Below are positions 1 through 64,000 of a DNA stretch of 64,000 nucleotides, piece after piece. Each line of letters opens with the position of its first letter. Positions within the stretch are counted from its first letter, which is position 1. The notes under the pieces are model-generated. The model was given only the letters and a program-made list of their open reading frames with translations, was not told the DNA's origin and searched no databases. Both the position numbers and the translations under genes were made by a program. Source of the stretch: Bolinopsis microptera (Eukaryota; Ctenophora; Tentaculata; Lobata; Bolinopsidae); NCBI RefSeq assembly GCF_026151205.1, contig NC_087084.1:3070845-3134844 (forward strand), read 5' to 3'.

Positions 1-561
1 GGACTTAGTTCCGACATAGTAGTAGTATTAGTATAAATCTAGCTTTGTTATCTTGTGGCACTCCGCAACAATTGATTATGATTATAAACATGAAACATCG
101 ATTTAGCTTTAAAAATTTGAACACTTAAATTTACTCGCATAACTTTAAGATAATATCCCAAGTAAAAGCTACAAACCTCATACGATTGTTCATTTGCAGT
201 TTGCAAATAAAAATTGCAGACTTCACTACAGATTTAGCTTAAATTTATCTGTATAACTTTCAAATAACATCTAAAAAGTAAAAGCTACGCACCTCATAAG
301 ATTGAACGATTAGCGGACAATTTGCAGACTTAGCTGCAGAATGTGAGTGTATCGTGTTACACACTACACGTCACTCATTATAGTTCCGCCTTCTCTCACA
401 ACTATTTTTACACAAGCAAAGTTGTGTTCTGTGTTCTGTGTGAAACTATTAACTATGTGAGTGCATTGTGTGTTTTCCGTGTTTTGTGATATTTCAAACT
501 ATCAAATTAAAGAAATTTGATACCATCTTGGTATGAAACATTAACCTGAAGTGTGGACAAT
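1..561. other. AT-rich sequence, no gene seen
   Basis: No open frame with recognisable protein character and no RNA gene is seen. Two stretches near 120-190 and 240-300 resemble each other (both contain 'aagtaaaagcta' followed by 'acctcata'), so part of it is an old duplicated repeat. It probably lies upstream of, or in a 5' intron of, the integrin gene. Confidence 0.5.
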
Positions 562-864
562 CAGTGGTAAATAGCCAACTACAAAGTGGCAAATAACCAA
601 CTACAAAGTGGTAAATAACCAACTACAAAGTGGTAAATAGCTAACTACAAAGTGGTAAATAACCAACTACAAAGTGGTAAATAACCAACTACAAAGTGGT
701 AAATAACCAACTACAAAGTGGTAAATAACCAACTACAAAGTGGTAAATAACCAACTACAAAGTGGTAAATAACCAACTACAAAGTGGTAAATAGCTAACT
801 ACAAAGTGGTAAATAACCAACTACAAAGTGGTAAATAACCAACTACAAAGTGGTAAATAACCAG
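562..864. repeat. 22-bp minisatellite, about 14 units
   Basis: The unit contains 'aaccaactacaaagtggtaa' followed by 'at' and is repeated head to tail about 14 times with very few differences (gccaac, gctaac and aaccaac variants). Near-perfect identity implies recent expansion. No coding sense is seen. Confidence 0.95.
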
Positions 865-1209
865 CTGCGAATCAATAAATATTGAATCATCATCCAACAT
901 GGCCCAGTGGGTAACATGATGTCATGTTTGAATGTTAAAATTACACACATTCCTAACTATCATCTAATTAGACCCAACACCGCACAGTACACAAACATGT
1001 AGAGAGAGTGAATAATGTACACACTTTTCACATCTCCGGCTGTTCCAACCTGTACACAATGTCTGTACATTCCCACCTAATGTCTGTACATTCCCACCTA
1101 ATTATACTGAATAGAAGTCATTAGAGGTGATTAAAGAAATGAGACCTGAATTGTGAATACAAAAACAACTGCTCTGAACGTTTACGTGATACACTAATAA
1201 TATAGTGCT

Positions 1210-1257
1210 GTAATAACTAGAGATTGTAATAACTAGAGATTGTAATAACTAGAGATT
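1210..1257. repeat. 16-bp tandem repeat, 3 units
   Basis: The unit 'gtaataactagagatt' is repeated exactly three times. Confidence 0.9.
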
Positions 1258-1731
1258 TATACATCGCTTTATAGCCGAAAAGAACTCCAAATCGGAAGAT
1301 TAAGTTCAAGCCATCTAAAGTGACTCATGAACATGTATATAAGATAAAATAGATAAATCAATTCTACATTTATTACACGCTTCGACATTTAAATATACGC
1401 AACGGATATTGGATAGTATGAAACATGAATTTATACGAAAAGTTATTATATGACAACCCTTCACTGCGCAATACTATTGAATACTTATTAGTCATATAGC
1501 GTGACCTGTAACTTTTCATTACTAAGTAATCAATATGTAACCACTGTATTATTAGCAACACATCAGTATTTAAGTTTTTAGCTGCTGAACATATTTTTAG
1601 TACTACTGGAGGTTTACTGAGCGTACAGTGACAAATACTTACAAATACTTACAAATACTGACGCAAATACTGACGCACGAGACAAGCTATCGTAATGTGT
1701 GTTTATTACAAGCACCGTTCTACTTCCACTA

Positions 1732-1806
1732 CAGTATAATACACAGTATATTACACAGTGTAATACACTGTGTAATACACTGTGTAATAGACTGTGTAAT
1801 AGACTG
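1732..1806. repeat. Short palindromic tandem repeat
   Basis: Repeats of 'tgtaata' with 'cactg' or 'gactg'. The central part 'cacagtgtaatacactgtg' reads almost the same on both strands, so the array can fold on itself. Confidence 0.7.
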
Positions 1807-2377
1807 ACGTTTACTTAACAGACAGGAACTCTGTAATATCTACTGAAATCAAACTTAACTTAACTTAACTATTCCTTAATTCCCAGCTGACTCCACGTAG
1901 TTGAGTTATATATCCGAAATTAGCAGGCAGATTAGTTTAGTGAGTATTGGCTCGCATTTTGCGGGTTTTGGCAAATACCTAAGTAGAGAAACCCTTACAT
2001 GAATTACAAAGGATTTTGTAGAGATACATTTAATGTTTGGTAGTAGGTACTGCTCTTCTTAACTTATCATATTATATAGAACGTGAATTAAAATGTAAAA
2101 TACGTGTAATTTAGGAATGTTTGTTGGTAGTGTCAGACTTTTAAGTCATCTAACTATCTAACTAGTACATGGCGTAGTGTTCACTGTTCCATAAAAATGT
2201 ATTTTATATTAAACAGATTTTGATTGCTTTATGAGTATTAGCATAATATTGACTGGTCTATTTAATGAAATAAATAAATAAAACAGTTACATTCCAGATG
2301 GATTAGGGCAAAAGGCATATTATCATGCCTATGTTTAGCGTGCCTTGATTTATTGTTTATTTATCCTTTCTCCCAAG

Positions 2378-2449
2378 GCTAAGTAGTGAAGTAGAGGCTT
2401 CATGTGCAAATCCTTTGGCGGACCTGGAGGAACCGAACTGTAAACCAAT
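2378..2449 (+). CDS. Candidate integrin beta exon, end of PSI domain
   Basis: A good acceptor ('tttatcctttctcccaag') is followed by 72 open bases and a donor 'gtaaat'. In the frame with one leading base the peptide is LSSEVEASCANPLADLEEPN then CKP. Integrin PSI domains end with a Cys, an acidic Leu-Glu helix and a second Cys before the hybrid domain, which this resembles. It lies 3.2 kb upstream of the first certain integrin exon on the same strand. The exon joining it to 5670 was not found, so the assignment rests on a short resemblance and plausible splice sites; it could be chance. Confidence 0.3.
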
Positions 2450-5400
2450 GTAAATAATACCCCTATTTACTGTGCACCTCAATCTACCAGTCAAAACCCC
2501 CGAGAGGCCCTGTAACTGCAGTTATATCGATATTGTACCATGATTCTACTCGTAAGCATGTGCATTGTGCCCCCACATTTAGTTAATACAGTTTCTAAAC
2601 GTCAGAACTGATAAATATTATCACATTGTATAATTGTGACCTAAGTTTTGTGACCTATGTGAGTGATCTACCTGTATCGCTGTGGTTACGTTAACATAAT
2701 ATGGTAACTGTACGTCTAGACTTGATATCTCGTAATACCAGGATCTTTACACGGATGATACGTATCAGGTTGTTGACGACAACTGATGTATATATATATA
2801 TATAGTACATTGGTATGCAGTACATGTATGTAATTGGCATGTCTCACCAGGTTTTAGGTCGGACCCTTATAGGATATATTATTATGAACAAGGTGTTCCA
2901 GGGTTGGAACTTTGAAAGCGTTCTTTAGTGGTAAACTTAGCTGTTATTACAACAGGTTATTCTAAATTTAAACATTGAAACTAAGAAATCAAGAAATGCG
3001 AACTTGTTCGAAATTCCAAAAATTTCTCGAAATGAAATATCCCGGTAATTAAATTATGTAATATGTATGTTAATTTTGTCTGTTACGGAAAAATTCTGGA
3101 ACTTTCTTAGCTAGGCTTCATAAAAATGATTTAGTTTGGCTTTAATTTGGTGCCAAGCTAACTTATGTTACCAAAGAATCAGAACCATCGCATGGTGGCA
3201 TCAGCGACTACTTTACTGAACCAAGTGTTATATAATATATATATATTATAAAGTTTCCGTTATGAATATGAAAAACGTATGGCGACATGATGCATTTTAT
3301 CAATTGGTAGAAATACGTTTGCTAAATTAACAGGTATGAGTATTACAATGCCAACTATGCTGTTATATGGTTAAGTATGTGGTATGCCCCGTTATGGTTA
3401 CAATACAGAAATTACACTTTGCCGGAGCAGCCAGAAAACTTTCTCGACGACGAAAATAAACCTCTTCGTTCGAGAAAGTTTCTCTTTTTACGAGAAAGTT
3501 TCTCGTACAAAGAAGTTTATTCTTGAATAATATTCCTGAGGAGTGAGGAAACTAGCGTGGGTTAGAGATATTAAACAATATCCTGTTCAGAAGTCACGTA
3601 TGATAAATCACCTAATCACGTATTCCAACGGTCAAGAGTTACTAATTATAGATTACAAATCGTACAGGCCCTTACCATACTACATAATTATCCTAATTAT
3701 ACCCTCTGACATGGACAGTTCCTATTTAAAAGAGTTGGCAGTCAGTATAGGGTATCATGATGTCATTTCACTTTAATACAATCATCCACTTAAAGACACT
3801 AAACACATGATAAATTTCACACAAAAAACCCAACCAATCAAGTTTCGTAAATCAGACCACGTGACAGCCACCTGACCAATCACAATCAGCCGGCCCACCT
3901 TGACTAATACCTGATGTGTGGGAGTGTATGTGTAATTAGATAATGGGGTGTAATTAGATAATGGGGTGTAATTAGATAATGGGGTGTAATTAGATAATGG
4001 AGTGTAATTAGATAATGGGGTGTAATTAAATAAGTGTTCGAATCCAGCTCCAGAGAGTGAGAGCGTGTTAAATCTAACACTCAAATATCTGATATTTCGT
4101 GTACTTGTGACATCTGTCATATGTACAGTTTCTTACACCGGATATAGTGACAATAAACTAGAAACTACATCCTAGATACATGCATTCTTTATTCTCTAGC
4201 ATTCCATCTGGAGGAACTTAAATAATTTTACTTCTTAAGTTAAGGAACTTGATTAGTTAGGAACTTTATTGTGATATCTTCAGATTATCCTATTTAAATA
4301 TTTATACTTGGGTGAGGTGAGGAACAATACATTAAACGCAGTAGACTAATTATAATAGACTAGTAAACTAAATGTAGGCAGATTCTAGACATGAATGTAA
4401 CTAATCTCATAGCACCACATTTCTCACCGTCTATCTAACCACGTATCATCGAAGTTACTTGATTTACTCGCAATAAAGAACCATAAACACTTTAAACACA
4501 CCCTCTCACCTGTAACTTAAACTTACACTATCACCCGTAACCTAAACCAATCAAAACAATATTGTCACCTCATGCAACGCAATACAAAACACTACATGAA
4601 ACACACTTTAACATAGTAGTCACACTTTTACACTTTAACTCTCTCTCTTTTAATACACGATGAAAGAAAAGTGCCCAACTCGATCGCATCGTATTATAAT
4701 ACACTAAACGCTGCGTGTGACTTCTTCAAACGCTGTTGATAAGGCGCTGCTGCTGTGTAACACTTACTGACCTAGCCTTGTTTAATTATATAACTGATGA
4801 TGTCATCATGACGTCATACGTTACGTGATGTTACACAGTGGGGGGTATTGAGTCTGGGATGTCATTAGAACTTTATTGTGTAGGGGCCGGGTGTGAATTG
4901 TGTGAATTAAGTCCTAACGGCTGTGAGCTACCGGCTACAGGAACACTAGGACTACATTGTTAGAAATATAATATGTCATCTACATCTGCATCTGCATCTG
5001 CATCAGCTCTGTATTCGTGTTACGAAGGAGAGTACAGTGATATTTGTAAAATATCGACTTAATGAATTTTAGATATTCAATAAAACCCCAATTTACCACA
5101 ACCCAATTTACCCGGGGTGTTTCCTTCCCCAAAACTCCGTGGCGAATCGGATTTTACTGTACCAGCATTTTTCGAAATTCCAAAGCTTTAAAATACCAGA
5201 CATCGTTGCCTAAACACTAAAATGGAGTAGTAAATATTAGAGATGTTTGCCGGCCAACGACTGGCGAGTTCCGGAATAAATTTATAAACATTTTCTGTAT
5301 TACAGTAAACATAGTATAGTATAGGGTGGATTACTTGATGAAATATCAGAGTGTATACATGTTCTACATTCCAAGAGCCACAAGGCTGACCGTTAAAATA

Positions 5401-5600
5401 GATATGCTCTAATCTAGATGATACTTTTAGATGAGACGTTAAACATGAGATTATATGCTCATTTCGTGTGAGCTGTTGGAGAAATAGACATTTTCTTGGA
5501 TGTGTCTTAAAGACAAGAATTTTAACATTGCTTAGTAAATAATCTAAAGAATTGAAGAAAAAAACTTACTTCTATGAGGCTGATTTAATTAAGGGTCAAG
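2450..5600. other. Non-coding or unresolved sequence upstream of integrin beta-I exons
   Basis: The first strand of the hybrid domain should be encoded here if the 2378 exon is real, but no exon ending in a Leu-Arg-Pro-Gly-like peptide was found. A 78-codon open frame at 3543-3776 follows an AG and lacks family resemblance. Other visible items: a palindromic cluster near 3430-3520 built on 'gagaaagtttctc', a TA run near 2791, and a CRE-type palindrome TGACGTCA at 4809-4816. Confidence 0.4.
3931..4034. repeat. 18-bp minisatellite, about 6 units
   Basis: The unit 'tgtaattagataatgggg' is repeated six times with one or two substitutions. Because 18 is a multiple of three the antisense strand stays open, which produces a spurious repetitive reading frame there. 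Confidence 0.95.
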
Positions 5601-5662
5601 ATTTAACATATTTAACATATTTAACATATTTAACATATTTAACATATTTAACATATTTAACA
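5601..5662. repeat. 9-bp array at an integrin acceptor
   Basis: 'atttaacat' is repeated about seven times and runs straight into 'cactttcag', the acceptor of the exon starting at 5670. Each unit contains TTAAC, a branch-point-like sequence, so the intron end offers several equivalent candidate branch points. Confidence 0.9.
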
Positions 5663-5669
5663 CTTTCAG

Positions 5670-8600
5670 GAGAGGAACGAAATATATCAGTAACGGTTAA
5701 GTCCTCTAAAGATTATCCTCTAGATGTGTACTATCTTATGGACTTCTCTTATTCTATGAAGGAGGATTTAACCAAGTTAAAAGAGTTGACTAGTAATATA
5801 AGTAAGTGTGTTTCCGCCTAGTACTACTAGCCTTTCATGATATTCCCATAATTTGTCCATAATTTTTGAACCGAAATAGAAGTGCATAAAATTGATATTT
5901 CCAGACTGATATTTGTCCATAAATTCTGAACTAATACATAGAAGTGCAAAATTTAGATGTTTCTTATTCATATTATAAGCATGTGATTATTTCAACAACA
6001 TTTTATTCCCGAGATAAGAATTTAAATACGAAAAATCCAAATGTTAAACCCTGATAGTACTATTTATTTGATTACCGGATATGATGATTTCTTTTCTTAC
6101 GCTTACTTTGCTTTAGTTGACAACTTGAAAGATATTTCCTCAAACTACAGTATTGGTTTTGGAACATTCGTGGATAAGCCCATCTCGCCCTACGCTAAAA
6201 CTGGTTAATATTTTTCTTTAAATCTAGATTAAAAAAAGTAAAAGCTTGCATTTTGCTGCAAACTCTTTGAAATACTTGAATTCGTAAGTATTTCTAAAAG
6301 ATATTCACTTTTTAAAACTCCTCTTAATACTTAATATCTTAGTTGCCAAAACTGAATTTTCACCCAAATTTGTTGCTCTCAAATTAATGGTAAATAAATT
6401 AAATTAATGAAAAATTAGATTAATGGCAAATAATGTTTGTTACTCAAATTAATTGAGCTCAAAGTTTTGGCACACAAATTTTTGGGAACTAAAGCATCCC
6501 AAATATTTCGTCAAAGTGAACGCACAAGCTGCTAATTTTAGAAACATTTAAAAAAGCAGCAGAGTTGAGATAGAAGTATGTCAGCTGTGAAGACTGCTGA
6601 GTGTGAAGTACCCCAGCTATGAAACCCTCAAAGTGTATACACTGTCAGTAGTTCAGTAGTTACCGTGCTAGGACACGGTTGTCGGTTAAACATTAAAACA
6701 ACCCATAACATGCTGCTTGTCTTCTCCTAGACTCTTCTAACTTTAAACTTATGTTATGTTTGACGTGTCTTGAGTGCAGAGCTGTGAACAATACAACACC
6801 TTCAAACTTTCAATTTTACCTATCGCAATATAACTTACTGAACATTGTTCATTGAACAGTATGAGCTAAGAGCTTGGAGTGTTACTTTACAGTTTACAGT
6901 TAAGCTTATAATATTGTTACAATGTATAACAGCGTTGTGATATGTAGTATCCTTGGCCTGCTAGTCAGTGTCTCAACAAATCGTACATAATCTCCGCTTG
7001 TTATTATGACAACGTGTTAGACAACATGTTGTTGGATATTGTCACTTCAACAGTGCTAGCCAATATGTCAAGATGACTTTGTCATTTATTTTACAATTAA
7101 TTTAAGCTGATTTGAATTATTAGCTTCATGTTGAATTAACGGGTCTGTAAAATTTCGAATAAAGAACATCGTGACCAGGGCTTTGTTAAAATATTCACAT
7201 AAAATTAAAATGTATCATTTTTACAGAACCAGGTCAGATAGAGAAGCCATGTGAATTGTGTCAAGCTGTACATTCCTTTAACCACGAAATGAGCATGACT
7301 TCAGGTGACGGTGCAACCGAGGCTCTCAAGGTATGGTTTAAAATATTTCCTTGTGTTTGCATTGAAATTAGTACTTAAATGTATATTATTGACAAGTTAT
7401 ATGCCCACTTAAATTAAGCTTTGTCTTATGAGGTAGTAGAATATTATTCTGTTTTATTGGACCATTGTATTACAATTATAAGACATGCCGCCTAGCATGT
7501 AAATCGCGCTTTGTTCTTGTGTAATCTACGGATTACAAAGGAAATGCGTCTAGTTGCTCCGTTCAAAATGTGCATTCGATGATTGAATTATCAGTAAACT
7601 TTAGATTCGTATTTATTAAATCGAAATCTCGCTTACAATAACATGAATATTATACCAAAAAAGTAGAATATAGTCAAGAAATATAATGATCTAATGATCA
7701 CCACTTCAAAAATCGTTTCATTCCTTCGATAATAGATTTCGGCTATTTGTATCGCAACATTATTTGAGATGAGGTACCTTGTATTAGATAAACGACCCTC
7801 TTCGGCCGTTTGGTGGAAGCACGATGATCGCAGGGAAGCTCTATATTACTCACTGTAGATATAACTTATGCTTTTGAAACCTCACAAATGCTGTCATACC
7901 GGTCGATTACGTATGCCTGGATTCAGTTTCATATATTGCGTGAGCGCGCGCCGTCGCCTAATGGTATACGCATATACAAAGTGCTGCGCGCGCCGCGCGT
8001 GTGTAGTTTCTTAATTTATAAATGTGATTAATCTGATCGATCAGGCGGCTTCGTCGTGGTCTTCTATGCATGGCGCCGAATATGAACAATAAACATGTAA
8101 GTTTCTCCCATACTACCGACCAAGATTGAACAATATATTTCTGCAGTCGAGGTTAAGCAGTTTGAGTATCTCTTCCAATGTGGACAACCCCGAGGGTGGT
8201 TTTGAAGCTATCGTACAGGCTGCTGTATGTTCTGATGTAAGTTGATAAAAAGCCTGAGTTCAGGTTAATTTAAGATTATGTTCGGAAGAAAAATCAATAC
8301 GAATTTATTGTTTTATAATTCAATGTTGTGTTTTACAGCTTATAAAGCAGTAATTTTAAATTTTGAAAAGAAAGCTTTAATTTAATTCTGTTTTCATCAT
8401 TTATGTTGTTAATGTTCCCCCCTAATTACTAATGTTACTTAATACTTATGTTACTTATGTTACTTATGTTACATATGTTACTTATGTTCACCCCCTCAGG
8501 ATATCGGTTGGAGGGACCCCGCTCGAAAAGTCATATTCTTCGCTACTGATGCTGTGTTTCACGTTGCTGGAGACGGAAAATTGGCGGGAATTGTTGAGCC

Positions 8601-9999
8601 CAATGAGGGGACCTGTGGAATGTCAAATAATAAGTACACTCGTAGTTTAAATCAGGTTAGTTATCCTACTGCAGTTATCATATGTTTATGAGATGTGTTT
8701 CCCAAATCATAATTTTAATTGTGCGAAAATCGTCCGATTTGTCTGGACATAATAAAATAGCCCGTCCAACGTTAGATCAACATGAAATACATTTTTGAGT
8801 GTACAAATTGGTACCAGCCACCAGGTGGAGCGAATAAATTAGCCGGGAACAACAAATAGTAGCATAATACTCCCCTGAACGTGATTAATGATCCTGTTTA
8901 TAGCTCAGTTGATTATTAAACCTATTTTGTCCAGGATTACCCTTCAATTGGCCAGCTAAACGATGTCCTGATAAAGAACCAGGTGATCCCCATCTTCGCT
9001 GTTACCGCTCAGATGCAGAATGTTTATCAAGAGCTGTCAGAACATCTTACCCAACTTTCATCCGTTGGTAAGAGCTTATTAGTCTTAATATAGTCTTACT
9101 ATGTAGCTTACTATTAGTCTTACCATAGATGTGGATTCTGGTGGGGAGGTGAGACGTATTTTTTTGACAGGAATATACCAATCTGCTTTCACTACAAACC
9201 CCAGAATTACTGTCATGTGTCAAAAAAAAAGTCTCACTTCCTTTCCAGAATCCACATCTATTAGTCTTACTGTGAAGTACAGCTTATTCCGAATGTTTGA
9301 TTAGGACTACTATTCAAATCACGATGCAAATTCAAAACATCCGTTCAATTCTTGACAGTATAACTCCCCATAATTTCCCGTCCATGAAATTAAAAGTAAA
9401 TAAAAAATTCATTCCATTCTAGGAAAGTTGAGCGACAACTCAGACGATGTAGCTAACCTTATCAAGGATCAGTTGGAGAGTATCGTATCCTCCACCCAGC
9501 TGAACCCTCAAGCTCCTCCCGGAGTTACAGTCACTGTGATCCCCAAGTGTGCTGGTGCACAGGTAAGTTGGAGAGAGGGTGGCATGTTCGTAAGTAGGAA
9601 ATACACGTTTACATAATAAGATAAAATCAAATACACGATTAAAGTAAAATCGCACATGTTTTATTTTGACACTCACGGTTATATAAGTCGCACGAGGGAG
9701 CTATTATATATGTGCGAAGGATATAGACTAGACTTTGCCAAATATTTTTCTTCAGAATTATGCGGTCTTTGTCAACATACTCAAAGTTCAGTTTTAGTTA
9801 TATTACATATATTATATACTACTGACTGAAGATAAAAACGTACTCTCCTTATAACAATACCTTTATTCAGACGGAAATGGTAAACGGACAGGGATGTTCA
9901 AATGTAACAATAGACGAGGAAGTTAGTTTCAGTATTGTAGTTAAGGTGGCCGAGTGTTTGTCAGAAGAGGAAGCTAACTCCTACAACTTTAACATTGAG
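5670..9999 (+). CDS. Integrin beta-I (ligand-binding) domain exons
   Basis: Eight exons encode the beta-I domain and the return into the hybrid domain. DVYYLMDFSYSMKEDL carries the MIDAS Asp-x-Ser-x-Ser and the following acidic ADMIDAS pair (Glu-Asp here). GFGTFVDKPISPY follows. NVDNPEGGFEAIVQAAVC supplies the residues that hold the synergy-site calcium, including the invariant Glu. VIFFATDAVFH contains the later MIDAS Asp, and LAGIVEPNEGTC closes the core. Every metal-coordinating position that can be lined up by eye is present, so ligand binding by the normal cation-dependent mechanism is expected. The specificity-determining loop is short: the pair in KPCELCQA is separated by only two residues. 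The exon at 9871-9999 (CSNVTIDEEVSFSIVVKV) belongs to the hybrid domain. Confidence 0.93.
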
Positions 10000-12900
10000 G
10001 TAATTAATAATTATCCTTCATCAGAACTCCTGTTTGCCATTTTTAAAACGCAGAATTAAAAACCAGAGCTTTTACGCCGCACATCCTGTAGTTTACCTCA
10101 CAAATTAATTAATATCCTTGGTTTTGGTCGATTTTTTCCCCAATGTTTATATTTAGTTTTTCACTGTCATTAACTACAATCGTGGTGGCACCCAATATGA
10201 AGGTCCATTATCCAATTATCCCATTATCCAATTATCCAGGTTCCCGGTATAGCTACTATCCCGATCTCTATTGACATGATCTGTGAGTGTCCCTGTGAAA
10301 AGGACGAGGATAATATAGATAAGGGATCTGATAAGTGTAACAGTGCAGGGGATCTGATCTGTGGAGCTTGTCAGTGTCATGCGGAGAGTTACGGTAAAAA
10401 CTGTGAGGTAATTATCTTGTTATTTAATGGTTTTTAATTGGGTTTTTAATTGGTTTGAGCACGTTCTGAGTATCTGCATCATATCTTTATTTCTGGAAAT
10501 AACTGGATATCAAGGTCACACCAATCTTACCTGCCATTTACTAGGCAAGTATCTGCTCGGGCATCAATCCGACTTATTAGCACCAAATTAATTAACCAAT
10601 CAGCAATTCCACTGACTCAACAACATATTGCTCCCTTTCAGTGTAACCAAACTAAAGACAAGAGCAAGGACAAATGTATTAACCCAGTTTCCGGAGCCAT
10701 ATGTGGGGGCGACAACAACGGAAAGTGTATTTGTGGACAGTGCGAGTGTATCCAACCTAGCAGAGACAATTACCAGAGATGGGGTAATGTGAACTGTTTC
10801 TTCCATCTATCTGTATTGGTCTGATAACAAAGACATACCTACTCACTGACAGACAGACACACCGACATAGCGAATGACTGATGACCGATAATATAGACTG
10901 ACAGATAGACTGACTCACGCAGATATCTTTCGACCGATAAAACTTTCTTTTTTGAGATCACGACAGAATGAACCTATTATAGCTGAATAAGTAATAAAAG
11001 CTCTGATAACCAAATTGCTGTAAATTGTTAAGTTTAGAAACATTCAATTCCGAATAATCTTGATGACAAGTCTTCCCAAATATAAAACAAAAATAAATTA
11101 ATTGTCTAATAAATTATTCACGTTACAGGAGAGTTTTGCGAGTGCAGTAACTACGAGTGTCCCCGTAATGAGGATAATCAGATTTGCTCTAATAACGGCT
11201 ATTGTTTCTGTGGAGATTGCGACTGTAACAAGACTGCTAATGGTTTGTCATGGGGTGGACGGCAGGGGGGTGGGGGTTTCACAATCTGCAGACCTCTCAC
11301 ATTGGATAATATTTATAATTTTCTTGTGATTAGCTGTTTTTGAAATGACCATAGCATAGGTAAAGTGAGGAAAGTGAGATATTGGTGTATTACATACTTG
11401 TTGTTAAGATCTTCTTATCTACACAACTCTCTGATCTTATATCTTATCTACTCTCTTATCTACTCTCTTATCTACTCTCTGATCTTCTCTCTTATCTACT
11501 CTCTTATCTACTCTCTTATCTACTCTCTTATCTTCTCTCTTATCTACTCTCTTATCTACTCTCTTATCTACTATCTTATCTACTCTCTTATCTACTCTCT
11601 TATCTACTCTCTTATCTACTCTCTTATCTACTCTCTGATCTACTCTCTTATCTTCTCTCTTATCTTCTCTCTTATCGTCTCTCTTATCTACTCTCTTATC
11701 TTCTCTCTTATCTACTCTCTTATCTACTCTCTTATCTACTCTCTTATCTACTCTCTTATCTTCTCTCTTATCTACTCTCTTATCTACTCTCTTATCTTCT
11801 CTCTTATCTACTGTCTTATCTACTATCTTATGTACTCTCTTATCTTCTCTCTTATCTTCTCTCTTATCTACTCTCTTATCTTCTCTTTTATCTACTCTCT
11901 TATCTTCTCTCTTATCGTCTCTCTTATCTTCTCTCTTATCGTCTCTCTTATCTTCTCTCTTATCTACTCTCTTATCTACTCTCTTATCTTCTCTCTTATC
12001 TTCTCTCTTATCTACTCTTATCTACTCTCTTATCTACTCTCTTATCTTCTCTCTCTGATCTTCTCCATTTCAGGTACCCCTAAGCAAACAACAGATCCTC
12101 AGTTTACAGGCAAGGATTGTGGGTGCCCTGTCTCTAAAGAAGGCTGCATCCATCCCGAAACTGGCATTGAGTGCTCTGGTATGTGACATTTATTGTTGAT
12201 ATAATATGACGATAGATTCCCTGAATTTTAAATATTGAATTGTTTACTTTCTTTTTAAATTGAAGGTGAAGTGTTGATTGCATTTTGTAATTGAATGGAT
12301 TTAATTGAGTTTGTTTGCACCGTGTTAAACACTACTCTACACTCTACACTCTACACTCTATATATTCAACACTCTACACTCTCTATATTCAACACTCTAC
12401 ACTCTACACTCTCTATATTCAACACTCTACACTCTACACTCTCTATATTTAACACTCTACACTCTACACTCTCTATATTCAACACTCTACACTCTACACT
12501 CTCTATATTTAACACTCTACACTCTACACTCTCTATATTCAACACTCTACACTCTATACTACACAGGGTCTACTAACGGTGAATGTGTGTGCGGGGAGTG
12601 CCAGTGTAAACCTGACCACTACGGCAAGTACTGTGATATCTGCCAGAACTGTGGTCCTCTCAACTGTACCCTATATCTGGATTGTGTGGAATGTGTCTAC
12701 GAGAAATTCGATGATGTGAGTATAGTAGTTGTGTGGTTGTAAGTGTAGCGGTTGACCGGTTAAGAGTACTCTTTTAAGTTTTAGCTGGTAAATGGCTTCC
12801 TGCTATAATAACATCAGCATAGGTCGATCTTGTGCCATATGGTCCAAATTTATGGTTAAAAATGTATGGTAAACTACCTTATTAAATGAAATTTTTACGA

Positions 12901-15857
12901 CACTTAATTGTGCGTCAAAATCGCACAAATTAAGCGAGCAAACATTAAGTGACGCATATTTAATGTGCACACTTATCAAGTTCGCAGACTCAAATTTACG
13001 GCAGTAAATTTTGCATCATACGGTACGATATATGTAATTTGGTTTTGTTAATCATTAGTGGTATTTGAGTTGTGGAGCTCGGCACGCCCTTTTCTTCGCT
13101 GGTATAACGAGAGCTTTATCTGCTGAAGCTCTCGTTATACCAGCTTGCCAACATTTGGATGAATCAAAAGAAATATTTTTGCAGATTTTACATAAATTAC
13201 TAAGTGATTAATGATTACTATAGTTACCGGTTACGTCGTTCCAAAGGTTATTGATTTTGTCATTGATTTAATTTTCTCATTGATTCACTGAAGCTCCAAG
13301 ACGATATTTCTAATCCTAGAGTAGAGATTTTTTTACCAGGATAAAGAAGCGTGGAGAAACTGTGAGTGTGATAAAAGTACGGTCCTTTCCAGCGACGAAA
13401 CAGTCGATACCACAAAACTAGGTTTGTAAATGTAATGTAATGTAATGTAATGTAATGTAATGTAATGTAAGGTAATGTAACTTAATGTAACTTAATGTAA
13501 CGTAATGTAACGTAATGTAACGTAATGTAACTTAATGTAACTTAATGTAACGTAATGTAACGTAATGTAACGTAATGTAACGTAATGTAACGTAATGTAA
13601 CGTAATGTTGTTCAAATTAAAACTCGTGATAGTGAATTATCCTGCGAATGTTTTAGAATATTTGGATATTTTGACATTGTGTAGTCGTCTCGTTTCTAAA
13701 ATTCCACCTTATACAGGTCGCCACAAGCAATGTGAGCCGATACCTTACGACGACAACTGTAACCTGATATACTTCCTTCATTACACGGATATGGGAACTA
13801 CCAAACAGCGCATCTTGGACGAGATCCTCATAGATAGGGAGCTAGGTAAGTTTAATGTAGTAATCTGGAGAACCTTGCCTTGAGAAAAGTATAGATGAGA
13901 TCCTATTTCTCATCTAATTTGCACGTGGGCGGTCGTACAGACAGACAGCATAAATAATTCTCTGAATTATAGTAGAGATACACGGATTATATCAAATTAA
14001 ATATGTAATGAATATTCCAGACCTAACGAGAAATTTCTCTCAGATTGTCCTTCGCAGCCTGATATTATCGCGATAGTTGCTGGCGTGATAGGTGGCATAC
14101 TTGCTGTGGGAATACTTTTACTCATCCTGTGGAAGATATACACTACTATTGTCGTGAGTTTATTTTCAATATGTTGTTTGTATTCAATGATCCATTTTGA
14201 TTTTTGAAAGTCCGTGAGTGATTTTTATTTTTTGTAATTATGTTTGATATATGGGCATTGGGCACCGTATTGGGCAAATTATTTAGTTATATTTCATACA
14301 ATATCTTTGTCGCATAGTAGCGGGGTAGTAAATACAGTGTTTCGTTTCGTTTCGTATACAATGCGCCGGTGCTTTTCAGTTATTACTGTATTTAGCGCTT
14401 GATTGATATCGATGTTTTATCACATTGTTCTTGGTAAATTCTTATCTCAACACAATGCAGGATAAACGAGAATATACCAAATTCTTAGAAGAGCGTTCCA
14501 AAGCAAAATGGAATACGGTAAGTTATCTGTTGCCTTGCTCTTTATTCTCAAATCGCGTATGGAAATTCTTTTCGCCTACCATTATATCCATCTTTAAATT
14601 AAAGTTAATTTTTCATCAATATGGTTAATACTGACAAGATAATTTTCTTCGGTTGTCCTTAAAATTTGTGGGATTTCTCACTGATTTTACAAGATTTCGT
14701 TAGTCACAGCTCAACAAAATTAGCCAACCCCGACTAAAGTTTTCTTTAAACCGACTTTCCATAGCAACCGAGCCTGATTTGATTAAGGGAAAGGCTCGAA
14801 AAGTTTTATTTTTGACGTGTACGAGAGAGAATGGTGATTATGCAATATGCAGATCTAATCGGTATAACTGTAAATATTTCGAGGAGTAATTTGCGCTGTT
14901 AAAATGAGACCCCCGCTACAGCCTATTTGTGTGTCAGCCGTGTAAAGTGTAAAGTTACTGATTTTAAGCATTTTCCATTTGTTGTGTGTAGTGTTAAAAC
15001 AGCGATCAGGCGAGTGCTGCAATTTCCGGGTAAAGCTCATTGTGATTAAGCTATAAGGTTATTACTATAATTTTGCTCCTCCGATAAAGAGTGTGCACAT
15101 ATTTTAGAAAAACAGCCCTGCAATTTTCACTTTTCTACACGTGACGTCATTCCTGACTCATTCTGACGTCATAACACATACAATGACGTCATAACACTCG
15201 TTATGACGTCATAACACATGCCGTGGTATATCCTTGCAGGACAACAACCCTCTCTACAAGAACCCCGTCACCCACTTCCAAAACCCGCTCTCTTCACGAT
15301 CTCCAAGTTTCGTCTACAAAGAACCTGCTAATTCTCCTCCTCCTTCCTCTCACCCCACCTCTCCAACCAACTCCGACACTGCCTTCGACTTCTCCCGCAC
15401 ATCTTCCTCTACAAACAATCAGTTACCGCGGCGGTACAATACTGGTGACTTTAACGATCACAAAGTGTCTCCGGTGAAGAATGCGGCACCCGTCGAAGAA
15501 AAAATAATAAACTCACCAAAACCACCTCCAGTAGAATCACCGCCAGACGATATCTCCACCTCTATCGACATAGCCTCCAACATTGGGGAATTTGACGATA
15601 TCCTGGGAGACATCCAAAGTACTCTCTCAAGAGACACTATCATTACCAACCCCAGTGTTGCTGGGGGACGTTTACCACCCCACCCACTACCATACAGTTC
15701 ACCGCACAGAGCAAGTCCTGCTTTACCACCAAGAGGGACCCCAGACGTCTCACCCCGTGCTGCTTTACCACCTCGTGCACATAATCCCCACACCCTGCCG
15801 TTAAGAAGGAGGGACTCGAGGGAGGGACAGGATGGTTACCTGGAGTCTAACTTGTAG
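5670..15857 (+). CDS. Integrin beta subunit (N-terminus not found)
   Basis: Single-pass adhesion receptor subunit that pairs with an alpha subunit, binds matrix ligands and links them to actin through talin. Exons read from sequence: 5670-5801, 6117-6203, 7227-7330, 8147-8236, 8500-8655, 8935-9067, 9423-9562, 9871-9999, 10240-10407, 10642-10783, 11129-11242, 12074-12178, 12567-12715, 13340-13421, 13717-13845, 14044-14153, 14461-14517, then one of three terminal exons (15240-15857, 16828-16899, 17797-17874). All junctions are GT-AG and phases match throughout, giving 675 residues before the variable tail. Domain order is beta-I, second half of hybrid, four I-EGF repeats, beta-tail, membrane helix, cytoplasmic tail, as in animal integrins. 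The signal peptide, PSI and first hybrid segment must lie upstream and are unresolved. No frameshift or stop interrupts the chain, so the gene looks functional. Confidence 0.93.
8430..8489. repeat. 9-bp array at an integrin acceptor
   Basis: 'ttacttatg' is repeated about six times and ends 10 bases before the exon at 8500, next to the short pyrimidine tract 'caccccctcag'. Confidence 0.85.
10205..10237. repeat. 16-bp duplication abutting an integrin acceptor
   Basis: 'ccattatccaattatc' occurs twice in a row and the second unit runs into 'cag' of the acceptor at 10237-10239. Confidence 0.85.
10240..12715 (+). CDS. Integrin stalk exons: four I-EGF repeats
   Basis: Five exons encode cysteine-rich integrin EGF repeats. 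The first exon has ICECPCEKDEDN and CGACQCHAESYGKNCE; later ones have GKCICGQCEC, GEFCECSNYECPRNE with CFCGDCDC, GKDCGCPV, and GECVCGECQCKPDHYGKYCD followed by CQNCGPLNC at the start of the beta-tail. The Cys-x-Cys-Gly-x-Cys-x-Cys pattern is diagnostic of integrin stalks, which extend when the receptor activates. All these exons after the first start or end in phase 1, typical of EGF modules. The two longest intronic minisatellites of the gene lie against the acceptors of the 12074 and 12567 exons. Confidence 0.92.
11428..12058. repeat. 12-bp pyrimidine-rich minisatellite before an integrin exon
   Basis: About 52 units of 'tctcttatctac' and near variants (ttc, gtc) fill most of the intron and end about 15 bases before the acceptor of exon 12074. 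The array is almost free of AG dinucleotides on the plus strand, so it behaves as one very long polypyrimidine-like tract. Open frames with Tyr-Leu-Leu-Ser or Leu-Ile-Tyr-Ser repeats come only from the 12-bp period and are not proteins. Confidence 0.95.
12331..12560. repeat. 30-bp minisatellite before an integrin exon
   Basis: About seven units made of repeated 'actctac' blocks plus 'tctctatattcaac' (or ttaac) stop a few bases before the acceptor 'tactacacag' of exon 12567. A TTAAC/TCAAC branch-like motif occurs once per unit. Confidence 0.92.
13340..14517 (+). CDS. Integrin beta-tail, membrane helix and proximal tail
   Basis: Exons 13340-13421 and 13717-13845 encode the beta-tail domain (WRNCECDKST, then RHKQCEPIPYDDNCNLIYFL). 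Exon 14044-14153 gives the helix IIAIVAGVIGGILAVGILLL followed by ILWKIYTTIV. Exon 14461-14517 gives DKREYTKFLEERSKAKWNT, matching the conserved membrane-proximal segment with the acidic residue that pairs with the alpha-subunit arginine. The exon ends in phase 0 just before the NPxY region, which is where the three alternative last exons join. Confidence 0.93.
13429..13607. repeat. 5/10-bp array just after an integrin donor
   Basis: 'taatg' repeats change into a 10-bp unit 'gtaatgtaac' and continue for about 180 bp. The array begins only about 8 bases after the donor of exon 13340-13421, so here the donor side of the intron is expanded. Confidence 0.92.
15142..15211. promoter_or_regulatory. 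Cluster of CRE (TGACGTCA) sites plus one AP-1 site
   Basis: Four perfect TGACGTCA palindromes lie at 15142-15149, 15164-15171, 15184-15191 and 15204-15211, with an AP-1-type TGACTCA at 15154-15160. Spacing is 20-22 bp. The array sits about 30 bases before the acceptor of the first alternative tail exon. TGACGTCA is the consensus for CREB/ATF bZIP factors; whether these act as an intronic enhancer, an internal promoter or are merely another splice-adjacent tandem repeat is not visible. Confidence 0.5.
15240..15857 (+). CDS. Integrin beta alternative terminal exon 1: long proline-rich tail
   Basis: The acceptor 'ggtatatccttgcag' joins in phase 0 to the proximal tail, giving KWNT then DNNPLYKNPVTHFQNP and a stop after 206 codons. 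NPLY is the membrane-proximal talin/PTB-binding NPxY motif; no second NPxY is seen. The rest is unlike ordinary integrin tails, which are about 45 residues long. It is rich in Ser and Pro, with SH3-type ALPPR twice (SPALPPRGTP, RAALPPRAHNP) and one acidic amphipathic segment EFDDILGDIQSTLS that resembles a paxillin-type LD helix. Membership in the gene is strongly supported by phase and NPLY; the roles of the extension are inference. Confidence 0.85.
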   Translation, partial: DNNPLYKNPVTHFQNPLSSRSPSFVYKEPANSPPPSSHPTSPTNSDTAFDFSRTSSSTNNQLPRRYNTGDFNDHKVSPVKNAAPVEEKIINSPKPPPVESPPDDISTSIDIASNIGEFDDILGDIQSTLSRDTIITNPSVAGGRLPPHPLPYSSPHRASPALPPRGTPDVSPRAALPPRAHNPHTLPLRRRDSREGQDGYLESNL

Positions 15858-16827
15858 TATTTTGTGAGTGCAGGAATGCTGCTTTGGGTAAATATTTCTT
15901 ATTTAATATCATGCAATCTCTTTGCAGTTTGGTTTCACGTTTGTGATGTTGCTTGATCTACCGGCAATAATAAGGACCGTAGTGTTTTTTCGAACGATAA
16001 AGTCATTTTGGCGCGGAGCTTTTTAAATTTACGACATAGGGCGAGGCTTTGGCTTTTATTGATAGCACTTCTCCGTTCCATATTATTGCCGTTGCTTATA
16101 TTCAGTTCTGTGCTTGGATCCTACTATACAATGTTCTGCATTATAAATGTTTTAATGTCATCTTAAAATAGTCTTATGAAAATAGTTTCAAGCTGTTTAG
16201 CATGCTTTGCTACGTCACAAAACCATCTTTTTGTTTGCCAGAATATTCCCAAGCGTGGCTTCACTGGTGCACAATTCTGCTTTTTTTTTCAAGCTGAAAA
16301 TGTTATTCGGCTGCTAGACTTCAATATTTCCAAGTAAATATAGTTTTATTCGCTTTCAACTTCACCCAATCTTCCCATTACAGTCTTTGGTGATGTTTGG
16401 TTATTATTTTTACATTTTTCACGAGCTCCAGCAACTTTTTTTTCTAAAATAAAACGGGTTATGTATCAGTATATCCCGATCCGTTTTAATCTTGAAAAAA
16501 ATGTTAGCTGACTATGTTTGAATTGTGCGCCAGTTTTTCTTATGAGTATTGCATGACAAAAAATTAGTTATTATTTTCTTAACCGGGTTGCTATGGAAAT
16601 GTACGGCTATACTGTGAATTTGAATAAAAATTGGGAATTCGTTGCGCGAAAATTTAAGCTATGAAGTGAGAATGAAACGAACTGATCTAATAACCTGATC
16701 GAAAATCATGTCCAATGACAATCTCTTGTTGATGACACCACATGATTGATAAACCAAGTTTTCTTACAATCAATCATTTTGATAAAGTAATTAATTAATT
16801 AATTAATCGAGTCTAATTAATAATCAG

Positions 16828-16899
16828 GGTCTGTCTCCCTTGTACAAAGAACCAACTACCAAATACACTAACCCTGCTTACTCTGGAAAGCTTATTTAG
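16828..16899 (+). CDS. Integrin beta alternative terminal exon 2: short canonical tail
   Basis: After an AG ('ctaattaataatcag') 72 bases encode GLSPLYKEPTTKYTNPAYSG, then KLI and a stop. Joined in phase 0 to KWNT this recreates the usual integrin tail layout, Trp-x-Thr-Gly, an NPxY-like site (SPLY here), a Thr-rich linker and a second NPxY (NPAY, kindlin side). The first motif has Ser where Asn is normal. The exon is too short to be found by length-based gene finding. Confidence 0.85.
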   Translation, partial: GLSPLYKEPTTKYTNPAYSGKLI

Positions 16900-17796
16900 T
16901 AGGTTGTAGAAACCCTCTCACCCCCCATTGAACTCGTAGCATGTTGCTTACTGAAATGTTATTTATATTATTGCACGGTAATTGTATTGGTGGGTTACCA
17001 GGAGTGGACAGAAAATTGTTCCTCCTAGTTCTACGTTACGGGACAGTGATGTTCTGTAATTGTGATGTAGGAAAATATGGAATCAGATTAGATTATTTAA
17101 CGAGATTATTTGCCATTTTTATTTCAGATTCCAAGACAGATTCAAACGATAATTAGGGCCTTTTTCAATTGTAGCATTATCTCTACGATTTCCAATTATA
17201 AGATTATCAGGCCGATCCTGTGCACTTTTTAAAGTTGTTAACTGTCAAATTGGCCTAGAAATGATTTCACATTTAATTCCGCAGATTACATTTTTAGTAA
17301 CAACTGATAATTTATTTGATATATTCAGTGATATAATGTTAGGAACATTACACCTTCATGAAATATTAAATACCATTGAAATTATAATAAATACCTAAAG
17401 TATGCTCGAAGATAGTTTTTAAGGTTGCATGAGCTTAGTGATACGTTCACCAAACGCACGTGCGTACGTACAATATGCATGAAAGTGCTGTAGTATTGAT
17501 ATAAACAGTATGTAACACCTCTACAAATGGAGCTTGTAGATCTAACTTCTTCGCTGACTTATCCAGAATGCTGTTATGAAAACTAATAATAATTTTATAT
17601 CTTGCAATGGCGAATCCTATGAAGATGCTCTTGGATATTTATCTCATGGTGAATCGATTGTGCACCATGAACAGTCGATATCCTTGCTGTTTCGATTAAC
17701 ATTCTGAAATAAGAACTAGCTGAATATTAAAATTAACAGTTTTTAAGTTTTGCGAAACAAATACAAATCCAGCAGCTAACCCCGTTATCCCTGCAG

Positions 17797-17874
17797 GGTT
17801 TGTCCCCTCTCTACAAAGAACCAATGACAAAGTACACTAATCCTCTTTACACTGCCGCTGCTTCTAGGATGTAG
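17797..17874 (+). CDS. Integrin beta alternative terminal exon 3: short canonical tail
   Basis: The acceptor 'cgttatccctgcag' is followed by 78 bases encoding GLSPLYKEPMTKYTNPLYTA, then AASRM and a stop. It is a close paralogue of the exon at 16828 (same first nine residues, same spacing of SPLY and NPLY) but ends differently, so it arose by exon duplication. Phase 0 matches the exon at 14461-14517. The three last exons are mutually exclusive because each has its own stop. Confidence 0.85.
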   Translation, partial: GLSPLYKEPMTKYTNPLYTAAASRM

Positions 17875-17959
17875 GAACCTATAATTATTATAGGACTCTT
17901 CTCTCACACACACACTTATCACGTGACATTGGGTGAACTGGTCTTATGGTCTGAAAGTA

Positions 17960-17988
17960 TCACACACACACACACACACACACACACA
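17960..17988. repeat. CA dinucleotide microsatellite
   Basis: About 14 consecutive CA units in the presumed 3' region of the integrin gene. Confidence 0.95.
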
Positions 17989-17999
17989 TAACTTGTATT

Positions 18000-19303
18000 T
18001 ACCAACGAGGGTTACGTGTTTTGCAACCTGATATGTATAAGGTGCTTTGTGACGTCACAGTGCAATTCAGATCAATTTATTCTCTGAAGAATAGTTGTGC
18101 TGATATAAATAGCTCTGAGGGTTGAATAAGTTGAATAATGTTCTGGTTATAACAAGTTTTCGAATTATTTTAAAAGTCTCCTAGGTTGCAATCACACAGC
18201 AGATAGAAAAATTTTACACAAAAATCTGATTTTTTGTTTCTAAATCCGCTTTAAGCTAGTTTTCACACTAATTTACACTAGGAATTCTCTAATGCAGTAT
18301 GTTTAACTATGTGGTCTGTGACCGCATACATTCTATTGAGAGGAATTTTTACATTTTTACTGTTTTTACTGGTTCTAGAGATGATCACATGAACATGCCA
18401 ATATTTCTTTGATAATTAATTAGTCGGCTATTTAGTCGACTAATTGCTCAGCTAATTGGTGAATTGATTAGTTATTATAGCTCTTGCAGTAAAACGAAAG
18501 CTCAGTTCTAATGCATTTCCTGCTTGTGAATGAGTTGACAGAATTTAATGCCATGATTTTACATCATTATCAATTTTATGTTTTATGTTTTGCTGTTTAA
18601 ATTATGATATTGTACGTTTTAATGTTTTAAAAGAAATGCTAGATATATGTGTTCAAAGTTGGTGCTAAATGATAGCTTATATGTTTAGCCTTATTTTGAA
18701 TTTTAAGTTTATTACAAGTGTAATATAAACCGAAAGCTCTAAAAATGTGTGTCTAGTTCCAGAAAGTCTTCTAATTTTACACATTTTGTGTAACACATTC
18801 TAATTTTACACAATTGCTTTAAAAATGAAAAAACGCAGGTTATTTGTGGTTCAATATGATCTTCATGCGATTAAACGCGGCAATAACTATTAACAATAGT
18901 AAAAATATTAAGTTTAACAATGTTTATTTTCTTATCATTTCCAGTTGGGTGAGTTCCAAATTATTTAGTCAATAAAATTGTGTTAACATAGGTATAGTAT
19001 ATTGATATTGTTATTGAAAATAACATCGGTTCTTTCTTTCTGCATTAATTCCTATCAAACTGGTACAAATGAGAGCTAGAGGGGCTGGGGATGAACTAAA
19101 ATGGTATAAATGTCAATTTTATTGATCAAGCAAGGTCAGGTGGCTCTTGAAATGTTATTATATACACCCTGTATATTATATCGCTATTTCTATATCGCTT
19201 ATTAGTTATTATGGTCGATTTTGAGTCAAAACTTCTCGGAAATGGTAATTGTCCAGTTTCAAAATATATCTTCTCCAACATTTTCAGTGGCATCGTCCTG
19301 AAA
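18000..19303. other. Intergenic: end of integrin region and 3' flank of pentraxin-like copy A
   Basis: No gene seen. From about 18880 the sequence matches the downstream flank of pentraxin-like copy B (27390 onward; for example 'caataactattaacaatagt' in both), so it belongs to the repeated gene unit. AATAAA-like signals occur but none can be tied to a gene. Confidence 0.6.
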
Positions 19304-19881
19304 CCAAGGTTGTTAAATACGAATTACGAGGGAATACGTACTGGAATACGAATACGTATTAATTCTCGAAAATTGACGTATTACGAAAAGGTGTGTCGTG
19401 CGCGCAAAAAATTGTTTGCTTTGTACAAGGAAATCACCTGCTTTCACGTGGTTTGAATCATCCAGAACCCCGCAGTTCACTGCCAGAGCACATGATCTTC
19501 ATAACAATTGCATTATAGGAGTGCAGTTTTGTGTAATTAGACCGTTTAATTTAAGTTACTTTCGTGTTAGAGTAAATTTTAGTTATCTTTGAATCGATTA
19601 TCGATATAGAAACAAAGTTGAAACTCTGAAATTAAATGGGGAAATAAATGTCGTGCACTCCTTTAAATTTATAATGCATGATCAATGATGAGGGTGGCGC
19701 GCAGCTGTAATGACCTAATGTTTAATTTTGAATTTGACAAATCAGCGTATTATGGCGTATTCGTGGACGTATTTAACAATCCCTAGAAATTACCGTATTA
19801 CGGCGTATTACGACGTATTCTTTATTAGAACCGAATACGTCGTATTCTTTCACGAAAATTTGACGTATTTAACAACCTTGG
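19304..19881. mobile_element. MITE-like element with terminal inverted repeats
   Basis: The left end 'ccaaggttgttaaatacg' is exactly the reverse complement of the right end 'cgtatttaacaaccttgg'. The 578-bp interior has further inverted 'acgtatta' motifs and no transposase frame. Alignment by eye with the homologous flank of copy B (27800-27895) shows the element replaces about 85 bp there, confirming insertion with a local deletion. No clear target-site duplication is seen, so the superfamily is not assigned. Confidence 0.75.
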
Positions 19882-21249
19882 TCAGAAGTATGTCTGGTCA
19901 CTGATGTAACATGTCAATTTTATATTTTTGGAGACAACACTGAACAATCAAAGTGAAAACGAACAGCTGTGACATTTAACTAAAATCTATTAAATCAAGT
20001 CGATAACACTGCTCAGTAATGTATAGATGCTTTTACCGCTTTACTTTTAGTTGTTAGTTAAAAGGAAAAATCTTTTGAGCCATTGCTTGATCATAAAAGG
20101 GGGAAAATAAATTTTACCCATTTTGTTCAGATAAGAACCATGCTTACTAAAAGAAAAAGTTGTCTTTAAAATTGATATGATTTTCGAAAAATAATAGAAA
20201 AACAGTGTCTAAAATGACAAAGTTCCCTGCTCTGTGTAGTAAACAGAATTAAAACAGCTATTATAACCGTCCATTACTCCATTAATAGCGAAGTGTGGTA
20301 ACTATGGACTAGTATCAGGAGAATGTCCATTGCCACAGTTGGTCTTGATCTTGTCAGTTACATGATTAAGGAGCTCAATCACCTCTTTAGTCATCGTAAC
20401 ACCCACCATCTTCCCTGAAATAAAGAAATGTACAAACTTTAACATATCTTTGTTCTTTGTGATGATGACCTGGTTAGTGTTATATTAGAATTAGTTAGTG
20501 TTATATTAGAATATATAGTTATAAGTTCATTGTACTAGACGTTTAATCTATTGCAGGTTTATTAACTACCATAGCATTGCTCTAACCAGAGCCCTCTCGC
20601 TTGCAGTAGCGCGCGACCGCCGTAGGCAACTTGTGAAACAAGTGACAAGCGCGTCACGCAGTACGCGTATACACATGGCTTTGTGAAACCATAGCACATA
20701 CGCTTGTCATACGTTGTTATAGACCTGCCGCGCGGCTGTATAGTGTATCGTGGCCACTTATAAGTCTAGTGAAATGACAAATACAATGGGGGTCATGACG
20801 TGATACAAGTGAAATACAACCATAAGCATAACCAAGACGTGCACCGTATCACCCGTAAAGTTATACTTATCTGCTGGGAAAATATTAAAGCTTATTCCAG
20901 CCTTGAAGTAAAACCAAATTGAATCAAATGTTAATAATAACCACTGATGCCATCCCAGATGTTTGTTAATCTCTTGGCCATGTTCCTCGTGAAAAGTTTG
21001 TCTATGTAGTTCTCCGAGTACAGCATCAACCAGGATCTGTTTTCAACGGAGTCAAACAGGTCCAATATTTTGATCAACTTATCTGTGATCGTGTATCCCA
21101 CCAGCCACTCTGAAATAATTTGTTATTTAACGATGGCAGATTGAGATGGTTTATCAATATTATATTTAAGTGGAATGATGTAAAATTCGTGGAACTGAAT
21201 CATATTATTGATAAGACAGAGGAATTTAATTCTCCCTTTGAATCAATCA

Positions 21250-23890
21250 AGCTAGATGATTTGTTGTAAATACTGAGATCAAACTATCAATTTACAGGCT
21301 ATCGTCAAACATGTTGCAAGGCGTCATCTTCAGTGACATAAGCCTAAAAATTGTAAAAAGTTAGTAAAACCCAAAATTCCTTTAAAAATCTGAACACTCT
21401 TAAAACGGTTATATAATAATTAAAATTAAGATGTTAGGAGTAACGGAAGGCCAAAAGGATTTATAGTGTTTATTCCAAAAGGTTTTAAAGTCTTGAGTTG
21501 TTGAATATATTTATGTTTATGTTTCACGACTTCTACAGTTTTAGGACTAGAAATATCAATAATGAAACAATTAAAAATTTGTTAAAATCCACCTTTGTTA
21601 AAACCATGATCCACATAATGTAAGCCCAAACTATATACCTCACTTGTTTCAACTACCTATCACCATTTAAAAGTTTATAAATATTTGACCCTATTTCTCC
21701 CAGTTCTAACCCGTAAGAGAGCGAGTAGTGCGGACCGTCGTAAGCCTTTTCTACAGAAACTACATTGGAACGAGATAAATGATGTTGTAACTCAGGAAGT
21801 TTCCAGGGACGCTTTAACCTTCTCAGCCGTAGCTTGAATTCATGGCTGCCTTTTGACAAGTTCCGCAGCAATTGTATCTTGGCATATGGCATTTGCTGGT
21901 TGACCATGTTAGGCTCCTAAAGCAAGTTCTTCCTTCAATTTAACGAGGCCGAGATTTTCGGCTTGGCCCTGTTTTCTTGTGTAACTGAATATTTCTTCCT
22001 AGGAGTGGAAGCTGTTGAGGAGGTTCTCTTGGATGTTTCACAGTGTCACTTCACTGAAACTCTGTTCTTGAGAGGTGTTCTTCATACTTCTTAGTCACAG
22101 ACTCCAAATCATCAAACACTACCAAAGTAGATATGACCCTGATTGGAAGGTGTAAAGGATGTCTGTCATCAGGAGAGTGAACTTTGCGTAACAGTGACCT
22201 TGTTTTGATTTGACAACCTTATTTACTAATGTTCTCAACCATTATCCTAGGGTAACACCAGCAAGGAAGGCTTTTTTGAGGTTGTCGAGGTGTCCTTTGA
22301 GGCGTTCTTGGCAGTTATGATGCCTTCAGAGTCTAAGGCATTGGAGTATACGAACCGGAATAGATATGGTTATGGGTGGGGAGCTTTTTTAAAGTGTAGG
22401 TATGAACGAGAGTCCGTTTTCATTTATGAACAAATCCGTTTGAAGGGAGCCCAAGGAATCGAAAGTGAACATTATGTCAAGGAAAGATACTATTTAACCA
22501 GGTTCTCTTCTATTTGGTACTCATCTTGAATTAAGCCCTGGGGAGGAGTGCTTTGTTGACGTCTGCAATCCAACTTTGAACTCATCTGTAGTTCCCTCAA
22601 ACAAACTCTCCGTCGTCAATGAAAAGCCTGGCTGATACGGAATCTTCTTCATGAGCTCTGGTTTACTAAAAACACATTTTGTATTCATTAGGGTAGTATA
22701 CTGCTATTTTGCGATTTGGACACAAGTGATCCACCCGTAGGGATACCATGAGCTGTATGAACCAATTTGATCGAATACCCCAACAAGAGGAGCGGAGGCT
22801 TAAGTCCAACAGTTGTGTGAGCCATTGGCAGAAGTCTTCAGTCCATCTTCTCTACATGATGACATAGCGGACCTTAAGGCCTCTATGAACGAGGGGGTGG
22901 TGTTTAAGAGTCATAGAGGGGCCTTAAAGTCGTAGGTAAACGATCTGAAGCTTCTTTCTGTACTGTGGAATGTCACTATCAACGAATTTCCAACCATTGA
23001 AGCATCGGTGTTATAATCAAAGTCAACAGAAATCCTTTTCAGATCCATCAGGTAGTGGCTAGCAAGGAAAACATCACTGCGTTTTGTATTCCATCTTGAA
23101 GTGCCGTGATGAGCCTGAAGGGGCTCGACTCCTGTTTTAAGGTCTTCTTTTGAACTGTGGGATCTTTAGAGTGGGGTAGAAATAAGCTTTAACCAGGTTT
23201 GAAGTGGAAGAGGTAACTCTTATTGTTAGTAACTTTACCATCACTGTTCAGATTGTTTGGTAATACCATGATGTTATAATCTCCATTGATGGTTTGGTAC
23301 CTCACTGGGGCTTTCTATCCGTAGTACTTCTTGATAGTTTGTGGGAGGTAGTCCACTGGGCCGGTCTGTTCCAAAAACAAGCGTTGATAGGTCCTCCCAT
23401 GATGTTTTTAGGTTGAGCTTGCGAAGGCTTCTTGTAGAGCAGTTAAGATTCGTTCACTGTTAAGCGCATTTCCATGCGTAGACTCCTCAATGCAACCTTG
23501 GGTTGGTACAAATCCTAGCCCTTTGGTTCCAGTGCTGCTATCGCTTCAAGTGGAACTTCATCTCCCACATACCCTAGTATCACGACACTGCCTCGTCTAA
23601 GGCTTTCGAGCTTCCTTTTCTGTTTTTCGCTGTCTTTGGTCTCACGACTTATATAGTTTTCATCTTTTCGGTCACTCAAACTCTAAGTATTGTCCCCTGG
23701 ATCTTTCAGTGGCCATGGTTCCCACTTTTCTTTCTCTACGGAGTTATAGAAACGGTTTTTTTGTCCCAAAATGCTTTCTTAGGGTGGTCCGTTCTTTGGT
23801 GGCATGGGGGTTTGGTCCAATTCTTCTGAATTAACTTTCTGGTTATTGATAAGTAAACAATTAGATACTATTAGAAGTTTTATTACTATA
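21250..23890. other. Unclassified insertion in intron 1 of copy A
   Basis: Copies B, C and D have an intron of 190-205 bp at this place; copy A has about 2.8 kb. The extra DNA is less AT-rich and looks like eroded coding sequence on the minus strand, with open patches such as GLGFVPTQGC and NSERILTALQEAF near 23.4-23.5 kb and YDGPHYSLSYGLELGEIG near 21.7 kb, broken by stops and frame changes. A degenerate transposable element is likely, but no catalytic motif could be recognised. Confidence 0.5.
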
Positions 23891-24049
23891 CTAAACATTA
23901 GAAGTTTGTACTTGTCCCTGCAGCATCCTCCAGCTTGACGAAGAAGTTGTGTGCGTCTTCAGTGTAAAGGTCCGGTTCAGGAATTCCTTCCGAAAGGAAA
24001 ATGTTCCAGTCCATTCTGTATTCACTGCCCGACATCTCCAACAAGCTCG

Positions 24050-25480
24050 TCGAGAGTAGAATTTAGTCTGGAAAAGATCTCATCCCGCTTCCTGTCACCT
24101 TTTTCTTTGTCTTTTGTGACTCCTCTAGCTCACTGATAGTAAATTTAGCCTTGTGTTGACATCCTCAAGCTCTGTCTCCATCGATCTTTGTTCTTTTGTG
24201 TCTTCCTCTAGCTCACTGATAGTAAATTCAGCCTTGTGTTATATCCCGCAAGCTCTGTCCCCTCCCAATCGTATCTTGTTCTTTTTGTGTCTCCTCTAGC
24301 TCACTGATAGTAGTAATTCAGCCTTTTGTGTGACATCCTCAAGCTCAGTCTCCATCGTAATCTTTGTTCTTTTAGTGTCCTCCTCTAGCTCACTGATAGT
24401 AAATTCCTCCTTGTGTTGATATCCTCAAGCCTGTCTCCATCGTATCTTTGTTCATTTGTGTCTCCTCTAGCTGCACTGATAGTAGAATTCAGCCCTTGTG
24501 TTGATATCCTCAAGCTCTGTCTCCATCCGTATCTTTTTTCGTTTTGTGGTCTCTCCTAGCTGACTGAACGTAGAATTCAGCTGTGTTGACAACCGCAAGC
24601 TCTGTCGTCCAATCGTAACTTTGTTCTTTTGTGTCCTCATTCTAGCTCACTGATAGTAGAAATCAGGCCTTGTGTTGACATCATCAAGCTCTGTCTACCA
24701 TCGTATCTTTGTTCTTTTGTGTCTCACTTGCTCACGATAGTTGAATTTAGCCTTGTGTTCACATCCTCAAGCTCTGTCTCCATCGTATCTTTGTTCTTTG
24801 TGTCTCTACTTAGCTCACTGGATAGTTGAATCTAGCCTTGTGTACACACCTCAAGCTCTGTCTCCATCGTATCTTTGTTCTTTTGTGTCTCTTCTAGCCA
24901 CTGATAGTAGAATTTTAGCTTTGTGTTGACATCCTCAAGCTCTGTCTCCATCGTATCTTTGTTCTTTTTGTGTCCTCTTCAAGCTCCCTGATAGTAGAAT
25001 TCAGCCTTGTGTTGACATCTTCAAGCTCCGTTTCCATCGTATCTTTGTTCTTTTGTGTCTCTACTGCCTCACTGATAGTTGAAGTAGCCTTGTGTTGACA
25101 CCTCAAGCTCTGTCACCAGCGTATCTTTGTTCTTTTGTGTCTCTTTTAGCTCACTGATAGTAGAAGCAGCCTTGTGTGACACATCAGCTCTGTTCCATCG
25201 TATCTTTGTTCTTTTGTGGTCTCTTTTTTAGCTCATGATAGAAGAATTTCGCCTTGTGTTGACATCCCAGCTCCGTTTCCATCGATCTTTGTTCTTTTGG
25301 TGTCTCCTACTACTCACTGATAGTTTGAACTTTAGCTTTGTGGTTGACATACCAGATTACGGAATAGGGGGGAGTCATCCATCGGATCTTTATTCTTTGT
25401 GTCTCCTCTATCTCACGATAGTAGAATCCAGCCGTGTATTGACATCTTCAAGCTCGTTTCCATCTCATTTTTTTCTCCTC
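24050..25480 (-). repeat. 84-bp coding repeat array in copy A, about 17 units
   Basis: On the minus strand each 84-bp unit encodes METELEDVNTRLNSTISELE then ETQKNKDT. Here nearly every unit has at least one small indel relative to the consensus seen in copies B-D. Confidence 0.85.
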
Positions 25481-26741
25481 ATGGGTGACCTCTAGCTCAG
25501 CAAGAGTGGCGTTAATTTTAGCTGAGAGCTTCTCCTCCATCTCGTCTTTTTCTGACCGAATGTTGTCTAGTTCTTGTCTGGAGCCCACCAGTTCTTTAAC
25601 GGTTACAAACACAATTTTCCTATGCTGGAACTGTTTATTAATCATACTAACATATTGAACAGCACATTCCTCTACATACATGTTGGTGGCTGCACCGCTC
25701 CTCTCCAGTTGAACCAGATCTTCCCATTTTATAACTCGTGATGCCTCATTCTCATCTTCCTCTGCGACATGAGCACACATTCCTTTCTGCACCATTCTAG
25801 CTATCTCACTGGAAGTCAATTCTTTGGAGTAAAAGTTTAGGTACATCATTTCTCCCCCAAACCTGTCGTTACCTCCTTCCCACATTCCCACTCCCAGTCT
25901 TAGTTTCCCTCCGGTACTTAGTGATCGACCTGATCGCGTTTGCTGCGATCCGATAACTTTCCCGTTGATATAGTATCGATGCTCTCTGGACGACAGACTC
26001 CACGTCATACAAGCTAGAAACCAAGTGCCTTCTGACACAGGGAACCCGCTGTTAAGTTGTTGAAATGCACTGAAGATGCCAGTGAAATATCCATTTGCCA
26101 TCATTACCAGCTCACTACTGTGGTAGCTAAAGATAGTAGGGTAGAAGAATGACCCCAAGTCTTTAACCCACACACAAGCAGAGAAAGCAGTGGTCAGACG
26201 GCTCCAATCGGGATACGAATCAATATAAGCAGCATTAACTGTGTCAAACTTTATAGCTGTCATCTTCAGGAGAGTCTCTGTGGTCCCGAGAGATGGCACG
26301 ATCAGCAGACTTAAAATGCTAAGTAACAAGAACATGATCTAATATCAACGAACGAATTGTAATGGTGTACGTTAGAAATGGTAGGTTTAGAGGGATCTGT
26401 CCAGTGTCCACGCTGCTAAGTTCTGAAGGACCCTATAAATTTCGTTAAATTTGCATCTGAGTAATTACAGATAAGAATATACTGTCCTGAAGATGACTAG
26501 TGCTTCGGTGGAAGGAAGCGAAAACATTGAAAGCGGGCAGACTCATGCAACAAAAAATATTACTGTTGCTAAGTTTAACGGGATTACAGATTATAAACTT
26601 CATTTATCTCCTATTCATTATTTGTGTAATTACAGATAAGAACATATAAGCCCTGAAGGTTACTAGCTCATAAATGGAAGGAAGTGGCAATGCAACATTT
26701 AAATTGGTTCAATGTCATGAAAATTTAGTACCTCCATTTAC

Positions 26742-26827
26742 GTTCACATATTACGTAATCAGCCGATTATTTGACAATATTTTAATTCAAATTCCACTCG
26801 AAAAAAGTCAAGGGGGGGGGGGGGGGG
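26742..26827. repeat. Dispersed 'ttcacatattacgtaatca' element ending in poly-G
   Basis: Starts with 'ttcacatattacgtaatca', ends with 'aaaaaagtcaa' and a run of 16 G. Related pieces occur at 32344-32470, 35514-35599 and 42353-42470, each with a long G or C run. The TTACGTAA core is palindromic. Confidence 0.7.
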
Positions 26828-28289
26828 TCTATCAAACAACTTACTCTTTCATATATTGTGGTTTGTTACCCCTTTATTCCTGGTAACCTTGGTAACTTAA
26901 ACGCTAACAGCAGCTAACTATAGATAAGAGACACAGGATAATGGTTGGTAATCTTTGACTCCTGTTACATGTTAACCAATAGATCGGTCCTTAGAGTTAG
27001 CCGTCCGATGTCCATAATTTGATCAATCGCTCGCAGTTTAGGCTATTTAAATTAGGTAAATTTTTTCATAAACTATACGGTCTCGAAGATCCTTGATTAA
27101 TTTCATTCTATAATTGTTTCAAAGTTTCAATAAAAGATCGACCCAACGACAATATGATTATGATCTCTAAAATAAAAAGATCAGCATTTAATTCTTCATG
27201 AAGTGGTCCACTTCAAGTGGAATTCAGTAAAAAATTCGTGATGATATAATTCTTACAAAATGTGTATATGGAGATTAGAGAGAAAACGAATAGCTGTGAC
27301 ATTTAACTAAAAGTAAAATCTATTAAATCAAGTCGATAACACTGAGTACAGAGTAATGTATAAATGCTTTTACCGCTTTAGTTGTTAGTTACGCGGCAAT
27401 AACTATTAACAATAGTAAAAATATTAAGTTTAACAATGTTTATTTTCTTATCATTTCCAGTTGGATGAGTTCCAAATTATTTAGTCAATAAAATTGTGTT
27501 AACATAGGTATAGTATATTGATATTGTTATTGAAAATAACATCGGTTCTTTCTTTCTGCATTACTTCCTATCAAACTGGAGACAAATGAGAGGGGCCAGG
27601 GCCGATGAACTAAAATAGCATAAATGTTAATTTTATTGATCAAGCAAGGTCAGGTGGCTCTTGAAATGTTATTATATACACCCTGTATATTATATCGCTA
27701 TTTCTATATCGCTTATTATGGTCGATTTTGAGTCAAAACTTCTCGGAAATGGTAATTGTCCACTTTCAAAATATATCTTCTCCAACATTTTCAGTGGCAT
27801 CGTCCTGAAACTTGGCAGACACAACCTCAACATTATTTAGAGAAACTCTGTTTAGCCAGAATTTTGGTTGCGTCAGCAGTCAGAAGTATGTCTGGTCACT
27901 GATGTAACATTTATATTTTATATTTTTGGAGACAACACTGAACAATCAAGTTGAAAACGAACAGCTGTGACATTAAACTAAAATCTATTAAATCAAGTCG
28001 ATAACACTGAGTAATGTATAGATGCTTTTACCGCTTTAGTTGTTAGTTAAAAGGAAAAATCTTGTGAACCATTGCTTGATCATAAAAGGGGGAAAATAAA
28101 TTTTACCCATTTTGTTCAGATAAGAACCATGCTTACTAAAAAAAAAGTTGTCTTTAAAATTGATATGATTTTCGAAAAATAATAGAAAAACAGTGTCTAA
28201 AATGACAAAGTTCCCTGCTCTGTGTAGTAAACAGAATTAAAACAGCTATTATAACCGTCCATTACTCCATTAATAGCGAAGTGTGGTAA

Positions 28290-30904
28290 CTATGGACTAG
28301 TATCAGGAGAATGTCCATTGCCACAGTTGGTCTTGTCAGTTATGTGATTAAGGAGCTCAATCACCTCTTTAGTCATCGTAACACCAACCATCTTCCCTGA
28401 AATAAAGAAATGTACAAACTTTAACATATCTTTGTTGTTTGTTCTTTGTGATGATGACCTGGTTAGTGTTATATTAGAATTAGTTAGTGTTATATTAGAA
28501 TATATAGTTAAAAGTTCATTGTACTAGACGTTTAATCTATTGTAGGTTTATTAACTACCATAGCATTGCTCTAACCAGAGCCCTCTCGCTTGCAGTAGCG
28601 CGCGACCGCCGTAGGCAACTTGTGAAACAAGTGACAAGCGCGTCACGCAGTACGCGTATACACATGGCTTTGTGAAACCATAGCACATATACGCTTGTCA
28701 TACGTTGTTATAGACCTGCCGCGCGGCTGTATCGTGGCCACTTAGTCTAGTGAAATGACAAATACAATGGGGGTCATGACGTGATACAAGTGAAATACAA
28801 CCATAGGCATAACCAAGACGTGCACCGTATCACCCGTAAAGTTATACTTATCTGCTGGGAAAATATTAAAGCTTATTCCAGCCTTGAAGTAAAACCAAAT
28901 TGAATTAAATGTTAATAATAACCACTGATGCCATCCCAAATGTTTGCTAATCTCTTGGCCATGTTCCTCGTGAAAAGTTTGTCTATGTAGTTCTCCGAGT
29001 ACAGCATCAACCAGGGTCTGTTTTCAACGGAGTCAAACAGGTCCAATATTTTTATCAACTTATCTGTGATCGTGTATCCCACCAGCCACTCTGAAATAAT
29101 TTGTTATTTAACGATGGTTTATCAATATTTTATTTAAGTGGAATGATGTAAAATTCGTGGAACTGAATCATATTATTGATAAGTAAACAATTAGTGAATT
29201 AGCCATTGTTCATGCCATGCTTATTACTAATACTATTAGAAGTTTTATTACTATAATAAACATTAGAAGTTTGTACTTGTACCTGCTGCATCTTCCCAGC
29301 TTGAACGAAGAAGTTGAGCGTCTTCAGTTGTGAAGGTCCGGTTCAGGAATTCTTCCGAAAGGAAGATGTTCCAGTCCCATGTTCTGTATTCACTGCCCGA
29401 CATCTCCTCTAGCTCGTCAAGAGTAGAATTTAGTCTGGAAGAGATCTCATCCAGCTTCTGTTCCACCTTTTCTTTGTTCTTTTGTGTCTCTTCTAGCTCA
29501 CTGATAGTTGAATTTAGCCTTGTGTTGACATCCTCAAGCTCTGTCTCCATCGTATCTTTGTTCTTTTGTGTCTCTTCTAGCTCACTGATAGTAGAATTCA
29601 GCCTTGTGTTGACATCTCAAGCTCTGTCTCCATCGTATCTTTGTTCTTTTGTGTCTCTACTAGCTCACTGATAGTAGAATTTAGCCTTGTGTTGACATCC
29701 TCAAGCTCTGTCTCCATCGTATCTTTGTTCTTTTGTGTCTCTCTAGCTCACTGATAGTAGAATTTAGCCTTGTGTTGACATCCTCAAGCTCTGTCTCCAT
29801 CGTATCTTTGTTCTTTTGTGTCTCCTCTAGCTCACTGATAGTAGAATTCAGCCTTGTGTTGACATCCTCAAGCTCTGTCTCCATCGTATCTTTGTTCTTT
29901 TGTGTCTCCTCTAGCTCACTGATAGTAGAATTTAGCCTTGTGTTGACATCCTCAAGCTCTGTCTCCATCGTATCTTTTTTCTTTTGTGTCTCTCCTAGCT
30001 GACTGATAGTAGAATTCAGCCTTGTGTTGACATCTTCAAGCTCTGTCTCCATCTCATTTTTCTCCTCATGGGTGACTTCCAGCTCAGCAAGAGTGGCGTT
30101 AATTTTAGTTGAGAGCTTTTCCTCCATCTCTTCTTTTTCTGACCGAATATACTCCAGTTCTTGTCGGGAGCCCTCCAGTTCTTTAACGGTTACATTCTGC
30201 TTATGCTGGAACTGTTTAATCATAATATAAAGACATTCCTCTAAATACATGTTGGTGGCTGCACCGCTCCTCTCCAGCTGAATCAGGTCTTCCCATTTTA
30301 TAACTCGTGATGCCTCATGCTCATCTTCCTCTGCGACATGGGCACACATTCCTTTCTGCACCATTCTAGCTATCTCACTGGAAGTCAATTCTTTGGAGTA
30401 AAAGTTTAGGTACATCATTTCTCCCCCAAACCTGTCGTTACCTCCTTCCCACATTCCCAGTCTTAGTTTCCCTCCGGTCCTTAGTGATCGGCCCGATGGC
30501 GTTTGCTGCGATCCGATAACTTTCCCGTTAACGTAGTTTCGCTGCTCTCTGGATGACACACTCCACGTCATGCAAGCAAGGAACCAAGTGCCTTCTGACA
30601 CAGGGAACCCGCTGTTAAAGTGTTGATATGCACTGAAGATGCCAGTATAATATCCATTTGCTGTCATTACCAGCTCATCGCTACTGTGGTAGCTAAAGAT
30701 AGTAGGGAAGTTGAACGACCCCAAGTCTTTAACCCACACACAAGCAGAGAAAGCAGTGGTCAGACGACTCCAATCGGGATAAGAATCAATATAATCATCA
30801 TAAACCGTGTCAAACTTTATAGCTGTCATCTTCAGGAGAGTCTCTGTGGTCCCGAGAGATGGCACGATCAGCAGACTTAAAATACTAAATATAAACAAGA
30901 ACAT
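28290..30904 (-). CDS. Pentraxin-like coiled-coil protein, copy B, two frame breaks
   Basis: Exons on the minus strand: 30904-29283, 29090-28923, 28396-28290. Signal peptide, then a pentraxin-like domain containing ACVWVKD, LACMTWS, YVNGKVIGSQQ and RFGGEMMYLNFYSKELTSSE, then a coiled coil of about eight 28-residue repeats, then WLVGYTITDKLIKILDLFDS and a C-terminal exon with one Cys. Exon 1 is 1622 bp, two bases short of the length that keeps phase. The missing bases are visible inside repeats: about 29745 ('tgtctctctagc' for 'tgtctcctctagc') and about 29612 ('gacatctcaag' for 'gacatcctcaag'). If restored by polishing the product would be about 632 residues; if real, the protein is truncated within the coiled coil. 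Confidence 0.75.
29430..30060 (-). repeat. 84-bp coding repeat array in copy B, about 8 units
   Basis: Units encode the 28-residue coiled-coil repeat with an Asn-Ser-Thr glycosylation site in each. Units are nearly identical at DNA level, indicating recent expansion or homogenisation. Confidence 0.9.
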
Positions 30905-31052
30905 GATTTAATATCAGCGAACGAATTGTAATACTAATGGTGTACGTTAGAAATGGTAGGTTTTAGACTTATAAAAAAAGTCTTTTTATAGATGAAGGAC
31001 CCTAGTATAAATTTCGTTAACTTTGCATCTGAGTAATTACAGGTGAGAATAT

Positions 31053-31568
31053 TGTTAGGTAATAGGATAGCATAATTATGATTAAGATAATTCGTGACGT
31101 GACTATGGGTGCGGGCATGGTGTGATCGTTACCTGTCAAGGACCATTCACTGAACAGATGGTCTGTTCAATCTAAACCTTTATAATTATTGTAAGTTGTT
31201 GCTCTGACTGATTTGAGTACTTTAATTAAATAAAGATATAGGTGCAGAAAACAACGTGAATTTTACCATTGGTCAACCACCATGCGAGGCAGCCGTCCAT
31301 TGGTTGCAAGTCATGTGACCTAGGTCACATGACCATAGCAGGTGGACTGGGCCTCCCGCCTCATTATAGATAGCCCCCGCTGAAACTCCGGCTCTAACTT
31401 AGATTGACGTCAATGTTAGTACCTTTGACGGATGTTACTCGTCTAAATTTAGAAATTGATCGAATATCCGGAGCTATAATAGTAACTAGTTTAGAAATAG
31501 AAGGTGCTTGGCCGGATATCATAACAATGATTTCTGCTCTTCATGATAGCATGATCAGGGTAGAATGA
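31053..31568 (+). mobile_element. Possible retroelement remnant upstream of copy B
   Basis: This stretch is absent from the equivalent flanks of copies A, C and D. It starts with TGTTAG, contains an AATAAA followed by 'gtgcagaaaaca', and then a short open frame from 31411 (MLVPLTDVTRLNLEID) to a stop at 31568. The words encoding LTDVTRLN recur at 49.79 kb. An LTR-like end followed by a truncated first reading frame would explain it, but no primer-binding site, protease or polymerase is visible. Confidence 0.25.
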
Positions 31569-31611
31569 AACGCGAACGTAGAGAAAAGTGTTTTCTAGAG
31601 AAAAAAGTCAA

Positions 31612-31636
31612 GGGGGGGGGGGGGGGGGGGGGGGGG
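31612..31636. repeat. Poly-G run of 25
   Basis: Preceded by 'aaaaaagtcaa' exactly as at 26801 and 35576, so it is the end of the same dispersed element with an expanded homopolymer. Confidence 0.9.
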
Positions 31637-32343
31637 ACCAACCTGGTCTTTTCAAATCTATTTATTTTCAAATCTGGTTGGTGATTGGTGAATTATGATT
31701 TTTAAACTTTGCTCTGGCCTCTGAAAAAGGTATCGGGATTTGAAATAAATTATTCCTAGGTCAGCGTGATGCACAGTTTCAAACCTTGATCCTTCTCAAA
31801 ATCGACACAAACTAAAAAGTCGAGTTTAACTCTATCAAACAACTTACTTTTTCATTGTGGTTTGTTACCCCTTTATTCCTGGTAACCTTGGTATTTGGTA
31901 ACTTAAACGCTAACAGCTGGCTAAAATTTCTCGGAAATAGTAATTGTCCAGTTTCAAAATATATCTTCTCCAGTATTTTCAATGGCTATCGTCCTGAAAC
32001 TTGGCAGACACAACCTCAACATTATTTAGAGAAACTCTGTTTTGCCAGAATTTTGGTTGCGTCAGCAGTCAGAAGTATGTCTGGTCACTGATGTAACATT
32101 TCAATTTTATATTTTTGGAGACAATGAACAATCAAAGTGAAAACGAATAGCTGTGACATTTAACTAAAAGTAAAATCTATTAAATCAAGTCGATAACACT
32201 GAGTAATGTATAAATGCTTTTACCGCTTTAGTTGTTAGTTAAAAGGAAAAATCTTGTGAGCCATTGCTTGATCATATAATTTTTAAAAGATTAAAAGGGG
32301 AAAAATAAATTTTACCCATTTCGTTCAGATAAGAACCATGCTT

Positions 32344-32470
32344 AGGGGTCGTTCACATATTACGTGATCAATATTTTGGCAATTTTTACCCCCCCCCCCC
32401 CCCACTCCGTAATCAACCGTAATCAAGACCGAACCCCCCCCCCCCCCCCCTCCCTATATTACGTAATCAT
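32344..32470. repeat. Dispersed element with two poly-C runs
   Basis: Flanked by 'acatattacgtgatca' and 'tatattacgtaatca'; the interior has two runs of 15 or more C separated by 'actccgtaatcaaccgtaat'. Same family as the poly-G elements at 26742 and 42353. Confidence 0.7.
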
Positions 32471-32578
32471 CAGTGTCTTAAATATTTATATGACAAAGTT
32501 CCCTGCTCTGTGTAGTAAACAGAATTAAACAGCTATTATATAACCGTCCATTACTCCATTAATAGCGAAGTGTGGTAA

Positions 32579-35023
32579 CTACGAGCTAGTATCAGGAGAA
32601 TGTCCATTGCCACAGTTGGTCTTGTCAGTTACATGATTAAGGAGCTCAATCACCTCTTTAGTCATCGTAACACCCACCATCTTCCCTGAAATAATGAAAT
32701 GTTCAAACTTTAACATATCTTTGTTCTTTGTGATGTTGACTTGGTTACTGTTAGAATATCTAGTTAAAAGTTCAATGTACTAGACGTTTCGGTTTAATCT
32801 ATTGCAGGTCAATTACCTACCATAGTCCGTAGCACATGGCTTGTCATACGTTGTTATGGCATATGGACCTCAGGCTCATGCCGCGCGGCTGTATCGTGGC
32901 CACTTATTAGTCTAGTGAAAGGATGATAATTAATCACTCTACACTCGACTGTCACGTGACTTTTTCAACCCGCTCTCTAGCTGGTCCTAAACGACTATTC
33001 GAAACCCTAACCCTCTTATCTGATCCCAACCCTAACCCTAACCCAATCCTTAACAAAAGCATATGCTGAAACCTTAACCCTAACGAGAAATTAGACTAAC
33101 TTCCTTATACGGTCATATCACGTGATCGAGACAGTTTTTCGCCTATATCTCGTCAGGGGAGCATTTTAAACCTATGTCATGGGGGTGATTCGGAATCAGC
33201 GTCCGAAAATACATCGATTGAAGTTGGTTTCAACTGTCGGGGGCCCTTTTAGAACAATCTCGAAGATCGACTGTAGAGTGATTTAGTACGCTCGCTAGTG
33301 AAACGACAATGGGGGTCACGAGGTGATACAACCATATCATAGGCATAACCAAGACGCGCACCGTATCACCCGTAAAGTTACACTTATCTGCTGGGAAAAT
33401 GTTAAAGAATATTCCAGCCTAGAAGTAAAACCAAATTGAATTAAATATTAATAATAACCACTGATGCCATCCCAAATGTTTGTTAATCTCTTGGCCATGT
33501 TCCTCGTGAAAAGTTTATCTATGTAGTTCTCCGAGTACAGCATCAACCAGGGTCTATCTTCAACGGAGTCAAACAAGTCCAATATTTTTATCAACTTATC
33601 TGTGATCGTGTATCCCACCAGCCACTCTGAAATAATTCGTCATTTAAGGATGGTTTATCAATCTTTTATTTAACTTTAAGTGAAATGATGTAAAATTCGT
33701 GGAACTGAATCATATTAATGATAAGTAAAGAATTGGCCATTGTTTACGCCATGTTTATTACTATTAGTATTAGAAGTTTTATTACTATAATAAACATTAT
33801 AAGTTTGTACTTGTACCTGCTGCATCTTCCCAGCTTGAACGAAGAAGTTGGGCGTCTTCAGTTGTGAAGGTCCGGTTCAGGAATTTTTCCGAAAGGAAGA
33901 TATTCCAGTCCCATGTTCTGTTTTCACTGCCCGACATCTCCTCTAGCTCGTCGAGAGTAGAATTTAGTCTGGAAGAGATCTCATCCAGCTTCTGTTCCAC
34001 TTTTTCTTTGTTCTTTTGTGTCTCTTCTAGCTCACTGATAGTTGAATTTAGCTTTGTGCTGACATCCTCAAGCTCTGTCTCCATCGTATCTTTGTTCTTT
34101 TGTGTCTCCTCTAACTCACTGATAGTATAATTTAGCCTTGTGTTGACATCTTCAAGCTCTGTCTCCATCTCATTTTTCTCCCCCCGGGTGACCTCTAGCT
34201 CAGCAAGAGTGGCGTTAATTTTAGTTGAGAGCTTCTCCTCCATAGCTTCTTTTTCTGACCGAATTTGCTCCAGTTCTTGTCTAGAGTTCTTCAGTTCCTC
34301 AACAGTTTCATTCTGCTTATGCTGTAACTGCTTGATAATATTATGAGAACATTCCTCTAAATACATGTTGGTGGCTGCACCGCTCCTCTCCAGCTGAATC
34401 AGGTCTTCCCATTTTATAACTCGTGATGCCTCATGCTCATCTTTCTCTGCGACATGAGCACACATCCCTTTTTGCACCATTCTAGCTATCTCACTGGAAG
34501 TAAATTCTTTGGAGTAAAAGTTTAGGTACATCATTTCTCCCCCAAACCTGTTGTTACCTCCATCCCACATTCCCAGTCTTAGTTTCCCTCCGGTCCTTAG
34601 TGATCGGCCCGATGGCGTTTGCTGCGATCCGATAACTTTTCCGTTAACGTAGTTTCGCTGCTCTCTGGAAGACAGACTCCACGTCATACAAGCTAGAAAC
34701 CAAGTGCCTTTTGAAGGGAACCCACTGTTAAAGTGTCGCTGTGAACCGAAGATGCGAGTGTAATATCCATTTGCTATCATTGCCAGCTCACTGTTGTCAT
34801 GGTAGGTGAAGATAGTAGGGTGGGGGAATGACCCCAAGTCTTTAACCCACACACAAGCAGAGAAAGCAGTGGTCAGACGGCTCCAATCGGGATACGAATC
34901 AATATAATCATCATTAACCGTGTCAAACTTTATAGCTGTCATCTTCAGCCTCAGGAGAGTCTCTGTGGTCCCGAGAGATGGCACGATCAGCAGACTTAAA
35001 ATACTAAATATAAACAAGAACAT
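32579..35023 (-). CDS. Pentraxin-like coiled-coil secreted protein, copy C
   Basis: Exons on the minus strand: 35023-33817, 33626-33459, 32685-32579, all GT-AG with matching phases; 493 residues. The ATG starts a hydrophobic signal peptide (FLFIFSILSLLIVPSLG). The next 180 residues look like a pentraxin/LamG-type jelly roll: FSACVWVKD, TIFTYHDNSELAMIANG, TWFLACMTWSLSSRE, NYVNGKVIGSQQ, GGKLRLGMW, FGGEMMYLNFYSKE. The two Cys match the conserved pentraxin disulfide, and CMTWS fits the family signature C-x-[ST]-W-x-[ST], with Leu in place of the signature His. Then come about three 28-residue coiled-coil repeats with N-glycosylation sites and a short C-terminal domain. Probably a secreted oligomeric lectin-like protein; function is inference. 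Confidence 0.82.
33006..33090. repeat. Interstitial telomere-like CCCTAA block
   Basis: Several CCCTAA units ('aaccctaaccctaaccc' and degenerate neighbours) lie in the long intron 2 of copy C. The motif equals the TTAGGG telomere repeat common in animals. Confidence 0.8.
33150..33290. repeat. Dispersed repeat shared with 42165-42330
   Basis: 'gcattttaaacctatgtcat' followed by 'gggggtgattcggaatcagc' matches the sequence near 42190 with a few differences. No coding sense. The piece accounts for part of the extra length of intron 2 in copy C. Confidence 0.75.
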
Positions 35024-35513
35024 GATTTAATATCAACGAACGAATTGTAATGGTGTACGTTAGAAATGGTAGGTTTAGAGGGATCTCTCCACGTTGCTAA
35101 GTTCAGAAGGACCCTATAAATTTCGTTAACTTTGCATCTGAGTAATTACAGATAAGAATATACTGTCCTGAAGATGACTAGTGCTTCGGTGGAAGGAAGC
35201 GAAAACATTGAAAGCGGGCAGACTCATGCAACAAAAAATATTACTGTTGCTAAGTTTTACGGGATTACAGATTATAAACTTCATTTATCTCTCATTCATT
35301 ATTTGTGTAATTACAGATAAGAACATATAAGCCCTGAAGGTTACTAGCTCATAAATGGAAGGAAGTGGCAATGCAACATTTAAATTGGTTCAATGTCATG
35401 AAAATTTAGTACCTCCATTTTATGAAATTTCAAAATTTCAATGGGCATCTCGCATTTCAGGTTTACTGGGCGGCGCTCAGCCTGTCATTCCGCCGTATCT
35501 TTATGTTTATAGG

Positions 35514-35599
35514 GTCGTTCACATATTACGTAATCAGCCGATTATTTGACAATATTTTAATTCAAATTCCACTCGAAAAAAGTCAAGGGGGGGGGGGGG
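35514..35599. repeat. Dispersed element ending in poly-G (13)
   Basis: Nearly identical to 26742-26827 in the same position upstream of the gene, as expected if copies A and C share one duplication event. The G run differs in length (13 against 16). Confidence 0.75.
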
Positions 35600-36070
35600 T
35601 CCCGGGGTCTATCAAACAACTTACTCTTTCATATATTGTGGTTTGTTAACACTTTATTCCTGGTAACCTTGGTAACTTAAACGCTAACAGCAGCTAACTA
35701 TAGAGACACAAGATAATGGTTGGTAATCTTTGACTCCTGTTACATGTTAACCAATAAATCGGTCCTTAGAGTTAGCCGTCCAATGTCCATAATTTGATCA
35801 ATCGCTGATCGCAGTTTAGGCTATTTAAATTAGGTAAATTTTTTCATAAACTATACGGTCTCGAAGATCCTTGATTAATTTCATTCTATAATTGTTTCAA
35901 AGTTTGAATAGAAGATCGACCCAACGACAATATGATCTCTAAAATAAAAAGATCAGCATTTAATTCTTCATGAAGTGGTCCACTTCAAGTGGAATTCAAT
36001 AAAAAATTCATGATGATTAATTCTTACAAAATGTGTATATGGAGATTAGAAAGAAAACGAATACTGAATA

Positions 36071-36590
36071 TGATTTCTCTTGGAGAATTTCTCTTTAGAC
36101 TCTTAACTTGCGAACAAATTGAAGCAGCAAACTTTAGGCTAGAAACTTTATTGAATTGAAATAATCATTCCACGTAACAACGTCTTCTTCAGTTCTGTAA
36201 TAAAATTGTTAAACATGTGTAAAAATTAACGACGGAGAGAAATTTAAAATAACATTAAAAACAAAAACAGAGAAATAAAATTTACGAAATATGACCCAAA
36301 AATGTAATTGCAAAAAATGTCAAAACAACAAAAAATACGACAAGAAGAAATGTAAGCTAATACAACTAAATACTGTACTACTCATGATACTAAACTAATT
36401 AGTAAACGTAAAACTGGTTGTTCAGAATTCACAGTTCATGTGTAAAAACTAATGATAAAATCAGCACTTAAGCAACGATAACTCGGTTGTCATGGTTACT
36501 ATCCAAGATAGTCCTATCAATACATTATTTACTAGTTAAACATCGACTAAATATTTGTACAAATAACTCAACTCAGAACGATCATTCATT
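36071..36590. repeat. Left 520-bp inverted repeat of the Penelope-like element
   Basis: Reverse complement of 38661-39180; I found no mismatch in the parts compared. It contains the 3' end of the reading frame (last codons and stop at 36536) and the element's 3' untranslated region. Confidence 0.88.
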
Positions 36591-38764
36591 TCAGGACTTA
36601 ATCTCAATATATACATCGCTTCTACAATCTTTCTACGAACAGTTTTACTCTGTAAATCAAGTAACTTAAAAGATAAAACTGGGGTTCGGTTAGGATGTAG
36701 AGATGCGTAGTGCTGTCCAACCCCATTCTCTGGATGTGCTCTAGGATTCCTAGCAGCCTGTCTGTGCTCCATCAGACGAGCATGGAGGCTTCTCTCAGTT
36801 TCCCCACAGTATCTCTTACCACATAACTCGCAAGTAACTAAGTAAATAGCTCCTTTTGTTGAGCATGTTGTTCCTGTGAGTCTAGGGCAGATCTCACAAT
36901 TGTTAGGGTTACCAAGGTCACAAGTCTTCTTATCCAGTGGACGAGAGCGGCAGAAGATGTCCTGTAACTTCTTACCAGGTGTAAAAATAACTCTGATGGG
37001 GAGTTTGTTAGATTTTATGTAGTTGCGAATCTTATTACAAACTGTTCCAGAGATGAATGGTAAGGTGAGTGGGACAGAGTCAGGTGTGGTTTGACGTCTT
37101 CTCCTAGTCCTCCTGTTCCTTGCGTTATGACTCAGAGGTTGGTGTCCATTTTTCTTTAAGAGATCATCGATAATCTTAACTGAATGATCGAGTTCCTGGG
37201 GTCCTGAGGAAGCAATGGTGGCATTACGGTAGAAGTTCTTCTTACACTCCTCCTTCACTGAGTCCGGGTGGTGTGACTTCTGGTGTAATGTTATCCCCTT
37301 GTTCTGGGTTTTCCTGTAGAATCTGTGGTGCACTTTTCCTTCCTCATCGATCCGGATTTCCGTACTCAGGAACGGGACAAAATCCGCAGGGGTAGACGGG
37401 AACTCGATCTCCCACTTGATTCTGTTATCGGGATCCTGGTCGGCTATGCGTTGTAACATATCCAGTGCTTCTTCTCTGGATTTGGCTAAGGAACCAGCAT
37501 CATCTACATACCGTTTGTATAAGAACCGAACAGGGTTACTGATGTAATAACTGTCTAAATATATACTATTACGCTCGAATTTCCACATTCTAATAATCGC
37601 TACAGGAGGGGATGGTCTACAACCCATGAATAAACCTAAAAGTTGTTTATAAAGTCTCCCATTAAATGTAAAATAAGAATTCGTCAAAACTACTGTAAAG
37701 ATACCTCTAATTTCTGATAAACTTAAACAATACGTACTTAACTTACTCCAATGTTCTTCTGCAAATTCAATAACTGTCTCAATACACTCATTGATATTCA
37801 AATTCGTATACAAAGCTGATACATCCGCTGTAAAGAACTGTAAACCTTTAAGTTCACTCTCTGGTAGCCTACAGAGGATGTCCAGGTGGCTGTAGATATC
37901 GTACATATGAGTAGGTACTTCTCTCAACAAAGGACTGATAATGTCGGTAACTAACCAAGCCAACTTCTCTGTAGGTGAGCCACAACACGATACGATTGGT
38001 CTAACTTTCATATCCTCCAAGTTGATACGAGAGTAGTCAGTATCAGGTGGGAACTTGTGTGTCTTCACCAGGGTGTACATAGTAGGTAATGTAGAGTACG
38101 AGCTAATAAATAAATCCTCAATACGTGAGTCTAATTCCATATGGTTACTGCAAATAGTCCGCCACAACCTATTACACTCTGATTCAATATCTGCACATTT
38201 CTTGTTAATTTGATTCTGATACGTTATAGGAGTAGGTCGTTGAACAGGTCTGCGTACTCCGTAACTCAAACGGGTGGGCTCTACCCATTCGTAGACTCCA
38301 GAAGTGCTCTTGTTCAGGTGTTCGATCGTTAGCGTCCGGTACGTATCAACACTAGTCACGACAAACTCGCCACACTTATCAGACTTCGAGATGTGAATGT
38401 TCGGTCTTTCCTTGAGAGTACGTAGTCCAGTTCGCTGATTAAAAGTGAGGTTTGATGGTGGCTGGATATCTGGTGCTCTCAGGATGCTCATCATAAACCG
38501 GTTGAACAATTTCAAGTCCATCTCGAGTTGTGGATCTTCGTTCGGTGGTGCAGGGATGTAGGGTCGTTGAAACGGGCATTTCTTCTTGCGTGCTTGCCTG
38601 TACAAAGAATCTAACTGTCCTGGGTTCAGAGCTTCGTTATACGCACTTATACGCACATTCAATGAATGATCGTTCTGAGTTGAGTTATTTGTACAAATAT
38701 TTAGTCGATGTTTAACTAGTAAATAATGTATTGATAGGACTATCTTGGATAGTAACCATGACAA
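36536..38764 (-). CDS. Penelope-like reverse transcriptase with GIY-YIG endonuclease
   Basis: 742-codon uninterrupted frame. RT landmarks: KVRPIVSCCGSPTEK at about 253-267, motif A FFTADVSALYTNL at 310-322, motif B GLFMGCRPSPP at 377-387, catalytic YVDD at 419-422. A Cys-rich linker (CDLGNPNNCEICPRL) precedes the GIY-YIG endonuclease at about 638-692 (AIYLVTCELCGKRYCGETER, then SLHARLMEH and a conserved Asn at 680). This is the organisation of endonuclease-bearing Penelope-like elements, which use target-primed reverse transcription. There is no ATG before residue 82 (LEMDLKLF); the first 34 codons come from the inverted repeat and the frame starts with TTG, so the native N-terminus has been lost by 5' truncation. 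RT and endonuclease cores are complete. Confidence 0.92.
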   Translation of the reverse strand: MSWLLSKIVLSIHYLLVKHRLNICTNNSTQNDHSLNVRISAYNEALNPGQLDSLYRQARKKKCPFQRPYIPAPPNEDPQLEMDLKLFNRFMMSILRAPDIQPPSNLTFNQRTGLRTLKERPNIHISKSDKCGEFVVTSVDTYRTLTIEHLNKSTSGVYEWVEPTRLSYGVRRPVQRPTPITYQNQINKKCADIESECNRLWRTICSNHMELDSRIEDLFISSYSTLPTMYTLVKTHKFPPDTDYSRINLEDMKVRPIVSCCGSPTEKLAWLVTDIISPLLREVPTHMYDIYSHLDILCRLPESELKGLQFFTADVSALYTNLNINECIETVIEFAEEHWSKLSTYCLSLSEIRGIFTVVLTNSYFTFNGRLYKQLLGLFMGCRPSPPVAIIRMWKFERNSIYLDSYYISNPVRFLYKRYVDDAGSLAKSREEALDMLQRIADQDPDNRIKWEIEFPSTPADFVPFLSTEIRIDEEGKVHHRFYRKTQNKGITLHQKSHHPDSVKEECKKNFYRNATIASSGPQELDHSVKIIDDLLKKNGHQPLSHNARNRRTRRRRQTTPDSVPLTLPFISGTVCNKIRNYIKSNKLPIRVIFTPGKKLQDIFCRSRPLDKKTCDLGNPNNCEICPRLTGTTCSTKGAIYLVTCELCGKRYCGETERSLHARLMEHRQAARNPRAHPENGVGQHYASLHPNRTPVLSFKLLDLQSKTVRRKIVEAMYILRLSPEMNDRSELSYLYKYLVDV

Positions 38765-39180
38765 CCGAGTTATCGTTGCTTAAGTGCTGATTTTATCATT
38801 AGTTTTTACACATGAACTGTGAATTCTGAACAACCAGTTTTACGTTTACTAATTAGTTTAGTATCATGAGTAGTACAGTATTTAGTTGTATTAGCTTACA
38901 TTTCTTCTTGTCGTATTTTTTGTTGTTTTGACATTTTTTGCAATTACATTTTTGGGTCATATTTCGTAAATTTTATTTCTCTGTTTTTGTTTTTAATGTT
39001 ATTTTAAATTTCTCTCCGTCGTTAATTTTTACACATGTTTAACAATTTTATTACAGAACTGAAGAAGACGTTGTTACGTGGAATGATTATTTCAATTCAA
39101 TAAAGTTTCTAGCCTAAAGTTTGCTGCTTCAATTTGTTCGCAAGTTAAGAGTCTAAAGAGAAATTCTCCAAGAGAAATCA
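38661..39180. repeat. Right 520-bp inverted repeat of the Penelope-like element
   Basis: Inverted copy of the element's own 3' end placed at the 5' side. The open frame reads into it for 34 codons, which encode antisense of the C-terminal region rather than a native N-terminus. Confidence 0.88.
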
Positions 39181-39609
39181 AGTTCAAATGCGACTCATAA
39201 ATATAGCCCCCTTGAACTAGAATACTGAATAGCTGTGACATTTGGTAATCTCCATTAATAGCGAAGCTGTGACATTTAACTAAAATCCGTTAAATCAAGT
39301 CGATAACACTGAGTAATGTATAGATGCTTTTACCGCTTAAGTTGTTAGTTAAAAGGAAAAATCTTGTGAGCCATTGCTTGATCATATCTTTTTTAAAAGA
39401 TTAAAAGGGGACAAATAAATTTTACCCATTTCGTTCAGATAAGAACCATGCTTACTAAAAGAAAAAGTTGTTTTTAAAATTAATATGATTTTCGAAAAAT
39501 AATAGAAAAACAGTGTCTTAAATGACAAAGTTCCCTGCTCTGTGTAGTAAACAGAATTAAAACAGCTATTATAACCGTCCATTACTCCATTAATAGCGAA
39601 GTGTGGTAA

Positions 39610-41773
39610 CTATGGACTAGTATCAGGAGAATGTCCATTGCCACAGTTGGTCTTGTCAGTTATGTGATTAAGGAGCTCAATCACCTCTTTAGTCATCGTA
39701 ACACCAACCATCTTCCCTGAAATAAAGAAATGTACAAACTTTAACATACCTTTGTTCTTTGTGATGATGACCTGGTTAGTGTTAGAATATATAGTTAAAA
39801 GTTCATTGTACTAGACGTTTAATCTATTGCAGGTTTATTAACTACCATAGCATTGCTCTAACCAGAGCCCTCTCGCTTGCAGTAGCGCGCGACCGCCGTA
39901 GGCAACTTGTGAAACAAGTGACGAGCGCGTCACGCAGTACGCGTATACACATGGCTTTGTGAAACCATAGCACATACGCTTGTCATACGTTGTTATGGAC
40001 CTACCGCGCGGCTGTATAGTGTATCGTGGCCACTTATAAGTCTAGTGAAATGACAAATACAATGGGGGTCATGACGTGATACAAGTGAAATACAACCATA
40101 GGCATAACCAAGACGCGCACCGTATCACCCGTAAAGTTATACTTATCTGCTGGGAAAATATTAAAGCTTATTCCAGCCTTGAAGTAAAACCAAATTGAAT
40201 TAAATGTTAATGATAACCACTGATGCCATCCCAGATGTTTGTTAATCTCTTGGCCATGTTCCTCGTGAAAAGTTTGTCTATGTAGTTCTCCGAGTACAGC
40301 ATCAACCAGGATCTGTTTTCAACGGAGTCAAACAGGTCCAATATTTTTATCAACTTATCTGTGATCGTGTATCCCACCAGCCACTCTGAAATAATTTGTT
40401 ATTTAACGATGGCAGATTGAGATGGTTTATCAATATTTTATTTAAGTGGAATGATGTAAAATTCGTGGAACTGAATCATATTATTGATAAGTAAACAATT
40501 AGTGAATTAGCCATTGTTCATGCCATGTTTATTACTAATACTATTAGAAGTTTGATTACTATAATAAACATTAGAAGTTTGTACTTGTACCTGCTGCATC
40601 CTCCCAGCTTGAACGAAGAAGTTGTGCGTCTTCAGTAGTAAAGGTCCGGTTCAGGAATTCTTCCGAAAGGAAAATGTTCCAGTCCCATGTTCTGTATTCA
40701 CTGCCCGACATCTCCTCTAGCTCGTCAAGAGTAGAATTTAGTCTGGAAGAGATCTCATCCAGCTTCTGTTCCACCTTTTCTTTGTTCTTTTGTGTCTCTT
40801 CTAGCTCACTAATAGTTGCATTTAGCCTTGTGTTGACATCCTCAAGCTCTGTTTCCATCGTATGTTTGTTCTTTTGTGTCTCTTCTAGCTCACTGATAGT
40901 AGAATTCAGCCTTGTATTGACATCTTCCAGCTCTGTCTCCATCTCATTTTTCTCCTCCCGGGTGACTTCTAGCTCAGCAAGAGTGGCGTTCATTTTAGTT
41001 GAGAGCTTTTCCTCCATCTCTTCTTTTTCTAACCGAATGTTCTCTAGTTCTTGTCGGGAGTCCTTCAATTCCTCAATTACTTCGTTCTGCTTATTAATCG
41101 CATTAACTAGACATTCGTTTGCATACTCATATGTGTTGGTGGCTTTTCCACTCCTCTCTAGCTGAATCAGGTCTTCCCATTTTATAACTCGTGATGCCTC
41201 ATGCTCATCTTCCTCTGCGACAAGAGCACACATTCCTTTCTGTACCATTCTAGCTATCTCACTGGAAGTCAATTCTTTGGAGTAAAAGTTTAGGTACATC
41301 ATTTCTCCCCCAAACCTGAAGACGCTTGCATACCACATTCCCAGTTTTAGTTTCCCTCCGGTCCTTAGTGATCGGCCCGATGGCGTTTGCTGCGATCCGA
41401 TAACTTTTCCGTTGACGTAGTATCGCTGCTCTCTGGACGACAGACTCCACGTCATACAAGCTAGAAACCAAGTGCCTTTTGTTGGGAACCCGCTGTTAAA
41501 GTGTTGATATGCACTGAAGATGCCAGTGAAATATCCATTTGCCATCATTACCAGCTCATTAGTGTGGTAGCTAAAGATAGTATTGTAACCTGACCCCAAG
41601 TCTTTAACCCACACACAAGCAGAGAAAGCAGTGGTCAGACGGCTCCAATCGGGATAATATTCAATATTATCATCATTAACAGTAAACTTTATAGCTGTCA
41701 TCTTGAGGAGAGTCTCTGTGGTCCCGAGAGATGACATTATCAGCAGACTTAAAATACTAAATAACAAGATCAT
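39610..41773 (-). CDS. Pentraxin-like coiled-coil secreted protein, copy D
   Basis: Exons on the minus strand: 41773-40591, 40385-40218, 39716-39610; 485 residues, all phases consistent. Signal peptide residues 1-17 (ILLFSILSLLIMSSLG), pentraxin-like domain about 20-210 with Cys53 (ACVWVKD) and Cys106 (LACMTWS), a linker with Cys182 (KGMCALVAEEDE) and Cys221, then about three 28-residue heptad repeats (four heptads each) from about 277, ending EYRTWDWNIFLSEEFLNRTF. Exon 2 (WLVGYTITDKLIKILDLFDS) and exon 3 (KMVGVTMTKEVIELLNH, one Cys) form a compact C-terminal region. It differs from C mainly around the putative ligand face (YASVFRFGG for DGGNNRFGG), suggesting divergence of binding specificity. 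Confidence 0.82.
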
Positions 41774-42164
41774 GATTTAATATCAGCGAACGAATTGTAA
41801 TGGTGTACGTTAAAAATGGTAGGTTCTAGAGAATCTTTCCACGTTGCTAAGCTCTGAAGAACCCCACAAATTTCGTTAACTTTGCATCGGAGTAATTATA
41901 CAAATAAAATTATAAGAATATACTGTCCTGAAGTTGGAGGACTTCGCCGCTTCGACGCGCCGCGCAAACTAATTACAGCTAGATAAGAACATTAAATAAG
42001 CCCTGAAGGTTATTACTACTGCACTGTCTACTAGCTCATAAAATTAAATGGAAGGAAGGAAGTGGCAATGCAACATCTAAATTGGTTTAATGTCATGAAA
42101 ATTTAATACCTCCAGATCCATGGCCATTTTATTAAATTTCAAAATTTCAGTGACCAAAACGGAT

Positions 42165-42330
42165 TTTTGCCCATAACTCTCCAGGGAAGCATTTTAACCC
42201 TACGTCATGGGGGGTGATTCGGAATCAGCGTCCAAAAATACACCGATTTAGGTCACTTTCATGCCTAAAGGGCCTTTTCACAAGAATTTTCTTAAAATTT
42301 GGGCGAGCGATTTAGTAGGAGCGCATTCCG
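42165..42330. repeat. Dispersed repeat shared with 33150-33290
   Basis: Shares 'gtgattcggaatcagcgtcc' and flanking sequence with the intron 2 insertion of copy C. Here it sits upstream of copy D, so the family has spread within the cluster. Confidence 0.7.
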
Positions 42331-42352
42331 CCGTATCTTTATGTTTATGGGG

Positions 42353-42660
42353 TCGTTCACATATTACGTAATCAGCCGAGGGTCAGGGGGGTTTTTCCAA
42401 ATGCTTACGGTTGATTACGGGGGGGGGGGGGCGAAGGGGGGTTTGGTCCTTGATTACGTAATTACGTAATTACCCCGATCAATTAACCCCAGTGTAATTA
42501 CATGGGGGTCAATTGTCGGGGGGGGGGGGGGGGTCAATTGTCGGGAGTCACCGTCAATTGTCGTAATAAGTCCTAAATTTCGCGACAATTGACCCCAGTG
42601 TAATTACATAGGGGGTCAATTGTCGGGGCCGGGTCAATTGTCGCGGAACCGGGGGGGGGG
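42353..42660. repeat. Nested inverted repeats with poly-G runs
   Basis: The first part (42353-42470) is a dispersed TTACGTAA element with two G runs. The second part (42470-42650) has several copies of 'ggtcaattgtcg' and its complement 'cgacaattgacc', flanking 'ccagtgtaattacat', with further G runs of 12-17. Strong hairpin potential; no coding sense. These look like two small non-autonomous elements, one inserted beside the other. Confidence 0.7.
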
Positions 42661-44234
42661 GGGGGGTTGTTACCCCTCTATTCCTGGTAACCTTGGTAAC
42701 TTAAACGCGCTAACAGCGGCTAACTATTATAGATACACAAGATAATGGTTGGTAATCCTTGTGCCTTGACTCCTGTTACATGTTAATAATTGTTAACCAA
42801 TAAATCGGTCCTTATTCGGGCAATTTGCTTTCTCTGTGCATATTCAGGGCCGTCAAATGTCCATAATTTGATCAATCGCTCGCAGTTTAGGCTATTTAAA
42901 ATAGGTAACTTTTTTTCATAAACTATACGGTCTCTAACTCTAAGATCCTTGATTAATTTCATTCTAAAATTGTTTCAAAGTTTCAATAGAAGACCCAGCG
43001 ACAATATCTCTAAAATAAAAAGATCAGCATTTCATTCTGCATGAAGTGGTCCACTTCAAGTGGAATTCAGTAAAATATTCGTAATGATTAATTCTTACAA
43101 AATGTGTATATATATCTCTATATATAGAGATTAGAGAGAGGATATGTCCATAAACTTTGAGTCTAGTAGCGGATTTAATCATATCATTTTTAATCATGGA
43201 AAGAAATTGTGCGGCTTTATACCCAGTCTAAAAATGATTATCTCGAAGAATTCTTTACTAAATTAATTCCATATAATTAAATAGTTTGTTTTAATCTAAA
43301 AATAGTTGAACGTTTTGGTTAAATTCACCTCTGTTCGATTAGTTTTCTTTCCCACCTACTAGTACTTGTGATTTTGTGAATAATGATTAGATTTGTTTGG
43401 TTTATATTATGTGTTTGTGTGTGTATTTAAAGCATTAGCACTGCGGAAAAAAAGTTTTCTTTCATTCTATTCTTCGTGCTTCAATTCGTTACATATTTTC
43501 ACAAGAGTATTGTATGATTTATGAATCTAATTATAGATCGCAGTTCCGGGACTGCACTCAATTTCGACCCAAATTTGAGAAATTAACGAACTCGATTTAT
43601 AAAGGGTAAACTATACCTGGGATGAATTGTTTTGCATAACCAATTCAGTACAAATAATAACAACAAATTTAGTATTAAGTATTACTATTACACATAATTG
43701 ATATATAATTAATTATACAATTCATTTTATCAATCCATCATCCATGTTAACTACAAGTACAATAGAAATAGTATTGCCAGTAAATTAACAGTAGTACATA
43801 AAAATAAACGCGTCAATACTCAATTTGATATAAATTAAGTCTTTTAGTTCGTTGATGTTAAAACGGTAATTGTTTCTCATGAGGTCATGTCGTATAATAT
43901 AATGGCTTGTTTATGATTTAGTTTGCTCAGTTTATGATTTATCAAAGTTCATAGTTTGCGTAACCGCAAACTGGCCGTGATGTAATTTACCCGGCGCGAC
44001 ATTCACTCCACCCGCATTCATTTCACTTCTATCTTCCAGAATAGAGGGGAAGATGAGCAAGCTGGATAATGACATTCTTTTTTGGAATTATATCACGCTT
44101 GCTCTTTTAGTATTAGCACTAACATCAAACATGAAAACTGAGAAGTTAGCATATGAAGCAAGTCATAAAACTAAAACTAAAGTAGCCTGGAAAAGTATTT
44201 GTTTGTGCGTTGATTTACAGAGAGGGGAACAAAT

Positions 44235-44696
44235 TTACAATGCCGACTCCACTTCGTAAAAAGAAAGATTTATCAGTCCTGAACTTTTTGATTTGATTGC
44301 CTCTCTATCACTCGGAGCTAAAACAATCAAACTGTTTCTCAAAACGTGTTTCTGTATTCGTTCCTCTGCGGCCAACTTGCCGGATACTGGTCTGGTTCTA
44401 GCTTTACCCTGGGTAGCTGTCATGCGCCTCTTAATCACAGGATCTGAAGCTGGTCGGTAGTATTCCCCAATTCGAGGCTTTAATTTAACCGGACTTGGTG
44501 TCGTAGTAACATCCGACTCTTGCGAGGGTGTTTTGTGAGAATGTCTGTAGATGAAGTCGTTGGAAGCAGAGAGACTAGCCGGTCTGACGGGTACAGTGAC
44601 ACTGTGGTGAGCACTAGTTTCTGTAGTGAGGGTCTGGGAGAAGACGCTCCCGCGGGTGGAGAAGGAGCTGCTTTGTCTGCGTAGACGGATAGCTAT
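44235..44696 (-). CDS. GPCR terminal exon: 153-residue cytoplasmic tail
   Basis: The acceptor 'aatcctcccacag' starts the exon in phase 0: IAIRLRRQSSSFSTRGSVFS, and the frame stays open to a stop at 44235 (ending YEVESAL). It follows TM7 exon residues EFRVAAKSIFFDSA. The tail is rich in Ser/Thr and Arg/Lys (RRQSSS, TTTPSPVKLKPR), typical of kinase and arrestin sites. Reading through the TM7 donor instead would add 10 residues and a stop, giving a receptor with almost no tail. Confidence 0.85.
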   Translation of the reverse strand: MAIRLRRQSSSFSTRGSVFSQTLTTETSAHHSVTVPVRPASLSASNDFIYRHSHKTPSQESDVTTTPSPVKLKPRIGEYYRPASDPVIKRRMTATQGKARTRPVSGKLAAEERIQKHVLRNSLIVLAPSDREAIKSKSSGLINLSFYEVESAL

Positions 44697-47600
44697 CTGT
44701 GGGAGGATTGTGTTAACGTTATGTTAACGTCATGTTAACGTTATGTTAATGTTATGTTAACGGTATGTTAACGTTATGTTAACGGTATGTTAACGGTGTT
44801 AACTGTTAACACTACAGAACCCTTTTAGGTTTATATGACTTAACTAGAGGATTTTATTATGTTTTATGTAAATTGTAAAATTGTTTCGTTGTAAAGGAGA
44901 TCGGTCATGTTGTTATGATGCTTATTAAAAACTATTAATATTTAATATCGTAAAAAGACAACAAGTATGCGCTTTTACGCACCTTAATATCTAACTACGG
45001 TAACATCAAAATCTTGATTTGACTAACAGCAGAATCAAAGAAGATGGATTTGGCGGCCACTCGGAACTCTTTGTTTAGCAAGAAGTAGATGAGAGGATTG
45101 ATGCTAGCATTACTCAGCATCAACAAGATGAAACCTTGAACTTCTGAGTATGTTACCTGAGGAGATTCAACTGGTCATAACTTAGAAACAGTCGTGTAGC
45201 TTAACATTAAGATTGCAGCTTTCAACAGTTTTTAATAATCACTCAAATTCTCCATAAAATGACTTAAAACTTGTTTTAAAAAATCAAAACCCTAATTTAA
45301 AATGGTAGTAGACGCCAAAAGACTACACCCACATTGACGTTGTAATGAAATGCTGCTAGGAAAGCTATAGATAGTAGTGGAGTGTAGCTGACTAGGATAG
45401 TAGTGCCAATAACAATGAGCAGGGTTCCTGCTTGGTTACGTAGCTTTCTGGCTGCTGCTTCTTCTTCCGACTGTAAACAGTAAATTGTTAACGTTACTCT
45501 TATGAATATTACATTAATCAGATGGCTGCTGTTAGACTGCAATAATATAACGGCCGTTAGAAACTGCGAGTAAGCTATAATACAGCTGGAACTGTTAATA
45601 CCTTGGCGGTTAAATTTGTTAAGTACCACTATAAAAGATGCAAATTTCTGAAAACGTCATGACTCATGAGGTAAATTTGTTAATTCTCCGGGATTTCGAC
45701 CACTTAAAACATCTTGATCTAGCAGGACTCACCAACGCAATGGACGTATTGCGTGTTCGGTACACGAATGAGTGTGGTTGTCCTGGTTGCTCTCCTTCAC
45801 CTTGGTTTGGTCTCCAAATCAACAACGCTCTCAACGCTTGCACAATCTGTAAATTAATAACTTTGAAACATTTGAAATTTGAAATGAAATGATGTATAGA
45901 AACATTACATCCCCATTTCCACCTAAATTCGCGGTTTGGCCTATCTCGACCTCCATCATCCAAATCACCACACGTCTCTGAACACTTCTACGGAGCTACA
46001 AAAGTGTAAATAATGAAATATCTTATAACCTGTTTGTAGAATGACTTCTCTGTCTCCTGATCAGTGTTCATGTTGGGTGTTGTGTGGACCCACTTTCCTT
46101 GCCTCACTCTCAGTGTATCATAGCTTGAGGAGATATTTAAGGGGACTTCGTCGGATAGCCTGCATGAAAATGTGTAAACAAATATTGGCTTCTTCTTAAA
46201 GACTTCATAATATGACATGAGGATTCGCAAGCCATCAAGTGATGCTACTGATGAAACCAAGCACAAAATAATCTATATTATCATCATCCTAAGCCTTTTT
46301 TTCCAAAGAGTGAGAGTCCAATCGAAATACCTAAATACAATATAAACATTTAAAAAATAGTATCCAAATCTACCTGACGATGGGTTCGTTTGTACAAGGG
46401 AAGGTGAAGTTGGGTGTTAAATGTTTGTGGGGTTGTGTACTTTCACTTGTTTGTCTCTTCATCTGAAATCATTGAGCAGATTAACAAGTGTTTCGGCTTC
46501 ATTTCAAAAGAGTGATAACAAAAATAATCCATCAATGATCCTGTAAGAATTGGGCACTATGCAGCCACTTTTACAGCTGTAGTGAATAAGTATAATAAAC
46601 TTGTACTTGTATTGTATAGTAGTAATGTATATTGTATAGTAGTAATGTATATTGTATAGTAGTAATGTATAGTAGTAATTTATAGTAGTAATTTATAGTA
46701 GTAATGTAGCAGTATAAGTTATAACTATAAGTAACTGAATAAGTTATTATATAAGTAACTAAATAAGTAACTACCTCGAGTGTACTCTCACAACTAAGAG
46801 GTCTCCAACTAGGACTAGAACCAGAGATCCTGTCTAACTGACGTCTTGTGTACTTTCGTGTCGTGATAAATATTACTGCGGAGAAGGAATTGTTACTAAA
46901 TATTACTAATTATTACTATAAATTACAGATATGATAATATGAAAATTGTGTCTTGACTCACGGACGGTTAATAGGGATAAAAACAATGTTCACAAGCTGG
47001 GCGTTGCTGGCAGCAGCAGCAGCGGCTGCCAAGTGCAAAATTAGACAACTCTACAAAAGTTACCAAACACTTTTAATAACTGACAGTATAAAGTTTTTCA
47101 CCTAATTTTGAGCGTGTATTGACGCAGTAGATGGGGTGATACCATGTGATAACCATATAAGGGGTGATTGTTAGAAGCTAGCTACTGTTGTGCAGTCATG
47201 ATATTCAGGCGAATCCACGAGATATTGTCCGAATAACACGCACAAAAATTCACGGAATGCAAATCGTTTTACCATTTATCAAATTAGGACTTGACAAGAG
47301 CAGCTCCAATGTTTTTGTCCGGAAACTTCCGGAATGTTCAAAACTAATAAACGGTCACGTGATAATCACTTTCAGTTCTATAACCGGACGTAAGGGCCTG
47401 TTTTATAATTGGTGAAACGTCCTGCCTGCAAACGGGTAGAAGGAGAGTATGCTTACCAACATAGATGGTCAGTACTTATTACTTACCGACATAGCTGGTC
47501 AGTACTTATTACTTACCGACATAGCTGGTCAGTACTTATTACTTACCAGTTACCAACATAGCTGGTCAGTACTTATTACTTACCGACATAGCTGGTCAGT

Positions 47601-50600
47601 ACTTATTACTTACCAGTTACCAACATAGCTGGTCAGTACTTATTACTTACCGACATAGCTGGTCAGTACTTATTACTTACCGACATAGCTGGTCAGTACT
47701 TATTACTTACCGACATAGCTGGTCAGTACTTATTACTTACCAGTTACCAACATAGCTGGTCAGTACTTATTACTTACCGACATAGCTGGTTAGTATGATA
47801 ATGATGGGCAGAGGTAGGAATCCTATGTTGAAAGCTAAGAAATAGGCGACGTTATATCTTGAGCTCATAGCACACCTGAGAATAATACTGATGTTACATG
47901 ACCATATAAGGCAACAAAAGTGTTACTTTTTCAATGACGGGTATAGAATTGTAGCATCTTAGAATAAGTTTACTGGTTGGTTATCAACATGGGTTTGTCC
48001 AGCTATCGTTCAATTTGAACAGCTGTTCTCTGTTTACCAATAATAGTTAATAGTTATCAGTAAAATAATTCGGCCAGAAGGTAAATATGTGATTAGTCAA
48101 ATCATTGTCAAAAATACAAAAGGTTTTGTAACATAATTAAGTGATTTATAAATAAATACCATGGATGGGATGGGTGGAACATGTATTTGAAGTTGTTGAC
48201 TCCTAGTACTATATACTGACTATATAACAGTCCCAAAACCATGCCTCCGCCCTCCATCAAACAACGCTATATAAACTTTGAGATGTTATAAACTTACTGT
48301 CTTATTGTCCTCTGCAGCAAGTCTGAGGTTATACTCGCTGAGAGCGATGATGAAGATGATAGCATGGTTTATACATCGCCAAAACAATGTATTGAGTTAC
48401 AGAAAATGAATAGCAGCCGGTTTACACTTTACAGAATTGCACATGATATATACATGACACAGGGGCTCCGTCACCAAGCAGACGATCGAGCAGACGAAAC
48501 AGCTGACAGAGAAAATACAAGAAGTGATTCCGAGCGGGTGTAAGAAGGGTGTAAAGTATAGGTAGCTCAATGTACGAGTGTGCACGTGTGCGCGGCTCCG
48601 ACTGGCACTAATTGTGGTAATAAATAACCATGAGCTGATATAATGATTTCCCGCCAAATATGAAACAGCTAGTACTGTGTCTTCTAGAATGTTCGCTTGG
48701 ATCGATGTTATGACAGCTTAAGACAGATATTTACTAATCCACAGTTCAAATCTTTGACGATGAAATTGTAAATGTATAGGTATTATAATAGTTGAAATTT
48801 ATAGATTTTAACTACCGAGCTGGTTGCGTGATGTTGAGAAATTTGTTGATTTCTGCATTTTCGAAACGTTCTTTTTTCGAAAAGGAACGCAAAGCCGTTT
48901 CCTGTCAGTCCGACTAACATTATCAAACTGAAGAGTGTTCCTGCAGAATCCGGTCCGAGGTCCGGATAACTTAAGCAGCTGTGAGCTGTAAGTGAAAGCG
49001 AGTGGCAGGTAGATATTAAACTCTTCAGCTGCTGAGTGAGAGGTGTTTTGATGCCTATTTGATGCTCAAACTAGCTTTTTTCTAGTTTCCGTCACACACC
49101 GAGATCGGTGTGTAATCGGTCACGTGCGGGTCACGAGGTAGGGATTGAGCGCGCTTAGTGGCGGCATATAGCACGTGATATTTGCAAAGCCAATTACACG
49201 CCTTATACGGTATAATCAATATATAATTGCGTGCGTGCAAGTAAATATTTTGTAAACAATGTAAGTATAAAGTTAACTTTTGCTTGGATATAAACATGCA
49301 AGTGTGAGGTAGCATAGTTGGCAGTGCACTGGTTTGTTGCTCAGATGGGTGAGAGCATGGGTTTGTCTGAACCATCCTCGAAATCGTTGTTACGTTGAAA
49401 ACTGTAACTCAGCTCGATTATCATGTTACCTAGCTAGTAACTTGGTGATTGAACAGAGAGTGGAAAACCAGACGAAAGTAAAGATGAAGTCTCGGGGACC
49501 GGGGAAGCGGCTGATGATGGGCAAGAATAATTAAAGCGCCCTAGGCCGCTCCCCAAACCAGACCAATAACACATTTTCTGAAAATTTCTAATTTTCGAGG
49601 TAAAACTAAAGGTAACATTTTTAGCGACAAAATAGGCATATTTGTATGTTGTAGCTAGTAATCAGTTGTATAACTCTCGTGCACGCTGGCCGCGCGCGAT
49701 CAAAAAAGGTTGCGCAACGTGTATCGAGTCATCTGATAAGCTACAACTCCAATTTTTTAAGAACAAATGTAATTCGAAATATGGCCAAACTTTGACGGAT
49801 GTTACTCGTCTAAATTTCTTCGAAGTAGTGCGCGCCGCTTTCTTCTCGAAATGTTAGTGGCCCGATGGCAAGTGCTACGAAGTAGCGCGCGCCGGGCCAG
49901 ATCATTAACAATGGTCAAGGCCAAACTGCAAACACAATCCGATAAAAATTAGCTCGAATCTCGATCCGATTTGCTACACGTTGTATATTTGTAGCGCGAT
50001 GCATTATTGTGTACTTACTGGTCCGCGCTGCGCATCAAATAATTCTTTTAGCAACCTTGTCATACGTTGTGCGCGGCTCCCCCTGTATCGTCGAAGACGA
50101 TACAGGATCACTACTACTATAGTGAAGCGACCGTGGGGGTCACCACGTGATACAATAGCAACCACAGTAGATCGGCAAAATGTTAAATGCACCACTGAGC
50201 CTGATCGCTTCGCAGAGCAAAGATTTCGATGGGTTGACATCGTCAATCAAGTTTGACATCTACTCTCACAGAAGCTCGAAAAGAGCGCTGCACATTAATA
50301 TTGGGATTGGCGTGCATTGTCTCACGTCGTGACCCTCATTGCTGAGATCGTCCGATCCTGATTGTTATTCCATTTAATAATGGCATATTGGCATGGCAAA
50401 AGCCACGATACGGCCGCTCACTTGCATGCGCGGCGGGCCTACAATGTGAGGCAAGGCGTGCCAGTACAGGTAACATCGCCCTTAGCATATAATTACAGCA
50501 TACAGGCAATTTTCGCATCGCATGTAATAAATGCTGCATTTTACTTGAAAGTTTCAATCGAAAAGTAATTTCAGTATTATCTTAATATTTTAACATGTAA

Positions 50601-53600
50601 TTAAAATTGTGTTATCAGTTTGAGTTATGAACTTTAAAAGACTTTGTTTCTTCTTCCGAAGTAAAAACGGGTCAATCATAATACAAAGTGTAAAACAACA
50701 ATAAAATACCATATTTTATCAATCAATATGTCACACGATTCCGTCAGTTCGAATAGGGGACATACTGCAGCTTCATGTTTTAAAGAAAGACTGGCCTATT
50801 TTTTCTGATTAATTGGGCGGCATATTTGCATCAAATAATATAAAATTGATCATTGTGGGATTTAGCACTGGAATTTAGCACGTAAACATCAGAAATCATA
50901 CTACTTTAACGCTTGAAATAATAACTGATTAATAATACTGCAGATTATATTTTACTGTTTCGATTCATATCACTTTATTGTTTATGATGTTAAAGAAATA
51001 AAACATTACTTCACAGTCATACCCCAGAAAGAATAGCACTTAAAACCTAAGAAAAATTGTGTTAAGTTTTCATGTATTGTGCATGACTACATGACGTACG
51101 TATGTACATATTATTATAAATTTACTTTCACCAATAATTGAATAGTTGTAAATGATGCAGGTATTCAAATGGAGGAAAGTAGCAGTACAAAAATGATAAA
51201 CCTCCCGAGTCCTGCATAGATTAGTTTTCTTTCCCACCTACTAGTACTACTACTTGTGACTTTGTGAATAATGATTAGATTTGTTTGGTTTATGTTATGT
51301 ATTTATCTGTGTATTTAAAGCATTAGCACTGCGGACAAAAAGTTTTCCTTCATTCTATTCTTCGTGCTTCAATTCGTCACATATTTTCACAAGAGTATTG
51401 TATATGAATATGATTTATGAATCTAATTATAGATCGCGCAGTTCTGGGACTGCACTCAATTTCGACCCAAATTTGAGAAATTAACGGACTCAATTTCTAA
51501 AGCCAAAGGGTAAACTACCTGGGATGAATTGTTTTGCATAACCCTTACAGTACGAATAATAACAAAAAGTTTAGTATTAAGTGTTCAGTATTACTATTGT
51601 ACACATAATTAATATATAATTTATTATTCAATTCATATTTTAAATCCATGTCAACTAAAAGTACAATAGAAATAGTATTGCCAGTAAATTAATAGTGTCA
51701 GTTGTACTAGTACATCAAAATAAACGCGTAAATTTGATATAAATAAAGTCTTTTAGTTCGTTGATGTTAAAACGGTAATTGTTTCTCATGAGGTCATGTC
51801 GTATAATATAATGGCTTGTTTATGATTTAGTTTGCTCAGTTTATGATTTATCAAAGTTCATAGTTTGCGTAACCGCAAACTGGCCGTGATGTAATTTACC
51901 CGGCGCGACATTCACTCCACCCGCATTCATTTCACTTCTATCTTCCAGAATAGAGGGGAAGATGAGCAAGCTGGATAATGACATTCTTTTTTGGAATTAT
52001 ATCACGCTTGCTCTTTTAGTATTAGCACTAACATCAAACATGAAAACTGAGAAGTTAGCATATGAAGCAAGTCATAAAACTAAAACTCATAAAACTAAAA
52101 CTTAAGTAACCTTGGAAAAGTATTTGTTTGTGCGTTGATTTACAGAAAGGGGACAAATTTACAATAGCCGACTCCACTTCGTAAAAAGAAAATTAATCAA
52201 TCCTGAACTTTTTGATTTTGATTGGCCTCTCTAATCACTCGGAAGCTAAAACGATCAACTGTTTCTCAAAACGAGTTTCTGTATTCGTTCCCTGCAGCCA
52301 ACTTGCGCTACAGGCCTGTTCTACGTTTACCCTGTAGCTGCATGCGCCTCTTGATCACAGGATCTGAAGCTGGTCGTAGTATATATTCGCCCCAATTCGA
52401 GTTTCAATTTAACCGGACTTGGCTGTCGTAGTAACAATCCGACTCTTGCGAGGTTGTTTGTTGAGAATGTCTGTAGATGAAGTCGTTGGAAAGCGGAGAG
52501 ACCTAGCCGGTCTGGACGGGTACAGTGACACTGTTGTGAGCACTAGTTTTTTCAGTAGTGATGGTCTGGGAGAAGACCTCCCGCGGGTGGAGAATGAGCT
52601 GCTTTGTCTGCGTAGACGGATTGCTAACGTGGGAGGAATTGTGTTAACGTTATGGTAACGTTATGTTACGTTATGTTAACGTTATGTTAACGTTATGTTA
52701 ACGTTATGTTAACGTTATGTTAACGTTATGTTAACGTCATGTTAACTTCATGTTAACGTTATTTTAACGGTATGTTAACGTTATGTTAACGTCATGTGAA
52801 CGAGTGCGGATACTCGCACCCGTTATAAACCTACAACTATAACAAGGGTTCTGTAATGTTAACTGTTAACAACACAGAACCCATTTTAGGTTTATAAGAC
52901 TTAACTAGAGGATTTTTTATGTGTTATGTAAAATTTTTTCGTGTAAAGGAGATCGGTCATGTTTGTTAAGATCTTAATAAAAACTATTAATAATTAATAT
53001 CGTAAAAAGACAACAATACGCCTTTTACGCACCTAAATATCTAACTACGGTAACATCAAAATCTTGATTAGACTAACCGCAGAATCTAAGAAGATGGATT
53101 TGGAGGCCACTCCGGAATCTCCTTTGTTTAGGCAAGAAGTAATGAGAGGATGTATACTATCATTACTTAGCATCAAACAAGATGAAACCTAGAACTTCTG
53201 ATATTGTAACGCTGAGGAGATTCAACTGGTTCATAACTAAAGAAATCAGTCGTGTACGCCTTAACATAAAATGGTCAAGGCATTTCAACAGTTTTATAAT
53301 ATATAATCACTCAAATTCGTCCATAAAATTGACTTAAAACTTTTTATAAAAAGATCAAAAACCCTAATTTAAAAAAATGGTAATTAGACGCCATAAGACT
53401 ACACCCACATTGACGTTGTAATGAAATGCTGCTTGCTGAAAGCTAAAGATAGTAGTGGAGTGTAGGCTGACTAGATAGTAGTGCCAATAACAATGAGGCA
53501 GGGTTCCTGCTTGGTTACGCAGCTTTCCTGGCTGGCTGCTTCTTCTTCCCGACTGTAAAGAAACCAGTAAATGATTGACGATACTCTATGAAAATTACAT

Positions 53601-56600
53601 TAATCAGATGGCTGCACTGTTAGACTGCATAATATAACGCCGTATTAGAAACTGTGAGTAAGCTATAATACAGCTGGAACTGTTAATACCTTGGCGGTTA
53701 AATTTGTTAAGTACCCTAAAAAAGGATGCAATTTCTGAAAACAGTCATGACTCTTGAGGTAAATTTTAATTCTCCGGGATATCGGACGCACTTAAAAAAG
53801 AATGTAAACATCTTGATCTAGCGGACTCACCAACGCAATGGACGTATTGCGTGATCGGGGTACACAATGAGTGAGGCAGTCCTGGTTGGCACTCCTTCGC
53901 CTTGGTTTGGTCTCGCAAATCAACAACGCTCTCAACGCTTGGTCACATCTGAAAATTAATAACTTTGAAACATTTTGAAATTTGAAATTTGAAATTAAAT
54001 GCTGTATAGAAACATTACATCCCCATTTCCACCTAAATTCGCGGTTTGGCCTATTTCGACCACCATCTCCCAATCACCTACTTGTACGCTCTGAACACTT
54101 CAAGCGGAGCTACAAAAGATGTGAATAATGAAAAATCCCATAACCAGTTTGTAGAATGACTTCTCTGTCTCCTGAAATCAGTGTTGCATGTTGGGTGTTG
54201 TGGGGATCTCACTTTCCTTGCCGCCTTCACTCTCAGTTGTCAACATAGTTTCTTTGAGGAGATATTTAAGGGGACTGTTCGTCGGATAGCCTGCATGAAA
54301 AATGGTGTTAAAAATATTGGCTTCTTCTTAAGACTTCATAATATGACTTTCTTAACGATCATGAGGATTCGCAAGCCATCAAGTGATGGCTACTGAGAAA
54401 CCAAGCACAAAATAGTTATATTATCATCATCCTAAGCTTTTTTCCAAAAGTGATAAGTCCCATTCGAATACCTACTTACAATATAAACAGTTAAAAAAAA
54501 TAGTATCCAAATCTACTTACGATGGGTATCGTATTGTACAAGGAAGTGAAGTTGGGTTTAACAGTTTGTGGGGTTGTGTACTTTCACTTGTTTGTCTCTT
54601 CATCTGAAATCATGTAGCAGATAACAAAAGAGCGATAACAAAAATAATCCATCAATGATCCTGTAAGAATTGGGCACTATGCAGCCACTTTTACAGTAGC
54701 GAATAAAATAATAAACTTGTACTTGTATTCTAGTAGTAAAAAATGTACATTGTATAGAATAATGTATATTGTATAGAAGTAATGTATATATCTTAATTTA
54801 ATAGTAGTAATTTATGAGTTTAGTATAATGTAAGCCACTACACTGAGTATAATAAATATATAATAAACAGGCATCATATATTATATAATCACTATAGACA
54901 GTGAGTACTATTTAAATATAGGTTACCTATATAATAACTACAATAAAGCGCGCGAGCACCGAGCTATCTGATTTACATAATTACATTTAAGTAACAAATA
55001 AGTAACTACCTCGAGTGTGCTCTCACAACTAAGAGGTCACCAACTAGGACCTATAAACCAGAAATCCTGTCTAACTGACTCTTGATGGACTTTCGTGTCG
55101 TGATAAATATTACTGCGGAGAAGAATAATTACTAAATTATTACTAATTATTATTAATTATTACTAATTATTACTAATTATTACTAATTATTACTATAAAT
55201 TACAGATATGATGATATAAAATTGTCTTGACTCACGGAGACGGGTTAATAGGATAAAAACAATGTTCACAAGCTGCGTTCAGGCAGCAGCAGCAGCGGCT
55301 GCAAGTGCAAAATTAACAACCTACAAAAGTTACCAACACTTTTAATAACTGACATTAAAAGTTTTTTCACTTAATATTTGAGCGTGTATTGACGCAGTAG
55401 ATGGGGGATTCCATGTGATAACCATATAAGGATGATATTTAGACTACTGATGACCTGTCATGATATTCAGAGGCAAATCCACGATATATTGGGTCCGAAT
55501 AACAGGCACAAAAATTCACGAATCAAATCGTTTAAACCCATTTATCAAATTAGGACTTGAAAAGAGCATCTCCAATGTTTTTGTCCGGAAACTTCCGGAA
55601 TGTTCAAAACTAATAAACTATCACGTGATAATCACTTTCAGTTTTACCAGAGTTCTGGAACCGGACGTAAGGGCCTGTTTTATAATTAATGAAACCTCCT
55701 GCCTGCAAACGGGGAGAAGGAGGCGTAAAGTAGAGAGTATACTTACCAACATAGCTGGTCAGTACTTAAAACTACAACATACTGGTCAGTACTTATTACT
55801 TTACCGACATAGCTGTCAGTACTTATACTACCGACATAGCTGGTCAGTACTTCTTACTTACCAAATAGCGGTCAGTACTTATTAACTTACCAACCATAGC
55901 TGTCATACTTATTACTTACCAACATAGCTGTCAGTACTTATTACTTACTAACATTCTGGTCATACTTATTACTTTACCGACATAGCTGGTCAGTACTTAT
56001 TACTTACCAACATAGCGGTCATACTTATTACTTACCGACATAGCTGTCAGTTACTTATAACTTACCGACATAGGCTGGTCAGCGTACACATAATTAACTT
56101 ACAACATAGCTGTCCAGTACTTATTACTAACAGCCATAGCTGGTCCAGTACTTATTACTTACCGAACATAGCTGTTCGTACTTATTACTACCAACATAGC
56201 TGGTCAGTACTTATACTTACCACATAGCTGGACATACTTATTCCTTTACCGACAGTAGCTGGGTCAAACTTATTACTAACCAAACATAGCTTGGTCAGTA
56301 CTTATTACTACCGACATAGCTGGTCAGTACTATTTACTTACTCAACATACTGGTCAGTACTTATTACTTTTACCGACATAGCTGGTTAGTATGATAATGA
56401 TGGGCAGAGGTAGAGATCCTATGTTGAAAGCTAAGAAAAACGACTGATATATCTTGACTCATAGCACACCTGATGATAATACTGATGTTACATGACCATA
56501 TAAGGCAATAAAAGTGTTACATTACCATAAAAGGCAATAAAGTGTTACTTTTTCAATGACGGGTATATAATTGTAGCATCTTAGAGTAAGTTTACAGGGT

Positions 56601-59600
56601 TGGTTATCAACATGGGTGTGTCCAGATATCGTTAAATTTGAACGGCTGTTATCTGTTCACCAATAATAACTATTATACTATATCAGTAAAATAATACGGC
56701 CAGGTGTTAAATATGTGATTAGTCAATCTTGTCAAAATACAAAGATTTTTAATAAAAATTACTTATAAATCAATACATGGATGGGATGGGTTTTGGTGGA
56801 AAAAAACATGTAATTTGAGGTTGTGACCCTAGTAAGTGGCGGAAACGACCATCAAACAAGCCAACACCATTCCCGTATCACATAGCTAGTCCCCTTCGTA
56901 TAATGTTCTGAATAGACAAGCTTTTCGTTATTATTGTTCTGGAATAAACAAGCTTTTCGTTATTATTGTTCTGGAATAGACAAGCTTTTCGTTATTATTG
57001 CTCTGGAAAAGACAAAGAAAGAATTCACGTAAAGGCTTAAACTCATAGTGTATTTATATACTATAGATATTAGATATGGTGGGCTCAAAAACAAATTAAA
57101 AACAGGAGAATCAGTATTTCTGTCTCATTTTCAATGAAGCAAAAAAGTGTTCCAAAACCAAAAAAGCACCTAGGTAACTCGCATATATATAAGGTTACAT
57201 TTTAGTTAAATTTTAGTTAAATCGTGTAAGTTAAATGTTAGTTAAATGCTACCTGTGTCTGAAAGGTACTCGTATAGCAAAGCACCGATCCACACTACCG
57301 AGAGCAACCGTCCAGAGGCTGTTAATCAGCGCCACATTGTTTAGGAAGGCTATTGTTTGACAGATGAAGTCTCCTAGAACCCACCGTTCGTACACCACCG
57401 ATAACACTCCGCACCCTAGCATCTGCCACAGTTGGTTAAATGTTAGTTAAATGTTAGTTAAATGTTAGATGAATGTTAGTTAAATGTTAGTTAAATGTTA
57501 GTTAAATGTATTAAATGTTAGTTAAATGTTAGATAAATGTTAGTTAAATGTTAGTTAAATGTGGATTAATGTAGTTAAATGTTAGTTAAGAAATGTAGTT
57601 AAAATGTTAGTTAAATGTTTAGTTAAATGTTATTTAAATGTAGTATAAATGTTAGTTAAATGTAGTTTTTAAATGTTAGTTAAATGTTAGTTAAAATGTT
57701 CAGTTAACTGTTAGTTAAAGTTTAGTTCAAATGTTATTAAATGTTAGTTCAATGTTAGTTACATGTTAGTTTAAATGTTAGTTAAATGTTAGTTAAATGT
57801 TAGATAAATGTTAGTATCAATGTAGTTAAAATGTTAGTTTTAAATGTTAGTTAAATGTTAGTTAAATGTTAGTTAAATGTTAGTTAAATGTTATTAAATG
57901 TAATTAAATGCTAGTTAAATGTTAGTTTAAATGTTATTAAATGTTAGTTAAACAAATGTTAGTTAAATGTTAGTTAAATGTTATTTAAATGTTAGTTAAA
58001 TGTTAGTTCAATGTTAGTTAAATGTTAGTTAAATGTTAGTTAAATGTTAGTTAAATGTTAGTTAAATGTTAGTTAAATGTTAGTTAAATGTTAGTTAAAT
58101 GTTAGTTAAATGTTAGTTAAATGTTAGTTAAATGTTAGTTAAAATGTATTAAATGTTAGTTTAATGTTAGTTCAATGTTAGTTAAATGTTAGTTAAAGTT
58201 ATTAATGTTAGTTAAATGTTAGTTAAATGTAGTTAAATTTAGATTAAATGTTAGTTAAATGTTTTATAAATGTTGTTTAAATGTTAGTTAAATGTTAGTT
58301 AAATGTTAGGTTAAATGTAAGTTAAATTGTTAGTTAAATGTTATTAAATGTTAGTTAAATGGTAGTTAAATGTTATTAAATGTTAGTTAAATGTTTAGTT
58401 AAATTGTTATTTAAATGTTAGTATATGTAGTTAAATGTTAGTTAAAATTGTAAGTTAAATGCTAGTTAAATTTAGTTAAATGTTAGTTAAATGTTAGTAA
58501 ATGTTGATAAATGTAGTTAATGTTAGTTAAATGTTATTTAAAAGGTTATTAAATGTTAGTTCAATGTTAGATAAATGTTATTAAATGTTAGTTAAATGTT
58601 AGTTAAATGTTAGTTAAATGTTAGTTCAATGTTAGTTAAATGTTAGTTAAATGTTAGTTAAATGTTAGTTAAATGTTAGTTAAATTGTAAGTTAAATGTT
58701 AGTTAAATGTTAGATTAAATGTTAGTTATTGATAGTTAAATGTTAGTTAAATGTTAGTTAAATGTTATTAAATGTTAGTTAAATGTTATTCAAAATGTTA
58801 GTTAAAATGTTAGTTACCATGTTAGTTAAATGTAATTTTAAATGTAAGTTAAATTATTAAATGTAGTTAAATGTAAGTTAAATGTTAGTTAAATGTTAGT
58901 TAAATGTTAGTAAATGTTTATTCAAATGTAGTTAAATTGTTATGTTACATGTTAGTTCAATGTTAGTTAAATGTTTAGTTAAATGTTAGTTTAAATGTTA
59001 GTATAAATGTTAGTTAAATGTTAGTTAAAATTGGGTTTTTAGTTTAAATTGTTAGTTAAATGTTAGTTAAATGTTAGTTAAATGTTAGTTAAATGTATAG
59101 TGAACTTATAGTGAACTTATAGTGAACTTATAGTGAACTTATGGTGAACTTAAACCGAACAAAGTTATTACTTTGGGGTTATATTGGAGTATTGGGTCAT
59201 TGGGTTTTAACCCTGCCATAGTCAGTTGAAAGTCTGATAGCATATGTTCCGTTTGATTTGACCAAACTAATGCCTTTCATTGCTTTATAGCGACCAGAAA
59301 AGCTTTTTGAATGTCAAGTCAAACTTCAGTTTCATATCAATACTTTAATTTCAGCGACGGTTTTATTTAAGCCACATTACGTTTACTTTGAAGTAATTTA
59401 ATTCTGTAGAATAAACATTTATACTATGGCCTTATATTGAGGCTAAAGTGTGTCAACCGTCAACCGTCTAGAATTTACAAAGAATTTAACATAATATGTA
59501 TCTGTACTGTCTTACTTTGTGTTCAAATTCAGGAAATGAGTAGTCTAAATAGCATATCCGGCAAGCAAATACCGGAAATCCGCTGGTAAATATTATTACA

Positions 59601-60361
59601 ATATCTATCGATTTCAAAGTTTGAATATTTTAATATTTTAAACCTGTCGTAAATTGGCTGCGAATACCGACGGGGGAAGCACCCATACAAATACTCCTTA
59701 ATGGCACCGCCTACCAAGCCTAAGGTCATACTACTTCAAATTGCACTTTAATTATAAATACTGCAGAAACTGATTTGATAAACCTCCACAACAGAGGTCA
59801 TCCCCATTTTGTTGACAAACAAATTAGCTGAAAATTTATCCCTCAGAACGGTGTAGAAAGATTAAAATATTGTATAATTTACTAAGGTAAAGCGAATGTA
59901 GATATTTTACATAGCATGCTAACCCAAGTCCAGCACGTGAAGTTATTGAAATTATTATTATAACTTCACCAACTGAACTTTAATTTGGTAGTTAAGTTAA
60001 AACTTACAAATCCTATCCAGAGGTCTGGAAACAGCCCGACTGAACGAGTATAAGCTATAGTGTTCTGTTCATCTTCTTTCTGAACCTCAAGAAACAGATA
60101 ATCGCTAAAATGTTACCTGCCGAGAAAATAAGTTTCAAACATTCCATCCTTAGAGCAAAGATGATAGTTTTCTGAGTCGAAAGATTAAAATAAGTTTATC
60201 CATTTTATCGTTTGGAAATCAAGTAAACGTTATGACAGTAAAAACTCTAGAAAATGAATAAATTTATCAACGTTACCAACCCACAACAGCGAGGATAGAG
60301 AGATTGTCCAGACAGACATGAACCAGGGATGAAGAACTACAGGAAGAGGAGGAGGCTGCAT
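44235..60361 (-). CDS. Class A (rhodopsin-like) GPCR, orphan type
   Basis: Seven-helix receptor on the minus strand. Exons: 60361-60277 (start, TM1), 60116-60008 (TM1-TM2), 57422-57253 (TM2-TM3), 48337-48298 (ICL2), 47875-47778 (TM5), 46875-46775, 46462-46374, 46159-46030 and 45846-45733 (very long ICL3), 45470-45327 (TM6), 45156-45028 (TM7), 44696-44235 (C-tail). Signatures: GNILAIICFLR (Asn1.50), LFPDLW (Asp2.50), Cys3.25 in DFICQ, SVDRCFAI in place of DRY, SYTP in place of CWxP, and NPLIYFLLNKEF (NPxxY and helix 8). Position 3.32 is Asn and there is no TM7 lysine, so it is neither a typical amine receptor nor an opsin. The TM4 exon was not found, and the TM1-TM2 exon is one base short. About 557 residues are accounted for. 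Confidence 0.85.
44711..44810. repeat. 12-bp array at the acceptor of the GPCR terminal exon
   Basis: Units of 'gttatgttaacg' or 'ggtatgttaacg', about eight, lying 15 bases intronic of the acceptor of exon 44696-44235. GTTAAC is palindromic; on the coding (minus) strand every unit offers a TTAAC branch-like motif. Confidence 0.92.
45028..47875 (-). CDS. GPCR exons for TM5, long third intracellular loop, TM6 and TM7
   Basis: Seven exons in phase. TM5: CAMSSRYNVAYFLAFNIGFL then PLPIIIILTSYV, with the ECL2 cysteine first. The join across the next intron completes VVIFITTRKYTRR, the cytoplasmic end of TM5. ICL3 then runs for about 150 residues over four exons (QLDRISGSSPSWRPLSCEST, KRQTSESTQPHKH, LSDEVPLNISSSYDTLRVRQ, RALLIWRPNQGEGEQPGQP) to EEEAAARKLRNQAGTLLIVI, the start of TM6. 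TM7 gives VQGFILLMLSNASINPLIYF. Such a long ICL3 is found in some amine and orphan receptors. Confidence 0.85.
46611..46710. repeat. Short array in a GPCR ICL3 intron
   Basis: Units 'tatattgtatagtagtaatg' degenerate into 'tagtagtaattta'. It is in the intron between exons 46875-46775 and 46462-46374, not directly at a splice site. Confidence 0.85.
47448..47777. repeat. 30-bp minisatellite made of the TM5 exon end and its 5' splice site
   Basis: On the minus strand the TM5 exon ends ACCAGCTATGTCG followed by donor GTAAGTAATAAGTACTG. The array repeats exactly this exon-intron junction about ten more times, so about 11 GTAAG-type donors lie head to tail, plus variant GTAAC sites in units with 'agttaccaac'. 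Only the first (after 47778) keeps the receptor frame: using any later one reads TSYVGK and then a stop. Confidence 0.92.
48298..48337 (-). CDS. Short GPCR exon, probable second intracellular loop
   Basis: A pyrimidine-rich acceptor ('atcatcttcatcatcgctctcag') and a donor GTAAGT bound 40 bases. Joined to the phase-2 end of the TM3 exon it gives VDRCFAIRVPFRHSEYNLRL then AAEDNKT, a reasonable ICL2. It lies in the non-duplicated part, on the far side of duplication copy 2 from the TM3 exon. Confidence 0.6.
48400..51221. other. No gene recognised between the GPCR ICL2 exon and duplication copy 2
   Basis: If the receptor is one gene this is intron. A minus-strand patch at 48.45-48.51 kb reads SCFVCSIVCLVTEPLCHVY after an AG and is hydrophobic, but its phase does not connect as TM4. 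From 49.65 to 50.33 kb the sequence is GC-richer with CGCGCGCC motifs, and it shares pieces with the pentraxin-cluster introns (a 'catacgttgt' region and a 'gggggtca..acgtgatac' region) and with 31.43 kb. It is therefore mostly old transposon-derived DNA. Confidence 0.5.
52641..52800. repeat. 12-bp GTTAAC array, copy 2
   Basis: Counterpart of 44711-44810, expanded to about 13 units of 'gttatgttaac' type. Confidence 0.9.
55129..55197. repeat. 'taattattac' array beside a GPCR acceptor, copy 2
   Basis: About seven units of 'taattattac' immediately intronic of the acceptor of the exon that completes TM5. Copy 1 has only two or three units at 46895-46925, so the array has expanded or contracted since duplication. 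Confidence 0.85.
55740..56373. repeat. 30-bp donor-site minisatellite, copy 2, about 21 units
   Basis: Same unit as at 47448-47777 but roughly twice as many copies, and most units carry small indels ('catagcggtcatactt', 'tagctgtcagtactt'). Confidence 0.88.
56904..57002. repeat. 32-bp tandem repeat, 3 units
   Basis: Units begin 'tgttctggaatagacaagct' and continue 'tttcgttattat'. Lies in the intron between TM3 and ICL2 exons. Confidence 0.9.
57253..60361 (-). CDS. GPCR exons for N-terminus, TM1, TM2 and TM3
   Basis: Exon 60361-60277 starts with ATG: QPPPLPVVLHPWFMSVWTIS then LSSLLWV, leading into TM1. Exon 60116-60008 continues GNILAIICFLRFRKKMNRTL, then one base is missing before AYTRSVGLFPDLWIGF. 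Exon 57422-57253 gives MLGCGVLSVVYERWVLGDFI then CQTIAFLNNVALINSLWTVA and SVDRCFAIRVPFRH. Splice phases between the three exons agree except for the one-base defect. The extracellular N-terminus is only about 12 residues with no glycosylation site. Confidence 0.8.
57430..59098. repeat. 11-bp 'ttagttaaatg' minisatellite, about 150 units, at the TM3 acceptor
   Basis: Begins within 8 bases of the acceptor of exon 57422-57253. On the coding (minus) strand each unit reads CATTTAACTAA, which contains TTAAC/ACTAA branch-point-like sequence. Many units lack or gain one base, consistent with poor consensus quality. A short related block lies on the other side of the exon at 57195-57250. Confidence 0.95.
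59097..59152. repeat. 12-bp tandem repeat, about 4-5 units
   Basis: 'ttatagtgaact' units immediately following the 11-bp array. Confidence 0.9.
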
Positions 60362-60420
60362 GATAAGTCAGAAACTGCAGTTATTGACAACAGTTTCCAT
60401 AGTACTGACAAGGAGTGTGC

Positions 60421-60712
60421 AGTTTAGTGGTACAGTTACTGGTACAGTTAGTGGTACGGTTAGTGGTACATCCTCCATATTACTAAGGAAGAGTGTATAA
60501 TTAGTGGTTACATGTTATTGGTACAGTTAGTGGTATACAGTTAGTGGTACAGTAGTGGTACAGTTAGTGGTAAAGTATAGTGGTACAAGTTAGTGGTACA
60601 AGTAATGGTACAGTCTCCATATTAACTAAGAGAAAATGGTACATTTAAGTGATACAGTTATTGTACATTAGTGTACAGTTAGTGGATACAGTTTAGTGGT
60701 CGGTTAATGTAA
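60421..60712. repeat. 12-bp 'acagttagtggt' array upstream of the GPCR start codon
   Basis: About 20 degenerate units begin some 60 bases upstream of the GPCR ATG (on the minus strand), i.e. in the presumed 5' UTR or promoter. Indels are frequent. Confidence 0.85.
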
Positions 60713-60719
60713 AGTACCC

Positions 60720-63090
60720 ATAATTACTAAAAAGGATGTCATCTGTTAGCAAGAGTTGAGAAATTAACTAGCGGCAATTAGTTTTATCAAACGGGTACAT
60801 TTACCTAACTGCTCACATACCATTACATATCAATTGCATATATCTAATACAAACAGCCCGTAACACAATGCCGGGTGAATATAAAAGTTATACCCTTGTT
60901 CCTATGTCCACCTATAAGATAATAGTAACACAAAACATTATTCCTGGCGGGATAACAACTAAATCAGAGCTCCCTCCAACATTAGTCTGAATATTCTCGA
61001 ATCAAGCGAAATATTTTAGTGTATTCAGCCGATCTAAAGCGGATAAACGTAAAATCCTGGGTAATATCAAAGGCCGAAAACGGGCTCAAGCTGAAAGTAT
61101 TCGAAGCAGAGAGGTTACGAAATATTGGGACAGTATATGTAAACGTGGGGTTCAAGTATTAAAGCAAGCGGGTTGAGTATGATTCAACTTTTTAATAAGT
61201 GTGATCCAAATAATTACAATACAAGATTTATGTGATGCAGAGCGAAAATTATTATCAATGATATGTTGGCAAATCAACATGATAGGTGAAATATACCGCG
61301 AATCAGAAGTGATTGAGTGTAATTAGGAAAACGACCAATGATATGTTTGGAGTATCAACATGAAAAGTGAAATTTTGGAAATTGTAGTGATTGAGTGTGA
61401 TTTATAAGTGTGATGAAATTTGATTAAGTGTGATTAAGTGTGATAAGTTGTGTGTAGAAATATTGGGAACAAAATTTGATGTACGAAAGAGAAGTGAGAT
61501 AAAGTGTCACTACTCACTCCACATGCTTACCAAATTCCAAAGATTAAACCTAATCGTGCAACTAAGTATAGATCTGTGTTACACATGCAATGAAAATACC
61601 CATAAAAAACCCCGGGGTTACACACAATAAAATTCGTAATGCGGGGTTTACAACGAACAATTTAAAGATCGGACCTGGTTCAAGTCAGTCATGAGGTAAT
61701 CGAGCAATAATTTCCTTAATCAGAGTTCAAATCCAGACAATAAGACGAGGTGATCACTAACCCTAAAAATGTCATTCCAGGCATAGTGGCGCTTGAAAAA
61801 GATACCGGAATCATCTTTTTTCAAGATTCGATAAACTCGATATGCGTCTTTTAAAAGCAGGTAAATAAAGTTAAACTTTGACAAAGAACAAACAGTAAAA
61901 ATGTAAAATGGCAAACATAATTAACCCAGCTTATCTAGTGTCCAGTGTCATGCAAAAATTATAATGATATTACAAAATTACTAAAATATACAGCTGCCAA
62001 TCTGACATCCCACACAGCAATTAATACCGCAGAGTACCAAACACTTGAGAAACGTACACATATTCTAATACGCAGGAATTTGTACCGTATCTAGACCTTT
62101 CTGGCATCACCCGAATTTGTAAACAGAGTGATATCTTACTAAACTTACTACTAGAAACGTCATTGGTAATTATAAACGTAAAAAGCGGTATTGATAACAG
62201 AAGTGTACATGAAATAGCTTTCAACATCTCCGATATACCATGTGATGGGGCACACGTCAATACTGGTTCCGGTCAATTTAACATGAGAATGTACAATTGA
62301 AAAGTGTCATGTGATCAAATTTAAAGATAGACGAGTATGGTGTTAAAAGGTAGCAGATGCCGGCAGCCACGGGACAATGGCTGTCTACCATAGCACAGCC
62401 GAGTAATTCACGAAAAGTGAATAAAAAAAGTCGCGACACTATCAATTGTCTGAGTACTTCAGGAGACAAGTTTTGTCAGATAAAAAAGAAAAGAACAACA
62501 CAAAGATCACTAAATTTAGGAGCTATCCAATATCTGACACAAACAGTTTAAGGTAACTAGATCTGAAGCTGGTACTGACAAAAACTAAGGTGTGTGTTGT
62601 AGCGAACTCATTATGTTGGTTGTATCCCGATCAGTAAAAACACCTGACTCAACACACTAACAGCTAGGGATTCTCTCAATTTTCCCGGACAAGTGAAGCG
62701 TAAAAAATGTTGATATGCGGTCAGGGGATTAGTGTTTAGAAAGTGATACACCGGAAAAATTGGGTGCCACGATCTTAAACTCGTTCTTATAATCACAAAA
62801 GAGTTTATAGCTTATAAATACCGTCAAGACCTTGCTTTTCATGCATAATCTAATAAGGATGGTAATTATTGGCGTAACATAACTTGATCACGGGAGGAAT
62901 GTCACATCCCGACGGTAAAAATGAAACAATTATTGTTGATATGATCGGATCATGAGTCAGATACCGTTGGGAAAACTATGCCGCTCTTACAAATCTGAAG
63001 GTCGAAGAATGTTATATAAACAGTGAGACGTCACGACACTGATACACTGACTATTTTCACATTGTTACACTGTAGCTGTGTAGCACTGTC
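60720..63090. other. No gene recognised
   Basis: Several frames of 60-80 codons occur on both strands but none has recognisable motifs, consistent splice context or unusual codon pattern. A loose repeat 'aagtgtgattaagtgtgat' occurs near 61400-61450. It may hold the receptor promoter at its left end. Confidence 0.5.
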
Positions 63091-63095
63091 ACAGC

Positions 63096-63290
63096 ATAAC
63101 ATAGTTACAATGTAACACCGTTACAATGTAACATCGTTATAATGTAACACCGTTACAATGTAACACCGTTACAATGTAACACCGTTACAATGTAACATCG
63201 TTATAATTTAACACCGTTACAATGTAACATAGTTACAATGTAACACCGTTACAATGTTACGTCGTTACAATGTAACACCGTTACAATTAG
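63096..63290. repeat. 16-bp palindromic minisatellite
   Basis: 'gttacaatgtaacacc' is repeated about 12 times with 'catcgttataatg' variants. Within each unit GTTACA-A-TGTAAC is a perfect inverted repeat, so every unit can form a small hairpin. Confidence 0.93.
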
Positions 63291-63420
63291 GAACCGACCG
63301 GAAATCCGGCTGAATCCGGTTCCGGCCGGATATCCGGCTTCAAAATCCGGTTCCGGTTCCGGCTCCGGCTGGAAAAAAAATTGCCGGATTTTTGCCGGAT
63401 TTCAGTTTTTTTTACCGAAA
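63290..63420. repeat. CCGG-rich simple sequence
   Basis: Dense 'atccgg', 'ttccgg' and 'gccgga' motifs on both strands followed by an A-rich/T-rich stretch. Much more GC-rich than its surroundings; looks like the edge of the satellite that follows. Confidence 0.6.
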
Positions 63421-63438
63421 AAAAAAATCAAAAAAGTA

Positions 63439-64000
63439 TTTTCGGCTAATAATGAACAGGGTAGCCTGAATCGTGGAAAAAAAGTGGTTTTCAGAAAAAC
63501 TTTTAAAAATTTTGACTTAGAAGTTTTTCGGTCGGAATCGTTCTCGAGACGTACCTCCTGTATCGAGAGCTCCCGCTTCCGAGCTCGTGTTGCAAAGGGG
63601 AGGCCTGCCTTCCGTGATCACATTACCAGGGGAAACCTCGAGTCTAGAATTGTGTATCGAGGGGTAGGTGGGGACTTCGTAAAACCGAAAAAATATTTTC
63701 GGCTAATAATGAAAAGGGTAGCCTGAATCGTGGAAAAAAGTGGTTTTCAGAAAAACTTCGAAAAATTTTAACTTAAAAGTTTTCGGTCCGAGTCGTTCTC
63801 GAGACGTACCTCCTGTATCGAGAGCTCCCGCTTCCGAGCTCGTGTTGCAAAGGGGAGGCCTGCCTTCCAAGATCGCATTACCGGGGGAAACCTTGAGTCC
63901 AGAATACAGAATAGTGTATCGAGGGGTAGGTGCGGACTTAGAAAAAACCGGAGAATATTTTGGGCCACCTCCCTGGGCTAGCCCCCGGCTATAATCGCAA
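63439..64000. repeat. 257-bp satellite, two units, running off the window
   Basis: 'ttttcggctaataatgaa' at 63439 recurs at 63696, and the following 200 bp agree closely (for example 'gagacgtacctcctgtatcg', 'aaggggaggcctgccttcc'). The second unit diverges after about 63958. The array probably continues to the right. Confidence 0.88.

Follow-up and report, generated by a model that had tools for sequence, protein, structure and literature searches.

A minisatellite that has multiplied a complete 5′ splice site in a receptor-like gene of the ctenophore Bolinopsis microptera

The 64,000-nucleotide stretch of genomic DNA analysed here, referred to as the window, carries on its minus strand the exons of a class-A receptor-like gene, a segment of which is present a second time as a piecewise-matching partial duplicate. 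Each of the two segments, called copies A and B, contains a tandem array in which the repeated unit includes a splice donor. In order of their coordinates in the window, the features that matter for this analysis are the following.

43337–48208, minus strand: copy A, with open exons; its homology with copy B stops at 48208, where repeats start.
44999–45156, minus strand: TM7 exon with the NPLIY motif; its 3′ end is provisional.
45333–45470, minus strand: inferred TM6 exon.
45733–45846, minus strand: inferred ICL3 exon, open, phase 0.
46030–46247, minus strand: inferred exon following the TM5 exon (ICL3); its acceptor, TTTCATCAG/TAGC, is in phase with donor 1.
47452–47795, minus strand: donor-containing minisatellite of 11 units (TRF and unit reading).
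47766–47777, minus strand: first donor, TCG/GTAAGTAATAAG (donor energies and frame test).
47778–47875, minus strand: inferred TM5 exon of 98 nt (exon model).
48209–51218, no strand assigned: spacer, mostly dispersed repeats with matches at other places in the genome; about 180 nt have no listed match.
51219–56834, minus strand: copy B, a piecewise match to 43337–48208; indel-rich, probably uncorrected sequence.
55740–56391, minus strand: second array, with about 22 units and one-base indels scattered through it (TRF and tiling).
57253–57422, minus strand: TM3 exon with DRC.

Class-A GPCRs carry an NPxxY motif in TM7 and end TM3 with DR(Y/C), and both motifs are present here, as NPLIY in 44995–45174 and DRC in 57249–57446. 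In copy A, the exons have open frames and compatible phases. Scored alone against the 7tm_1 profile they reach 27.1 bits, under the curated cut-off of 30.5; joined by hand to the TM3 exon they reach 46.5 bits, and because this joint score lies above the cut-off, the TM3 exon and the copy-A exons look like parts of one receptor. Exons for TM1, TM2 and TM4 of the receptor-like gene were looked for and none was securely found. Copy A has no TM1–TM4 beside it, and it is separated from the TM3 exon by copy B together with about 3 kb of sequence made up largely of dispersed repeats. The intron after the TM5 exon spans about 1.5 kb, the gene's other introns 176–262 nt. A search for paralogues, considered as an array-free outgroup, gave 30 matches; nine belong to this locus, and the other 21 lie elsewhere with 22–41% identity, too distant for intron comparison.

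TRF calls the copy-A array at 47452–47795 with a period of 30 and 10.8 copies. Read unit by unit, with the 30-mers taken in the phase ACCAGC...TACTG, the array consists of 11 units: seven exact 30-mers, three 37-mers that carry GTAACTG in addition to the 30-mer, and a final unit that has diverged. The 30-bp unit combines the last 18 nt of the exon, TACTRACCAGCTATGTYG, with the first 12 nt of the intron, GTAAGTAATAAG. In the first unit, the exonic portion coincides with the final 18 nt of the inferred TM5 exon, with an A in the exon's own copy where the later units have a G. The array therefore begins inside the end of this exon and extends into its intron, and a tandem unit of minisatellite size includes a full splice donor, as in arrays of the IFI6 type. 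Chance is no serious alternative, given that coding sequence and donor recur jointly in the unit. An exact 24-mer of the unit has at least seven matches in the genome, all within the copy-A array; when up to two mismatches are allowed, at least two further sites appear, both inside the second array. A preliminary description of this DNA had proposed that a minisatellite multiplied a complete 5′ splice site, which is borne out by a unit that carries exon end and full donor. It had also equated the unit with the TM5 exon end plus donor; the 24 nt that it gave are correct, and six further exon nucleotides had been missed.

The strength of these donors was computed against the 5′ end of this genome's own U1, the genes of which start ATACTTACCTG (both loci cut out, of 10 matches in the genome). 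All ten GTAAGT donors of the copy-A array fall between −10.7 and −10.9 kcal/mol, the last array donor, GTAAGC, reaches −8.0 kcal/mol, and three GTAACT sites are at −5.0 kcal/mol. Given that the four other presumed donors of the receptor-like gene score −5.6 to −9.2 kcal/mol, the array donors are strong. An initial count of about 11 donors of identical strength thus applies to the ten near-equal GTAAGT sites, and fails for the eleventh, the weaker GTAAGC. Predicted RNA accessibility is highest at donor 1 among the GTAAGT sites, yet the difference, 0.32 vs 0.18–0.30, is too small to serve as a reason for the choice of this donor.

The reading frame sets donor 1 apart from the rest. Spliced to the inferred acceptor at 46248/46247, it leaves a frame that is open through TM6, while each of the ten later GTAAGT/GTAAGC donors, under the same inferred gene model and acceptor, yields ...TSYVGK and then a stop. 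This frame test covered the 11 main donors (GTAAGT/GTAAGC), with the three weak GTAACT sites left out. We infer that the acceptor at 46248/46247 is the one used; an acceptor near 46160, read by hand, would give a stop with donor 1. The earlier statement that only the first donor gives receptor agrees with this inferred model, in which one of the 11 main donors stays open and 10 of 11 stop after Gly-Lys.

To place the arrays in their genomic context, C1–C13, which make up 97.5% of the 264.65-Mb assembly, were each sampled at two fixed positions, giving 26 pieces of 8 kb (208 kb). The best match of this genome to the PDB chain ML032222a, from Mnemiopsis leidyi, is 81% over 117 residues, in keeping with a ctenophore other than that species. 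None of the 80 sampled arrays with at least 2.5 copies has GTAAGT in its unit (95% upper bound 3.7%). The window holds three that do, namely both receptor-gene arrays and a short 10-bp array at 1631–1659, and its array density is ordinary (45 distinct arrays with a period of at least 7 in 64 kb vs 125 in the 208-kb sample). A triple GGTAAGT pattern has 5033 matches genome-wide, and the mirrored word has 45; four other words of identical composition have 1058, 596, 1154 and 4818 matches, and a genome-wide enrichment of donor arrays was rejected because the last of these scrambles nearly equals the donor word. The 100 matches listed, out of the 5033, come without exception from the first 3.2 Mb of C1 and belong to a handful of long satellites, and at two of these C1 arrays (L037 and L038) no exon was evident by eye at the array edge.

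The second array lies about 8 kb from that of copy A, inside the partial duplicate. TRF reports it in a 30-bp row (55775–56391, 20.6 copies) and a 58-bp row (55740–56391, 10.9 copies), and tiled fits score 481.9 with 21 units, 511.7 with 22 and 509.7 with either 23 or 24. The preliminary description had given about 21 units; the best tiled fit is 22. Exon side and intron side are common to both arrays, TTG/GTAAG(T/C)ATACTCTC, and the 7-bp insert is found in three copy-A units and, by eye, in no copy-B unit. The first proposal of a length-variable array is borne out in so far as these two related arrays differ in length as well as make-up; the contrast of 11 vs about 22 units, with copy B being noisy, suggests that unit number changes fast. 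Unit numbers that differ between individuals are typical of minisatellites, and here the difference is seen between copies A and B, which are either paralogues or alleles.

The quality of copy B was assessed from its differences to copy A. In three aligned segments that exclude the array, A and B differ by 176 mismatches (66 transitions and 110 transversions) and 250 gap openings, of which 172 are of 1 bp. In five control duplicates of the window, taken as one pool, 127 of the 230 mismatches are transitions and 43 of the 115 gaps are of 1 bp; by Fisher's test, copy B departs from these controls in gaps relative to mismatches (3e-12), in 1-bp gaps (3e-8) and in the share of transitions, 66/176 vs 127/230 (4e-4). 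The pool represents five of seven duplicate pairs that were picked. Left out were 25222–26480 (49 gaps, 74 mismatches) and 24041–24803 (71 gaps, 52 mismatches, noise-like itself), and all seven pairs together, at 235 gaps and 356 mismatches, are still unlike the 250/176 of A vs B. Within segment 1, exons and the sequence outside them hardly differ in substitutions (35.2 and 35.6 per kb) or deletions (19.0 and 20.5 per kb). Insertions in B are more frequent in exons (43.7 vs 32.3 per kb), an excess not accounted for by error alone. Elsewhere in the window, an 11-bp array at 57431–59101 is indel-rich, and five other arrays have 0 or 1 indel each. For the Bolinopsis assembly, the published methods name wtdbg, closing with TGS-Gapcloser, Purge Haplotigs and polishing with pilon (PMC10232365). 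For the most part, the one-base indels of copy B look more like uncorrected error, probably of long reads, than like true decay. Pseudogene decay of copy B is less likely, as substitutions are equally dense in exons and 1-bp gaps are in excess over the controls. The decayed-looking second array should accordingly be given no biological reading before the reads are checked.

The explanation towards which we lean, with modest confidence, is that the array grew from the exon–intron junction, that its first donor is used nearly always and that the remaining units are near-neutral passengers. Tandem duplication of a 30-bp exon/intron block (18 + 12 nt) would have built the array, so that each unit came with a donor. 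Through exon definition, the first donor would pair with the acceptor at the other end of the same exon and be used nearly always, the remaining units would be removed as intron, and the array, being close to neutral, would be free to change its length. Exon definition is suggested by the short exon (98 nt) and the downstream intron of about 1.5 kb, and the neutrality and freedom in length by the different unit numbers of the two copies. If the first donor is used under a proximity rule, array length becomes irrelevant and the array a passenger. Such a rule has been reported from a set of five minigenes under exon definition, each with a pair of identical CAG/guaagu donors and with 365-nt introns, in which splicing went exclusively through the upstream donor (PMC9225289). 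In the same study, natural donor pairs showed a preference for the downstream site (about 60%) until strength was matched and for the upstream one (60%) thereafter, and strict intron definition favours the downstream donor (PMC9225289). Some caution about upstream choice is warranted here because the gene's other introns are short (176–262 nt), and the rule comes from human data on two donors, against eleven here.

The alternatives concern both the use of the donors and the status of the copies. If U1 spread over ten equal donors, later-donor use would scale with unit number, and the resulting transcripts, which stop after Gly-Lys, would be decayed or encode a five-helix fragment. The ten donors of equal predicted strength, the stops behind all 10 later main donors and the differing array lengths of copies A and B are in keeping with such tuning. 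So is human IFI6, where two downstream repeat units are reported to act as donors, giving rise to three mRNAs (PMC4526556), meaning that leakage to later units can happen. However, the exclusive use of the upstream donor in the reported two-donor minigenes (PMC9225289) speaks against it, and we regard it as improbable. Upstream-only use, as in those minigenes, would give receptor at any array length, and the original proposal, in which array size would set the balance between functional and decayed transcript, is not upheld in view of them. Very improbable, in our estimate, is a true rheostat, in which the number of U1 sites after the TM5 exon would set the share of transcripts stopping after helix five; if it existed, 11- and about 22-unit alleles would lead to different receptor levels between animals.

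As for the copies, copy A may be an orphan 3′ half, cut off from TM1–TM4 by the approximately 3 kb of repeats and copy B, such that the array lies in a segment that has no function or is seldom used. The end of the homology with B at 48208, at the start of dispersed repeats, and the position of the TM3 exon beyond copy B are in line with this, yet the open, phase-compatible exons and their 7tm_1 score together with the TM3 exon (46.5 vs 30.5 bits) make it rather unlikely. A more serious possibility, though one to which we give clearly less than even weight, is that A and B represent the two alleles of a single locus, placed one after the other by the assembler, in which case 11 and about 22 units would be the heterozygous array length of the sequenced animal. 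About 340 bp (43837–44177) are identical in A and B amid noise-like differences elsewhere, and the assembly yields no third copy of the unit at 2 mismatches (these counts being lower bounds), both as expected of alleles. Yet the spacer has no match to either flank at the comparison settings used, the spacer repeat adjoining B is not noisy (15 private substitutions and 3 indels over 807 nt), and a true duplication with poor copy-B sequence fits equally. The spacer repeat adjoining A is mildly noisy, with 24 private substitutions and 14 indels, and two other copies of it have 7 substitutions and 0 indels, and 9 and 2, respectively. Finally, the indel-rich repeats at 24041–24803 and 57431–59101 could raise the suspicion that the copy-A array is itself an assembly artefact, but its units are clean and the copy-B array has the same unit, alike on exon and intron side, which leaves hardly any room for this explanation.

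Minisatellites that supply donors are already known, and the array described here is, judged by its sequence, a clear new case. The human IFI6 (6-16, G1P3) minisatellite is reported to provide multiple splice donors (Turri, Cuin & Porter 1995, NAR 23:1854), and the likeness lies in a minisatellite that supplies several of them. Unlike IFI6, the present case concerns a ctenophore receptor-like gene with a 30-bp unit in which the later main donors all lead to stops. In human segmental duplications, variable tandem repeats at exon–intron boundaries are reported to alter splicing (PMC2812944). These share the location of a tandem repeat at such a boundary; they reportedly form novel introns, whereas the present array multiplies a donor next to an intron that already exists, and no convincing acceptor was seen by eye within the array units. 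The minigenes of PMC9225289 likewise place equal donors after one exon, but these were two designed donors in transfected cells with a measured outcome, in contrast to a natural array. For MIR137HG, new donors, which may or may not be repeat units, are reported in a VNTR-bearing gene. Narrow searches of the open-access literature found no published donor array in a ctenophore or in a receptor gene.

With the passenger reading preferred, the copy-A array is probably near-neutral and resides in a possibly incomplete gene. Here ten near-equal donors follow a single exon in a lineage distant from human, which makes the array a natural experiment in donor competition. If only unit 1 is used, the cross-exon proximity rule would extend to ten competitors; if usage is otherwise, a receptor would be controlled by a changeable repeat.

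The match between 24041-24803 and 29230-30073 is rich in indels, with 71 gaps and 52 mismatches, and the former looks like a further uncorrected stretch, one whose indel excess resembles long-read error. It is overlapped by the following feature:

24104-25350: array of 84-bp repeats

Several related segments, differing in their number of 84-bp repeats, lie within 19881-42166; 40571-41776, the sole open copy tested among them, contains a Laminin_G_3 match and a coiled-coil part. The same interval holds a 526-bp inverted repeat (arms 36065-36590 and 38661-39186, 99.6% identity). Its arms overlap an open frame of 747 aa, at the start as well as at the end. This frame matches GIY-YIG weakly, below the cut-off (E 0.0029), and together with the inverted repeat we take it to be, perhaps, a Penelope-type element.

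In the genome assembly, three loci on C1 (L037, L038 and L039) are long satellites that contain GGTAAGT, with units of 14, 22 and 32 bp.

Further arrays lie beside presumed exons of the receptor-like gene. In copy A, an array of TGTTAACGTTA (44711-44808) ends ~14 nt ahead of the acceptor of one exon:

44696: start of the presumed C-tail exon, copy A

Its counterpart in copy B, the partial duplicate, is longer (52642-52802). On the minus strand, ~151 copies of ATTTAACTAAC (57431-59101) reach the acceptor of the TM3 exon; this array has many indels and many occurrences of CTAAC, a branch-point-like motif.

Finally, a 32-bp repeat of the same gene is present in 3.5 copies at 56904-57015 (minus strand). 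Read by hand, acceptors 1 and 2 lead to a stop, in a reading where the presumed TM4 exon is too poorly defined to fix the frame. Because the repeat unit comprises TATTCCAG and the start of this presumed exon, the repeat may have multiplied an acceptor in the very gene that carries the donor array.
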